A DNA stretch of 48,270 nucleotides, from NCBI GenBank assembly GCA_019058165.1, contig JAHLVZ010000010.1:1-48270 (forward strand), given 5' to 3'. The notes below the pieces were generated by a model, which saw only the letters and a program-made list of their open reading frames with translations, had not been told where the DNA came from and searched no databases. Origin of the DNA: Candidatus Heimdallarchaeota archaeon. Its GTDB lineage: Archaea; Asgardarchaeota; Heimdallarchaeia; JABLTI01. A program made the position numbers and the translations under genes. Shown here piece after piece: positions 1 to 48,270 of this stretch (the first letter of the stretch is position 1; the number at the start of each line of letters is the position of its first letter).

Positions 1-714
1 ATCTCGACTGGTTCAACAGAATTAGACAAACTCCTTGGAGGAGGTATTTTCACTGGAGAGATAACTGAAGTATCTGGTGAATTTGCAACTGGTAAGACTC
101 AACTATGTTTCCAATTATGTATTAATGTTCAATTACCTCCAGAACAAGGTGGTTTAGAGGGAGGAGTATATTATATTGATACTGAAGGAACATTTTCTTC
201 TACAAGAATAGTACAAATGGCTCAGAGCAATGGTTTAGATCCGAAGAAGTTTCTTAGTAACATTGCTGTAACCAGAACATACAATTCTGATCATTTAACC
301 TTCCTAATAATGAATGTTGAAAAGATAATTAAGGAAAGGAACATCAAATTATTCATTATTGATTCGATAGCATCTCATTTTCGAGCAGAATATGTAGGTG
401 AAGATAGGTTAGTTTCGCGACAACAAGCTGTTATGCGCTTAGCTGAAACAATGAAACAACTGATAGAGAAATTTGATATTGCTATAGTAGTAACAAATCA
501 GGTAATAGCTACGATGGATGAGAGTCTTTTTGACAAATCACCTCACCCAGCACTTGGTTTTGCTTGGGCACATCGTCCACATCAAAGAATACTTTTGCGT
601 AAAGGTAGAGATCAAGCTCGTATTGCTAGAATGTATGATTCCTCACGATTACCAGATAGAGAATGTGTATTCTTTGTCACAGAAAAAGGAATTTCTGACA
701 AAGCAAAGAAGTAA
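1..714 (+). CDS. radA: DNA repair and recombination protein RadA, 3' part
   Basis: This is the archaeal RecA/Rad51-family recombinase, which forms filaments on single-stranded DNA and drives ATP-dependent strand exchange. The reading frame is open from the first base, so the N-terminal helix-hairpin-helix region lies outside the window; an ATG at 217 is internal. Visible motifs are the Walker A box GEFATGKT near bases 79-102, a Walker B segment LFIIDSIAS, and the C-terminal core PALGFAWAH followed by RILLRKG and RIARM, as in Rad51/RadA. The Walker A reads EFATGKT where RadA usually has EFGSGKT, a small change. The gene ends at TAA 712-714 and converges on tsaC. Identity is secure; only the start is unseen. 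Confidence 0.93.
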   Translation: MSTGSTELDKLLGGGIFTGEITEVSGEFATGKTQLCFQLCINVQLPPEQGGLEGGVYYIDTEGTFSSTRIVQMAQSNGLDPKKFLSNIAVTRTYNSDHLTFLIMNVEKIIKERNIKLFIIDSIASHFRAEYVGEDRLVSRQQAVMRLAETMKQLIEKFDIAIVVTNQVIATMDESLFDKSPHPALGFAWAHRPHQRILLRKGRDQARIARMYDSSRLPDRECVFFVTEKGISDKAKK

Positions 715-730
715 TAGAACGAATACTAAA

Positions 731-1399
731 TTATTCTTTTGTGAGGAGCATATGCTGATCCCAGTATTCTTCTTTTATTTTTAATGTTTGGAAAATTTCT
801 TTTGCAGATATTGCCCCTTCTCTTATTATCTGTGGTGAGGATTGCATGACGAAATCTATAATTGTTGATGGTTTGTTCTTTTCTAAGGGTCCTGCATCAA
901 AGATCAAGTCAACTTCTTTTTCAGTTATTGTTTCTAAAACATCATTAATTGAATATGGAGATTTAAAGCCAGTTTTATTTGCACTTGTTGACACAATTGG
1001 CTTTCCTAAATTTCTTACAATGTTTTGAACAAATTCATTATTTGAAATACGAAAAGCGATTCTATCCTTATTTAGAATATCTGGAATTAAACTTTTCTTT
1101 TTTAGGGCAATTACTAAAGGACCAGGATGAAACTTTTCAATCAGAATCTTAGCATCCTCTTGCATACAAGCTACTCTTTCAATCATTTCAAGGTTATCTA
1201 CAATTATTGAAAGAGGTTGATCTGGTGGTCTCGATTTAATTTCATATATTTTTTCAATTGCTTGAACATTAAAACCGTCACATCCTAAACCATAAGCTGT
1301 TTCAGTAGGATAAACTATGATACCTCCTTTCTTCAGTATCTTTACTGCTTTGTCAATTGTTTCTTTCTTTGGTTTTTGAATGTCTATTTTAATTATCAT
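731..1399 (-). CDS. tsaC: Threonylcarbamoyl-AMP synthase (Sua5/YrdC/TsaC family)
   Basis: The enzyme makes threonylcarbamoyl-AMP from threonine, bicarbonate and ATP, the first step of tRNA t6A modification. The N-terminal part shows the family signature: a KKGGIIVYPTETAYGLGCD segment, then KSRPPDQPLSI, and later a PIVSTSANKTG stretch. At about 222 residues it is a YrdC-domain-only form, without the extra C-terminal domain of long Sua5 proteins. ATG 1399 is preferred because a GAGTGGT element sits just upstream; a GTG three codons earlier (1408) is the alternative. It lies 38 bases downstream of kae1 on the same strand, so the two consecutive t6A enzymes are probably cotranscribed. Confidence 0.93.
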   Translation of the reverse strand: MIIKIDIQKPKKETIDKAVKILKKGGIIVYPTETAYGLGCDGFNVQAIEKIYEIKSRPPDQPLSIIVDNLEMIERVACMQEDAKILIEKFHPGPLVIALKKKSLIPDILNKDRIAFRISNNEFVQNIVRNLGKPIVSTSANKTGFKSPYSINDVLETITEKEVDLIFDAGPLEKNKPSTIIDFVMQSSPQIIREGAISAKEIFQTLKIKEEYWDQHMLLTKE

Positions 1400-1437
1400 T
1401 TCGACCACTCATAATTATTTTACTTGAAGCATAGCTT

Positions 1438-2451
1438 TTACCAGACAATTTTTACCTCATCACTTCTCCAATCAGGCAAAACCAAAGATTCTTCTGGTTT
1501 TAGACTGCCAGCTGCTTTGTATTGTAAAATTCCTCCCCAAGCTATCATTGTTCCATTATCACTTGCATATCGATATGGGCAAATAAGCATTTTCAAATTC
1601 CAATCTTCACAGATTTCTTTTAGCATTGATTGAAATCTTTTATTTCGAGCGAATCCCCCTACAACAAGTAATTCAGTTGCTCTAGTATGGGCTATAGCTC
1701 TTTCAGCTATTTCTGTTAGCATTGAGAGAGCTGTTTCTTGTAAGCTGTAAGCAGCATTTTCTATTGATACTCCCTCTTCTTTAACAAGTCTTATTGCAGC
1801 AGTTAATAATCCAGAGAAACTTACGCTCATTCCCTTTACACTATAGGGAAGCTCAAAATACTCTTTTCCTTTTGCTGCGACTTTATCAAAAACAGGTCCC
1901 GGCCAGGGATTATTTGGATCATGAATTCCTACTTCTCGAGAGAACTTATCGAAGCAATTGCCTATTGAAATATCTAAGGTTTCACCAAATATTGTATAAT
2001 GAGCATCAACAAGAGATGAAATTTGTGTAGTTCCTCCACTGACCATCAGAATTACTGGATCTTCAGCTTTTGTTAGCATTTTTCCAATTTCTATATGGCT
2101 AACTACATGATTTACTCCAACTAATGGAATATTATGAAAACCAGAGAGAGATCTAGCGATCACTGCTCCTGTTCTCAAGCATGGACCCATTCCGGGGCCT
2201 CTTGAGAAAGATATTAATGTTAAATCCTTTGATTTGAGTTTTGCTTCTTTAAGAGCTTCTTCAATCAAAGATGATGCTTTATTACTATGGTGTCTCGCAG
2301 CCTCTCGAGGATGGATCCCTTCACCGAATGGAGGCATATAGGATGATTTTACATCACTGTATTCCTTCCCTTTAGAATCAATTATACCTATACCTAATGT
2401 ATGGGCGGTACTCTCGATACCTAATGAGATTATAAGATCCTCTTCTGGCAT
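1438..2451 (-). CDS. kae1: KEOPS complex subunit Kae1 (TsaD), tRNA threonylcarbamoyltransferase
   Basis: Kae1 transfers the threonylcarbamoyl group from the TsaC product to A37 of ANN-decoding tRNAs within the KEOPS complex. Visible are the ASKHA-fold start LGIESTAHTLGIGI, the metal-binding region HHSNKA (HxxxH-like, around residue 54), SFSRGPGMGPCLRTG, VGVNHVVSHIEIG, and the nucleotide-binding C-terminal parts VVGGFARNKRF and YASDNGTMIAWGG. The length (337 aa) is that of free-standing Kae1; no Bud32 kinase domain is fused as in some archaea. A TATA-like element lies about 35-40 bases upstream of the ATG, suggesting a short leader. tsaC follows in the same orientation. Confidence 0.96.
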   Translation of the reverse strand: MPEEDLIISLGIESTAHTLGIGIIDSKGKEYSDVKSSYMPPFGEGIHPREAARHHSNKASSLIEEALKEAKLKSKDLTLISFSRGPGMGPCLRTGAVIARSLSGFHNIPLVGVNHVVSHIEIGKMLTKAEDPVILMVSGGTTQISSLVDAHYTIFGETLDISIGNCFDKFSREVGIHDPNNPWPGPVFDKVAAKGKEYFELPYSVKGMSVSFSGLLTAAIRLVKEEGVSIENAAYSLQETALSMLTEIAERAIAHTRATELLVVGGFARNKRFQSMLKEICEDWNLKMLICPYRYASDNGTMIAWGGILQYKAAGSLKPEESLVLPDWRSDEVKIVW

Positions 2452-2484
2452 TTTATCTTAAACCTTAAGTGCGTTCTAATGCAT

Positions 2485-2493
2485 CTATATATT
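2485..2493 (-). promoter_or_regulatory. Candidate TATA box for kae1-tsaC
   Basis: Read on the minus strand, the sequence GAATATATAG lies about 35-42 bases before the kae1 ATG at 2451. That spacing would place transcription start a few to about fifteen bases before the ATG, giving a short-leader transcript. It is the clearest A/T-only TATA-like core in this 125-base gap. The call rests on pattern and spacing only. Confidence 0.4.
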
Positions 2494-2576
2494 CAGATTC
2501 CACTATTCAATTTAAAAAATTCTGCTTGAGATAAAAGAATAAATGACAAGCTAAATAGAAAAGAACAATTTTCTAC

Positions 2577-2876
2577 TTATTTTGATAACTCTAATGGAAA
2601 AACAGTTGCCAAAGCATTGTAAATTGTTTGATTGACATAACTGTCAGCATCTGAAAGAATTAGTTCGATAATTTCTTCCAAATCTTTTCCTTCTTGATCC
2701 TTAATCGTATCTAAATGTAGCAGTGCTGAAAGTGTAGGTTCTGCATTATGTGCGTATTTTCCTTCCTCAATTTTCTGGTATCCTGCACTTACTAACAATT
2801 TGTGTACTTTTTTGATGTCTTTTTCAACTTTCAGTGTTCCTATCCGAAGGATCATAGGTCTTGAGATTTCTACCAT
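2577..2876 (-). CDS. Small conserved-looking protein of unknown function, downstream of the Arf-like GTPase
   Basis: I do not recognise this 99-residue protein. It is soluble, with no signal peptide or membrane segment, and predicted alternation of helices and short strands (for example VHKLLVSAGYQKIEEG, then DLEEIIELILSDADSYVNQ). The ATG at 2876 has a good GGGGGT element about eight bases upstream, which supports it as a real gene. It starts 19 bases after the stop of the Arf-like GTPase and is very probably cotranscribed with it. A role as partner or regulator of the GTPase is inference from position only. Confidence 0.7.
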   Translation of the reverse strand: MVEISRPMILRIGTLKVEKDIKKVHKLLVSAGYQKIEEGKYAHNAEPTLSALLHLDTIKDQEGKDLEEIIELILSDADSYVNQTIYNALATVFPLELSK

Positions 2877-2895
2877 TTGTCAATACCCCCAACTA

Positions 2896-3435
2896 TCACA
2901 ATTTATCTAATTCTATTACGATCCATTTAATCGCTTCTTCAACACCTTGTCCAGTAGTTGCTACTGTTGGTTGAATATGCCAGCTACGTCTGCCCATTTT
3001 TGCTGGGTCATCTAGATTAAAGACTCTTACAATCACCTCAATAGACATAGCTCCTTCTTTATCTTGTTTATTTGCTACAATAAGAAGTGGAGCATCAGGA
3101 TATTGAGGATCAAGTAATACATTCCATAATTCAGTTTTCGCTTCATCTACTCGATCCCTATCAGCGGAATCAACTACAAAAATAATTGCACTTGCTCCTC
3201 GCATTAATGTTCCCCAAAGAGTTCGAAAATGCATTTGTCCACCAAGATCAAAAATACTCAAATTAACATTTTCTCTTTTCAAAACTTCAACATTTACACC
3301 AATTGTGGGTAATGTTTCAATGTTTCTTTCAAAACGTAAGAAATTTAACATTGTAGTTTTTCCAGCAGAATCTAAACCTACAACTGCAATTTTAAATTGT
3401 TTTTTTTGCCGGAATAGTCTTGCTAAGAAGCTCAC
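2896..3435 (-). CDS. Arf/Sar-family small GTPase
   Basis: This is a small GTP-binding protein of the Arf branch, of the kind abundant in Asgard archaea. All G motifs are visible: G1 GLDSAGKT (residues 20-27), the switch I threonine in PTIGVNVE (T44), G3 DLGGQ (63-67), G4 NKQD (122-125) and a G5-like ATTGQG. The Arf hallmarks WDLGGQ-like FDLGGQ and the short interswitch are present. There is no glycine at position 2, so no N-myristoylation signal of the eukaryotic Arf type; the first 13 residues are basic and hydrophobic (MSFLARLFRQKKQ) and could contact membrane. The start is GTG 3435, supported by a GAGGA element. The effector and GEF/GAP are unknown. Confidence 0.92.
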   Translation of the reverse strand: MSFLARLFRQKKQFKIAVVGLDSAGKTTMLNFLRFERNIETLPTIGVNVEVLKRENVNLSIFDLGGQMHFRTLWGTLMRGASAIIFVVDSADRDRVDEAKTELWNVLLDPQYPDAPLLIVANKQDKEGAMSIEVIVRVFNLDDPAKMGRRSWHIQPTVATTGQGVEEAIKWIVIELDKL

Positions 3436-3562
3436 ACAAATCTTCCTCTTCAGTGATGAAAATAGTTTTTTGTCAATTTTTTACTACGAAATCATATTCA
3501 TGAATTATATTAATAAATCCATCTAATGTATCAAGTTTGTTGTCTTTTTGTGAATCATAAGA

Positions 3563-3594
3563 TAAAAAAATGGATTCAATTTTTGTCGAATCCA
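3563..3594 (-). terminator. Stem-loop plus T-tract after the coiled-coil gene
   Basis: On the minus strand the arms TGGATTC and GAATCCA (3588-3594 and 3571-3577) form a perfect 7-bp stem with a 10-base loop, directly followed by a run of seven T. It begins four bases after the stop codon of the coiled-coil gene at 3598. The position and T-run fit a transcription terminator. Confidence 0.6.
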
Positions 3595-3597
3595 ATC

Positions 3598-4347
3598 CTA
3601 AACTAAATTAGCTGTCAGCTCTATCGTGTCTAGTCTCTCATCATATTTGATGACACCCTTACTATCAAGACTTCTTATTACTTTTAAGATAATAACAGGA
3701 GGTGTTTTTGAAACTGCTTGTTTTAATTCACCCAAACCCATTGCTTGATTTCGATAGGCTAAAACGGATAATATCTCTACTTCAGGAATATCAATTCTTA
3801 CTTCTTTCAAAAGGAAATCTAAAATTGGACTTAGTTGTACTTCTTTTTCTTTTTCCTCAGAAAGAGTAGTTAGAATTCTTTGAGCTTCAGCCACTTGATT
3901 TTCCATTCTAGCTGTTACATCAGTTTTCTCTTGAGTTTTTAGGTCATTATTTTCTTTTATGTTTGTAATTTTGTGTTGAGTAGATGAGAGTTCATTTTGT
4001 GTGCTGTTAAGATCTGTTGATAGTTGAGTGATTTCTTTTTCAAATGAGTCGTTTTTTTCTTTTTCATCTTTAATTGAAATTCGTACTCTTTCTATATTTT
4101 CTTTCAATATTTCAATATTTGAAAGCAATTCTTTCCTTTGATCTTTGTAATTAATTTCATCTCTCTTACGATCAGCAAGATTTTGAGACATATCTTTGAA
4201 AGTAGCTTCAGTTTTATCTAAAAATTCCACTGTATTCTGAAGCTCTTTAATAGTATCAGCTATCTTCTGATTTGAGCTGGTTGCTAATCTCTCAAGTCGT
4301 TCTTTTTCAGCGATTATGTTTCTTCGGATATTTACAAAATCAGTCAT
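3598..4347 (-). CDS. Coiled-coil protein with C-terminal winged-helix-like domain
   Basis: No family name is recognised. Residues 1 to about 165 are almost entirely charged heptad-like helix (many E, K, Q, N; for example KERLERLA, LKENIERVRISIKDEKEK), predicting a long coiled coil. Residues about 175-249 are a compact domain with ILSVLAYRNQAMGLGELKQAV and ILKVIRSLDSKGVIKYDER, which reads as a winged helix. There is no membrane segment. The ATG has a strong AGGAGG site. It starts 11 bases after a second protein of the same architecture (4359-5105), so the two look like a cotranscribed paralogous pair that may form a hetero-coiled-coil. A role in scaffolding or DNA binding cannot be decided. 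Confidence 0.8.
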   Translation of the reverse strand: MTDFVNIRRNIIAEKERLERLATSSNQKIADTIKELQNTVEFLDKTEATFKDMSQNLADRKRDEINYKDQRKELLSNIEILKENIERVRISIKDEKEKNDSFEKEITQLSTDLNSTQNELSSTQHKITNIKENNDLKTQEKTDVTARMENQVAEAQRILTTLSEEKEKEVQLSPILDFLLKEVRIDIPEVEILSVLAYRNQAMGLGELKQAVSKTPPVIILKVIRSLDSKGVIKYDERLDTIELTANLV

Positions 4348-4358
4348 TTTTTTCCCTC

Positions 4359-5105
4359 CTAAAGCTTCAGACTCCCTGTTACAGTTATAGCTCCCGTTGA
4401 GCCATCATAGGAAATCAATTTTCTTTTTTCTAAACCTTCTAGGGTTTTTGCTATTAATTCTGAAGATAAACCAGTAACTTTTGAGATAGTTGCCATATCA
4501 GTATTAGTTCTACCATCTAATGAGTTGATAACCTTAAGTTCATTGAATTCAATATGGTTTCTCTTTATCAAAAATTCAAGAGCCATACGTTCACCTTTTG
4601 ATTTTCGTATGATATCTCTTTCCATTTCTGCTTGCTTTTCAATTCCTATAATTTTTTGTTCAGCAGATTCAACAATAGTACTTAATTCAGCTACTATTTT
4701 CTGATTAGTTTCAGTTTCAACGGTTAGTTCTGAATTTGCTACTGTTAACCTTTTCTGTGTATTAGACAATTCTGTTGATACCTCTCTAACCTTAGTCTCA
4801 AGTTTAATCCTTTTTTCTGTCATCTCAGTATACTCTTCTTGAGTTCTTTGAAGTAAATTTTCACTAGTAGCCTTTTCGTTGGTTAGTGAAGTTATTTCTT
4901 GTGACAATGACAAATTGCTTGATTCGAATTGTAATATTTCATCACTCTGCCTCTTTTCAAACTCAACTAAATCTTCTATCGGTCGTTTGAGGTCATCTAT
5001 TCCTTTCTTGACGGTCGTTAACAAATCGTTAAGCTCTTTTAGGACTTCTTCAACTGTTAAATCCCCACGCTTAAGAGCTGACAAAACTTCTGAAATATCA
5101 GTCAT
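4359..5105 (-). CDS. Coiled-coil protein with C-terminal winged-helix-like domain (paralogous partner)
   Basis: This 248-residue protein has the same layout as its downstream neighbour. Residues about 20-165 are heptad-rich helix (LSLSQEITSLTNEKATSEN, TEMTEKRIKLETKVREV), and residues about 170-248 form a winged-helix-like domain with MALEFLIKRNHIEFNELKV, MATISKVTGLSSELIAKTL and EKRKLISYDG. Both proteins begin MTD and are nearly equal in length, suggesting an old duplication. It is first in the two-gene unit; the 181-base upstream gap holds A/T-rich TATA-like stretches such as AATTATAATATT. It has no catalytic motif. The function is unknown. Confidence 0.8.
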   Translation of the reverse strand: MTDISEVLSALKRGDLTVEEVLKELNDLLTTVKKGIDDLKRPIEDLVEFEKRQSDEILQFESSNLSLSQEITSLTNEKATSENLLQRTQEEYTEMTEKRIKLETKVREVSTELSNTQKRLTVANSELTVETETNQKIVAELSTIVESAEQKIIGIEKQAEMERDIIRKSKGERMALEFLIKRNHIEFNELKVINSLDGRTNTDMATISKVTGLSSELIAKTLEGLEKRKLISYDGSTGAITVTGSLKL

Positions 5106-5268
5106 ATTTCAACACCTTAATTGTAATTAGATTCTCATTCTGTGAAAAAGATTTCGATATTTACCTTTTCAACTAATATTATAATTCTTCATTACTAATT
5201 ATAACTATTAGCATTAAAGCACATAGCGTACAATTAGCTGAAAATTGAAAAATAAAAATAGACAATAA

Positions 5269-5286
5269 TAGTTCTTAAGTGAACTA
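5269..5286 (-). terminator. Short stem-loop after the longin-like gene
   Basis: TAGTTC and GAACTA make a perfect 6-bp stem around a 6-base loop immediately after the stop codon at 5287. On the minus strand it is followed by a T-rich tract (TTATTGTCTATTTTTATTTT). The stem is short and AT-rich, so this is a weak terminator call. Confidence 0.35.
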
Positions 5287-6630
5287 CTAGTCCATGAAGA
5301 GATTAACAGCAACATTATCCATAACTTCAATGATTGCTGGATTATGTTTTGTTCTCACATTTGTTATGAAATCTTCAGATGGCAGATTTAATTTCTTTAT
5401 TTTAGCCCAATCTTGAGCAAGTTTCTCTATGAGAGCAACACGATTTATAAGAAGAGAAACACATTCTGAATGATGCTTTAATTTCACCATTTCTTTTATT
5501 ATATCTGCCAAATAAATGGAATTATCACCATTTATGATTTTCTTGTGATCCAAATCTAGTAATGTTTCATTTGAGTAAAATTGTAATAAGTTTTTATCTA
5601 TACGAATGATATCAGCATCTCGTGGGTGAATGAAATCATTAGCAAAATTCACTATACGTAATTCACGTTCAGGGACAAAACATTGGAAAGTATCCAAAAG
5701 CATATTTAACAAAACTTGGTTCTTATCAGTTTCCGGATCGAGAATAACGAGAATTAATTTCTTATTTATGATTGAATTAAAGATTTTATCCAAATCCTTC
5801 TTGAATTGCTTCATTAAGAATGGCATATTGCCTTTATTCATATCTCGTTTTGTCACTTCAACTCCTAAAGGCGTCTCAGAGGCAGTTGTTGCTTGCACAG
5901 GTAGACTAGGAGCTGTAGGTGTTATGCTTGGAGCAACAATTGGCGCTGCTGCTGCTGAGGGAGCTGCGTCACCAAAGGATTTGACTGAGTAAAATACCTT
6001 ATTGGCTATCTTTGTCGTGTAAAGAAATCCAGCATTCAGAATTTCTTGGATATTTGCTACTGCTTCTTGAGGTGAAACACTTGTTGTTTTTATTATTTCC
6101 TCAAAGGAAGCTATTTTTGCATCAAGGATTTTTAAGGCAGTTTTTTGTAATCTTTGAGGTAACTCCATAACACTTAGGGTATCTAAAATTCTTCTACTAC
6201 CAGGCTTAGTCATAATCCTATTTTCAAAAGCACTTCTTAATTGGTCTAATTTGGATTCAAATCCTTTGAAAACAGAGGTATCATCTCCAGACCACTCTAA
6301 AATGTAATCTTTTGGAAATACTGCGAAAAAGAGGTTTTTAAGCTCTGGGATGAGAATTTCAATTACACCAACTTCATTTGTATCAGTACTAACAAGGAAA
6401 AGAATCGATTCATCTAATTCATACACTAATTTATTATTTCCTGAAATTTCTTCTCTCTGTTGACCATGTATAGCTTTACTTGTAATTGATTCCACTATTG
6501 ATTGATAATCACCAAAAGAGGTTCCTGTACTAGGATCTGCGCCAGGTTCATAATTTCTATAGACTAGTGGTTGATTATTCTTTATGATTAACACTCTTTT
6601 TATCAAGCTATTCTTCTCCAACTTAAGCAA
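5287..6630 (-). CDS. Longin-like domain protein with winged helix and C-terminal unknown domain
   Basis: Residues 1-137 look like a longin-type alpha/beta domain. They open with a strand pair around LIKRVLIIKNNQPLVYR. A LVYELDESILFLVSTD hairpin follows, and then the helix run ELKNLFFAVFPKDYILEW ending in FKGFESKLDQL, a pattern typical of trafficking longin domains. Residues about 145-217 look like a winged helix (TLSVMELPQRLQKTALKIL through GFLYTTKIANKVFYSV). Residues 219-258 are an Ala/Pro/Thr-rich linker, and 259-447 form a further alpha/beta domain I do not recognise. Longin domains in eukaryotes act with small GTPases on membranes, and an Arf-like GTPase is 2 kb away. The start is TTG 6630 (or TTG 6621); neither has a clear ribosome site. 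The fold call is from pattern, not a search. Confidence 0.78.
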   Translation of the reverse strand: MLKLEKNSLIKRVLIIKNNQPLVYRNYEPGADPSTGTSFGDYQSIVESITSKAIHGQQREEISGNNKLVYELDESILFLVSTDTNEVGVIEILIPELKNLFFAVFPKDYILEWSGDDTSVFKGFESKLDQLRSAFENRIMTKPGSRRILDTLSVMELPQRLQKTALKILDAKIASFEEIIKTTSVSPQEAVANIQEILNAGFLYTTKIANKVFYSVKSFGDAAPSAAAAPIVAPSITPTAPSLPVQATTASETPLGVEVTKRDMNKGNMPFLMKQFKKDLDKIFNSIINKKLILVILDPETDKNQVLLNMLLDTFQCFVPERELRIVNFANDFIHPRDADIIRIDKNLLQFYSNETLLDLDHKKIINGDNSIYLADIIKEMVKLKHHSECVSLLINRVALIEKLAQDWAKIKKLNLPSEDFITNVRTKHNPAIIEVMDNVAVNLFMD

Positions 6631-6738
6631 ATTCTACAATATATTTGAGCTGTTACTTGTATAAAATTCTTCTTTTGAGGTTTAATATTTTGCCTTATAG
6701 GACTTTTATATTTCTTCTATCTTAAGAAAAGTTTTTTT

Positions 6739-6766
6739 ATCGAAATGTTCGTTCAAACATAACGAT
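6739..6766 (+). promoter_or_regulatory. Operator-like palindrome upstream of the ECF/SUOX-fold operon
   Basis: The arms ATCGAAATGTT (6739-6749) and AACATAACGAT (6756-6766) are inverted repeats matching at 9 of 11 positions around a 6-base centre. The left arm overlaps the end of a TTTTTTTAT stretch (6732-6740) that could be the TATA element, and the site ends 25 bases before the ATG at 6792. Placement over the promoter fits binding of a dimeric repressor. The regulator is not identified. Confidence 0.55.
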
Positions 6767-6791
6767 ATCTCTTAATTAGCGAGAATTACTA

Positions 6792-7370
6792 ATGAAAGAG
6801 AAAAAAAGTAATGTGAGTTTGGAAAGAATAATGGCAGCAAGTACAAAGAAAGTTGGAGTAATGATTGCAGTTATAGTCATTAGTTCTATAATTATTGCGG
6901 GAACGGGAATTGGCATCTGGTTGGGTGTTAGGTCAAATTTGCATCCAGATCCAGGGTGGACTCTGAAAATAACTGGCAATGTTCAAGGTGGAAATACCAC
7001 CATAACTATGAGTGAAATCCTCAATATGCCTGCGTATAAAGCGGTATATGAAATAAGAGCCAAAACAAATACAAATTATACTTTTCAAGGAGCTATTTTA
7101 GCCAATCTCTTCCAAGATGAGATTAATATTGATCCTAGTGCAGAAAATGTTACTTTCATTGCAGCAGATGGGTATCAATGGACATTCCCAATAACTGAAA
7201 TTCAAAACAACAATACATACATCTTAGCATATATACAAAACAACCAATATCTCGATAGCTTTGACGATGGGGGTAACGGATATCTATGGTTAATAGTCCC
7301 AAATTATGATGAATTTGATTTCAATGGTCAAAGATGTGTAAAAAGCACTGTAGAAATATATTTCGAATAG
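6792..7370 (+). CDS. Membrane-anchored protein with molybdopterin-binding (SUOX-type) fold, copy A
   Basis: An N-terminal membrane anchor covers about residues 18-41 (VGVMIAVIVISSIIIAGTGI), and the rest faces outward. The exported part follows the order of small sulfite-oxidase-fold domains: WTLKITGNV, TITMSEILNMP, a FQGAILANLF segment, VTFIAADGYQWTFPI, YILAYIQNNQYLD, GGNGYLWLIVP, and a final strand VKSTVEIYF. The cysteine that coordinates molybdenum in true oxidoreductases is not seen in the equivalent region, so a ligand-binding rather than catalytic role is likely. It is the first gene of an operon with EcfT, a MobB-like protein, a paralogue (9079-9603) and an S component. A substrate-capture role for an ECF-type importer is inference. 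Confidence 0.8.
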   Translation: MKEKKSNVSLERIMAASTKKVGVMIAVIVISSIIIAGTGIGIWLGVRSNLHPDPGWTLKITGNVQGGNTTITMSEILNMPAYKAVYEIRAKTNTNYTFQGAILANLFQDEINIDPSAENVTFIAADGYQWTFPITEIQNNNTYILAYIQNNQYLDSFDDGGNGYLWLIVPNYDEFDFNGQRCVKSTVEIYFE

Positions 7371-7371
7371 A

Positions 7372-7392
7372 AATCGAAGTTCATCTTCGATT
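7372..7392 (+). terminator. Intercistronic stem-loop between copy A and ecfT
   Basis: AATCGAAG (7372-7379) and CTTCGATT (7385-7392) form a perfect 8-bp stem with a 5-base loop, starting two bases after the stop of the first operon gene. There is only a weak T-rich sequence after it. It could act as a partial terminator or as a 3' end stabiliser, giving more of the binding protein than of the membrane component. Confidence 0.5.
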
Positions 7393-7418
7393 CTATTAAT
7401 TTAATACTGATTGTTTGG

Positions 7419-8288
7419 TTGAATAATAAATTGGCTTTCATTCAAAGTTCTTCAAGAGTTCAAACTAGAAAAACTCTTTCACTAGACCCTAGAACTAAAT
7501 TGCTTATGCTTTTCGCAGTATCAGTTTTTTCATTTATGATTGAAAATGTGTACTTGCTGTTATTTCTGCTTGACATTATGCTAATCTTAGCAATAATCTC
7601 TCGAGTAGATATTAAGAAAATGATAAGATACGTAAAGCCAACTTTTTGGTTAATTCCAACTATTTTTATCATTCAATTACTAGCTTGGGATAGTCTTACA
7701 GGCAATTTTATTGTTCTCCCTGTTGACTTTGGTTTTTTATCCCACATGACAATAAATAATAGGTCAATTTCAATTAGTGTTGATGCGTTAATTTTTGCAT
7801 CAAACTCATGTCTAAGAATACTAAACTTGGCAGTTGGTTCTAGTTTATTCAGTTTAACGACGAATTCTAATGATTATTTGCAGTCATTGACAAAAATTGG
7901 GTTCCCATTTGAAATTGCTTTTACTACTGGGCTTGTTATTTATTTCTTACCTTTAGTTATTTCAGAGACTACAGAAATGAGACTTTCTTTGGAAACTAGA
8001 GGAGTTAGTATTAATAGAGGAAATATTATCTCGAGATTAAGGAATTTCAAGATTCTCGCTACATCAATTCTAATGAATTTTATTGAGAAATCAAAATATC
8101 AAGCAATTGCTTTAGAGTCTCGCGGATTTAATTCTGGGAGAAAACGCACCTATTACCGAAAATTAAAGTTTGGTTTTTTTGATATCTTCATTACAATTTT
8201 AGTTCTAGGTTTGATTGCAGGGATTTGTTATGTGTTTCGTTTGGAATTAGTAATATTTTTTTCAGGATTATGGTTAGGTTTTAGTTAG
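7419..8288 (+). CDS. ecfT: ECF transporter transmembrane component EcfT (CbiQ family), operon copy
   Basis: EcfT is the membrane protein that couples the two ATPases of an energy-coupling-factor importer to the substrate-binding S component. Several hydrophobic segments are visible (LLMLFAVSVFSFMI, VYLLLFLLDIMLILAII, and a C-terminal pair around 8170-8280). The two coupling-helix signatures appear as LETRG near residue 190 and LESRG near residue 230, corresponding to the A-R-G motifs of the family. The start TTG at 7419 has no strong ribosome site, and another TTG at 7431 is possible. No ATPase gene lies in this operon; the nearest pair is at 17688-19402. MobB-like and SUOX-fold genes surround it. 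Confidence 0.88.
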   Translation: MNNKLAFIQSSSRVQTRKTLSLDPRTKLLMLFAVSVFSFMIENVYLLLFLLDIMLILAIISRVDIKKMIRYVKPTFWLIPTIFIIQLLAWDSLTGNFIVLPVDFGFLSHMTINNRSISISVDALIFASNSCLRILNLAVGSSLFSLTTNSNDYLQSLTKIGFPFEIAFTTGLVIYFLPLVISETTEMRLSLETRGVSINRGNIISRLRNFKILATSILMNFIEKSKYQAIALESRGFNSGRKRTYYRKLKFGFFDIFITILVLGLIAGICYVFRLELVIFFSGLWLGFS

Positions 8289-8300
8289 GAGTGAATAATA

Positions 8301-9086
8301 ATGTTAACAAGATTTATTGGAATAACTGGTCCGAAAAAATCGGGGAAAACTACAGCAATAGAAGCTTTGGTTCCAATTCTAAAGAAGAAGAATCTTCGAA
8401 TTGGTACAGTGAAAGTTGCTTTTAGAGATGTTTCTATTGATGTTGATCAAGAGCATTATGATGTTATTAGACATAGACAAAGTTCACCTAAATTGACTTT
8501 ATTTAAATCAGGGATTGAAACAGCAATTTTCAGAAATGAAAAGCATTCATTGAGAGAAGCTCTAAAAATTATCAGTAAAGATTTAGATATTGTTCTTCTC
8601 GAGGGTTTTAAGGAAGATTTAGAGGGAATACCTCAAATTACTATGCTAAAAGAAGCAGGGCAAGAAAAGGAATTCACAGGTGATTATACTGTTGCTTTAT
8701 CCTCCATTCCAGAGTTTTCCATAAAAAGCAAACATGACTTATTTATTCAGTATGATAAATTAGCAGATACAGTGAAAGAAAAGGCATTACCGCTTTTTCC
8801 TGAATTAGATTGTGAACAATGTGGATACAGCACATGTCAAGAGTTAATGAAAGAAGTTATTCGTGGGAAGAAAAATGTGGGGGATTGTGAAATTTTAGGG
8901 GTTGAAGATTCCTTTGTAATTCTCAAAGCAAATGATAAGATTGTTCCCTGCAAACTTTTTATTCAAGATCTCATCAAAAATGTGGTTTCTGGCATTCTTA
9001 CTTCTTTAAAAGTTGAAGAAGAAGAACTCTCAAGTGTTGAAATACAAATTTCGTATGAACCAAAGAAGGTGAAAAATAATGAATAG
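8301..9086 (+). CDS. MobB-like P-loop GTPase fused to an Fe-S (4Fe-4S type) domain
   Basis: Residues 1 to about 160 match MobB, the GTP-binding protein of molybdopterin-guanine dinucleotide formation. It has a P-loop GPKKSGKTTAI (residues 10-20), a Walker B-like DIVLLEGFK and the start IGITGPKKSGKT. Residues about 165-200 hold cysteines C171, C174, C179 and C196 in DCEQCGYSTCQ...GDC, the arrangement of the small Fe-S domain found in corrinoid and redox proteins. About 50 further residues follow. A good GGAGTG site precedes the ATG. The gene begins 12 bases after ecfT and overlaps the next by 8 bases, so it is part of the operon. Whether it makes MGD or serves this transport locus is open. Confidence 0.85.
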   Translation: MLTRFIGITGPKKSGKTTAIEALVPILKKKNLRIGTVKVAFRDVSIDVDQEHYDVIRHRQSSPKLTLFKSGIETAIFRNEKHSLREALKIISKDLDIVLLEGFKEDLEGIPQITMLKEAGQEKEFTGDYTVALSSIPEFSIKSKHDLFIQYDKLADTVKEKALPLFPELDCEQCGYSTCQELMKEVIRGKKNVGDCEILGVEDSFVILKANDKIVPCKLFIQDLIKNVVSGILTSLKVEEEELSSVEIQISYEPKKVKNNE

Positions 9087-9603
9087 GAAAACATTGGCAA
9101 TAATTATAGGAATAAATGTTATTCTAGTGACTACAATTGTTACCTTATATTTCACAGTTTGGCTCCCTTCAAGTAGTGGGGATGATGGATTCCTAACGAT
9201 TACTGGGCTACCAACAGAGGATATCAAGCTGAACATCACCCAATTAGAGAGTTTCCCAAATATCTTTCGAGAATATTATTTGCAAGGTAGTGAGACATTT
9301 TCAGCAAATTATACCGGTGTTTCTGTTTTTTACCTTGTAACTCAAGTTGCTAACTATACTGAAAATGTAAACGTAAGAGTGATTGCTAGTGATAATTTTG
9401 CGTATACTCTAATCTTTGATGATATTAATCAAACACGCGATATTATCATAGCTTACAAGAAAAACGGAGAGTATATGGACGGAAAATCGCTTGATGGTGA
9501 GGGACCTCTTAGACTGGTAATTCCACAAAGATTTCCAGGTGAATACAATGGGCAATTCTGTGTGAAATTTGTCGCATTTCTCGAGATACTAGTAGTCGAA
9601 TAG
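9079..9603 (+). CDS. Membrane-anchored protein with molybdopterin-binding (SUOX-type) fold, copy B
   Basis: This is a paralogue of the protein at 6792-7370 with the same design. The N-terminal anchor covers residues about 7-29 (IIIGINVILVTTIVTLYFTV), and an exported domain runs FLTITGL, IKLNITQLESFP, YTGVSVFYLVTQV, VRVIASDNFAYTLIF, DIIIAYKKNGEYMD, GPLRLVIPQ and a last strand VKFVAFLEIL. These follow the strand order of the oxidoreductase molybdopterin-binding domain. No cysteine occupies the molybdenum-ligand region. The ATG has an AAGGTGA site and overlaps the end of the mobB-like gene. Two different exported binding domains in one operon suggest two ligands or two stages of capture, which is inference. 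Confidence 0.8.
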   Translation: MNRKTLAIIIGINVILVTTIVTLYFTVWLPSSSGDDGFLTITGLPTEDIKLNITQLESFPNIFREYYLQGSETFSANYTGVSVFYLVTQVANYTENVNVRVIASDNFAYTLIFDDINQTRDIIIAYKKNGEYMDGKSLDGEGPLRLVIPQRFPGEYNGQFCVKFVAFLEILVVE

Positions 9604-9642
9604 GAGCAAAAACGAAAAACAAAACATGCAGGTTTGGGAAAC

Positions 9643-10242
9643 ATGAAAAGATACAGTACCTCTGATCTAATAATAATTGCAATAATGGCAGCCATAGGTC
9701 TAGGTACAAAACAAATCGTACGACCATTAGTATCCTTAATTAGTGTTCCATTAGGTATTCCTGGTGGAGCAATAGTTGGAGGATTTTACATGCTATGGTT
9801 AGTCCTCACAAAAAGACTTGCTCCAAAGACAGGATCCGGGTTTCTTTTTGGATTAACCCAAGCATTAGTTGTAATGATTTTGCCTTTCGGTTCACATGGC
9901 ATTTTCACAATAATCACCTATTCTCTCCCAGGTTTAGCGGTTGATATTGTTGATTTACTTTTTCGATCAAAAAATAATACAGTCTTATGTTCATTAGTAG
10001 AAGGAGCTATTGCTAATTTCGTAGGTTCACTTTCAGTGCTTATTTTGATTTTTAGATTAGAATGGAGATTAACGCTATTCATATCATTGATTGCATTACT
10101 AACTGGGAATATTGGAGGAATCATTGCTCATTACATAGCAAAACAAATTGCAGGTATGATAACTACGGATACGGTGCCTGAAATAGAAGATATCGAAGAA
10201 GAGTTACCAGTTACTGATAAATCTTCTACAAATAAATATTAA
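9643..10242 (+). CDS. ECF transporter S component-like integral membrane protein
   Basis: This is a hydrophobic protein of about 199 residues with some six membrane segments, for example LIIIAIMAAIGLG, LGIPGGAIVGGFYMLWLVL, ALVVMILPFGSHGIF, a loop with PGLAVDIVDLL, and two C-terminal helices before an acidic tail. The GIPGGAIVGG start of helix 2 and the PGLAVDIVDLLF motif resemble YkoE/HMP-type S components. These bind the substrate and associate with EcfT and the ATPases. It is the last gene of the operon and converges on the amidohydrolase. ATG 9643 is used; TTG 9634 in frame is an alternative. The substrate is unknown, and a pterin- or molybdenum-cofactor-related compound is only suggested by the neighbours. 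Confidence 0.8.
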   Translation: MKRYSTSDLIIIAIMAAIGLGTKQIVRPLVSLISVPLGIPGGAIVGGFYMLWLVLTKRLAPKTGSGFLFGLTQALVVMILPFGSHGIFTIITYSLPGLAVDIVDLLFRSKNNTVLCSLVEGAIANFVGSLSVLILIFRLEWRLTLFISLIALLTGNIGGIIAHYIAKQIAGMITTDTVPEIEDIEEELPVTDKSSTNKY

Positions 10243-10257
10243 GTAATTGATTTTAGA

Positions 10258-11817
10258 TCATTGTTCGTAGACTAATTCTCCACCTAAGAAGGTCATGAGA
10301 ACCTGAACACCTTTAATTTCATCTGGTTCTATTTGATAGAGATTTTTCTCTAAAACAATAAAATCAGCTAGTTTCCCAACTTCCAAAGAGCCTTTGATAT
10401 TCTCTTCGAAACTGGAATATGCTGCGTCCAAAGTATAATGGTATATTGCTTCTTCAACAGTGATCTTTATGTCATCAATTGGATGAGAAACTACAGACCA
10501 TATCCCAAAAACGGGACTTAACGGCATATTATCAGAACCAAAGGAAAGTTTAGCTTTCGAATCAATGATTTTCCGGAAATTATTTAGTAGTTTATACTTT
10601 TCTGATCCTAATCTGATTTCATAAAGCTGACCAGGTCTACCCCATCTTCCGGGGAAGTTTGGTTGCATAGATAATACGATACCTAACTTGTTTGCTCTCG
10701 CTAATTTTTCATCTAGTAAATACTCCGCATGTTCAATGCGATGTCTTCCTAAGGATATAATTGCTGGTTTATTGATTCTCTCAAATGTATCAAGAACCAG
10801 ATCAATGGCTTCATCTCCAATTGCATGAGTAACTAATTGCCAATTATTGTCAACTGCTTTTTGATATGTTTCAAACAAAACTTCCTTATCTATATAGAAA
10901 TCGCCTGTTGTTGAAGAGTCATCAAAATATGGATCATAAAGTTTAGCAGTTCTTGCTCCAAGTGAACCATCAGTAAATATTTTTACTCCACCTAGTCTTA
11001 GAATTTCATCACCAAATCCTGACTTTAAACCAGCTTCAAGATAATGATCAAAAGAATCTCGAGGGATATTCATATTTACTCTTACTGTGAGTTGATTCTT
11101 TTTACGAGCAGAAATATAGGATTTTACACACATAATAGGCAAATTATCAGTTATTGAGGTTATACCCAATGAATTTGCTAACTCATTCGCAATAGGAATT
11201 GCTTTATCCAAATCATCTTGTGTCTTCTTTAATTTAGGATTATCAGCGACACGATGACTAAGAGGTGAGGCAATAACTCCGGTAGGTTTCTTTGTTTCTT
11301 GATCAATCTCCAAATCAGGTTCATCCCAAGAAATCTCAAGTTCTTTGAGACCTAGACTGTTTACTACAGCCATGTGCCCACAAACTCGTCGGATATACAA
11401 AGGATTATCAGGAGCAATTTCATCTAATTCTTTCAAAGTTAAATAGCGTTTATCTTCCCAATTACTTTCATCCCATCTATCACCGAAGACCCACTTACCT
11501 TTTGGGGTACTTTTCACTCTTTCTTTGATTTTTTCGAGAGCCTCTTCAGGAGATAGGACTTTATCCAATAATACATCCTTGGATTTTGAAGCCATACTAA
11601 GTAAATGAGTATGAGTGTCATTAAAGCCTGGACACAGAAATTTTCCTTTCAAATCAAGAATTTTTTTTGCATTAGAATAGTCCTTAGAAATTTCGGAATT
11701 ACTACCAACAGCAACGATTTTACCAGCATTTACTGCTATTGCTTCAGCTTGAGGTTGTTTTTTATTCATAGTCACAATAAAAGCATTTTTCACAACAAGA
11801 TCAATTTCATTTGTCAT
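10258..11817 (-). CDS. Amidohydrolase family protein, YtcJ-like (amidohydrolase 3)
   Basis: This is a metal-dependent hydrolase of the amidohydrolase superfamily, related to the YtcJ/exoenzyme-regulatory group acting on amide or N-acyl bonds. Metal-site features are the HxH in CPGFNDTHTHL, the lysine region GGVKIFTDGSLGARTA, the histidines in LVTHAIGDEAID and RHRIEHAEYL, and the aspartate in LSFGSDNMPLSP. The N-terminal strand set EIDLVVKNAFIVTMN and the C-terminal KLADFIVLEKNLY complete the beta-sandwich of the family. The ATG at 11817 is chosen because the family starts there; an in-frame start 19 codons earlier (11874) would add a hydrophobic stretch and overlap the upstream gene. The substrate is unknown and no catabolic operon surrounds it. 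Confidence 0.88.
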   Translation of the reverse strand: MTNEIDLVVKNAFIVTMNKKQPQAEAIAVNAGKIVAVGSNSEISKDYSNAKKILDLKGKFLCPGFNDTHTHLLSMASKSKDVLLDKVLSPEEALEKIKERVKSTPKGKWVFGDRWDESNWEDKRYLTLKELDEIAPDNPLYIRRVCGHMAVVNSLGLKELEISWDEPDLEIDQETKKPTGVIASPLSHRVADNPKLKKTQDDLDKAIPIANELANSLGITSITDNLPIMCVKSYISARKKNQLTVRVNMNIPRDSFDHYLEAGLKSGFGDEILRLGGVKIFTDGSLGARTAKLYDPYFDDSSTTGDFYIDKEVLFETYQKAVDNNWQLVTHAIGDEAIDLVLDTFERINKPAIISLGRHRIEHAEYLLDEKLARANKLGIVLSMQPNFPGRWGRPGQLYEIRLGSEKYKLLNNFRKIIDSKAKLSFGSDNMPLSPVFGIWSVVSHPIDDIKITVEEAIYHYTLDAAYSSFEENIKGSLEVGKLADFIVLEKNLYQIEPDEIKGVQVLMTFLGGELVYEQ

Positions 11818-11866
11818 TTTAATCAAGAAAAGAATTAGAAAATTCAGATTATAGAGTTTTTCCTCA

Positions 11867-12988
11867 CTAATCAAATAACCGATACAATAAACCTAAAATG
11901 AAGGCTAAAAATATGTAAAGAAAAATCCTAAAGAGGTAGCGGAAAATAGGATTTCTTTGAATGATATTTCTGCTACTTTCAATAACATCCATTGTCGGAA
12001 CTTTGGATTCCTTATAGTCTGATAAACTCTTTTCTATTTGTGAGTATGTGTCTTGTTTTTCGATATTTTCTAATGCTTTCTGATACTTTTGATTGTAGAT
12101 ATAGAATTCATTCAATAATTTATTATCAATAGAATCTTTTGAAAGTTCTTTTGTAATTCGCTCTTGCAGTAATTTTGTCCCATATTCATTATCTGTAATC
12201 AGAAAAAGTTCAACTAAAAGAGAAACACCAGAGGGTGGTGCTTGATCAATTACTTCTCGGATATATTTATCTTCATTTGGTTCATCAATTTCTGCAACAA
12301 GTAATTCTATGAACTTTTTTGGATTTGTGTTTATTCTGTGACTAATATCGATGAACCAATTTGTGGGTAAATTTGTGGGTTGAAAAATAGTCACTTGTAA
12401 TAATCCACGAATTAATTCAGAATCAACGCTTATGTTTTTTCCAAAATATTTCAACACAATATCAAATGCTTGCATTTCCGCAGTAACTGAATATCGATAT
12501 AATGCAGCAAGAAGTTTCTCTCGTTTTGTCAAACCAAAGAAAACAGCATCTTCTAAAAATCGTCCAAAAAATAACAGGAAAATTATTTCAAGACAACCTA
12601 CAATTAAACAAATATTTATTGAGAGTTTATCAAATACTACCCCGATTATACAAACAATGAATAAAAGTCCAAAGACAACATAACTTCCAATTAAAATATA
12701 ATTGAAGATTCTTTCTCTCCAACAAATCTTACAGACTTCGTATGCTCCCTTTCTCGTTAGTCTTTCTGATAAATCAGATAGTTTCTCATGAGCTTCTTCT
12801 GAACTATCTTCAGTAGTAATCCATGATCTCAAAGGAAAATTACATTGTTCGCAACGAACGATTTCGGATTCTAATTCATTAGTACTCAATTCTAGTTCAC
12901 TATTTGTTAAACACTTCTTAACAAAAAAGCTTTGGTCGATTGTTTCTTTACCCTGTGGCAGTGTTTTTTGTAAGGAATCAAATGTCAA
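11867..12988 (-). CDS. Membrane protein with split zinc-ribbon-like N-terminus and C-terminal anchor
   Basis: I do not recognise this 373-residue family. Cysteine pairs C46-C49 (CEQCNF) and C86-C89 (CKICW) could bind a zinc ion, separated by an acidic 35-residue insert. Two adjacent membrane helices follow at about 97-118 and 124-143. A cytosolic helical region of about 200 residues is next (for example LLAALYRYSVTAEMQAFDIVL), and a final helix at about 350-370 anchors the C-terminus. The start is TTG 12988. The mid-region could be a helical-repeat adaptor. Adjacent genes give no functional clue. A membrane-tethered scaffold or ubiquitin-like-pathway role would be speculation. Confidence 0.72.
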   Translation of the reverse strand: MTFDSLQKTLPQGKETIDQSFFVKKCLTNSELELSTNELESEIVRCEQCNFPLRSWITTEDSSEEAHEKLSDLSERLTRKGAYEVCKICWRERIFNYILIGSYVVFGLLFIVCIIGVVFDKLSINICLIVGCLEIIFLLFFGRFLEDAVFFGLTKREKLLAALYRYSVTAEMQAFDIVLKYFGKNISVDSELIRGLLQVTIFQPTNLPTNWFIDISHRINTNPKKFIELLVAEIDEPNEDKYIREVIDQAPPSGVSLLVELFLITDNEYGTKLLQERITKELSKDSIDNKLLNEFYIYNQKYQKALENIEKQDTYSQIEKSLSDYKESKVPTMDVIESSRNIIQRNPIFRYLFRIFLYIFLAFILGLLYRLFD

Positions 12989-13035
12989 AATTATACACCA
13001 AGAAATTTTTAGAATGAAATTTTTTCATAACATTT

Positions 13036-13254
13036 TTACTTGGATTCATTTTTTAGCTTCTTCAAAATAACTAATGCTTTTTGTAGAATAATACGAGAAG
13101 AAAACATTTCATTAAATGTTGTATCGTCATCAATAGTATTACTTATTGTTCGTACAAATTCAATAAAATCTGGTGAATTTATAAGATCATTAACTTCAGC
13201 AGAGTTCTCAAGTAAATGCTCTTGAATTTTCTTTGTCTCTTGGTGTTTAGACAT
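13036..13254 (-). CDS. Small helical protein of unknown function
   Basis: This is a 72-residue, charged, helix-rich protein (IQEHLLENSAEVNDLI; SRIILQKALVILKKLKNES). It has no cysteines, membrane segments or known motif. ATG 13254 is used; an in-frame TTG three codons earlier is possible, and no strong ribosome site is seen for either. It lies 47 bases upstream of the membrane zinc-ribbon gene in the same direction. The evidence that it is expressed is its composition and lack of a better frame, so confidence is moderate. Confidence 0.5.
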   Translation of the reverse strand: MSKHQETKKIQEHLLENSAEVNDLINSPDFIEFVRTISNTIDDDTTFNEMFSSRIILQKALVILKKLKNESK

Positions 13255-13357
13255 GGTTATCAAAGAGAATTATAGTAAATCTCTATTAAAACACCCGTAA
13301 TATAAAAAAAAGTAAATTTTTGATGATTTTTCATCAGTTTTGCTAAAATCAACAAGT

Positions 13358-13380
13358 TTTTTTATAAGAAGAATATTCTT
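13358..13380 (+). promoter_or_regulatory. Candidate TATA box and adjacent palindrome upstream of a Rab-like GTPase
   Basis: A TTTTTATAAG element (about 13359-13368) is followed without a gap by AAGAATATTCTT (13369-13380), a perfect 12-base palindrome. The pair lies 64-86 bases before the GTG start at 13444. The first is a plausible TATA box; the second sits where an operator would block transcription. Both are pattern calls. Confidence 0.4.
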
Positions 13381-13443
13381 ACGAGTCAAAGAGAAGACTA
13401 AAGGTCAAAAATGACAGTCTGAAGTATTAATAGGTGGAAAGCA

Positions 13444-14004
13444 GTGAGACTATTAGCAAAAGTAGTTCTGGCAGGAGATGGAGGAGTTGGTAAAACGACT
13501 TTAATCCATCGCTATATTACTAATAGTTTTATCGATTCTACAAAGCTAACGATAGGCGCTGCATTTCACACTCATGAAATACAAGCAGGAGAGCATTCTG
13601 TTTTAGTCCAAATATGGGACTTGGGAGGACAAGAGCAATTCAAACAGATGGGAATCTTTGACAAGTACTTCAAAGGCGCTACTGTTACGGTAGTTATGTT
13701 TGATTTGACTAGACTAAATACTTTGAATAGTATTCCTGAATGGGCGGATTTAGCTTTAAATTCTAGTAATACTAAACTAATTTTAGTTGGTGGAAAAAAG
13801 GATTTGGCACAAGGTATAACCTTTGAATTGGATTCCTTTGAAGAACTCAACGAAAAATATAACTTCGAAACATATCTTGAAACCTCTTCAGCTACAGGTG
13901 ATGGTGTAGATAATGTTTTTCAAGCAATTGCTAATGTTATCATTGACACTACAATCGAAAAGAAGCTAAACGGTCCAAAGCAAGACACAACTATACCTAA
14001 ATAA
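13444..14004 (+). CDS. Rab/Ras-like small GTPase
   Basis: The protein is a 186-residue GTPase domain of the Ras/Rab type. G1 is GDGGVGKT (residues 11-18), the switch I threonine lies in LTIGAAF (T36), and G3 is WDLGGQE (58-64), where Rab proteins have WDTAGQE. G5 is TSSATGDG (147-154). The G4 motif reads GGKKD (116-120) instead of NKxD, so guanine recognition lacks the usual asparagine. The C-terminus ends DTTIPK with no cysteine, so it cannot be prenylated. The GTG start has an AGGTGG site seven bases upstream. A helical-repeat gene follows in the same direction but has its own TATA-like element. Confidence 0.9.
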   Translation: MRLLAKVVLAGDGGVGKTTLIHRYITNSFIDSTKLTIGAAFHTHEIQAGEHSVLVQIWDLGGQEQFKQMGIFDKYFKGATVTVVMFDLTRLNTLNSIPEWADLALNSSNTKLILVGGKKDLAQGITFELDSFEELNEKYNFETYLETSSATGDGVDNVFQAIANVIIDTTIEKKLNGPKQDTTIPK

Positions 14005-14048
14005 TTAATTATTTAAGAGACAAATCCAGAATATATAGAACAAGGTCC

Positions 14049-14057
14049 TATATATAT
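14049..14057 (+). promoter_or_regulatory. Candidate TATA box for the helical-repeat gene
   Basis: TATATATAT preceded by AAGGTCC, a plausible BRE, lies 91-99 bases before the ATG at 14148. It is one of the cleanest TATA-like sequences in the window and suggests that this gene is transcribed separately from the GTPase before it. Confidence 0.45.
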
Positions 14058-14147
14058 CACCTCTATCTTTATTAACGCTAATTAGTTAATTATGAATAGA
14101 TGGGTAAACAAAAAATATGAATAGTAAATCCGGAGATTGGAGAAATA

Positions 14148-14924
14148 ATGTCACCAAAGCCTTCAACGAGTAATCTTAAAGCTTTGATTAATGTAATCAT
14201 TTCTAACGGAAAAACTGGAAATCTCAGAACAGTCGTGCAAACTCTAAGTGATTTTGAAAAAGAAGTGAAGCATCATAAAGGGGATGCTGAAATTCAGTTG
14301 TTATTAGCAGAAGCTTATAGACATGCTTTGGAACCATTTGGAGTTGCAAAGAAATTCAGAGATTGTGAACAGATGATTACTAAAATTGAAGTGATTCTAA
14401 AATCACAGTCACAATCAGAGGATTTGCAAGAATTTTACGGTGAAGCATTAAGTGCTTTAATTTATCATTATATTATGAATGAAATGGACAAAGATGTTCA
14501 TAGAACACTAACTAAACTTGGTAATTTTGCGAGAAAACATCAAACCAATCCATTTGTTCAGTTTAATTATGCTTTGTCTTTATCACAAGTTGCCGAATAT
14601 TTCTCTGAAAAAGAAAACAAGGATATCACCTACAACATTTTATGGGAAATCGTTGGACTAGTCACCTTCTTTCCAGGGAAGGAAATACTTACTCAGGTTT
14701 CAGATGGACTAGTACAATGCGTTACTAGTGCAGGAAACCGTTTGTCAAGAAATGAATTAGAGGATTTAGCTACAAGAATTGATGAGTTTATTAATTTCAC
14801 AAATGAATTCGAAATCCAACAAAAACTTACAACTTGTCAAGGGAAAATTTTTCAATATATTGCAGGTCATAGAATGAGAGAAGGGTATAGTCCCGATGGG
14901 AAAATACAGAAAAAATACAAATAA
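14148..14924 (+). CDS. All-helical repeat-like protein of unknown function
   Basis: No family is recognised for this 258-residue protein. It is soluble and almost wholly helical, with TPR-like helix pairs (AEIQLLLAEAYRHALEPFG, LQEFYGEALSALIYHYI, FVQFNYALSLSQVAEYFSE). It lies between a Rab-like GTPase upstream and, convergently two bases away, a GTPase-thioredoxin fusion, so a GTPase-binding scaffold is a reasonable but unproven idea. The ATG has a GGAGA site. It has no catalytic or metal motifs. Confidence 0.75.
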   Translation: MSPKPSTSNLKALINVIISNGKTGNLRTVVQTLSDFEKEVKHHKGDAEIQLLLAEAYRHALEPFGVAKKFRDCEQMITKIEVILKSQSQSEDLQEFYGEALSALIYHYIMNEMDKDVHRTLTKLGNFARKHQTNPFVQFNYALSLSQVAEYFSEKENKDITYNILWEIVGLVTFFPGKEILTQVSDGLVQCVTSAGNRLSRNELEDLATRIDEFINFTNEFEIQQKLTTCQGKIFQYIAGHRMREGYSPDGKIQKKYK

Positions 14925-14926
14925 TT

Positions 14927-15742
14927 TCACTTGTTTTCAATAATTTGGTGCATAATACTCTCGAGATGAGCAATTTGTATTATGCCTACTAAATGTCGTC
15001 CAGCAACTAGAATAGTGGGTAAAGCAGTTATCCCATATGCTTCAGCAATATTAGGATCCTTTTCAGCGTCTATCGTTTCGACTTCTAAAGCGTATTTCTT
15101 GGCAACTTTCTCAATGTGATTTAATGCCACTTTAGACCAAGCATCACCTTTCTTAACAAAAAACAATATCTTTGTTGCTATTTCTTCTAGAAGTTTTGGG
15201 GAAATGTCTGGTGTTGGAATTAAACCACTAACAATTTCTGTGATGATTAAATTGAAAGCAGCATCTACATTCGTATCAGTTTTTGCACTTGTGAAAATTA
15301 AATTTGCTTTAGCAGCTGGTGTATCACCCAGCTTTTTAACATTATATGCTAATGGAAGATGATTTGATTTTGCTAAATCTAATTTAGTGCCAACAACAAT
15401 AACCGGGACATCTTTACCATTTGCTTCCTTTAAATCGTCATACCAACCAGGCAAATTATCAAAAGTTTCTTCTTTAGTTAAATCATATGCAAGGATAGCT
15501 CCTGAGGCTCCTTGTAAATATCTTAAACCTATTTTTCTTCTGCTTTGTTGACCAGCTATATCCCAAATCATTAGTTTAACTTTAGATTCTGGATACTCGA
15601 ATGTTCTAACATAGAAATTAAGACCGAGCGTAGTCATGTAGTCTTTCTTAAAAGAATCAAAAATGTATCTTTGAACCAAACTTGTCTTACCAACTCCTGG
15701 ATCTCCAAGTAAGACAATTTTTCTTTGAAACATTTTTGACAT
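14927..15742 (-). CDS. Rab-like GTPase fused to a thioredoxin-fold domain lacking CxxC
   Basis: Residues 1 to about 175 are a Rab/Ras-type GTPase: G1 GDPGVGKT (13-20), switch I TTLGLNF, G3 WDIAGQQ (60-66), G4 TKLD (119-122, asparagine replaced by threonine) and G5 TSAK (151-154). Residues about 190-268 read as a glutaredoxin/thioredoxin fold. A first strand KILFFVKKG is followed by a helix and by VETIDAEKDPNIAEAYGI. The cis-proline segment ALPTILVAGRHLVG and a last helix complete the fold. The place of the CxxC pair holds D-A-W-S, so the domain cannot be a dithiol redox enzyme and may be a protein-binding module. The ATG at 15742 or 15733 may be used. I know of no well-described protein with this architecture. 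Confidence 0.88.
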   Translation of the reverse strand: MSKMFQRKIVLLGDPGVGKTSLVQRYIFDSFKKDYMTTLGLNFYVRTFEYPESKVKLMIWDIAGQQSRRKIGLRYLQGASGAILAYDLTKEETFDNLPGWYDDLKEANGKDVPVIVVGTKLDLAKSNHLPLAYNVKKLGDTPAAKANLIFTSAKTDTNVDAAFNLIITEIVSGLIPTPDISPKLLEEIATKILFFVKKGDAWSKVALNHIEKVAKKYALEVETIDAEKDPNIAEAYGITALPTILVAGRHLVGIIQIAHLESIMHQIIENK

Positions 15743-15827
15743 TAGATACTAACCTCTGAAAGATTCATGTTTGATGTCCCTTTTGTAGGTTTTTATTTGT
15801 ACAACGAGTAAACTAAAAGAAAAACAT

Positions 15828-16748
15828 TTAGAGTTTTGTTATCACTTCGTTTCCATTCTTGGTAATAATAATAGTATGCTCTGCTTGAGCAACAGGAGTT
15901 TGGCTTTTACTTACAAGCATAGGATATCGATTTAATGTTTTGAACGAAATAAGTTCCTTTAATGCTTCAAAAAGTCTTGTCTGAGGGAATAAACCTTCTA
16001 ACCACCTTAAAGCAAATGGTAATTTATTATATTGTTCAATTTCTTTTAACAAAATCTTCCCATCCTCTGACTTTGCCTTCTTTCCTATCTGTGAAAAGAT
16101 GAAACTATAGGATTCATCATAGATTTTTTCAGTTCCTTCTGATGTTGTCACGAATGGTTCAATAGCTAAAACTTGACCTTGTTTTAATTTTGAGCCAAAT
16201 ATATCTAATGTTGGTTTATAATTTGGTATGCTTGTACCCGTATGAAGCTTCCATCTTTCGATAACATGCCCAGTAAGATCAGTTATTGGTACTAAATCTT
16301 CGTTTCTAATTGTATTCTCTATAACTTCACCAATGTCACTCGGTCGTACACCTGGTTTAACAAAATCAATGGCATTTTGAAGTGCAAGTTCAGCAGTTTT
16401 CTTTAATTTCTGATAAGTTTTTGTACCACCAACTAGGAAGGTCTTAGCATGATCAGAGATATAACCATCGATATGAACCCCTAAATCAATTTTAACAATA
16501 GCTCGTTCAGGAATTTTTAATTCATCATCAATGGGAGAAGTATAATGAGCTGCAATTTGATTGATAGAAATATTGACAGGAAAAGCGGGTTTGGCTCCCA
16601 AACGAATTATTTCCTTTTCTAACGCTTCGCAGATAATGATGAGTTTTCTACCTTTAGAAACCATTTTCTTAGCTTTTCGCATAACTTCTACAGCAATTTT
16701 CCCAGCTTCTCGATACTTCTCAAGCTCTTCATCTGTTAATTGTGACAA
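15828..16748 (-). CDS. map: Methionine aminopeptidase, type II
   Basis: This enzyme removes the initiator methionine from nascent proteins. The dinuclear metal ligands of the family are visible: the two aspartates in VKIDLGVHIDGYISDHAKTF, the histidine in DLTGHVIERW, and the two glutamates in AIEPFVTTSEGT and AEHTIII. HTGTSIPNY and the helical insert between the third and fourth ligands mark it as the archaeal/eukaryotic type II form. At 306 residues it has the usual archaeal length. The start is TTG 16748, preceded by AAGGTGA about nine bases upstream. Confidence 0.96.
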   Translation of the reverse strand: MSQLTDEELEKYREAGKIAVEVMRKAKKMVSKGRKLIIICEALEKEIIRLGAKPAFPVNISINQIAAHYTSPIDDELKIPERAIVKIDLGVHIDGYISDHAKTFLVGGTKTYQKLKKTAELALQNAIDFVKPGVRPSDIGEVIENTIRNEDLVPITDLTGHVIERWKLHTGTSIPNYKPTLDIFGSKLKQGQVLAIEPFVTTSEGTEKIYDESYSFIFSQIGKKAKSEDGKILLKEIEQYNKLPFALRWLEGLFPQTRLFEALKELISFKTLNRYPMLVSKSQTPVAQAEHTIIITKNGNEVITKL

Positions 16749-16833
16749 CTAATTATTCACCTTTTTAATCCATAGAATATTGAAAACTCAAGTTATTTAG
16801 TAGTTTTGATTATTTAGAATAACTCCAGGAGAT

Positions 16834-17676
16834 TCACTTCTGAAAAAGACCCTTAAACCAACTCCAAGCTATTCCTAAGAGTCTTTCAAGCTCATACTTT
16901 TCGGGAATGTACCATTCAATCCAAGCAGGATATGGGTATTGTTTGATAGCTTGCAAGAGGAATAAGGCAAACAACGCAAGGGAGAATATAATTAAGAGAT
17001 AATCCCACCACTTAAGTTTCAAAGAATACAAGTAGGTTCGCTTCTTTATGGCATTCCATCCCCGAGATTCAATTGCTTCCGCTAATTGCCAAGAACGCCT
17101 CATTGCTGATGCGAAAATAGGAACAAGCAAGGGAAGCATTTTCCGAGCTCTTTTGAAGATGTTTCCTCTATCTATTTGCAAGCCACGTGATTTCTGAGCT
17201 GCAAATATAATTTCTGTTTCTTTGGCTAAAGTTGGTATAAATCTGTAAGCTGTACTAACAGCCCATGCAAAGGAATATGGTAATCCAAATTTCCTCAGCA
17301 TCTGGGAAAGGTCATCAGGTGAAACAGTTTGGAAATATAACCCAAAAATTGCAGTTAGTACAATTAACCTCAGAACAATGGTAATGGCAAAAGATGTTGG
17401 ATGCTCAGTATTTATTACTAAAGCATCAACTATTATGATAATTATCAAAAGTGGAAGAAGAATAAGAATAGTTTTCAACCATTTCCTCATAAAATTACCC
17501 AAGAACACTAAAGGAGTTATAATACCAAGTAAAAGAAGTAAAGGAACCATTTCTTTGAATAAAATAGTAATACAGGTTACAACGATAATGAAAAGCATCT
17601 TTCCTCGAGGATCAAGATGATGTAGAAGGGATTTCTGTAAATCATAATTGAAATATTCTAGTATTTTCATACTCAT
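16834..17676 (-). CDS. ecfT: ECF transporter transmembrane component EcfT, housekeeping copy
   Basis: This is the membrane coupling component of an ECF importer. It has about five or six hydrophobic segments (MLFIIVVTCITILF, VPLLLLLGIITPLVFLG, TILILLPLLIIIIIVDALV, IVLRLIVLTAIFGLYF and a pair near the C-terminus). The two coupling signatures are QKSRG and IESRGW. The gene directly follows the two ATPases, in the order ATPase-ATPase-T. ATG 17676 has a GAGGGT ribosome site; the GTG at 17691 overlaps the upstream stop as GTGA and is an alternative. No S component gene adjoins this module, as is usual for group II ECF modules shared by several S proteins. Confidence 0.92.
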   Translation of the reverse strand: MSMKILEYFNYDLQKSLLHHLDPRGKMLFIIVVTCITILFKEMVPLLLLLGIITPLVFLGNFMRKWLKTILILLPLLIIIIIVDALVINTEHPTSFAITIVLRLIVLTAIFGLYFQTVSPDDLSQMLRKFGLPYSFAWAVSTAYRFIPTLAKETEIIFAAQKSRGLQIDRGNIFKRARKMLPLLVPIFASAMRRSWQLAEAIESRGWNAIKKRTYLYSLKLKWWDYLLIIFSLALFALFLLQAIKQYPYPAWIEWYIPEKYELERLLGIAWSWFKGLFQK

Positions 17677-17687
17677 CGTTTTTACCC

Positions 17688-18518
17688 TCACTTTTCTCCT
17701 TTTTGCAGAATTTGCTGCAGATTTTCAACAAGCTCATCAGAATTGTAACTTAGTGGGAAATCGTCGAAACGCTTTCTTAGATTAATAGCTAGATTCAACA
17801 AAACAGGTTGTGCTAAATCAGATTTCTCTAAGAGAATTTCATCACTTAGTATATCAAAAGTACTCTCATCCTTAAGGATCTCACCTTGAGATACAACAAT
17901 AATTCTCTGTGCAAAATCTAATATGAAATTGAGATCATGAGACACAACAATAACAGTAATTCCTTTTTCTGAAAGGCTTTTAAGAAAATTTCCCAATCTC
18001 TTTTTCTGACGATAATCCTGACCAAAGGTAGGCTCATCTAGAACTAGTATACTTTGATTCATTGTTAAAACTGAAGCAATGGAGACAAGTCTTCTTTCTC
18101 CTCCAGATAATTCAAGGGGATTTCTCTCGAGTAAATGGGTTATTCCAAAATGCTCTGCAATTTCTTGTATTTTCTCTTCGATTTCGTTGGAATCTGAACC
18201 TAGATTCTTAGGTCCAAATTCAAGTTCTTTCATTACTGTTTCAGCAAACAATTGGTGATTAGGATTTTGAAAAGCAAGGCCAACTGTCATTGCCATTTCA
18301 GAAAGTGGTTTTTTAACAATGTTTTCATCTTCAATTTTGACTTGACCAATTGTCGGTCGTAATAGACCATTTATGTGTTTTAGAAGGGTTGTTTTTCCAG
18401 CTCCGTTTTTACCAACAATAGCAACAAACTCACCCTTTTCAATTTTGAAAGTGAGATTGTTTAGAACAGTGATTCCTTTCTTGTCATAACTAAATGAAAC
18501 ATCAATAAACTCAATCAC
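17688..18518 (-). CDS. ecfA: ECF transporter ATPase (EcfA/CbiO family), first of pair by position
   Basis: This is one of the two ATPases that power ECF vitamin importers. Visible are Walker A GKNGAGKTT (near residue 36), the Q-loop FQNPNHQLFAETV, the signature LSGGERR, Walker B ILVLDEPTFGQD and the H-loop histidine in VVSHDLNFILD. FQNPNHQLF is typical of CbiO/EcfA ATPases. The ATG overlaps the stop of the upstream ATPase gene (ATGA, bases 18515-18518), implying translational coupling. The product should dimerise with its neighbour and bind EcfT. Confidence 0.94.
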   Translation of the reverse strand: MIEFIDVSFSYDKKGITVLNNLTFKIEKGEFVAIVGKNGAGKTTLLKHINGLLRPTIGQVKIEDENIVKKPLSEMAMTVGLAFQNPNHQLFAETVMKELEFGPKNLGSDSNEIEEKIQEIAEHFGITHLLERNPLELSGGERRLVSIASVLTMNQSILVLDEPTFGQDYRQKKRLGNFLKSLSEKGITVIVVSHDLNFILDFAQRIIVVSQGEILKDESTFDILSDEILLEKSDLAQPVLLNLAINLRKRFDDFPLSYNSDELVENLQQILQKGEK

Positions 18519-19402
18519 TTTCTCTTACCCTCCTTACTAAATATAGACATGAAATCGTTGGTAGTAAATGGGATCGAATCTCTTTTCGAGATAAAGGAAT
18601 AATACTTTGATAAAGTTGAGAAGTTTTTAGTTTCCTCTTGAAGTTTCAAATAGATAGCTGGAATTTTTGGTAAAAGCTCTTTAGGATAATTTTGATTTTC
18701 TAATACATCTTGAGGATTGCCGAAAGCTTTCAAACGTCCGTTTTCGATGTATGCCATTTTATTTGCAAAATGAATGCATCTATCCAATCGATGCTCTGAA
18801 ATGATGATTGTTTTATTATATTCTTGATTAAGCTCGTATAATTTAGATAATAATTCATTCGCGCTTTTGGGTGAGAGATGAGCGGTAACTTCATCTAATA
18901 CTAGAATAGGTGGATCAAGTGCTAATGCAGCAGCAATAGCTGCTAGTTGTTGTTCTCCTCCCGAAATAGCAAATGGGGATTTAAACCTAATTTTTTCGAT
19001 ATCTAATAAAGCGATTAGCTCATCAATACGGGCTATCATTTCATCTCGAGGAACACCAAAATTCTCTAAGGGAAAAGCAATTTCTCTTTCAATAGTGAGA
19101 TTTGATAATTGATTTTCAGGATTCTGAAATACAAAACCCACTTTTTTGGCTAATAGAGCAGTGTCTTTTTCAGTTATTGTTTCATCATAAATACTAACAT
19201 CTCCACCAAATGAACCAGCATAGAAATTCGGGACGAGACCATTTATAGTTTTCAATAGAGTAGATTTTCCTGATCCGCTATAACCCACTAATAAAAGAAA
19301 ATCACCTTCATTAATATCAAGTGAAACATTAGTTAAAGCATGAAATGAACTACTGCGATACTTGTATGTTACACGATTGATTTGTACCACTTTCTTAGGC
19401 AA
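18515..19402 (-). CDS. ecfA: ECF transporter ATPase (EcfA/CbiO family), second, with altered D-loop
   Basis: The partner ATPase has Walker A GYSGSGKST, Q-loop FQNPENQLSNLTIE, signature ISGGEQQ, Walker B ILVLDEVT and H-loop ISEHRLDRC. The region after Walker B reads DEVTAHLSPKS where family members normally read DEPTxxLDP: the proline is valine and the D-loop aspartate is serine. The catalytic glutamate is kept. The start is TTG 19402, with a GGAGG site eight bases upstream. It opens the A-A-T module and lies 13 bases after the DHH phosphoesterase gene, so it is likely in one long transcript from pfdB to ecfT. Confidence 0.93.
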   Translation of the reverse strand: MPKKVVQINRVTYKYRSSSFHALTNVSLDINEGDFLLLVGYSGSGKSTLLKTINGLVPNFYAGSFGGDVSIYDETITEKDTALLAKKVGFVFQNPENQLSNLTIEREIAFPLENFGVPRDEMIARIDELIALLDIEKIRFKSPFAISGGEQQLAAIAAALALDPPILVLDEVTAHLSPKSANELLSKLYELNQEYNKTIIISEHRLDRCIHFANKMAYIENGRLKAFGNPQDVLENQNYPKELLPKIPAIYLKLQEETKNFSTLSKYYSFISKRDSIPFTTNDFMSIFSKEGKRK

Positions 19403-19415
19403 AAATAATCCTCCA

Positions 19416-20429
19416 TCAAGTTTCGCTTCTATTTTTCTGTAAAAGGTTCTTCAAAAGTCCCAGTGCTGATTTTTTTAGTATCTCTTCATTAACTATCATA
19501 GGAATATTCAATGCTGCGGCTGTTGAATGACCACCTCCATCACCATTGAATTCAACACTTAATACCTTCATGATATCTTTACCAAAATGAATGTCAGTTT
19601 TACGATAAAATGTGTGAGTAGCTCTAACGTTTAGTCGTGTTTCTTTAGCTCTTGTAGAATAAATTAATGCAACATCGGCCCCCACATCCAAAATTGCCCG
19701 TGCGGAAGAACCTTCATGGGATCCCACTCTACTCCAAACAAGAATCCAATCCTGCATTTTTACATATTGGATTCTCGAAGCGCATTTAATTCTCGCAATC
19801 CGTTCTGAATCCTCAAGACGCCTCTGAATTAGCCTTACAGCGACATCATAGTTAACTCCCAGCTGAAACATCTTATTCACAAGGTCGAGAGTTATTTGAT
19901 TTAGAGAAAAAAATCTCCGACTATCATAAAGAATACCTGAAAGCAGAATATTAAGGAGGTTTTCCGGAGGTTTTAATGAGAGTTCAAGAATTAGTTCCAA
20001 AACCATCTCAGCAGTTGAAGTCCTATTTTCATCAATATAAGAAATAGAGGTATTTGACTCTGCAAAATCAGTGCGAGAATGATGATCGATAAGAATAATG
20101 TTTTTTTTATCATGAGATTGTACTAATTCTAGAAATTTCCCTAATTGACTGGGGACATTAACATCAACAATTATTATGAGATCATATTTGTCCTTTGTCT
20201 TAACTTTATATTGTTTATCAAAATATTCCATCACTTTAGATGTGTGCTTACTAATACCATCTACTAAAACATCAACATTTACGGATGAATGTAATTCTTT
20301 AGCAATAAATTCCATCCCAAAAGCAGAGGCAATTGAATCAGGATCAACACTTGAATGTCCAACAATAGCTATGTTATCAAAATCCCCTTTTTTCATTTTT
20401 TTCAGGAATTTTCTTTTTATGCTCAACAA
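19416..20429 (-). CDS. DHH/DHHA1-family phosphoesterase
   Basis: This is a manganese-type phosphoesterase related to NrnA and other nanoRNases/cyclic-dinucleotide phosphodiesterases. Motifs seen are GHSSVDPDSIAS (residues 24-35), the IIVDVNVP aspartate, the DHH motif ILIDHHSRTD, and the C-terminal DHHA1 signature GDGGGHSTAAAL. Its 337-residue length fits. The start TTG 20429 has a GGAG site nine bases upstream and overlaps the DUF3194-like gene by 7 bases. The order prefoldin beta - DUF3194 - DHH matches an arrangement I recall from other archaea, where the substrate has not been settled; degradation of short RNA is one possibility. Confidence 0.9.
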   Translation of the reverse strand: MLSIKRKFLKKMKKGDFDNIAIVGHSSVDPDSIASAFGMEFIAKELHSSVNVDVLVDGISKHTSKVMEYFDKQYKVKTKDKYDLIIIVDVNVPSQLGKFLELVQSHDKKNIILIDHHSRTDFAESNTSISYIDENRTSTAEMVLELILELSLKPPENLLNILLSGILYDSRRFFSLNQITLDLVNKMFQLGVNYDVAVRLIQRRLEDSERIARIKCASRIQYVKMQDWILVWSRVGSHEGSSARAILDVGADVALIYSTRAKETRLNVRATHTFYRKTDIHFGKDIMKVLSVEFNGDGGGHSTAAALNIPMIVNEEILKKSALGLLKNLLQKNRSET

Positions 20430-20749
20430 GAAAAATTCTCCTTTAGTATTTTTTCCAGTTCAATAAACGTTTTATCCATTGTTTCTTGAATAATTTTTTC
20501 CTCATCTAGACCAAATCTAGCAGGTAAATCTAAATTAATATCAACATCTATCTTGAGATCTTCATTTGAATTATCTATATCAATAGCAATATCACATTGG
20601 TTTACATTGTATTGGGGAATCTTCTCACCAAGGAATTTTCGAACTAATTGTAGAACTTCATCAGACAATTGTTCTATATCTGCCTCAGTGAGCTCTCTTA
20701 AACCAACAAAAGTTGTTTGGGGACTTTTTTCGTCACTCAAAAGAATCAC
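20423..20749 (-). CDS. DUF3194-like small archaeal protein
   Basis: This 108-residue protein has an N-terminal helix LTEADIEQLSDEVLQLVRKF, a strand pair CDIAIDIDN and LKIDVDINLDLP, and a C-terminal helix. The composition and position between prefoldin beta and a DHH phosphoesterase fit the archaeal DUF3194 family; this is from memory of gene order and sequence style, not a search. No catalytic residues are evident. The start is GTG 20749 or TTG 20740, the latter with GGTGA close by. It overlaps the next gene by 7 bases. Confidence 0.75.
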   Translation of the reverse strand: MILLSDEKSPQTTFVGLRELTEADIEQLSDEVLQLVRKFLGEKIPQYNVNQCDIAIDIDNSNEDLKIDVDINLDLPARFGLDEEKIIQETMDKTFIELEKILKENFSC

Positions 20750-20768
20750 CCAAAAAATCTAAAAAAAA

Positions 20769-21122
20769 CTATTTTTCACCAGATTCTAAAGCAGCCTTAA
20801 TATCTTTTTCAAGGTCTTCAAATTGCTTCTTAATCTTCTCGTAGCTTTTCTCTGCAAGCTTTACTCGAGTATCATAAAGATCCTTTTGTTCACCAAGCTT
20901 TACTTTAGTTTCTTTAATTGTACTTTTAACAAGAAGTCTACCAATACTACGATAACATTCTTCAGTATCTGGTAATTCTTCAATTTCTTTTAGAGCTTTA
21001 TCAATGTCAATTTGTTCAAGTTTTACAGCTTGTATTTGTTGTTGAAGGGAACCCATTTGCTGTTGCAAAGATTGGTATCTTTTTATTTTATCTTCTAATT
21101 GGGGACTAATGCCTTTTGACAT
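20769..21122 (-). CDS. pfdB: Prefoldin subunit beta
   Basis: Prefoldin is a hexameric jellyfish-shaped chaperone that holds unfolded proteins for the thermosome. The protein has the beta-subunit layout: an N-terminal helix (LEDKIKRYQSLQQQMGSLQ), a central segment with the linker hairpins (LPDTEECYRSIGRLLVKST), and a C-terminal helix. ATG 21122 has a strong GGAGG site eight bases upstream, so a longer in-frame reading upstream is not used. It is the first gene of a unit running through DUF3194-like, DHH and ECF genes. Confidence 0.94.
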   Translation of the reverse strand: MSKGISPQLEDKIKRYQSLQQQMGSLQQQIQAVKLEQIDIDKALKEIEELPDTEECYRSIGRLLVKSTIKETKVKLGEQKDLYDTRVKLAEKSYEKIKKQFEDLEKDIKAALESGEK

Positions 21123-21324
21123 AATTTTTCCTCCGGAATCGCAATAATCCAACAGCTTCGTGAGGGTTTAAAGAAACTTTCGGTTAAATCCATAAAGTGT
21201 GAGTTTCTTATTTGCGGGAAAGCAAAAAATAATTTTAGTTAATTTTATGACAATCTAAAATCTTTTAACCTCCTTCACTTAAATTAAAGAAAAATATAAC
21301 AAACTCTAGATGGAACCTGAATAA

Positions 21325-22548
21325 ATGACATTATACGTTGCATTTGTACTACATATTTATCAACCGCCAACTCAAACACCTGCGATTTTGAAGAAAATAA
21401 TCAAAGAATCTTACTTGCCACTATTTGAGGTAATAGTAAAGAATCCTGAAACAAGAATTACTTTCAACATAAATGGTTCGCTAATAGAATTACTAGATTT
21501 ATATGAAGAAAATAGATTACTTGACATAATAAAATCGCTAGTAATAAAAGATCAGATAGACTTGATTGGGTCCAGTTGTTATCATGCCATTTTACCATTG
21601 ATACCGCAAGAGGAAATAACCAGACAGATAAAACTCAACGAGGAAATATACAACAAAGTTTTAGGAGAAAATGTCTTCAAACCAAAAGGTTTCTGGTTAC
21701 CGGAAATGGCTTATGAATACGGAGTAATAGAACCATTAATAGCTGAAAATTTCGAATGGACGGTTATCTCGAGTGTTGCAACTCCAGAGGTTGAACTCCC
21801 AGATGACTTTATACCATTTGTAAAGTCAAATTTCAAGATTTATTTTAGAAATGATTTGCTATCAAATTTGGTTTCATTTAAGGATCCTACAGTAGAAGAA
21901 TTTTATCAAGAATTAAAGGGAACAAAAAACCCTGAAAATGATGATTATTATGTTATACTAGCTATGGATGGAGAAACTTATGGACACCATATCAAGGGAT
22001 TGATTGAGAAGTTTTTCGAACCATTAATTGCGAAGATAAATCAAGATTCAGATGTTAAGCTTGTGAAGATCGCTGAGATACCTCAATACTTCTCCCAAGA
22101 AAAGAAAGTAAATCCTGTGCCAAGTACTTGGTCTACAACTGCAGAAGATTTACAACAAGGAGTGCCATTTCCTCTGTGGTCTGACCCGAATAACCGTATA
22201 CACAATTTACAATTGACAGTTATGAATCATACACTTTTTCTAGTTGGGAAAGCTCAAAGATATTTCACTAATGATCATAAACAACCAAAGGAAATTATTA
22301 CAAGATACGAAAATGCCCGGACATGGTTAGACAAAGGATTGCATAGCTGTCAACTATGGTGGGCTTCAGGTAGACCTTGGTATTCTTCAGAAATGATCCT
22401 TAAAGGGTTAAATCAATTGATTCTTGCTTCATCTGAAGCTCTAAAAGTTGTTTTGAAAAACTGTACAGAAAATAATGAAATTAAAACAGTAAAAAGAGTC
22501 TTTAATGAGATTTTTGAAGCCCAAAAAGAAATTTACCTTTCTGTCTAA
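21325..22548 (+). CDS. Glycoside hydrolase family 57 (alpha-glucan-active)
   Basis: GH57 enzymes cleave or rearrange alpha-glucans. Diagnostic motifs are HIYQPP (residues 10-15), GSSCYHAILPLIP (82-94), GFWLPEMAY with the expected nucleophile E127, and AMDGETYGHH with the expected acid/base D215. A helical C-terminal domain contains QLWWASGRPWYS. At 407 residues it is like the short alpha-amylase or branching-type members. It ends seven bases before the stop of the convergent GT4 gene, so the two form a glycogen-like metabolism locus. Whether it is an amylase, branching enzyme or 4-alpha-glucanotransferase cannot be told from the motifs. Confidence 0.92.
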   Translation: MTLYVAFVLHIYQPPTQTPAILKKIIKESYLPLFEVIVKNPETRITFNINGSLIELLDLYEENRLLDIIKSLVIKDQIDLIGSSCYHAILPLIPQEEITRQIKLNEEIYNKVLGENVFKPKGFWLPEMAYEYGVIEPLIAENFEWTVISSVATPEVELPDDFIPFVKSNFKIYFRNDLLSNLVSFKDPTVEEFYQELKGTKNPENDDYYVILAMDGETYGHHIKGLIEKFFEPLIAKINQDSDVKLVKIAEIPQYFSQEKKVNPVPSTWSTTAEDLQQGVPFPLWSDPNNRIHNLQLTVMNHTLFLVGKAQRYFTNDHKQPKEIITRYENARTWLDKGLHSCQLWWASGRPWYSSEMILKGLNQLILASSEALKVVLKNCTENNEIKTVKRVFNEIFEAQKEIYLSV

Positions 22549-22555
22549 ACAAGAA

Positions 22556-23794
22556 TTACTTCTTCACTTTATATTTGACCAAATCTTCTTTAGTTTTCCA
22601 GGAATGATCTTTCCATTCATCAAAGACATTTTGATAAACTTTGATTGTATGATCAGCAATTATAAACCAGTCATATACATGTTTTAGCTTGTCAATTGCA
22701 TTGGAAACTATTCGAATTCTTAATGTTTCATTTGTAAGTAATTCAATAATAGAATCAGCCAAGGCTTGAGAATTATCAGCTGGAACTTTCATACCAGTCC
22801 ATTGATGATCCACTATCTCAGATAATCCTCCTACATCAGAAACGATTATAGGGGTTTTAGTAGCCATCCCTTCAAGAGCAACAATCCCAAATGGTTCATA
22901 AGTTGATGGAACAACTAAAATATCTGAGACATTGAAATAAGCCAAGAAATCCTCTTCAGGCAAGTATCCTGTGAAAAGAACCTTTTCTTCGATTTTCAAC
23001 TCCTTAGCGATACGTTGTAGTTCATTTCTATGCCAACCTTCTCCAGCAACAACAAATTTTGTATTAGGCATTTTCTCAAGAACAGGTTTAACCGCACCGA
23101 GTAAAATATTAACGCCCTTCTCAGGAACTAATCTACCAATATAGGCAACAATTTGCTCTTCAATTGAAGCATACTTCTTGTGATGCTTTACTGCTTCTCC
23201 TTTTGAGAGCTCGATAGAGAAGTCATCATATCTAACACCATTTGGTATGATGGTCATTTTATCATTCGGAAATCTAAAGGAGAAGTGACATAATGACTGC
23301 ATGTATTGACTACAAACTATGTTGTGCCATGCTTCTTGAATGAGGAAGTTCTCGATCTGATCAATCATGTGTTGACCATCATTGAAAAGACCATTTCTTC
23401 GACCTCGTTCTAGAGAATGAATGGTAGCAATCATAGGTTTTCTGAATAAATGCTTCAAACCAATTGCTGCAGAAGCGACTAACCAATCGTGAGCATGTAT
23501 AATATCGATATCATGTTCTTTGATAACCTCTATAGCTTTCTTTTCCATTAAGACATTCATATTCAAATCCCATTGAAGAAATTCTGGGGCAGGAATTTCA
23601 TAAGCATCAAAACGATGGACATGAACCCCATCGACCAATTCATAATCAGGAGCTCCAGGAAAACTACAAGTAACAACATGAATAGTAAAGCCTTTTTTAA
23701 CAAGCATTTTCGATAAATCATAAACATGCGCTGCAAGTCCACCTACCTTAAAGGGAGGAAATTCCCAACTTAGCATGAGCACATTTAGAGACAT
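22556..23794 (-). CDS. GT4-family glycosyltransferase, glycogen/starch-synthase-like
   Basis: This is a GT-B fold glycosyltransferase. The N-terminal acceptor domain opens MLSWEFPPFKVGGLAAHV, as in archaeal glycogen-synthase-like enzymes, and includes IIHAHDWL. The C-terminal donor domain has VAYIGRLVPEKGVN, KFVVAGEG, VLFTGYLPEE and the EX7E motif EPFGIVALEG, followed by TPIIVSDVGGLSEIV. At 412 residues it is complete. Neighbouring GH57 suggests alpha-glucan synthesis. It is immediately preceded, four bases away, by a gene for a lone GT-B N-terminal half, which may work with it. Confidence 0.9.
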   Translation of the reverse strand: MSLNVLMLSWEFPPFKVGGLAAHVYDLSKMLVKKGFTIHVVTCSFPGAPDYELVDGVHVHRFDAYEIPAPEFLQWDLNMNVLMEKKAIEVIKEHDIDIIHAHDWLVASAAIGLKHLFRKPMIATIHSLERGRRNGLFNDGQHMIDQIENFLIQEAWHNIVCSQYMQSLCHFSFRFPNDKMTIIPNGVRYDDFSIELSKGEAVKHHKKYASIEEQIVAYIGRLVPEKGVNILLGAVKPVLEKMPNTKFVVAGEGWHRNELQRIAKELKIEEKVLFTGYLPEEDFLAYFNVSDILVVPSTYEPFGIVALEGMATKTPIIVSDVGGLSEIVDHQWTGMKVPADNSQALADSIIELLTNETLRIRIVSNAIDKLKHVYDWFIIADHTIKVYQNVFDEWKDHSWKTKEDLVKYKVKK

Positions 23795-23798
23795 TTTA

Positions 23799-24455
23799 TT
23801 ATTTGCCCTTCTTTTCTTCTTTTTCTAAATCAGCTTTTTCAACCATTTTCTGATAAATTGAATAAACATTTTTCGAGTAATTTATGTCAATTAAAGGCTG
23901 CAATAGTACTTTTTTATCATCAATGTCATAATCACTTTGTAGAAATTTCATTACATCTATAGAATCCACAAGAATAAAATCTAATTCTTTCAGACTCTTT
24001 TGTTCTACTTTTTTAATCCCATCATTATGTGGAGACGATGATGCATCTCGAGTTAATTGAACAGTTGAGGCAGTATAGAGCTTTGCAGCATCTAAAATTG
24101 ATCCCCAAGGAATCAATAACGGAAGTGTTTGCCAATTAAAGAAATGGATCACATCAATTTGTTCCTTCTGTAAAACAGAAGTAATAGCACTTTGATAGGC
24201 AGGCTTTAAATTCATAATAGTTGAAAAAGGTGAAATATTATTTGGAATATGATTTGGAATGCGAGTAACAATAATTTTCTTTTCTACTTCTGTACCAGAA
24301 CGCCAATCATCAAAAGTAATTACATGCGTTTTCACTTTTTGTTTAGTAAGGTGCTGAGCTAACTTGAAAACCACATCGCTAGTTTTAGTTAACCTCCTTG
24401 GAGGATATTCAAAAGAGACAAGGATAACTCCTTTTGGTTTCTTACTCTTTGACAC
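23799..24455 (-). CDS. Stand-alone GT-B N-terminal (acceptor) domain protein
   Basis: This 218-residue protein starts GVILVSFEYPPRRLTKTSD and continues VVFKLAQHLTKQKVKTHVI and IDVIHFFNWQTLPLLIP, all aligning with the N-terminal half of the GT4 enzyme encoded next. It stops after that half in a charged tail (KADLEKEEKKGK); the donor-binding half with EX7E is absent. The clean stop, good start (GTG 24455 with AGGAGA) and 4-base gap to the full GT4 argue for a real, cotranscribed gene rather than a decayed one. It may be a regulatory or targeting subunit of the transferase; this is inference. Confidence 0.82.
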   Translation of the reverse strand: MSKSKKPKGVILVSFEYPPRRLTKTSDVVFKLAQHLTKQKVKTHVITFDDWRSGTEVEKKIIVTRIPNHIPNNISPFSTIMNLKPAYQSAITSVLQKEQIDVIHFFNWQTLPLLIPWGSILDAAKLYTASTVQLTRDASSSPHNDGIKKVEQKSLKELDFILVDSIDVMKFLQSDYDIDDKKVLLQPLIDINYSKNVYSIYQKMVEKADLEKEEKKGK

Positions 24456-24592
24456 CTTGATTTCTCCTAATAGGTATAATTTTCCTATGTAATGTTTTTA
24501 TTTTCATTCGTACAACTTATAACTTTCATTTTTTTCTCTAAAAACTTATTGTAGTTTATTCCAACAACTCGTAGTAGAGCTCACTGAAGTTA

Positions 24593-24829
24593 TTAGGTAA
24601 ATATCGCTGCTACTGCAATGATACCTTTCCCTAGAAGGAAGAATTTTCCTTCAAATTCCCCAACATACCCTTGTTCAATTAGATCCTTCATAATCACCGG
24701 CATATCATAGTCTTCAACATGTTCTATGATACCTTGAAGCTCTTGTAAAGTCCGTGACATTTCAGGTTTAGTAACCCCATTGGAGAACATTACATGGCAA
24801 ATATGAAACAATTTGTTTGTTTGGGACAT
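24593..24829 (-). CDS. Small winged-helix-like protein
   Basis: This 78-residue protein has a probable winged-helix pattern: MSQTNKLFHICHVM, a turn, VTKPEMSRTLQELQGIIE, then MKDLIEQGYVGEFEGKFFLL forming helix and wing. It could be a small DNA- or protein-binding regulator. It lies alone between the carbohydrate genes and the Cys-rich gene, 67 bases after the latter on the same strand. The function is unknown. Confidence 0.65.
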   Translation of the reverse strand: MSQTNKLFHICHVMFSNGVTKPEMSRTLQELQGIIEHVEDYDMPVIMKDLIEQGYVGEFEGKFFLLGKGIIAVAAIFT

Positions 24830-24896
24830 TGTATCACAAATCCTACTTCATTTAGTTCTATTAAAAAGATTTTCACAAGAAAGATAGAATAATTTT

Positions 24897-25418
24897 TTAT
24901 CGTAGCTGAGGAGGTTCGATTTCTTCTGTTCTGACAATTTCAATTTCTATGTCATCGGAACTTATCCTACCAGAGAAGACCACTGAGTAATTGTTATCAG
25001 ATTTTCTGTATCTGACGATATTATACTCTCCTTCACCTTCATTGAAGTAGATGTAAAGTAAAACTTCTGAAAGATCTTTGAAATAGGACCCTCTTAGAAC
25101 CTTAGTGATGTCAAATCGCGATTGAAGAGGAATACGAACAACAAGTAAAATATCATCTTCGAAAGGACGGAAGTCTTTTCCTTGATTAAAACTAAGAATG
25201 ATTTGTCCTAATTCCCTATCACATCTTGGACAGAATGGTCTTAATTGCCCTTTAACCATTCTAAAACCTACTCCTCTTTTACAGAGGTACAAAATACCAT
25301 CATTTACACAATAATAGGAGCCTCGAAGATGCCTTCCATTAAAGTTGCCAATCTTGAAAATTCTATTGAAAGGGCAACTCACACAAGGGGAATCACAGTC
25401 TAGGAATATCTCACTCAA
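24897..25418 (-). CDS. Cysteine-rich protein of unknown function
   Basis: Seven cysteines lie in the first 66 of 173 residues: C8, C12, C15, C37, C46, C63 and C66, in segments DCDSPCVSCPF, YYCVND, YLCKRG and FCPRCDRE. The last pair looks like half a zinc ribbon; the first CxxxCxxC could bind iron-sulfur or zinc. The remaining residues form beta-rich sequence such as DDILLVVRIPLQSRFDITK and IYFNEGEGEYNIVRYRK. No family is recognised. The start is TTG 25418 with GGAG eleven bases upstream. It is head-to-head with the sugar kinase gene. Confidence 0.68.
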   Translation of the reverse strand: MSEIFLDCDSPCVSCPFNRIFKIGNFNGRHLRGSYYCVNDGILYLCKRGVGFRMVKGQLRPFCPRCDRELGQIILSFNQGKDFRPFEDDILLVVRIPLQSRFDITKVLRGSYFKDLSEVLLYIYFNEGEGEYNIVRYRKSDNNYSVVFSGRISSDDIEIEIVRTEEIEPPQLR

Positions 25419-25604
25419 GATTCTTTTACTCCAAAGGGATTAGAGATGAAATTAAATTATTGTTTTGATTTATCTACATAAGGTATTTTTGCTTAATAAG
25501 GTTAGCTTTTACGAATTTTAAGTCTATTGAAATGAAATTCAAAAATAGTTTTACGAGGAAAATCTTTTTCAAAAGTAAAACAAATAATTGACCCGTGATT
25601 TAAA

Positions 25605-26576
25605 GTGGGTTTTCCTGTTGTGCTTTCTATAGGTGAAGTGCTCATTGATTTTATCTCTGAGGAAGTAGGAGCAATAAATAAAGTAAAAGGATTTCAAAAG
25701 TGTCCTGGAGGTGCTCCTGCAAATTTTGCAGTTGGATTAGCAAGATTAGGGGTAGATGTGGCTTTTATTGGTAAAGTTGGCAATGATCCCTTTGGAGATT
25801 ATCTCCTTGAGGTTTTGAAAAATGAGAAAGTAAACACTGAGAATGTTATAAAAGCACAGAAAAATGAACGGACAGCCCTTGCCTTCGTTTCATTGGATGA
25901 AGATGCTGAAAGGGATTTTGTATTTTATAGAAAAAATGCAGCAGATTTACAGTTAACAGAGAAGGAATTAAATTTAAACTATTTAACAAAAGCAAAATAC
26001 ATTCATTTTGGAACAGTATCATTAACTGAAGAACCAAGTAGAACAGCGACAATCGCTGCTATAGATAAATGTCGAGAAATAGGAGGGATAGCATGTTTTG
26101 ATCCAAATCTTCGTTTAGATTTGTGGGAGAGTCTTGAGACTCTCAGAGAGATAATAGATAAGGTTTTGAAAAAAACAGATATTTTGTATCCTTCTTTAGA
26201 TGAATTAAAATTCATTTTGCAAAGAGAAGATATTGAAGAACAAGAGGCTGTAGATTTAATCATAGAAAAGTATCCTATTGATATTGTTGCGCTCAAAAGG
26301 GGGAAGGAAGGATGTCTCATTAAGAAAAGAGACAATTTCTTTCTTACAATTCCTGCATTTGATGTTGATATTTTGGATACCACTGGTGCTGGTGATGGAT
26401 TCAATGTAGGTTTCATTTTTGGTTTGATAGAAGAGAAGTCAATTGAAGAAGCTGGTATAATAGGGAATGCAGTGGGTGCATTAGTCATTCAGAAAAAAGG
26501 AGCAATGACGTCTTTACCTTCGAGAGAGGAGCTACAAGAATTCCTAAAAAATCAAAAGGTTGAAATCGGAATATAA
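25605..26576 (+). CDS. PfkB-family carbohydrate kinase (fructokinase-like)
   Basis: This is an ATP-dependent sugar or nucleoside kinase of the ribokinase/PfkB family. The N-terminal signature is SIGEVLIDFI and PGGAPANFAVGLARLG; the C-terminal signature DTTGAGDGFNVGF carries the catalytic aspartate and anion hole. The overall length (323 aa) and the motif FDPNLRLDLW resemble fructokinases and 2-keto-3-deoxygluconate kinases. The start is GTG 25605. It is followed 28 bases later by a glutamine amidotransferase-like gene. The exact sugar is not determined. Confidence 0.92.
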   Translation: MGFPVVLSIGEVLIDFISEEVGAINKVKGFQKCPGGAPANFAVGLARLGVDVAFIGKVGNDPFGDYLLEVLKNEKVNTENVIKAQKNERTALAFVSLDEDAERDFVFYRKNAADLQLTEKELNLNYLTKAKYIHFGTVSLTEEPSRTATIAAIDKCREIGGIACFDPNLRLDLWESLETLREIIDKVLKKTDILYPSLDELKFILQREDIEEQEAVDLIIEKYPIDIVALKRGKEGCLIKKRDNFFLTIPAFDVDILDTTGAGDGFNVGFIFGLIEEKSIEEAGIIGNAVGALVIQKKGAMTSLPSREELQEFLKNQKVEIGI

Positions 26577-26604
26577 GTGTTAAGTAATCACAAGAGGAAG
26601 TAAT

Positions 26605-27417
26605 ATGTGTCATTTAGCTGGTTATATTGGAGATAGAAACTGCATACCAATAATACTCGAAGGCTTAGAAGTACAAGAAGCAATCATAGGTGCTCAAGCA
26701 ACTGGACTAGCAACATTAAAGGATGGACAAATCAATCTTCAAAAAGCAATTGGACCAATTGCAAATTTCAGAAAGCAATTCAAATTGAAAGAAGAAGCAG
26801 AAATCGGAATTGGTCATACGCGGTATGCAATAAAGAATGTGAAGCATACTGAAACTAATACTGATGCTAAAGCACATCCTTTCTGGAACAGTGATAGATC
26901 ATTCGTCACAATGCATAATGGCACATTAACTAACTATAAGCAGTTTGTTCAAGATTTAGAATCAAAAGGGTACGAGTTCAGATCTAGAACTGAATATAAT
27001 GATAAAGACTCAGGAGAAAAGGTAGTTGATTATTGTGACAGTGAAATCTTTAGTTTTCTTTTGGAAGAGAATCTACATAAAACTGATGATATAAAAGAAG
27101 CAATTAGAGTTTCATGTAAGGATTTCCAAGGTCAATTTACTTTTGTAATCTTACATCCTTATTATCCTAACCAGATTTTTATAGCAAATTGGATGCAACC
27201 CATACATGTGGGGTGTGCTCTCAATAGTTCATATTTTTGTTCCTTTGAGATAGGATTTAAAGTTGTGAAAACTCTTCTTCCCTGTAGGTTTAAACCACCA
27301 CAAAATGTATTAATTACTCTTGAGAGAAACAACATTTCTGTTGAACAATTGTTACATCATCGTTCTCCCCCCGAATTTACCCCTAATAGTGACGAGTTCA
27401 CAGATATAGTTCTTTAA
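26605..27417 (+). CDS. Class II glutamine amidotransferase (Ntn-hydrolase) ending at an in-frame TAA
   Basis: This is a GlmS/PurF-type glutaminase domain. Cys2 directly follows the initiator Met (MCHLAGYIG), as needed for the N-terminal nucleophile. GIGHTRYAI (residues 68-76), AHPFWN (90-95), HNGTLTNY (104-111) and the CDSEIF segment correspond to the glutamine-binding motifs. No synthase domain follows, so the ammonia acceptor is unknown. An AGAGGA site supports the ATG. The frame stops at TAA 27415-27417 but then stays open for 82 more codons encoding a winged helix with no start codon of its own. The full product may therefore be about 350 residues, either by readthrough or because the TAA is a mutation or sequence error. 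Confidence 0.88.
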   Translation: MCHLAGYIGDRNCIPIILEGLEVQEAIIGAQATGLATLKDGQINLQKAIGPIANFRKQFKLKEEAEIGIGHTRYAIKNVKHTETNTDAKAHPFWNSDRSFVTMHNGTLTNYKQFVQDLESKGYEFRSRTEYNDKDSGEKVVDYCDSEIFSFLLEENLHKTDDIKEAIRVSCKDFQGQFTFVILHPYYPNQIFIANWMQPIHVGCALNSSYFCSFEIGFKVVKTLLPCRFKPPQNVLITLERNNISVEQLLHHRSPPEFTPNSDEFTDIVL

Positions 27418-27666
27418 GCTTTAAAGAAGCAACAAAATGATGTTGCTGGAATTTGGATATATATACAAAATAATAGTGAGAAGATTGGATTAACAGAAGA
27501 TGAATTCAAAGAAATAGCTGACATAAACGGTTATACATTTAGCCCCATAATTTACTCATATCTCAGAAAACTAGAGAAAGAAAAAATCATAGAAAGAAAA
27601 CTTGAATATGTCTGGGAAGGCGGAATAAAAGAAACTCCAAGATACAAGTTCTATATGAAAAAGTAA
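27418..27666 (+). pseudogene. In-frame winged-helix extension after the amidotransferase stop codon
   Basis: From 27418 the same frame encodes 82 residues with a clear winged-helix pattern: VAGIWIYIQNNSEK, LTEDEFKEIADINGYTF, IYSYLRKLEKEKIIERKL and a wing KETPRYKFYMKK, ending at TAA 27664-27666. The codons show normal coding use, with no other stop in between. There is no ATG, GTG or TTG before the last few residues, so it cannot start independently. It is either the tail of the amidotransferase reached by TAA readthrough, or part of a gene broken by one nonsense change or sequencing error. Confidence 0.7.
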
Positions 27667-27792
27667 CTATGTGAGTATGCTTTATTTCAACAATTATTAG
27701 AGATTTAAACTTGTTTTTATACTCAGTCTTTCCATTCAAATCTAGAAAGATTAGCTTGATTTGCTAAACCTAGCCAGTAGAATCCATTCTAA

Positions 27793-28596
27793 GTGATAGA
27801 CATGTCAGACAGCATTATTATTGAGACAAAGAATTTATGCAAAAGCTTTGGATCTAAACAAATTCTGAAAAATGTTTCTTTGAATATCCCTAAAGGAAGC
27901 ATTTATGCTCTTTTAGGCCCAAATGGTGCAGGTAAAACTACAACTATTAGAATTTTAACTGGAATTCTCAAGCCTACATCCGGAGAAGTTTATGTTCAAG
28001 GAGTTGATGTAGTTAGTAACCCTGAAGAAATTAGATCAGAAATTGGTATCTTATCTCAACTGAGTGCTGGTTATAAAGATTTTAAAACTCGAGATAATAT
28101 TCTCCTCTTTACTTCCATAGTAGGTGTGGATAAACTTGAAGCAACTATAAAAATGGAGGAACTTCTCAGATTATTAGAGATGGATGATAAATTAGATCTC
28201 AATTTCGGAAAATTATCAGGTGGAGAAAAACGAGTTATTAGTTTAGTTAGAACTATCATCTCGAGTGGTGATTTAATAATTCTAGATGAACCTACAACAG
28301 GACTTGATATTGCACGAGCAAAACTAGTTCGAGATATAATACAGGATTTGGTAGAAAAAGAAGGGAGAACAGTAGTTATGTCTTCCCATATAACTTCTGA
28401 TTTAGAACATTTAGCAACACATACAGGGATTTTGAAGGATGGAGAGTTAGTATTTGAAGGAACAAAAGGAGAAGTTATTCAAGCGTATGCTCCAGATTCA
28501 GATTTTGAAGCAGCAATTATTTCTGCCTTTAAAATTGGAAATCAACTTAAAACAACAAAAACTCAAAAGGAGTTTGTAGTGGAGGAAGGTAAATGA
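27793..28596 (+). CDS. ABC-2 type transporter ATP-binding protein
   Basis: The ATPase of an ABC-2 exporter has Walker A GPNGAGKTT, the Q-loop ILSQLSAGYKDFKTRDN, signature LSGGEKR, Walker B LIILDEPTTGLD and H-loop SSHITSDLEH. The 267-residue form with LLxLLEM-type helical region and a short C-terminal tail is like NatA/CcmA-type proteins. GTG 27793 and ATG 27802 are both possible starts. A GGAGGAAGG site near its end serves the next gene, which overlaps by four bases (ATGA). The substrate is unknown. Confidence 0.93.
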   Translation: MIDMSDSIIIETKNLCKSFGSKQILKNVSLNIPKGSIYALLGPNGAGKTTTIRILTGILKPTSGEVYVQGVDVVSNPEEIRSEIGILSQLSAGYKDFKTRDNILLFTSIVGVDKLEATIKMEELLRLLEMDDKLDLNFGKLSGGEKRVISLVRTIISSGDLIILDEPTTGLDIARAKLVRDIIQDLVEKEGRTVVMSSHITSDLEHLATHTGILKDGELVFEGTKGEVIQAYAPDSDFEAAIISAFKIGNQLKTTKTQKEFVVEEGK

Positions 28597-29843
28597 AAAA
28601 GAAAAGCCAATTTGGAGCAATATTAAGGAAAGATTTGAGATTAGTCTTTACTTGGAAAACAATTCTGATAACAGTATTTGTACCATTCATCATGATGTTT
28701 CTTATTGTTAGTTTACCAACTTTATTTATTGGAACGACTGATACTGTAATTACAGTTTGTACTGATGATTTAGGTTCAATCGAACAACATGTTAATGGGA
28801 CTCTCTTTGAAATAAATCTGGGAGATGCAGCTATATTCAACATGCAATATTTTACTGAAAACACTTCTAATTTAATAATTGAAGTAGTAGATACAAGAGA
28901 AGAAGCACTAAACGCAACGAACAGTATTTACATCCCAGCCAATTTTACAGAGACAACATTCGATGGAACCTCGAAAATTGAATCACGAAAATCATCAAGT
29001 GATATTTCAATTCAAGGGGTGTATTTTGATCAAATAGTTCTAAAGATTCAGGAAGTTGTTGATGGGACAATATTATTTATGAACAATGTTACTCAAGAGA
29101 ATTTACCGAGATTAGAACAAATAAGTTATACACCACCAGCAGGAGACTCAGATTCAGGTTGGTCCCAAGATACAATGAAACTTGCAGCTCCATTTGCGTA
29201 TGCGATGTTTATTCTTGTAACACTTGTCGGTAATATGGGTCGAACTATTGGATTTTCTAAGGAAAAAGAAGATGGAACATTTGAAACGATGCTGTCTATT
29301 ACAAGGAATAGATCTAACTTAGTTTTCTCAAAGTTAATAGTTGGATTCATAGCATCATTACTCAGCATTTTAGCGTATTTTGCTGGTTCGGTATTTGCGG
29401 GTCTAATTAGTTTACAAGTTCTTGGTGATCCTGGTGATAGCGTTGGTGTTGAAGGAATCTTATCTCTTTCAATACAAGATTTGCTTTCAATACAAGGAGT
29501 AGTTTTGCTTATAGGAATTGTAATAGCATTAGTATTAACAATGCTAGCTTTAATGACAGTTGACACTATGTTCTCAAAGACTGTAGCAGAACGAGTTGGA
29601 ATTACAGTAGTAATGGGTTTTGGTTTACTATTCTATTTTACAGTTGCATTTGATCCTGGAACAACGATGTTCTTTGCTCAAATTAATCCCTTTTACTGGA
29701 TCTATCATTCCTTCCTTTCAATGGTTGATCTATCGCTTGGATGGGTCGATGGAATATTTCTTGGATTGATAGTGCTCCTCCTAGGAGGAATGGTTTTCTT
29801 AGCACGAAAATCAATTGAAAGAGAAAAAGTCTTGTTCACATGA
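28593..29843 (+). CDS. ABC-2 type transporter permease
   Basis: This 416-residue membrane protein begins with a basic segment and one helix at about 22-47 (TILITVFVPFIMMFLIVSL). A large extracellular region of about 150 residues follows, rich in N, T and S with several NxT/S sites. Five C-terminal helices then follow, including LAAPFAYAMFILVTLVGNM and IVIALVLTMLALMTV. A coupling-like stretch GRTIGFSKEKEDGTFETML is the ABC-2 hallmark. It overlaps the ATPase gene by four bases and probably forms a half-transporter dimer with it. The direction is presumably export. Confidence 0.9.
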   Translation: MKKKSQFGAILRKDLRLVFTWKTILITVFVPFIMMFLIVSLPTLFIGTTDTVITVCTDDLGSIEQHVNGTLFEINLGDAAIFNMQYFTENTSNLIIEVVDTREEALNATNSIYIPANFTETTFDGTSKIESRKSSSDISIQGVYFDQIVLKIQEVVDGTILFMNNVTQENLPRLEQISYTPPAGDSDSGWSQDTMKLAAPFAYAMFILVTLVGNMGRTIGFSKEKEDGTFETMLSITRNRSNLVFSKLIVGFIASLLSILAYFAGSVFAGLISLQVLGDPGDSVGVEGILSLSIQDLLSIQGVVLLIGIVIALVLTMLALMTVDTMFSKTVAERVGITVVMGFGLLFYFTVAFDPGTTMFFAQINPFYWIYHSFLSMVDLSLGWVDGIFLGLIVLLLGGMVFLARKSIEREKVLFT

Positions 29844-29853
29844 ACAGGATTTT

Positions 29854-30252
29854 CTATTCTTTTTTGAGATCATCCGGTGGACCCCAATAGCAGCACCATT
29901 TGAAGTAACGAATTATTTCTTTCCCTAGAAAACGAAAGAAAACATAAAGTCCCCAACCAATCCAGAAAAACCACTCAAGAGGATGATATGCAGGACGCTC
30001 ACGTTTTGGAGGAGTATACCATCTCACTTTTTGTTTCTTTTGTTCGGATGCTTTAACCAAGAGTTTTTTCTCACCGGTTACAGGATCAGTAGTTGAGGAT
30101 GAAACAGCAACATTTGATTTTAAATTAGAAGTAGGAGTTTTGATTTTAGGAGCCTTTTTCTTATCAAGTAGATGGCCACAATATTCACAATAAATTAACC
30201 AGTTCTCAATTTTCTTTCCGCAATTTGGGCATTTAATCTTTGCAGCAGCCAT
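29854..30252 (-). CDS. Zinc-ribbon protein with C-terminal hydrophobic segment
   Basis: The N-terminus holds a zinc ribbon with C8/C11 and C22/C25 (KCPNCGKKI, YCEYCGHLL). A basic, Ser/Thr-rich linker follows to about residue 88. The last 40 residues are aromatic and hydrophobic (PLEWFFWIGWGLYVFFRFL, then KEIIRYFKWCCYW), suggesting a membrane-associated hairpin or amphipathic anchor. The function is unknown. The ATG at 30252 has GGGAGAA just upstream. It converges on the ABC permease gene, ten bases away. Confidence 0.75.
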   Translation of the reverse strand: MAAAKIKCPNCGKKIENWLIYCEYCGHLLDKKKAPKIKTPTSNLKSNVAVSSSTTDPVTGEKKLLVKASEQKKQKVRWYTPPKRERPAYHPLEWFFWIGWGLYVFFRFLGKEIIRYFKWCCYWGPPDDLKKE

Positions 30253-30337
30253 TATTCTCCCACAAATAGTATCATGGATAGTATAGTGGTATTGCGATAT
30301 ATATGCCTTTGCAAAAAAAGGAAAATGACTTTACAAG

Positions 30338-30378
30338 GAAAAAAAAGAAAAAGTGTTGCAGTAGAATTAAAACTGCAA
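30338..30378 (-). terminator. Stem-loop plus T-tract after rubrerythrin
   Basis: On the minus strand TTGCAGT (30372-30378) and ACTGCAA (30356-30362) form a 7-bp perfect stem with a 9-base loop. After three bases comes TTTTTCTTTTTTTT. It starts 25 bases after the rubrerythrin stop. Stem plus T-run fits a terminator for the oxidative-stress genes. Confidence 0.6.
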
Positions 30379-30402
30379 TCCACTAAGAGATTTCCTTCAC
30401 GT

Positions 30403-30978
30403 CTAATATTCTTCGCAAATAAGTTCGTAGTGATGATGATCATGTCCACATACTGGGCATATCTTTGGTGGTTCTTCACCTTCGTATATGTAACCACAGA
30501 CGCGACATTTCCATCGTTTTTTCTCTGATTTTTTGAATACTGTACCAGCTTTAACTTGCTCTAATAGAGCAAGGTATCTCTTCTCATGTTCAACTTCAAC
30601 TTTTGCGATATTTTTGAATTTCAAAGCAACTTCTGGGAATCCTTCTTCTTCTGCGACCTTAGCAAATCCTGGATACAATATTGTATGTTCTTCGTTTTCA
30701 CCCATAGCAGCGAATTTTAGATTATCTGCTGTTGTGCCAATGTCAGCTGGATATCCTGCAGTAAATTCCACCATACCACCTTTTAAGAAGCTAAAGAATT
30801 GTTTTGCATGTTGATATTCATTGTATGCAGTTTCTTCAAAAATAGCTGCAATTTGTTTGTAGCCTTCTTTATTAGCTACTTTCGCGTACATTGTATATCT
30901 TCCACGTGCTTGAGATTCCCCAGCAAAAGCTTTCATGAGGTTTTTTTCTGTTTCAGTGCCTTTTATTGATTTACCCAT
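30403..30978 (-). CDS. rbr: Rubrerythrin
   Basis: Rubrerythrin reduces hydrogen peroxide with electrons from a reduced rubredoxin-type site. The diiron domain shows GESQARGRY (E21), YNEYQHA (E54, H57), the GENEEHTI glutamates and the [10 protein letters not shown] segment (E128, H131). The C-terminal rubredoxin domain has C158-C161 ([10 protein letters not shown]) and C174-C177 (CPVCG). At 191 residues it has the classical length. It lies 15 bases after desulfoferrodoxin and is cotranscribed with it. Peroxide made by superoxide reduction would be removed by this protein. Confidence 0.97.
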
Positions 30979-30993
30979 TTCGTATTCACTCGT

Positions 30994-31386
30994 TTAATTT
31001 TTCCATAAACCGTGCTTATTACAATATTCTCGGGCAATGACTCCTTCAGCTTTCATTTTGAATTTAGCTTTAGGATCATCTCCTGGTTTCAAGAATTTAC
31101 GATAAGCCTTACCGTCTTTGATTACTTCAATCCACTCAATGTAATGATCTTCTTCCATTGGGTGGGGTGTACTACCAACAACGACTTTGATGCCTTTTAG
31201 GTTGCCATCATCGTCTTTCTTCTCTTTGATAACTGGGACATGTTTTTCATTTTTAAAGTCTGCAGTTTTCTCTTCGAGAAGATTCATTGGTTCACCACAG
31301 CAAACTAATTGACCTCCTCCAGCATGAAGGACTTCAACTATATTGCCGCATATCTCGCATTTATAAATTTGTAATTTTTCTGTCAT
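30994..31386 (-). CDS. dfx: Desulfoferrodoxin (superoxide reductase, two-centre type)
   Basis: The protein reduces superoxide to hydrogen peroxide. The N-terminal desulforedoxin-type FeCys4 site has C10, C13, C29 and C30 (YKCEICG, VCCGEPM). The catalytic centre has the conserved lysine in EKHVPVI with H49, H75 and H81 in [14 protein letters not shown], and C122 and H125 in [10 protein letters not shown]. The 130-residue length fits the two-iron-centre class. The ATG has a CTGGAG site. It is probably transcribed from its own promoter in the 131-base gap upstream, where a TTTATAATTTATAG stretch lies, and continues into rubrerythrin. Confidence 0.97.
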
Positions 31387-31479
31387 AACGAGTTCTCCAG
31401 TAATAGCTTTTTAGCTAAGTGTCTTATTAATAATTTTTCTATAAATTATAAAGTAGTAAATTATTATAAGCATGAAAAA

Positions 31480-31524
31480 AGAAAATAAAAGCTAGAATTC
31501 CTGAATTTTTTGGAATTCTACTTT
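31480..31524 (-). terminator. Stem-loop at the end of the flavodiiron gene
   Basis: TAGAATTCC and GGAATTCTA (31512-31520 and 31493-31501) form a perfect 9-bp stem that includes the stop codon of the flavodiiron gene. Flanking AAAG and CTTT can extend it past one bulged base. A T-rich tract (TTTTATTTTCTTTTTT) follows on the minus strand. It separates this gene from dfx-rbr. Confidence 0.6.
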
Positions 31525-32705
31525 AGAATACCTAATTCTTTGTGTTTTTTCTGAATAGTATCTGCTAATGCATCTAATTGCTTTTTACCTTCTTCAGTTA
31601 CTTTTCCTCGAACTAAAACTGGGTCGAGAATTTCAGCTTTTACTCGAGTAAGCATACCTGTAAGCTGTTCAAGCATTTGACTCTTCCAACCAAAAGAACC
31701 AATTACTGTCAAATGCTTAGCTTTTGGTCGCAAAGCATTAGTTAGAAAAACAGCATAAGCAGCAAGTGGATGAGCACCCGTTAGGACCGTAGGTGCACCA
31801 ACAACAATTGTCGCAGTATCTACTAGAGCCATTGCAAGTTCACCTAGATCGGTTACAGTTAGATTGAAAGGTTTAACTACAATACCACGTTCAATGAGAA
31901 CTTCAGTTAAATATTCAACCATTTCCTTAACTGAGTGATGCATCGAAACATAAGGTAGTACCACTTCATTTTTCACTTCATCAGAAATCCATTCTTTGTA
32001 AGCATCAATTATATGTTTAGGATTTTTATGAATTGGACCATGACTTGGAGCTATCATATCAAACTCATAATTTTCGAGCTTCTCACAGTGTTTTTTGATA
32101 AGATTTCTGAAAGGCATCATGATTTCAGAATAATACCTTTTAGCGGATTCGTAGGTTTTTGCTTCATCAGTTACAAAAGTTTCTGATTGGGCGAGATGAG
32201 TTCCAAAAAGATCACAAGAAAAGAGAATCTTGTCTTCTACAACTAAGGTGAACATGGTTTCAGGCCAATGAACCCAAGGAGCTTCAATAAATTGAAGTGT
32301 CTTGTCACCTAGTGAAAGAGTCTCTCCATCCTTTTTAACAATGAATTTTTCTTCCGGAATATGTAAATGAACCATAAGATGTTCTTTGCCTTTTGGATTA
32401 GTAACGACTTTTGCTTCAGGATACATTTTAAGGAGTTTAACTAAGCCTTCTGAATGATCCTGCTCAGAGTGATTTGATACAAGATAATCAATAGTCTTGA
32501 CCGGAGATTTAGCAATATTCGCTTTTAACTCGTAGAACTTTGCGCCATCCACAGCATCAATTAAAGCTGTTTTTTTACTACCAATGACAAGATAAGAATT
32601 ATAGGATGTTCCATCCGGTAAAGGTATCAAATCATCGAAGAGTCGTCTATCATAATCCTTTGCTCCAACATAATAGATGTTAGGTTTTATTTCTTGGCTT
32701 ACCAA
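31518..32705 (-). CDS. Flavodiiron protein (FprA/rubredoxin:oxygen oxidoreductase family)
   Basis: The enzyme reduces O2 to water (or NO to N2O) using a diiron site and FMN. The metallo-beta-lactamase-like domain carries the ligands HSEQDHSEG, the APWVHWPETM histidine, FSCDLFG and the PSHGPIHK histidine. The C-terminal flavodoxin domain spans about the last 150 residues (VLPYVSMHHSVKEM, VVGAPTVLTG, GSFGWKSQM). There is no rubredoxin tail. The start is placed at TTG 32705, with GAGGT seven bases upstream, giving 395 residues; an in-frame TTG at 32774 would add 23 residues with no site. In archaea the donor may be F420H2 or rubredoxin; none is encoded here. Confidence 0.95.
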   Translation of the reverse strand: MVSQEIKPNIYYVGAKDYDRRLFDDLIPLPDGTSYNSYLVIGSKKTALIDAVDGAKFYELKANIAKSPVKTIDYLVSNHSEQDHSEGLVKLLKMYPEAKVVTNPKGKEHLMVHLHIPEEKFIVKKDGETLSLGDKTLQFIEAPWVHWPETMFTLVVEDKILFSCDLFGTHLAQSETFVTDEAKTYESAKRYYSEIMMPFRNLIKKHCEKLENYEFDMIAPSHGPIHKNPKHIIDAYKEWISDEVKNEVVLPYVSMHHSVKEMVEYLTEVLIERGIVVKPFNLTVTDLGELAMALVDTATIVVGAPTVLTGAHPLAAYAVFLTNALRPKAKHLTVIGSFGWKSQMLEQLTGMLTRVKAEILDPVLVRGKVTEEGKKQLDALADTIQKKHKELGILK

Positions 32706-32817
32706 TTTTTTTACCTCGATTATAGTTAGAATTTCATCTTCTTGAAAAAGATATCGCAAGAAAAAGTGAATCAATTTATTAGAAATTGCTTATTTTCTAA
32801 GATTAAAATGAGAATTG

Positions 32818-32845
32818 TGGTTGTAAAACTATTTTTTTACAACCA
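32818..32845 (-). terminator. Perfect 11-bp inverted repeat between PDO and flavodiiron genes
   Basis: TGGTTGTAAAA (32818-32828) and TTTTACAACCA (32835-32845) are perfectly complementary around a 6-base loop. The element starts 12 bases after the stop of the disulfide oxidoreductase gene on the minus strand. There is no strong T-run afterward, so it may be a terminator, a processing site or an operator for the downstream flavodiiron gene. Confidence 0.55.
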
Positions 32846-32856
32846 ATTATTTGAAT

Positions 32857-33537
32857 TTATGTGAATGGACTTTTTTCTCCTGTTTTTTCCAAAGCGCTAA
32901 GTATTTGTTGAAGTAAGACTTCCTCTGTTACTAAGCCTTCTACACTTCCATAGCCATTGTTAATTATTGTATTTGGCACACCAAAGATATCGAAATCTGC
33001 AGCTAGCTGAGCAAATTGCGAGGACTCGATCATTTCCGCTGTTATGTTATCATTAGCTAATGCTAATTTGTGAGCTCGTATCACCATTGCTGGGCAATAA
33101 GGGCATTCAAGAGTAACAAAGACTTTTAGATTTACTTTGTGTGTAATTTTCTTAAGTAATTCTTCTGCTCCTGGGGTGAGTATAGGTTTTCTGCTGGAAA
33201 CTAACATAATTGATTCAATTAATGTAGTAAATTCTTTTCCTGCAGGAACTCCGTAGAATCTAATCCCGTAATCTTTATCTCCATCAACTGCTATTGCGGG
33301 ATGTCTTTCTATCCCGTACTTTTTCGCTTTTGGATCATTTTCTTCACAATCACAAATTTCAACTTTGATCTTATCAGATAATTCTGCAACAGAATTCACT
33401 AAAGAAATCATTTCATTACAGAATAAACAATGATTCTTTGAAGAAAAGACCTTCAAGGTAACAGGCTCTATCATATCAGTAAAGCGCTGCATAACAATCG
33501 CTTTCAAGCTTTCATCCATTAATGTTGACACTACCAT
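32857..33537 (-). CDS. Protein disulfide oxidoreductase (glutaredoxin-like, two thioredoxin folds)
   Basis: This 226-residue protein has two thioredoxin-fold halves, each with a CxxC: CLFC at C37-C40 and CPYC at C145-C148. The cis-proline sites are RHPAIAVDG and FGVPNTIIN. This is the archaeal PDO family that forms, reduces or shuffles disulfides in the cytosol. The ATG has an AAGGAG site. Downstream are flavodiiron, superoxide reductase and rubrerythrin genes in the same direction, a coherent oxygen-defence group. It is the only CxxC-bearing thioredoxin-type protein seen in the window. Confidence 0.93.
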   Translation of the reverse strand: MVVSTLMDESLKAIVMQRFTDMIEPVTLKVFSSKNHCLFCNEMISLVNSVAELSDKIKVEICDCEENDPKAKKYGIERHPAIAVDGDKDYGIRFYGVPAGKEFTTLIESIMLVSSRKPILTPGAEELLKKITHKVNLKVFVTLECPYCPAMVIRAHKLALANDNITAEMIESSQFAQLAADFDIFGVPNTIINNGYGSVEGLVTEEVLLQQILSALEKTGEKSPFT

Positions 33538-33847
33538 ATACTCCTTGTATTTCTATTCAATGATTCTCGTTGTTTTTTAAAATAGTTATTGATTAAAATC
33601 TTAAGATTAAAGAATGAATTCCCTTTGAATCTTTCAATTTGACTTGTTGAGCATTTAGTTTCTAACTATTTATGAATTGTAATGTCAATTAATATTTTTT
33701 AATATAAGAACCGTCATAGACAGAGGATATTTAGTAAAAAAGGTACTGAAACAAAAGGAATTTATAGATTAACAAAAAAGAAAATAATGAAATAGAACTG
33801 AGCTTCTCGCTAATAGAGAGAAATTAACTAATTGGTCGTTTGTATCA
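33538..33847. promoter_or_regulatory. Divergent intergenic region with TATA-like elements
   Basis: These 310 bases separate the head-to-head disulfide oxidoreductase and beta-propeller genes. They are strongly A/T-rich. Candidate TATA elements for the plus strand are TTTTTAATATAAG (about 33697-33709) and AAAGGAATTTATAG (about 33755-33768). No open frame, RNA fold or long repeat was recognised in it. Confidence 0.35.
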
Positions 33848-35992
33848 TTGCAACAAACTCTTGAGGAAGTAACACAAAGTTTCCATTCATTATTAACTCA
33901 TGATTTCAATGTAGATGGTATATCAGAAATAATGGCGGCTAGATTAGGGAAGGGTGGAACAGAAGTATACATCATACACCCCAAGCATATGGTAAACTAT
34001 GGGGTAAAAATTAATGAGAAAATCAACACTATGTGTGTTGCTCAAACAAGCTTAGATAGAGGATTTGAGTTAGTAACAGGAGATATCAAAGGTGTTGTTC
34101 GAATTAATTCTCGAAATGGTAAACCTTTCTTTAGTAAAGATATTAAGGATGGAATTCGTCTGCCTTCTGCTGTTCTTCGAGCAGCACCAGGGGATATGAA
34201 TGGAAATAAACTTTCAGAGATAGTTGTTGGTTGTGCAAATGGCGAAGTAGTTATGATTGAGAGAATCCCCGGGAAAAAACATCGATGGGATAAAATCAGA
34301 GGATTCTCATTAGGTAAAGTTTACCAGCAACCAGTAAACAATGTCATAACCGGAGATTTCAATGGAAATGGACAAATAGGATTTATTGCGGGATCCAAAG
34401 ATGGTATGTTCAAAGAAATTGAATTCAGACCACAATTACAGAAATTCGATTTAATAGGGGAATTCAGAGTAGAAACAGAACCTAGTTTTTGCTTTAGCGG
34501 AGATATTGACCGAGATGGCATCTCAGAAGTTATGATCGGAGAATACTCCGGAAGACTGAGCATATTCAAACGAAATAGATTAATGTCTATTCACAATTTG
34601 GATGGAGCAATAACTTGCGGTGCTGTAGGTGATGTTGATAATGATCGACAACTGGAAGTAGTTGTTGGAACTGCAAATGGATCATTTCATATTTTCCGTC
34701 AAAACACCATGGAAAGCTATGAGGGGTACAGTAATATTAACGATCTTCGCATCGGAGATTTAAATGGTAATAGTTCAAATGATTTGGTTTTCTCAATTGA
34801 TAAAAGAAGAATTGTTGCATTTAGTTTTATGAGAGATAAATCAAGAGAAAAACCAAATGCTGAATTACTACCATATCAAAGTGTTACTCTGGCTGGAGCG
34901 AAACCACCTGCCCCACATTCACCTGACGTTACAAATAATTTCTGTCCCAATTGCCAATCACAAGTTCGATTCATAGAACAGTATAGACGCTGGTACTGTT
35001 ATAGTTGTCGTCAATATGTTGCTCCTGTAAGCAAGCAAGAATCAGCTACCAGAAAACCACAAATTGATGCTCAAACTCATGGGAGTCCATATTCTATTGG
35101 TTCTCCTTATGAACCGTATCCACCTTATGCGGCTCAAACCAATGGTCAAACACAACAAGGTATTGACAAAGTAAAATCAAAAGTGGAAAGCTCACTTGCA
35201 GCTATAGGTGAAAGTAAGGAAATTGAATGGCAAGAAGATAAAGAACAACCTGTAGAGGTCGAACCCGAAGCTAATTACTTTTTACCTTTAGATTTGGAAG
35301 CTGATCCTGAGGCAGGAGCAGAATTTTTCAATGATATTTTGAAAATCAGACATGTTATTCTTATTCATGCACAATCCGGTGTTCCTTTATTCAGTCAAGG
35401 TTTTGGAAAGGATATTGATGTCTCATTAACAAGTGGATTCTTGAGCGCAGTTGGTACGTTTACTGAAGAAATGTCTGGAGAAACAGATAAACGAATTGGT
35501 GTTTTCAGTGAGATCGGTCGAGAAGGTTTTTGGATTATAATCTACGAAGGAGAACATTCTAAAACAGCTCTATTGGTTACTGAAAAGTTGGGAGCTCTAA
35601 TAAAGAAGCGAATAAAATTCTTCATGAATGAATTCGAAGCTAATTATAAGGAAGCCCTTTTGAATTTCACAGGATTTATTTCTACTTTTACCGGTGCAAC
35701 AGACTTACTTGAAAAGCATTTGAGACTCGAATATCTTTATCCATTAAAACCTGACGTCAAAAGAATGAGGTTAACAGCAATTACTCAAAACGAAAAGAAA
35801 TTAGCAAAAACTTACACTGAATTTTTATCAAAAACAGAGGATGAAGTATTTTATGTCACAGAATTGATAGATTTGGCTTATCAAAACCCTGAGATAAACC
35901 TTTCGAAAGAAGATGTATTAATTGTTCTAATTAAATATCTAGAAAATAGTATGTTAATTCCCTTACCACCACCACCTGATGATACTTTCTAG
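33848..35992 (+). CDS. FG-GAP beta-propeller / zinc-ribbon / longin-like domain protein
   Basis: Residues about 12-330 contain six FG-GAP/VCBS-like blades, each with a calcium-loop pattern: DFNVDGISEI (19-28), GDMNGNKLSEI (115-125), GDFNGNGQIGF (169-179), GDIDRDGISEV (218-228), GDVDNDRQLEV (261-271) and GDLNGNSSNDL (303-313). A zinc ribbon follows (C366-C369, C384-C387). Next is a disordered Pro/Gln/Tyr-rich linker. Residues about 497-610 resemble a MON1/Fuzzy-type longin domain (RHVILIHAQSGVPLFSQGF, LTSGFLSAVGTF), and a helical end follows. There is no signal peptide, so it is intracellular, unlike most FG-GAP proteins. The start TTG 33848 is the only in-frame option before the first blade. 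Its architecture recalls eukaryotic trafficking or nutrient-sensing propellers, by analogy only. Confidence 0.85.
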   Translation: MQQTLEEVTQSFHSLLTHDFNVDGISEIMAARLGKGGTEVYIIHPKHMVNYGVKINEKINTMCVAQTSLDRGFELVTGDIKGVVRINSRNGKPFFSKDIKDGIRLPSAVLRAAPGDMNGNKLSEIVVGCANGEVVMIERIPGKKHRWDKIRGFSLGKVYQQPVNNVITGDFNGNGQIGFIAGSKDGMFKEIEFRPQLQKFDLIGEFRVETEPSFCFSGDIDRDGISEVMIGEYSGRLSIFKRNRLMSIHNLDGAITCGAVGDVDNDRQLEVVVGTANGSFHIFRQNTMESYEGYSNINDLRIGDLNGNSSNDLVFSIDKRRIVAFSFMRDKSREKPNAELLPYQSVTLAGAKPPAPHSPDVTNNFCPNCQSQVRFIEQYRRWYCYSCRQYVAPVSKQESATRKPQIDAQTHGSPYSIGSPYEPYPPYAAQTNGQTQQGIDKVKSKVESSLAAIGESKEIEWQEDKEQPVEVEPEANYFLPLDLEADPEAGAEFFNDILKIRHVILIHAQSGVPLFSQGFGKDIDVSLTSGFLSAVGTFTEEMSGETDKRIGVFSEIGREGFWIIIYEGEHSKTALLVTEKLGALIKKRIKFFMNEFEANYKEALLNFTGFISTFTGATDLLEKHLRLEYLYPLKPDVKRMRLTAITQNEKKLAKTYTEFLSKTEDEVFYVTELIDLAYQNPEINLSKEDVLIVLIKYLENSMLIPLPPPPDDTF

Positions 35993-36019
35993 TGGAATTC
36001 TTCAAACATACCTACTACT

Positions 36020-36041
36020 AAAAACTTATGAGTTGTTTTTT
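36020..36041 (+). terminator. Weak stem-loop with T-tract after the propeller gene
   Basis: AAAAACT and AGTT plus TTTTT can pair across a 4-base loop with one bulge, and the sequence ends in six T. It begins 28 bases after the stop at 35992. Short and A/T-rich, it may simply be a T-rich archaeal termination site. Confidence 0.35.
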
Positions 36042-36136
36042 CCTATTCATATTGTCTAAGTGCAAATATTTAGCAAGTTCACATTTCCAAATATTTAATA
36101 TTGAACGTGCTTAAAGAATTTAAGAGGCAAGTTGTT

Positions 36137-39100
36137 ATGTCCCAATTGTTGGAAAAAGCAATAGCTTTAGAAGAAAAAAGCAAATGGAAAAATGCAGCGG
36201 AAACATTTCTTAAAGCTGCAAATGAATTCATTGATTCTGGTAAACCAGAAAGTGCTAAAGAACCTCTACTAAAAGCTATTGAGAATGCAGAGAAAGAAGA
36301 TATTCCATCATTATTAGTAGAAATCATATTTATTTTTGAAAGCATTACTTCTGAAGAAGAAAAAAAGACAGTACTTTTGAAAGCAATAAAACCATTAAAT
36401 CAATTAATTGTAGAAGCAGAAAAAAAGAAGAGATATGATTTATTACTTGATTTTGTTGATAAAAAAGTAATAACTGCAAAAGCAATTCAGAAAGACGTTG
36501 AAGAAGCACAAACAGAAAAAGGGAAGTATCTACAAAAAATTGCTTTATTAATTCTCGCAAGTAAAAAAGATGAAGATAGGAAATTAGGAAATAATTACCT
36601 TAAAGAAGCATCAGAAACATTACTAGAAATTGATAGAAAAGAGGAGAAAGTTCAGGGTGAAATCGAAGCTTTTACACTTCTATTAGAAGAAGGTTATTTG
36701 GAAGAAGGACTTCTTATTTTTGATGGATTGATTGAATACTGTAAAGCAGAGGAATTGTTAGGGAAAGCAACAGATGCAATAAAGATTGTAATAACAAAAG
36801 CACAAGAAATTCTCGTTGGGAAGGGTTCAAAGAAATTATTGAAAGCCGTAAAAGAAAAACTAAATGAAGCAGATCCAGGTGGAGAACTATTAGATCTTGG
36901 AATTGAAAAAGGCAGAGATATTGGTCTAACTGAGACAATTGCTGAAATTGCGCTCATTCTTTCTGAGCATGCACAATTAATTTTTGATAAGAAAAAATAT
37001 GATTCAGCTCTTGAGGTCTATAATAAAGCATTACAATTACTTGTTGAAATTGGTCAAAAAGATTTGGCATTAAAACTAGCTGATGGAATTGTTAAGAATG
37101 CTTATGCTCTTTTGGATTTAAAAGGAATGTTTGCTACTGGTTTGAATTATCTTGCAAGCATTCACCAAATAGAAAAGATAGATTTGGAATATTTGGGAGC
37201 ATTTTATCAAGTAAAAGCTCAAAACATGTTTTCGAGAGGAAGAATTGAAATTGCCTTAGAAGATTACATGAAATCCACAAAAGCATATCTCTTTGGAAAA
37301 CTACTCGAAAAGTTTACCGCTATTGTAGATGAGATTTTTGCTAAAGCGGTTGAGCTAATTGCAAATAATAAAATTGAGATAGCTACAAAATATACTGAAA
37401 GTGGACAAGAAATATTAGAGGGAGTCCAAGCATTTGATCAATTAGGAAATAACTTAAGCCAAATTTCTGTGGCATTAAGTAAAGCAAATCAAATAAAAGA
37501 AGCAGAAAATTTCTCAATAAAGGCTGTTGAGAACTTAATAAAAGCTGGTGACGTAGTAGGAGCTGCAAAATCACACAAAACTTTCGGAGAATCATTATTA
37601 GGGTTAGAACAATATGAAGCAGCAATTTTCCGAATGATTGAAGCATCGAAATTATATAAAAGTGCAAAAACGGAAGAGGAAATACTAGGAGCAATAACAC
37701 CCTTAGTGATAGCAGCAAAAAACAAGCTTAATGAAAAGAATGTAGAATTAGCAAAACTTCTTTTCAATGGCGCTGCTCAGTGCGCTCAACAAAAGGATCC
37801 AATCGCAGAAACAAACATTGTTCTTGAATTTACTGATCACGCAATTTTCAATGGTTTCCCTGAACTTGCTCTAGAATATTTAGCTTACGCAACAAGGGTG
37901 CTGGGGAAAAACTATCCAGAAGAAAACAAGAATATTGTTAATAAATTACTTTCAACTGGAAAGCGATTAGTTATCTCTGATCAAAAATTTGCTTTAGGAA
38001 AAAGTTTCATTGAAACAGGTATCAACACTTTAGCATTACTTGGGGAAAGCCTTGATGCAACCGACCTATTAATAGAACATAGTCAACTTTTATTCGATAA
38101 CAATCAAAATGATTTGGCCAAGGATTTGTTAGTTCAATTAACTAAAATCATCACAAGTGAAAACAACCCAGATATTTTCGCACAAAAAGTTTCCGTTGGT
38201 GCAAAAATTCTCATAGATTATAACTTCATTGAAGAAGGAATTGAATTATTAAGAAAAGCGGTTGGTTCTTACTTAAGTTTGGGTTCAAATGAACCTGTTA
38301 TACAGATAGCATTTTATTGTGCTGAGAAGGCGAAACGAGCTCTCAGTAATAATGAAACTATTCATGCGAAACACTTGTTTATTACTGCTATGGAATTTAG
38401 TTCACTAGTAAATCTGGAAATTCAAGATCAAATTCTTCAAGATTCAACTACCGTTTTCCTTGATTTAGGTGATTTGTATGCTGTTAAAGAATTCCATGAT
38501 TTTGCGAGAAACAATCTTGAAGGTGAGAAGGACTATCTAGCAAAACTAGGAAGATTAATCATTGTTCAAGGAGGTATTTTGAGAGATCAAAAAGAAATGT
38601 TTGAAGAGGCTTCCGAGTTCATTAGAAACGGTATTACAATATTAAATCAAGTTGGAATGCTTGCAGAAGCTGGAGAAGCAGCACTTGCTCAAGGACAATT
38701 ATTCATTGAGAAAGGCAATTATATCTTTGGTGAGGAATTAATCGAAACAGGAGCACAGATCTTCATCAAAACAAACGACTCAGAAAGATCTGGTGATGCA
38801 TTTCAAGCTTTGGCTGATATTAATATTCAACGTGAAAATTGGGCAGATGCATTAAGGCAAATACAATTATCAAACAAATCATATCAACAAGCAAATCTCC
38901 CAGAGAAACTAGCAAATTCAATTTTGAAAACTGCTGAAATTGGAACAAAATCACTCGTTAGTAATCCTGACGGAAATAGAGAATTTGCATTAAGCTGTTT
39001 TGGAATAGCTTCTACTATTGCACAAGAATCACAGATTATTGAAACAACAATAGATGTCTATCTATTTGAGGCAAGAGCTTTTGCGTCAATTAAAGATTAT

Positions 39101-42100
39101 CAAACAACATACAATCTATTTCTACAAGCTGTCAATTTACTCGAACAACAAGATGAGAAAGAGAAATCACCGGGAGTTGCTGAGGAACTCTCCAACTATG
39201 CTACAAGTTTCATATTGGGAGAAGAAACCGAACTTGGATTACATATTGTTGACTTATCTACAGGTATCTATCTTCGACTCAGCCAACCAATAAAAGCTTC
39301 AGAAGTATATATGAAAACTTGTAATTCGCTTTTGAAACAAAATAGAATTGTTGAGGGAGTAAAACTAGTTCTTCTTGCATCAGACACTTTAATGGTTGCA
39401 AATGAATACGACCAAGCAGCAAAAATCCTAGAGGAAATTGCTGATCTCTTATTTGATATGAAAGATTACCAGAACGCTTCCATTGTTACAGGACAAATTG
39501 TCACAGTCCATCAAAAAACTGGGAATATAGATGAACAGAAAAAAGCAATACACAAATTAGTTACTAATGCTCAAGATGTAATTGCTGATGGAAAAATTAT
39601 GGAAGGTGAGCAATTATGGGAACAAGTTGCAAACTACAGTGTTTCAACAAGTCTAGAATTTGCTTTAGAAATCAATGGAATGCGAATCGAGAGTTTGCGA
39701 GCTGCTGGAATGTATAATTCCATGAATAATGCGTTTACACAAATACTACCAATCTTAGAAGAGAATAAGGAACGAATGCTGGAACAAGGAAATATAATAG
39801 CTAATATTGCTGGTGAATTATACGATAAAGATGAATTGGAGCTCTCCAAGGGCTTTATTCAAACTGCAATTGAGTATTATCGAAAATCAGAAAACCATGA
39901 GCATGCAAAAAATCTCTGTTTATCAATGAGTCATAGATTCATTGAGAAAGGAGACGAAGTAAACGGTATAGAATTGATCGATCATGCTGCCAATATTGCT
40001 AATGAAATTGTAGGTTCACATGAAGCAGCTAAAATCTATCTGACTTCAGGTTTCATTTTAGTAGAATTAGGCCATCAAAAAAGCGGGAAATTAGCTATAG
40101 ATAAATCAATTGAAATTGAATTACAAACTAAAAATATGACCGGGTGTAATGAACTTGGTGATATTACACTTGCTAAAGCAGTTGAATTAGCTCAGAGCGA
40201 TTTGGAAAAGGCAAATGATATTTATGAATTAGCCATAACAATATTTGAAAAAGCAGGTGCCTATACAAAAGCAGGAGAAACTTCATCTATAATCGTTGGA
40301 AATCATCTAAGTGTAGGGAAAGCTCTCGAAGCAGTTAATAATGCACAAAAAGCAGTCGAGCTTTATCTTAAAGATAAAAATATTGAAAGAGCCGTAGGAA
40401 CAACAAAACAAATTCTTGAATCAGCTCGAAGATTTTTAGAAGAAAATGAATTAACTAAAGCCGTTCATATTCTAGAGAAAGGCAGATTATTAGTTGAGAA
40501 AATTTCCAGATTTGATCTTCTCGCAATAATTGTTAGTATTTACCTTTCTGCTGCAAACCAATTCTTACCAAACAGAAAATCATCTATTGGAATTTTCTTC
40601 TTGAATAGAGCTTTAGATCTAGCGAATAGCAGTCCAGATCCAGAGGAAATTAAGAGGATTATTAATCTCTCATTGAAACTTGCTATCGAAATAATTAGTA
40701 AGAAGAATTCAATCGCAGGTGCTAAGGTTTTAGAAATTGTGGGAAATCATGATATCTCGAAAAAAGTGCTTCTACCATATGTTTCAGAAACCTACATGGA
40801 AGGAATAAAAATAACACTAGATGTCGAATGGAATATGATTGGTAAAATAACTCGAGATGCTATGCAATTCTTTAAGGCAACAAAACAAGAAGAAAAAATC
40901 AATCAACTAATATCAATTTTGACTAAGAGAGCGAATGCAGATATTATGTTAAATAAACCACAATTAGGATTCTATTTCTTAGATTTTGCAATAAGATTAG
41001 CAAGAGATGCTGAAAGCCAGCAATTATTATCATTAATTGGCAGTGAATCTTTTGAACAATTATTAATTTTAGATCAAGAATCCGACCTAGATATTAGATA
41101 CAAACTGCTAGGCTATTGTTACCAGATGTTTCAAGAAGTTCAAAATATGGATGCAATAGAAAAAGTTGGGAAGGAATTTCTCAAGCTAGGATCTAAAGAT
41201 TTGATTAATAATATGCAATCAGTGAGAGGCTATGATGCATTATTAACTAGTCGTGATATTGCTGTGCAAACACAGAATGACTCATTGATGACAACAGTTA
41301 TTCTAGCATTACTAGATTTTGCTAAGCAATTATCTTCAAATAATGCAAGAACTACTCAAACTACTTTGGAAGATATAATAGAAGGTCTTGAAGCATTTGA
41401 AGTTCCACACTCAAATAGAGCAGAAGTGGACTACAAAGTTATTGGAGATTACATAAAAGCGATCATATCTTTCGGTGAAAAAGAAAGCAAAACGGAAAGT
41501 GATTATGCGTTAGGAAAGAAAATAGTAGAATTATGTATGCGAATTCTAACATTATCAAAGAATCAAGCTGCTATTGAGAAGGAATTAATAGATACACAGA
41601 AGGACTTCCAGAAACTCTATAGAAGAGCAAACAAAGATGCAGCATATCGTTTGAAACACACTGCTCTGCTTTTAATTGATTTAAGAAATTCTGATATCGC
41701 AAATGAAGTCGCAGAAACCTCCTTTAAAACAGCTCAAGCACAATTTGAAAAGAAGAAGTATAGTGATTCAATAAGTTTCTTAGATAGCTCTTTGAAACTC
41801 AATGAAAAATTATCCATGGCAACAGAATTGAAAAACATAGGGCTTTTTGCATTGAGTGCAGGAGACAAATTAGTCACAGAAACAAAAATCCCTGAATCCA
41901 TGACTTTTTATGAAATTGCTGTGGAAGCATTTGATAAAGCTAATGATGATGAAAGCTCAAATCGATTAGTAAATCGAATCTTTCAAACACGAGAATGGGA
42001 TGCAGATGTCAATATTGCATACAAATGTTATAAAATTGCATCTAACTCTGCAGTAAGAGTAAGAAATTTCCAAAAAGCACATGAAATTGCTAATAAATGC

Positions 42101-43051
42101 TTCAATAGAGGTGTTGCGTTTATAGATCAACCACGTATTCCAGCACGCCTTTCTACAAAATTCATCGCATTAGCTGGGAAAATTTTCGAAGATATCGGAG
42201 CAAACAAAGATGCAGCAAATGCTTACGATAATGCAATATTAAAATTCTTACGATTAATAAAAACAAGAAAGAATGTTGAGACAGTTGTAATTGAATTATT
42301 AACAAAAACAGCAGTAAATAGAATGGCAGGGTGTGACATGGATTCTCTTGAAACAATTTTCATACGAATTATGGAACTTGCTGAATTAAAGAAATCTAAG
42401 TTTACTAAGACAATTGCTAGAACCCTAAAGCTAGTAAATTCATCAAAGGTTGGTACCGCGTGGGACTTGATAGCTTCCCTTCCTTTCATATCACATGGTA
42501 GACTCCGGAAAATAATGAGTTCCACTAAAAACAGAATAATATATGACCTATCACAGAAAGGAACATTCGACCGAACGCTCTTCTCATCGACAGATAGATC
42601 ACTCCCACTCTCAGATTATTTACTTGAAAGTCTAATTATTGGTAGAAAAATTGAAGGACAACCAATTAACAAAGATGTCTTCATATCATTAAATAAAATC
42701 CAAGCAATTCGTTCGTACTTCTATTCAGAATACCAACTTTGGGGTAGACTTGAGTTAGATGCAATCTCAAAAGAATTTGGTATTCAGCATAATGATGCTG
42801 TTTCAATTGTCCGAAGAGAATTCTTATCTTCACTTTATATGGGAATTCTTGACAATGATCAGAAAACATTCTATTCCTCCGATAGATTGAAAGCTGAAAT
42901 TTCACTCATCTTGAATCGCGAGCGAAAGAAAGCAGCGATTTTTGATCCAATGCAAGTTGCAAATGAAATGCGTATCCCACCTGATATTATCAAAGAAATA
43001 CTTCGAGAAATTTCTTGTGAAGAAGTAGTTGAAAGTGCAATTGGCTCTTAA
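36137..43051 (+). CDS. Giant TPR-like alpha-solenoid protein with C-terminal winged-helix (PCI-like) region
   Basis: About 2304 residues in one uninterrupted frame. Nearly all of it is helix-turn-helix repeats of TPR type, with alanine/glycine at the usual TPR positions (for example SKWKNAAETFLKAANEFIDS; KKYDSALEVYNKALQLLVEI; GRIEIALEDYMKSTKAYLFG; DWADALRQ-type units later). Residues about 2190-2304 change style into two winged-helix-like units (GRLELDAISKEFGIQHNDA, then IFDPMQVANEMRIPPDIIK), as in PCI-type proteins that cap TPR solenoids. There is no signal peptide, membrane segment or catalytic motif, so a scaffold is likely. ATG 36137 has AGAGG nine bases upstream; TTG 36101 would add 12 residues. 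It follows the propeller/longin gene by 144 bases on the same strand and may be coexpressed. Confidence 0.88.
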   Translation: MSQLLEKAIALEEKSKWKNAAETFLKAANEFIDSGKPESAKEPLLKAIENAEKEDIPSLLVEIIFIFESITSEEEKKTVLLKAIKPLNQLIVEAEKKKRYDLLLDFVDKKVITAKAIQKDVEEAQTEKGKYLQKIALLILASKKDEDRKLGNNYLKEASETLLEIDRKEEKVQGEIEAFTLLLEEGYLEEGLLIFDGLIEYCKAEELLGKATDAIKIVITKAQEILVGKGSKKLLKAVKEKLNEADPGGELLDLGIEKGRDIGLTETIAEIALILSEHAQLIFDKKKYDSALEVYNKALQLLVEIGQKDLALKLADGIVKNAYALLDLKGMFATGLNYLASIHQIEKIDLEYLGAFYQVKAQNMFSRGRIEIALEDYMKSTKAYLFGKLLEKFTAIVDEIFAKAVELIANNKIEIATKYTESGQEILEGVQAFDQLGNNLSQISVALSKANQIKEAENFSIKAVENLIKAGDVVGAAKSHKTFGESLLGLEQYEAAIFRMIEASKLYKSAKTEEEILGAITPLVIAAKNKLNEKNVELAKLLFNGAAQCAQQKDPIAETNIVLEFTDHAIFNGFPELALEYLAYATRVLGKNYPEENKNIVNKLLSTGKRLVISDQKFALGKSFIETGINTLALLGESLDATDLLIEHSQLLFDNNQNDLAKDLLVQLTKIITSENNPDIFAQKVSVGAKILIDYNFIEEGIELLRKAVGSYLSLGSNEPVIQIAFYCAEKAKRALSNNETIHAKHLFITAMEFSSLVNLEIQDQILQDSTTVFLDLGDLYAVKEFHDFARNNLEGEKDYLAKLGRLIIVQGGILRDQKEMFEEASEFIRNGITILNQVGMLAEAGEAALAQGQLFIEKGNYIFGEELIETGAQIFIKTNDSERSGDAFQALADINIQRENWADALRQIQLSNKSYQQANLPEKLANSILKTAEIGTKSLVSNPDGNREFALSCFGIASTIAQESQIIETTIDVYLFEARAFASIKDYQTTYNLFLQAVNLLEQQDEKEKSPGVAEELSNYATSFILGEETELGLHIVDLSTGIYLRLSQPIKASEVYMKTCNSLLKQNRIVEGVKLVLLASDTLMVANEYDQAAKILEEIADLLFDMKDYQNASIVTGQIVTVHQKTGNIDEQKKAIHKLVTNAQDVIADGKIMEGEQLWEQVANYSVSTSLEFALEINGMRIESLRAAGMYNSMNNAFTQILPILEENKERMLEQGNIIANIAGELYDKDELELSKGFIQTAIEYYRKSENHEHAKNLCLSMSHRFIEKGDEVNGIELIDHAANIANEIVGSHEAAKIYLTSGFILVELGHQKSGKLAIDKSIEIELQTKNMTGCNELGDITLAKAVELAQSDLEKANDIYELAITIFEKAGAYTKAGETSSIIVGNHLSVGKALEAVNNAQKAVELYLKDKNIERAVGTTKQILESARRFLEENELTKAVHILEKGRLLVEKISRFDLLAIIVSIYLSAANQFLPNRKSSIGIFFLNRALDLANSSPDPEEIKRIINLSLKLAIEIISKKNSIAGAKVLEIVGNHDISKKVLLPYVSETYMEGIKITLDVEWNMIGKITRDAMQFFKATKQEEKINQLISILTKRANADIMLNKPQLGFYFLDFAIRLARDAESQQLLSLIGSESFEQLLILDQESDLDIRYKLLGYCYQMFQEVQNMDAIEKVGKEFLKLGSKDLINNMQSVRGYDALLTSRDIAVQTQNDSLMTTVILALLDFAKQLSSNNARTTQTTLEDIIEGLEAFEVPHSNRAEVDYKVIGDYIKAIISFGEKESKTESDYALGKKIVELCMRILTLSKNQAAIEKELIDTQKDFQKLYRRANKDAAYRLKHTALLLIDLRNSDIANEVAETSFKTAQAQFEKKKYSDSISFLDSSLKLNEKLSMATELKNIGLFALSAGDKLVTETKIPESMTFYEIAVEAFDKANDDESSNRLVNRIFQTREWDADVNIAYKCYKIASNSAVRVRNFQKAHEIANKCFNRGVAFIDQPRIPARLSTKFIALAGKIFEDIGANKDAANAYDNAILKFLRLIKTRKNVETVVIELLTKTAVNRMAGCDMDSLETIFIRIMELAELKKSKFTKTIARTLKLVNSSKVGTAWDLIASLPFISHGRLRKIMSSTKNRIIYDLSQKGTFDRTLFSSTDRSLPLSDYLLESLIIGRKIEGQPINKDVFISLNKIQAIRSYFYSEYQLWGRLELDAISKEFGIQHNDAVSIVRREFLSSLYMGILDNDQKTFYSSDRLKAEISLILNRERKKAAIFDPMQVANEMRIPPDIIKEILREISCEEVVESAIGS

Positions 43052-44437
43052 TTATTTAGAGCCTACACTCATTTTTCCTATTCCAGCAATTTTTGCAAGT
43101 ACTTTTGGATTTGATTCTTTTACTAGAAATATCGATAATAATAATGCTATAAGACCAAGTACCATTGGGAATAATGGGATAATGTATATTCCTTCTGGAA
43201 CAAATCGTGGAATCAAATCTCCTGGAAAGATATCTGCAATATAACAGCCAATTATGGCACCTAAGTTCCCAAAAACAATTTGTTCAATTTGAATTAAACT
43301 CATACCTCTCCCTCGTTCATTTTCTGAAGTCAAATCTGCCATAATTGTATTTGATGTAGGAACTTTCAATGCATAAAGTGGATACAAATAGATTGCAAAC
43401 AGTGCCCATGGATGACTAGAAAAGAAAAACATAAAGGTATACAGAATTGGATAACAAAGAATAGAAAAGATGAGAATTGGTTTACGTCCTGTCCTATCTA
43501 GGATTGCACCACTGATTAACAGTATTACCATTCCAAAAACGGTTGCTATTGTATTTGATTTGGCTATTAAGGTATTTGCTAATACCTCATCACCGAAATG
43601 CGTCAAATAAATATTCTTGAAATAAACAGAAGTTATAACATTAAATGGACCAAAACCAAAATCCAAAATTGCAAGTGTTATTAAAAGAACTAATATTTTC
43701 CGTCTTTTGAAAATCTCAAAGTATGATGAGTATTTCTCTGTGGATTCTATTGGTACAACTACTCGAGGTTTATCGTTCATTACCCATGTTTCAATTTCTT
43801 TTTCATGATCAATATCAACTTGATCTACTTCAACTTGTTTACTATAAGGTGTCGAAGTTGAAAACATTGCAATAAAACCTGCAACTAGAGCAAAACCAGC
43901 AGCAAATCCAAGACTACCTGTAATTCCCTTCCAATCATAAATTATATCTGATAAACTACTGCCAATCATCCATCCTAAGCTGGCGAAAAAGATTAGATAA
44001 CTGGAAACTTGTCCTTTTTTATCTGGCGGACAAATAATAGTGATAAGTGCACTAACCTGAGCATAATAGATTTGAGCGAACATACCAAAGAGTGCAAGAA
44101 TTAGTAATATATTCCAGATTTTTGTCCCAAAAAATATTAGCAAGAGATACTGCATCATTAATGCGGCTTTTGCTACAAATATCAATAGTTTTCGATGACC
44201 AGTTTTATCTGAAAAAGAACTAAGAACTGTTGTACCAAAAACAGATATTATAGCTGGAATTGCTAGGATAACTGCGACATCTAGATATGAATCGGAAATT
44301 TCTTCACTAAGAAAAATACCGAAAAATATCCAATAGGATGAAACAGCTATGTGATCTATAGTATATGAAAATAGTAAAGGCAACAAATTCACAGATGGTA
44401 GAAGTTCTTTCAATGTTCGATTTTTTTCTTCTTCCAT
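43052..44437 (-). CDS. Major facilitator superfamily transporter
   Basis: This 461-residue membrane protein has some ten to twelve helices in two halves separated by an acidic, soluble loop of about 60 residues (around 200-265). The MFS motif A loops are visible as SSFSDKTGHRK in the first half and GAILDRTGRKP in the second. Its substrate is unknown; drug or sugar transport are both possible. The stop abuts the stop of the giant TPR gene with no spacing between them. The ATG follows an AAGGTG site, and a perfect TTGAAAT/ATTTCAA hairpin (44450-44466) lies immediately upstream of that site. Confidence 0.9.
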   Translation of the reverse strand: MEEEKNRTLKELLPSVNLLPLLFSYTIDHIAVSSYWIFFGIFLSEEISDSYLDVAVILAIPAIISVFGTTVLSSFSDKTGHRKLLIFVAKAALMMQYLLLIFFGTKIWNILLILALFGMFAQIYYAQVSALITIICPPDKKGQVSSYLIFFASLGWMIGSSLSDIIYDWKGITGSLGFAAGFALVAGFIAMFSTSTPYSKQVEVDQVDIDHEKEIETWVMNDKPRVVVPIESTEKYSSYFEIFKRRKILVLLITLAILDFGFGPFNVITSVYFKNIYLTHFGDEVLANTLIAKSNTIATVFGMVILLISGAILDRTGRKPILIFSILCYPILYTFMFFFSSHPWALFAIYLYPLYALKVPTSNTIMADLTSENERGRGMSLIQIEQIVFGNLGAIIGCYIADIFPGDLIPRFVPEGIYIIPLFPMVLGLIALLLSIFLVKESNPKVLAKIAGIGKMSVGSK

Positions 44438-44449
44438 TCTGCTTTCACC

Positions 44450-44466
44450 TTGAAATTAAATTTCAA
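44450..44466 (-). repeat. Perfect 7-bp inverted repeat just before the MFS ribosome site
   Basis: TTGAAAT and ATTTCAA flank three bases. On the minus strand the stem ends two bases before an AAGGTGA-type ribosome site of the MFS gene. It could affect translation or bind a regulator. It is AT-rich and short, so chance is possible. Confidence 0.35.
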
Positions 44467-44501
44467 TTATTGTTTTATAGTGATAATTTGAAAATTATTA
44501 A

Positions 44502-46370
44502 CTAGTTATTATTGGATCCATTTTCTTGATCTTTGAATTGTAATTGGTATAAGCGATAATATTCTCCTTTCTTAGCGAGAAGGGCATCATTAGATCCTTC
44601 TTCGATAATTTCGCCATCCTTAATGACTACAATCCTGTCAGCAGTTCTAACAGTTGATAATCTATGAGCAATAATGAACGAGGTCCGATCATAAAGAAGT
44701 TTGTTTAGAGCTTGTTTAATCATGATTTCAGTGTACGGATCAACAGATGAGGTTGCTTCGTCAAGCACCAAGATTTTTGGATTAGGTAACAATGCTCTTG
44801 CAAATGAAATTAATTGTCTTTGACCAACTGATAATTTGCTTCCTCGTTCACCCACTTCAGTATCATAACCTTTAGGCATCCTTTCAATGAACTCGTGAGC
44901 ATTAACTGATTCAGCAGCAACTTGTATATCATCAAATGGTACTTCTTTTTGGTTGAAGATTATGTTTTCAGCAATGGTTCCAGAGAATAGATAAGGATCC
45001 TGGAGTACGATTCCCATTTGGCTGTGTAAAGAGTCTAAGGTAACATCTTGAATGTTATGACCATCAATTTGGATCATTCCATCTTGTATCTCATAAAATC
45101 TAGCGAGGAGATTAATTATCGTAGTTTTACCTGAACCCGTCGGTCCTACCACGGCAATTGTTTCTCCTGGTTGAACTTCCAAACTAAATTTCATCAGAAC
45201 AGGTTCTTCTTCCTTGTAAGCAAAATCAACTTTATCAAATGAGACATGTCCGTTTATTTCGGGTAATGGATAGGCGTCTTCTTTCTCTACAACATCAGAA
45301 ACTGTATGATTTAATTCATAAACTCTCTCTGTTGCAGCCATAGTTGATTGAAAAGTGTTGTAAAACATAGTTAGGTTCAATATTGGTCTGAAAAAGTTAC
45401 CAATATATTGAGTAAAGGCAATTGCGGTTCCAATTGATACTGCTTTGAAAATCACTGTAGAACCGAAAATAAGTGTCCATCCTCCATACAAGTAAACAAA
45501 ACCAATAACAGCTGAAGCCATGAAATTAAACAATGGAAATGTTGTGGCAAATACAGCTACAGCCTTCATATTTGCAACTCTATTTTCTTCATTGACGGTG
45601 CGAAATTCTTGTATGTTTCTTGTTTCTCGAGTAAATGATTTTGAGACTCTAACACCTGAGATGCTTTCTGATAAATTGGCTGTTACATTAGCTATTGTTT
45701 TTCTTGTTTTTCTGTATGCTTTTCGAGCTCGTCTTCTAAAGAAGAAGCTAATAAGGAGTGTTGTTGGAATGGAGAATAAGAAACACCAAAGGGCTAATTG
45801 CCAATTCATGACGAGGAGCATGATAGAAATTCCAATCAAGGTCAAGAAATCAATAAGAGAAGTGATTATCCCGCCACTCATGAGTTCATTAATTTTATCA
45901 CAATCATTTGTCACTTTTGAAATCAATCTGCCGGATTCTTGGGTATCAAAATATTTTAGTGACAGATTTTGTAAGTGAATGAATGTTTTGGTTCTTATTT
46001 TCTTTACTGTATTGTAGCCAATTTTAGCAAAGAGAATTGTTCTAAAAAATTGAACAACTGCAGTAATCAAAGCAACTGCCAAAAGAACTAATGTTAAGAT
46101 AAGTAATAATTGATATTTATCAGCAATTGCTAATGAAACATTATCAAAGATTCTGTCAACTAATATTTGGATAATTTTTGGAGAAGCTAATGCGAGTACA
46201 GATCCAAGACCGACTAATGCAAGAGCAGCAATTGCTAATCCTTTGAAATCTTTAAAGAGGAATTTTAGGATCCATTTTGCCAAAACCCAATCTGAGGCAA
46301 TTTTCGGACGTTCTTTTTTCTCTTCCTCTTCTACTAAAGAATCCCAGTGTCCACTTCTTCTATAACCCAT
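44502..46370 (-). CDS. ABC exporter subunit, canonical ATPase site half (type IV fold)
   Basis: This is a fused transmembrane-plus-ATPase half exporter of 622 residues. Six membrane helices occupy about residues 35-350 (AIAALALVGLGSVLALA, LLILTLVLLAVALITAV and others). The nucleotide-binding domain has Walker A GPTGSGKTT, Q-loop VLQDPYLFSGT, signature LSVGQRQ, Walker B ILVLDEATSSVD and H-loop IAHRLSTV. The Walker B glutamate is present. It follows its partner gene with a TAATG overlap. Together they look like a heterodimeric multidrug/lipid exporter of the TM287/TM288 or BmrCD kind. Confidence 0.95.
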   Translation of the reverse strand: MGYRRSGHWDSLVEEEEKKERPKIASDWVLAKWILKFLFKDFKGLAIAALALVGLGSVLALASPKIIQILVDRIFDNVSLAIADKYQLLLILTLVLLAVALITAVVQFFRTILFAKIGYNTVKKIRTKTFIHLQNLSLKYFDTQESGRLISKVTNDCDKINELMSGGIITSLIDFLTLIGISIMLLVMNWQLALWCFLFSIPTTLLISFFFRRRARKAYRKTRKTIANVTANLSESISGVRVSKSFTRETRNIQEFRTVNEENRVANMKAVAVFATTFPLFNFMASAVIGFVYLYGGWTLIFGSTVIFKAVSIGTAIAFTQYIGNFFRPILNLTMFYNTFQSTMAATERVYELNHTVSDVVEKEDAYPLPEINGHVSFDKVDFAYKEEEPVLMKFSLEVQPGETIAVVGPTGSGKTTIINLLARFYEIQDGMIQIDGHNIQDVTLDSLHSQMGIVLQDPYLFSGTIAENIIFNQKEVPFDDIQVAAESVNAHEFIERMPKGYDTEVGERGSKLSVGQRQLISFARALLPNPKILVLDEATSSVDPYTEIMIKQALNKLLYDRTSFIIAHRLSTVRTADRIVVIKDGEIIEEGSNDALLAKKGEYYRLYQLQFKDQENGSNNN

Positions 46371-48226
46371 TATTTTTTACCTCCAGATTCTTCTTCGAGA
46401 TTAGATTTATCTCCTTCACTAATAACTTGAGAAATATCATCCATAATTGGATATTCTTGTTCCAAAAGCTGGGTTTCATACAAGTGTCTGTATAATCCTC
46501 CTTTCTCGAGTAATTTTTCATGAGTACCTTGTTCTATAATTTCCCCCTTATCCATAACAATGATTAAAGTGGCATATTTTATTGTTGATAATCGCTGAGT
46601 GATTACCAACGTGGTTCTATTTTTAATCAATTCACCAATCGCACTTTGGAACTGATGTTCCGTCTCAAAATCAAGAGCACTTGAGGAATCATCCATAATC
46701 AATAATGGATAATCTAGTAATAGTGCTCGAGCAATTGTAAGCCTTTGTTTTTGACCGCCTGAGAGGGTAACACCTCTTTCGCCTACAACGGTATCATAAC
46801 CATCAGGAAAAGTGGTTATGAACTCTTCAGCTTGTGCAATCTTTGCAACTCGAATAATTTCTTCATCTGTAGCATCAGGTTTTCCAAAAGCAATATTCTC
46901 TTTTATTGTTCGGGCGAAGAGAAAAGCTTCTTGCTGTACAATAGCTATTTGTTGTCGCAATGATTCAATTTGGACATCTTTTATATCAATTCCATCGATT
47001 TTCACAGAGCCTTCTTGAGGATCATAAAATCTTGGAACTAAACTTACAATTGTGCTTTTACCGGAACCAGTTGTTCCAAGAAATGCTACAGTTTCACCTG
47101 CGGAAATTTTTAAATTAATGTTCTTTAGGACTGGGGGATTATCTTCTACATAAGCAAAAGTAACACCAGCAAAAGTTATCTCACCGTTTATTTTTGGCAT
47201 TTCAATAGCATCAGGTTTCTCTTGAATCTTCTTCTCCATGTCAACAACTTCAAATATTCTGTTGAGAGAAGCAGTGCCTTCCTGAAAGTGTAGAATAGCA
47301 AATGATAGGAAGCGAGTAGGCATCTGCATTAGTATTAAAAAAGCATTAATTGCAATTAGATCACCCACAAGCATATCACCAGCAATCACACCTTTTCCAC
47401 CGAAGTATAGAAGAAGAAAAGAACCTATACCCAAGACAAATGGGAATACAGTAGTAAGGTAAGCCCGTAATCGAGCCATCCTCATATTCAAGTCAAGATA
47501 TATTTGATTTTCCCTTTCGAATTTGCTAGTTTCAAAGTCTTCTGCAGCGAATGCTCGCACAACTTGAGCACCATAAACATTTTCAGCAAGAACAGAATTC
47601 ATATCTCCAAATTTATTCTGAATTTCCCTCATAAGAGGTCTGGCTCGTTTTGCATAAGCAAACATAACTACAAACATCACAGGAGCAATACCTACAACAA
47701 TCAACAGAAGCTGCCAATTCATGCGACCAATAGAAATGAAAATACCTGTGTAAAGCATAATCGCTCGTAAGAAAATCCGCATACCAATACTAAGTAATCG
47801 TCTAATTGCTTCTATATCACTTGTACCTCTAGAGATTAATTGTCCAGTTTCAATCCTATCGAAGAAATCTATTGATTGTTTCTGGATTTTGGAATACAAT
47901 TGATTTCGCAAATCAAAGATGAGCGATTGGGAGACGTACTCGTTGATGTATCTTTGAAGGAATCGAAAAATAGCTGCAAAAAATCCTGTAGCAACATAAA
48001 TGGGCAACCAAATAATCATCACATCATAGTTTTTGCCATAGAATACGTCATTGATTAAAATCTTGACAATCCAAGGAGTAAACAAAGTAAAAGCAGAATC
48101 AAGAATAGCAGAGAATATAACTACAATTAATGCAAACCAAGTTTTTCTTTTCATAAAACTAAATACTCTCAGAATTGGATGCATCTGTTTACTCACTCTA
48201 AATTCTTCTTTCGGTTTACCAATCAA
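46370..48226 (-). CDS. ABC exporter subunit, degenerate ATPase site half (type IV fold)
   Basis: This is the partner half exporter, 618 residues. It has six N-terminal membrane helices and an ATPase domain with Walker A GTTGSGKST, Q-loop VQQEAFLFART, signature LSGGQKQR, Walker B LLIMDDSSSALD and H-loop region ITQRLSTI. Aspartate replaces the catalytic glutamate after Walker B, and glutamine replaces the H-loop histidine (TQRL rather than AHRL). These are the marks of the degenerate site in heterodimeric exporters, with hydrolysis carried by the other half. The start is TTG 48226. It is the first gene of the pair, and the window ends 44 bases upstream. Confidence 0.95.
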   Translation of the reverse strand: MIGKPKEEFRVSKQMHPILRVFSFMKRKTWFALIVVIFSAILDSAFTLFTPWIVKILINDVFYGKNYDVMIIWLPIYVATGFFAAIFRFLQRYINEYVSQSLIFDLRNQLYSKIQKQSIDFFDRIETGQLISRGTSDIEAIRRLLSIGMRIFLRAIMLYTGIFISIGRMNWQLLLIVVGIAPVMFVVMFAYAKRARPLMREIQNKFGDMNSVLAENVYGAQVVRAFAAEDFETSKFERENQIYLDLNMRMARLRAYLTTVFPFVLGIGSFLLLYFGGKGVIAGDMLVGDLIAINAFLILMQMPTRFLSFAILHFQEGTASLNRIFEVVDMEKKIQEKPDAIEMPKINGEITFAGVTFAYVEDNPPVLKNINLKISAGETVAFLGTTGSGKSTIVSLVPRFYDPQEGSVKIDGIDIKDVQIESLRQQIAIVQQEAFLFARTIKENIAFGKPDATDEEIIRVAKIAQAEEFITTFPDGYDTVVGERGVTLSGGQKQRLTIARALLLDYPLLIMDDSSSALDFETEHQFQSAIGELIKNRTTLVITQRLSTIKYATLIIVMDKGEIIEQGTHEKLLEKGGLYRHLYETQLLEQEYPIMDDISQVISEGDKSNLEEESGGKK

Positions 48227-48270
48227 ATCATCTATTAAAATTGTTTTGATTTAATTTAAAATTCAAAGTA

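Follow-up and report, generated by a model that had tools for sequence, protein, structure and literature searches.

In the KICSTOR complex, the cytosolic FG-GAP propeller protein ITFG2 is found together with KPTN, KICS2 and SZT2, while MON1, FUZ and HPS1 are Rab GEFs that carry several longin domains per chain. The longin fold is a mixed α/β arrangement, made up of a five-stranded sheet with helices, and both MON1 and the roadblock protein MglB are GTPase regulators. Protocoatomer-type coats, the BBSome and IFT combine propellers and α-solenoids with a link to GTPases, and in a protocoatomer protein an N-terminal propeller and an α-solenoid lie in one polypeptide. Among the Asgard archaea, β-propeller and α-solenoid genes within one cistron have been noted in a review (PMC6141808), and such genes have been discussed as possible coat building blocks (PMC6449795). 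The idea of a propeller-plus-solenoid building plan is therefore not new. Earlier work found longin domains in large number in Asgards, along with longin-GTPase fusions (PMC10933270), and reported Asgard homologues of HOPS, CORVET and retromer (PMC10307638). The word "transmembrane" is absent from the main text of PMC10933270, while BBS, propeller, KICSTOR, UFL1 and Mon1 are absent from the main text of PMC10307638. In the literature searched, which did not extend to subscription journals, we found no propeller-longin, propeller-GTPase or longin receptor-tail architectures.

Here, we describe a pair of genes, A and B, in a 48,270-nucleotide stretch of a Candidatus Heimdallarchaeota genome (hereafter the window, meaning the whole stretch analysed). 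Both reading frames were confirmed among the window's open reading frames as first described, and their features are as follows.

33848..35992, + strand: gene A, a cytosolic propeller-zinc ribbon-longin protein of 714 aa, with a TTG start (GTG in some relatives)
33848..34840, + strand: FG-GAP β-propeller of ITFG2/BBS7 type with about seven repeats, residues 1-331 (FG-GAP_3, 6.5e-11)
34943..35008, + strand: zinc ribbon, C366-x2-C369...C384-x2-C387 (CxxC-x14-CxxC)
35324..35962, + strand: C-terminal domain (CTD), a putative longin-type half plus a helical half, residues 493-705, Asgard-wide and lacking a Pfam model
35345..35698, + strand: putative longin-type half of the CTD (PDB matches of profile A6; overlap with Pfam Longin loci)
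35993..36136, + strand: gap of 144 bases between A and B, set by the conserved ATG of B at 36137
36137..43051, + strand: gene B, a helical-repeat protein of about 2,304 aa
36137..42445, + strand: TPR-type α-solenoid (TPR_12 1.5e-10 near residues 283-318; AlphaFold2 of residues 1250-2316)
42599..43048, + strand: putative tandem winged-helix, PCI/UFL1-like C-terminus (alignment A7; Pfam matches in its members)

The ATG at 36137, which begins MSQL.., is conserved in most B orthologues and thus upholds the 144-base gap given by the first-pass annotation, along with the length of B. Divergent from gene A lies an oxidative-stress cluster (30403-33537 in the window) whose members are a rubrerythrin, a desulfoferrodoxin, an ODP-family lactamase and a thioredoxin-like protein, and whose synteny is kept in the genus. 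A convergent MFS gene bounds the pair on the other side, leaving A and B as the only two co-directional genes between these neighbours.

The propeller of A is matched by the Pfam FG-GAP_3 model at 43.1 bits, against a cut-off of 26.9. The initial description of a six-blade FG-GAP propeller was right as to the fold but not the count. Reading of the sequence gives seven FG-GAP-type motifs (D19, D70, D116, D170, D219, D262 and D304), the second of which is degenerate, and their spacing of 42-54 residues makes seven blades likelier than six. By hydropathy, A has no transmembrane segment, in keeping with the intracellular location first proposed for it. As a single sequence searched against the PDB, the propeller has only one significant match, ITFG2 of KICSTOR (E=1.3e-7), and the propeller profile finds ITFG2 again (8.9e-7). 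L075, an FG-GAP propeller from this genus that is extracellular, served as a control and is nearest to PQQ and cell-surface propellers. We rejected the description of the A propeller as an ordinary extracellular FG-GAP domain, because there is no signal or transmembrane segment and because its structure matches are unlike those of the extracellular paralogue.

The early comparison with KICSTOR and the BBSome is thus apt for the propeller of A, while the match to ITFG2 spans only about 70 residues, the Itfg2 Pfam model scores 25.3 bits on A, below its cut-off of 27, and A, unlike ITFG2, also has a zinc ribbon and a longin-type domain. These shortfalls bear on the proposal that the pair is a scaffold of KICSTOR type that senses nutrients or redox state and from which ITFG2 and its partners descend. 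Such a scaffold would fit the oxidative-stress genes divergent from A, and ITFG2 is the best solved-structure match both of A and of Loki cytosolic propellers (for one of these, L142, it is the only PDB match, at 2.4e-9), but with A itself under the Itfg2 cut-off we consider the proposal very improbable. The zinc ribbon of the first description also stands, in that its cysteines, C366 to C387, are invariant in seven orthologues of A; Zn_ribbon_19 matches A only at E=0.019. A linker separates the ribbon from the CTD. An AlphaFold2 model of A, built from six sequences, reached a pLDDT of 30.

The CTD is a very widespread Asgard domain: profile searches detect it in 225 of the 228 Asgard genomes, and the 67 other archaeal genomes yield no match. 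It occurs at 17 places in the source genome and once in each A protein. The CTD of A itself has no Pfam match, with no longin model reaching its cut-off, and NCBIfam returns nothing for A, while related Asgard longins match Pfam longin models, one of them above cut-off. Of the 16 loci recovered with Pfam Longin, the CTD profile matches 8 (E<=4e-9), and of the 25 Roadblock loci it matches none. In one lineage a CTD-type longin fused to an Arf/Ras-like GTPase (L128) matches PF19036, the first longin of FUZ, MON1 and HPS1, at 4.7e-5, and also PF13774. When the joint profile A6 was searched against 177,635 PDB sequences, its top five matches were three MglB and two MON1 entries, each of them marginal (E 0.006-0.009). 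The whole-CTD profile has no match in the PDB (best E=0.13), and no relative is known of the second, helical half. Together, the profile matches support a putative longin-type domain in the first ~120 residues of the CTD (about residues 500-620 of A), as the first reading had supposed; the support comes from profiles and not from the fold model of A, with its pLDDT of 30. Similarity links this family to MglB and to the first of the MON1 longins, but A has a single longin-type domain with a helical half in place of several longins per chain, and is itself sub-threshold. The TRAPP/Ragulator-type longin and roadblock proteins of Asgards, among which longin-GTPase fusions also occur, would belong to the same longin superfamily (PMC10933270).

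In many other proteins, hydropathy places the CTD as a cytosolic tail just after a single membrane segment. These receptor-like proteins, with an N-terminal hydrophobic segment, a large presumed ectodomain and one transmembrane segment, are common across Asgards (L073, L074, L081-L084, L086-L088, L090-L092 and L095-L097; examples are L081:1114-5121, L086:4273-11438, L083:146-5821 and L073:3648-6488). Soluble proteins join the CTD to a HerA-like ATPase (L077), HEAT repeats (L089) or a zinc ribbon (L085). At two further loci (L078:7233-9866 and 9955-12525; L094:7376-9994 and 10001-12562), a HerA-like ATPase ending in the CTD lies beside a convergent protein with about ten transmembrane segments, which ends in the longin half only. 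A 424-aa ORF carries the N-terminal part of the CTD (L098:8257-9531); its contig (G058:C72) also has a Roadblock match, some 180 bases away from that of the CTD.

Gene B encodes the helical-repeat protein of about 2,300 residues that had been read from it. TPR_12 matches at 41.5 bits against a cut-off of 30.1, and AlphaFold2 models residues 1250-2316 as helical hairpins throughout (mean pLDDT 67), with a pLDDT mostly of 70-89 to about residue 1770, lower beyond, and 33-56 over the putative terminal winged helices. By sequence, B has no PDB match at E<=0.1, and a fold search with the model returned generic TPR proteins (Ski3, Ctr9, IFT-A) with TM-scores near 0.1. These results bear on whether A and B could be a primitive membrane coat, a protocoatomer with its propeller and solenoid on two chains. 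The presence of a propeller, a solenoid and a GTPase-linked longin type is consistent with such a coat, as are the IFT-A subunits among the fold matches and the two-gene Asgard precursors proposed in reviews (PMC6141808; PMC6449795), and Asgard relatives score strongly with the BBS7 propeller model. However, the fold matches are generic and their TM-scores low, B is purely of TPR type, no membrane-binding part was identified in A and B, and the pair is restricted to one genus. With propeller and solenoid on separate genes, in contrast to the single polypeptide of a protocoatomer, we regard a coat as quite improbable.

The last 150 residues of B align with those of a paralogue at 17-19% identity (alignment A7). 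Pfam E3_UFM1_ligase matches 5 of the 10 members of this alignment (best 8.1e-6), and PCI matches 3 of the 10. Among the paralogues, PF09743 reaches up to 25.7 bits at this terminus against a cut-off of 23.2 (L062, the sole member above it), and PCI reaches E=0.002. The PCI-like winged helices that had been proposed at this end are supported by way of the paralogues, while B itself is sub-threshold, with no significant Pfam match there. The likeness to UFL1 and PCI proteins lies in the tandem winged helices of the paralogues; B places a TPR solenoid of about 2,100 residues in front of this end. The paralogue, a second solenoid of about 2,308-2,310 aa with about 18% identity to B (L061:1357-8283, on contig C2 of the same genome), is present in most genus genomes, where it keeps its place with a beta-CASP nuclease gene on one side and a GHMP-kinase gene on the other. 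No propeller gene stands beside it, either in the same genome or in the genus. Profile A7 finds weak relatives only in proteins of about 800 aa, mainly from another family, one of which has strong PCI, UFL1 and DDRGK matches (L163). This protein (L163:772-3171) also has VPS28-like matches and may be related to the scaffold of the UFM1 ligase.

It could be supposed from the UFL1 and PCI matches in the paralogues of B, and from the existence in another Asgard family of a protein with PCI, UFL1 and DDRGK domains, that B is an E3/UFMylation-type scaffold, or a PCI-type one in the style of the proteasome lid, COP9 or eIF3, with A as its substrate-sensing propeller. Winged helices of the PCI/UFL1 kind are, however, general assembly modules, and no catalytic or ubiquitin-like partner was found adjoining A and B, so that we judge this the most improbable of the readings considered.

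In all 8 genus genomes whose contigs allow the order to be tested (the window, L009, L010, L011 and L067-L070), A is followed by B. Identity among relatives falls to about 70% for A and about 54% for B, which is conservation far beyond chance. As to the check proposed at first pass, conservation of the gene pair across Asgard genomes, the order holds in every genome of the genus in which it can be tested, and searches beyond the genus returned no solenoid of the B type. Conservation of the order is confined to this genus, in which the surrounding genes are conserved as a whole, and because the flanking rubrerythrin, desulfoferrodoxin, flavodiiron, thioredoxin, MFS and ABC genes keep their order too among the genomes compared, adjacency is weak evidence for a shared function. 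A and B could then be mere neighbours, A being a GTPase adaptor with other partners and the order persisting as part of a conserved region. That the paralogue of B stands alone agrees with this account. Against it, A and B share a strand and possibly a promoter, and a protein from another Asgard genome (L203) joins a B-type C-terminus with a propeller and a longin-type domain in one chain, and we hold it to be somewhat unlikely, if the most serious of the alternatives. Co-regulation of the pair with small GTPases of the window was rejected as evidence, there being no gene link and a distance of at least 18 kb. The window encodes an Arf-like GTPase (2896-3435) and two Ras-like GTPases (13444-14004 and 14927-15742), the second with a weak thioredoxin-like C-terminal match, and the whole source genome has 36 Arf-model matches.

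Fusions in other Asgards connect the same modules directly. Eight genomes of family f28 (L149, L172, L183, L184 and L186-L189) encode proteins, 773-804 aa long where the frame is complete, that join a cytosolic BBS7/ITFG2-like propeller with a Ras-like GTPase, an arrangement conserved in the family (L172:106-2466, L183:1412-3730 and six similar loci). The L172 protein matches Ras at 3.3e-47 and the BBS7 propeller at 6.5e-15 in Pfam, and is the best match of the A propeller profile outside the genus (E=1.3e-13). With the L128 longin-GTPase, it bears out the suggested link of propeller and longin modules to small GTPases. The L203 protein (5352-8420; 1,023 aa, no transmembrane segment) is the only one found with all the parts, namely propeller, winged helices, CTD and zinc ribbon. 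It matches Pfam BBS7 propeller at 4.6e-15, Itfg2 at 3.1e-11, PCI at 8.7e-14 and UFL1 at 6e-7, along with a zinc ribbon and DDRGK, and the CTD profile at 4e-50, while the terminal profile of B matches at 2.3e-9 between propeller and longin-type domain. Related proteins in G080 and G081 have winged-helix and longin-region matches and lack the propeller region. Another family has cytosolic ITFG2/BBS7-like propellers of about 560 aa (L142:892-2586, L174:958-2661 and L177:526-2202), with Pfam scores of up to 88.6 bits for BBS7 and 53.7 bits for Itfg2 and a C-terminal region resembling winged helices; L142 and L203 both exceed the Itfg2 cut-off. The CTD tree does not unite the CTD of A with that of L203, its backbone being open, and the fusions may thus have arisen independently. 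The fusions tie the two main domains of A to GTPases, and to the C-terminal type of B, independently of gene order.

Our preferred, if tentative, reading, to which we give a little less than an even chance, is that A is a cytosolic adaptor acting on small GTPases and B its large scaffold partner, so that the pair would work like KICSTOR, the BBSome or MON1 without being any of these. What is observed are the domains, their conservation, the kinship of the longin family with GTPase regulators and the module fusions in related Asgards; binding of a GTPase by A, contact of A with B and a part for receptor tails are inferred. The longin-type domain of A, paired with a second copy or with another longin, would create a platform, possibly dimeric, on which a Ras/Arf-like GTPase would sit. 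Since the CTD of A is homologous to receptor tails in the genus, tails and adaptor might pair, and the second longin could be the tail of a receptor-like membrane protein in the same cell. The propeller and zinc ribbon of A, together with the superhelix and winged helices of B, would bind additional subunits and position the complex. Counting against this adaptor-scaffold reading are the matches of the longin-type domain to solved structures, each marginal singly, the paralogue of B without a propeller neighbour, the syntenic flanks and the limitation of B-type solenoids to the genus.

The origin of eukaryotic coats, tethers and nutrient-sensing scaffolds is an open question. In related Asgard genomes the building blocks of A and B are fused with one another and with small GTPases. 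Sequence comparison thus suggests that these blocks may represent a forerunner of eukaryotic GTPase-regulating scaffolds, with contact between A and B putative. A bolder and unlikely extension is that signalling across the Asgard phylum is built on one longin-type domain, where single-pass receptors with a cytosolic CTD tail and soluble adaptors like A, which add an ITFG2/BBS7-like propeller to the CTD, would pair through their longins and recruit a small GTPase and scaffolds like B. Parts of this kind would be ancestral to the KICSTOR, BBSome and MON1-type modules of eukaryotes. Asgards join cytosolic propellers, longin-type platforms, PCI/UFL1 winged helices and small GTPases in varied ways, and the analysis exposes in the CTD a very widespread Asgard domain for which neither Pfam nor NCBIfam has a model. 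Together with A, the L172, L203 and L128 proteins provide defined proteins for in vitro tests of the proposed ancestral link between GTPases and scaffolds.
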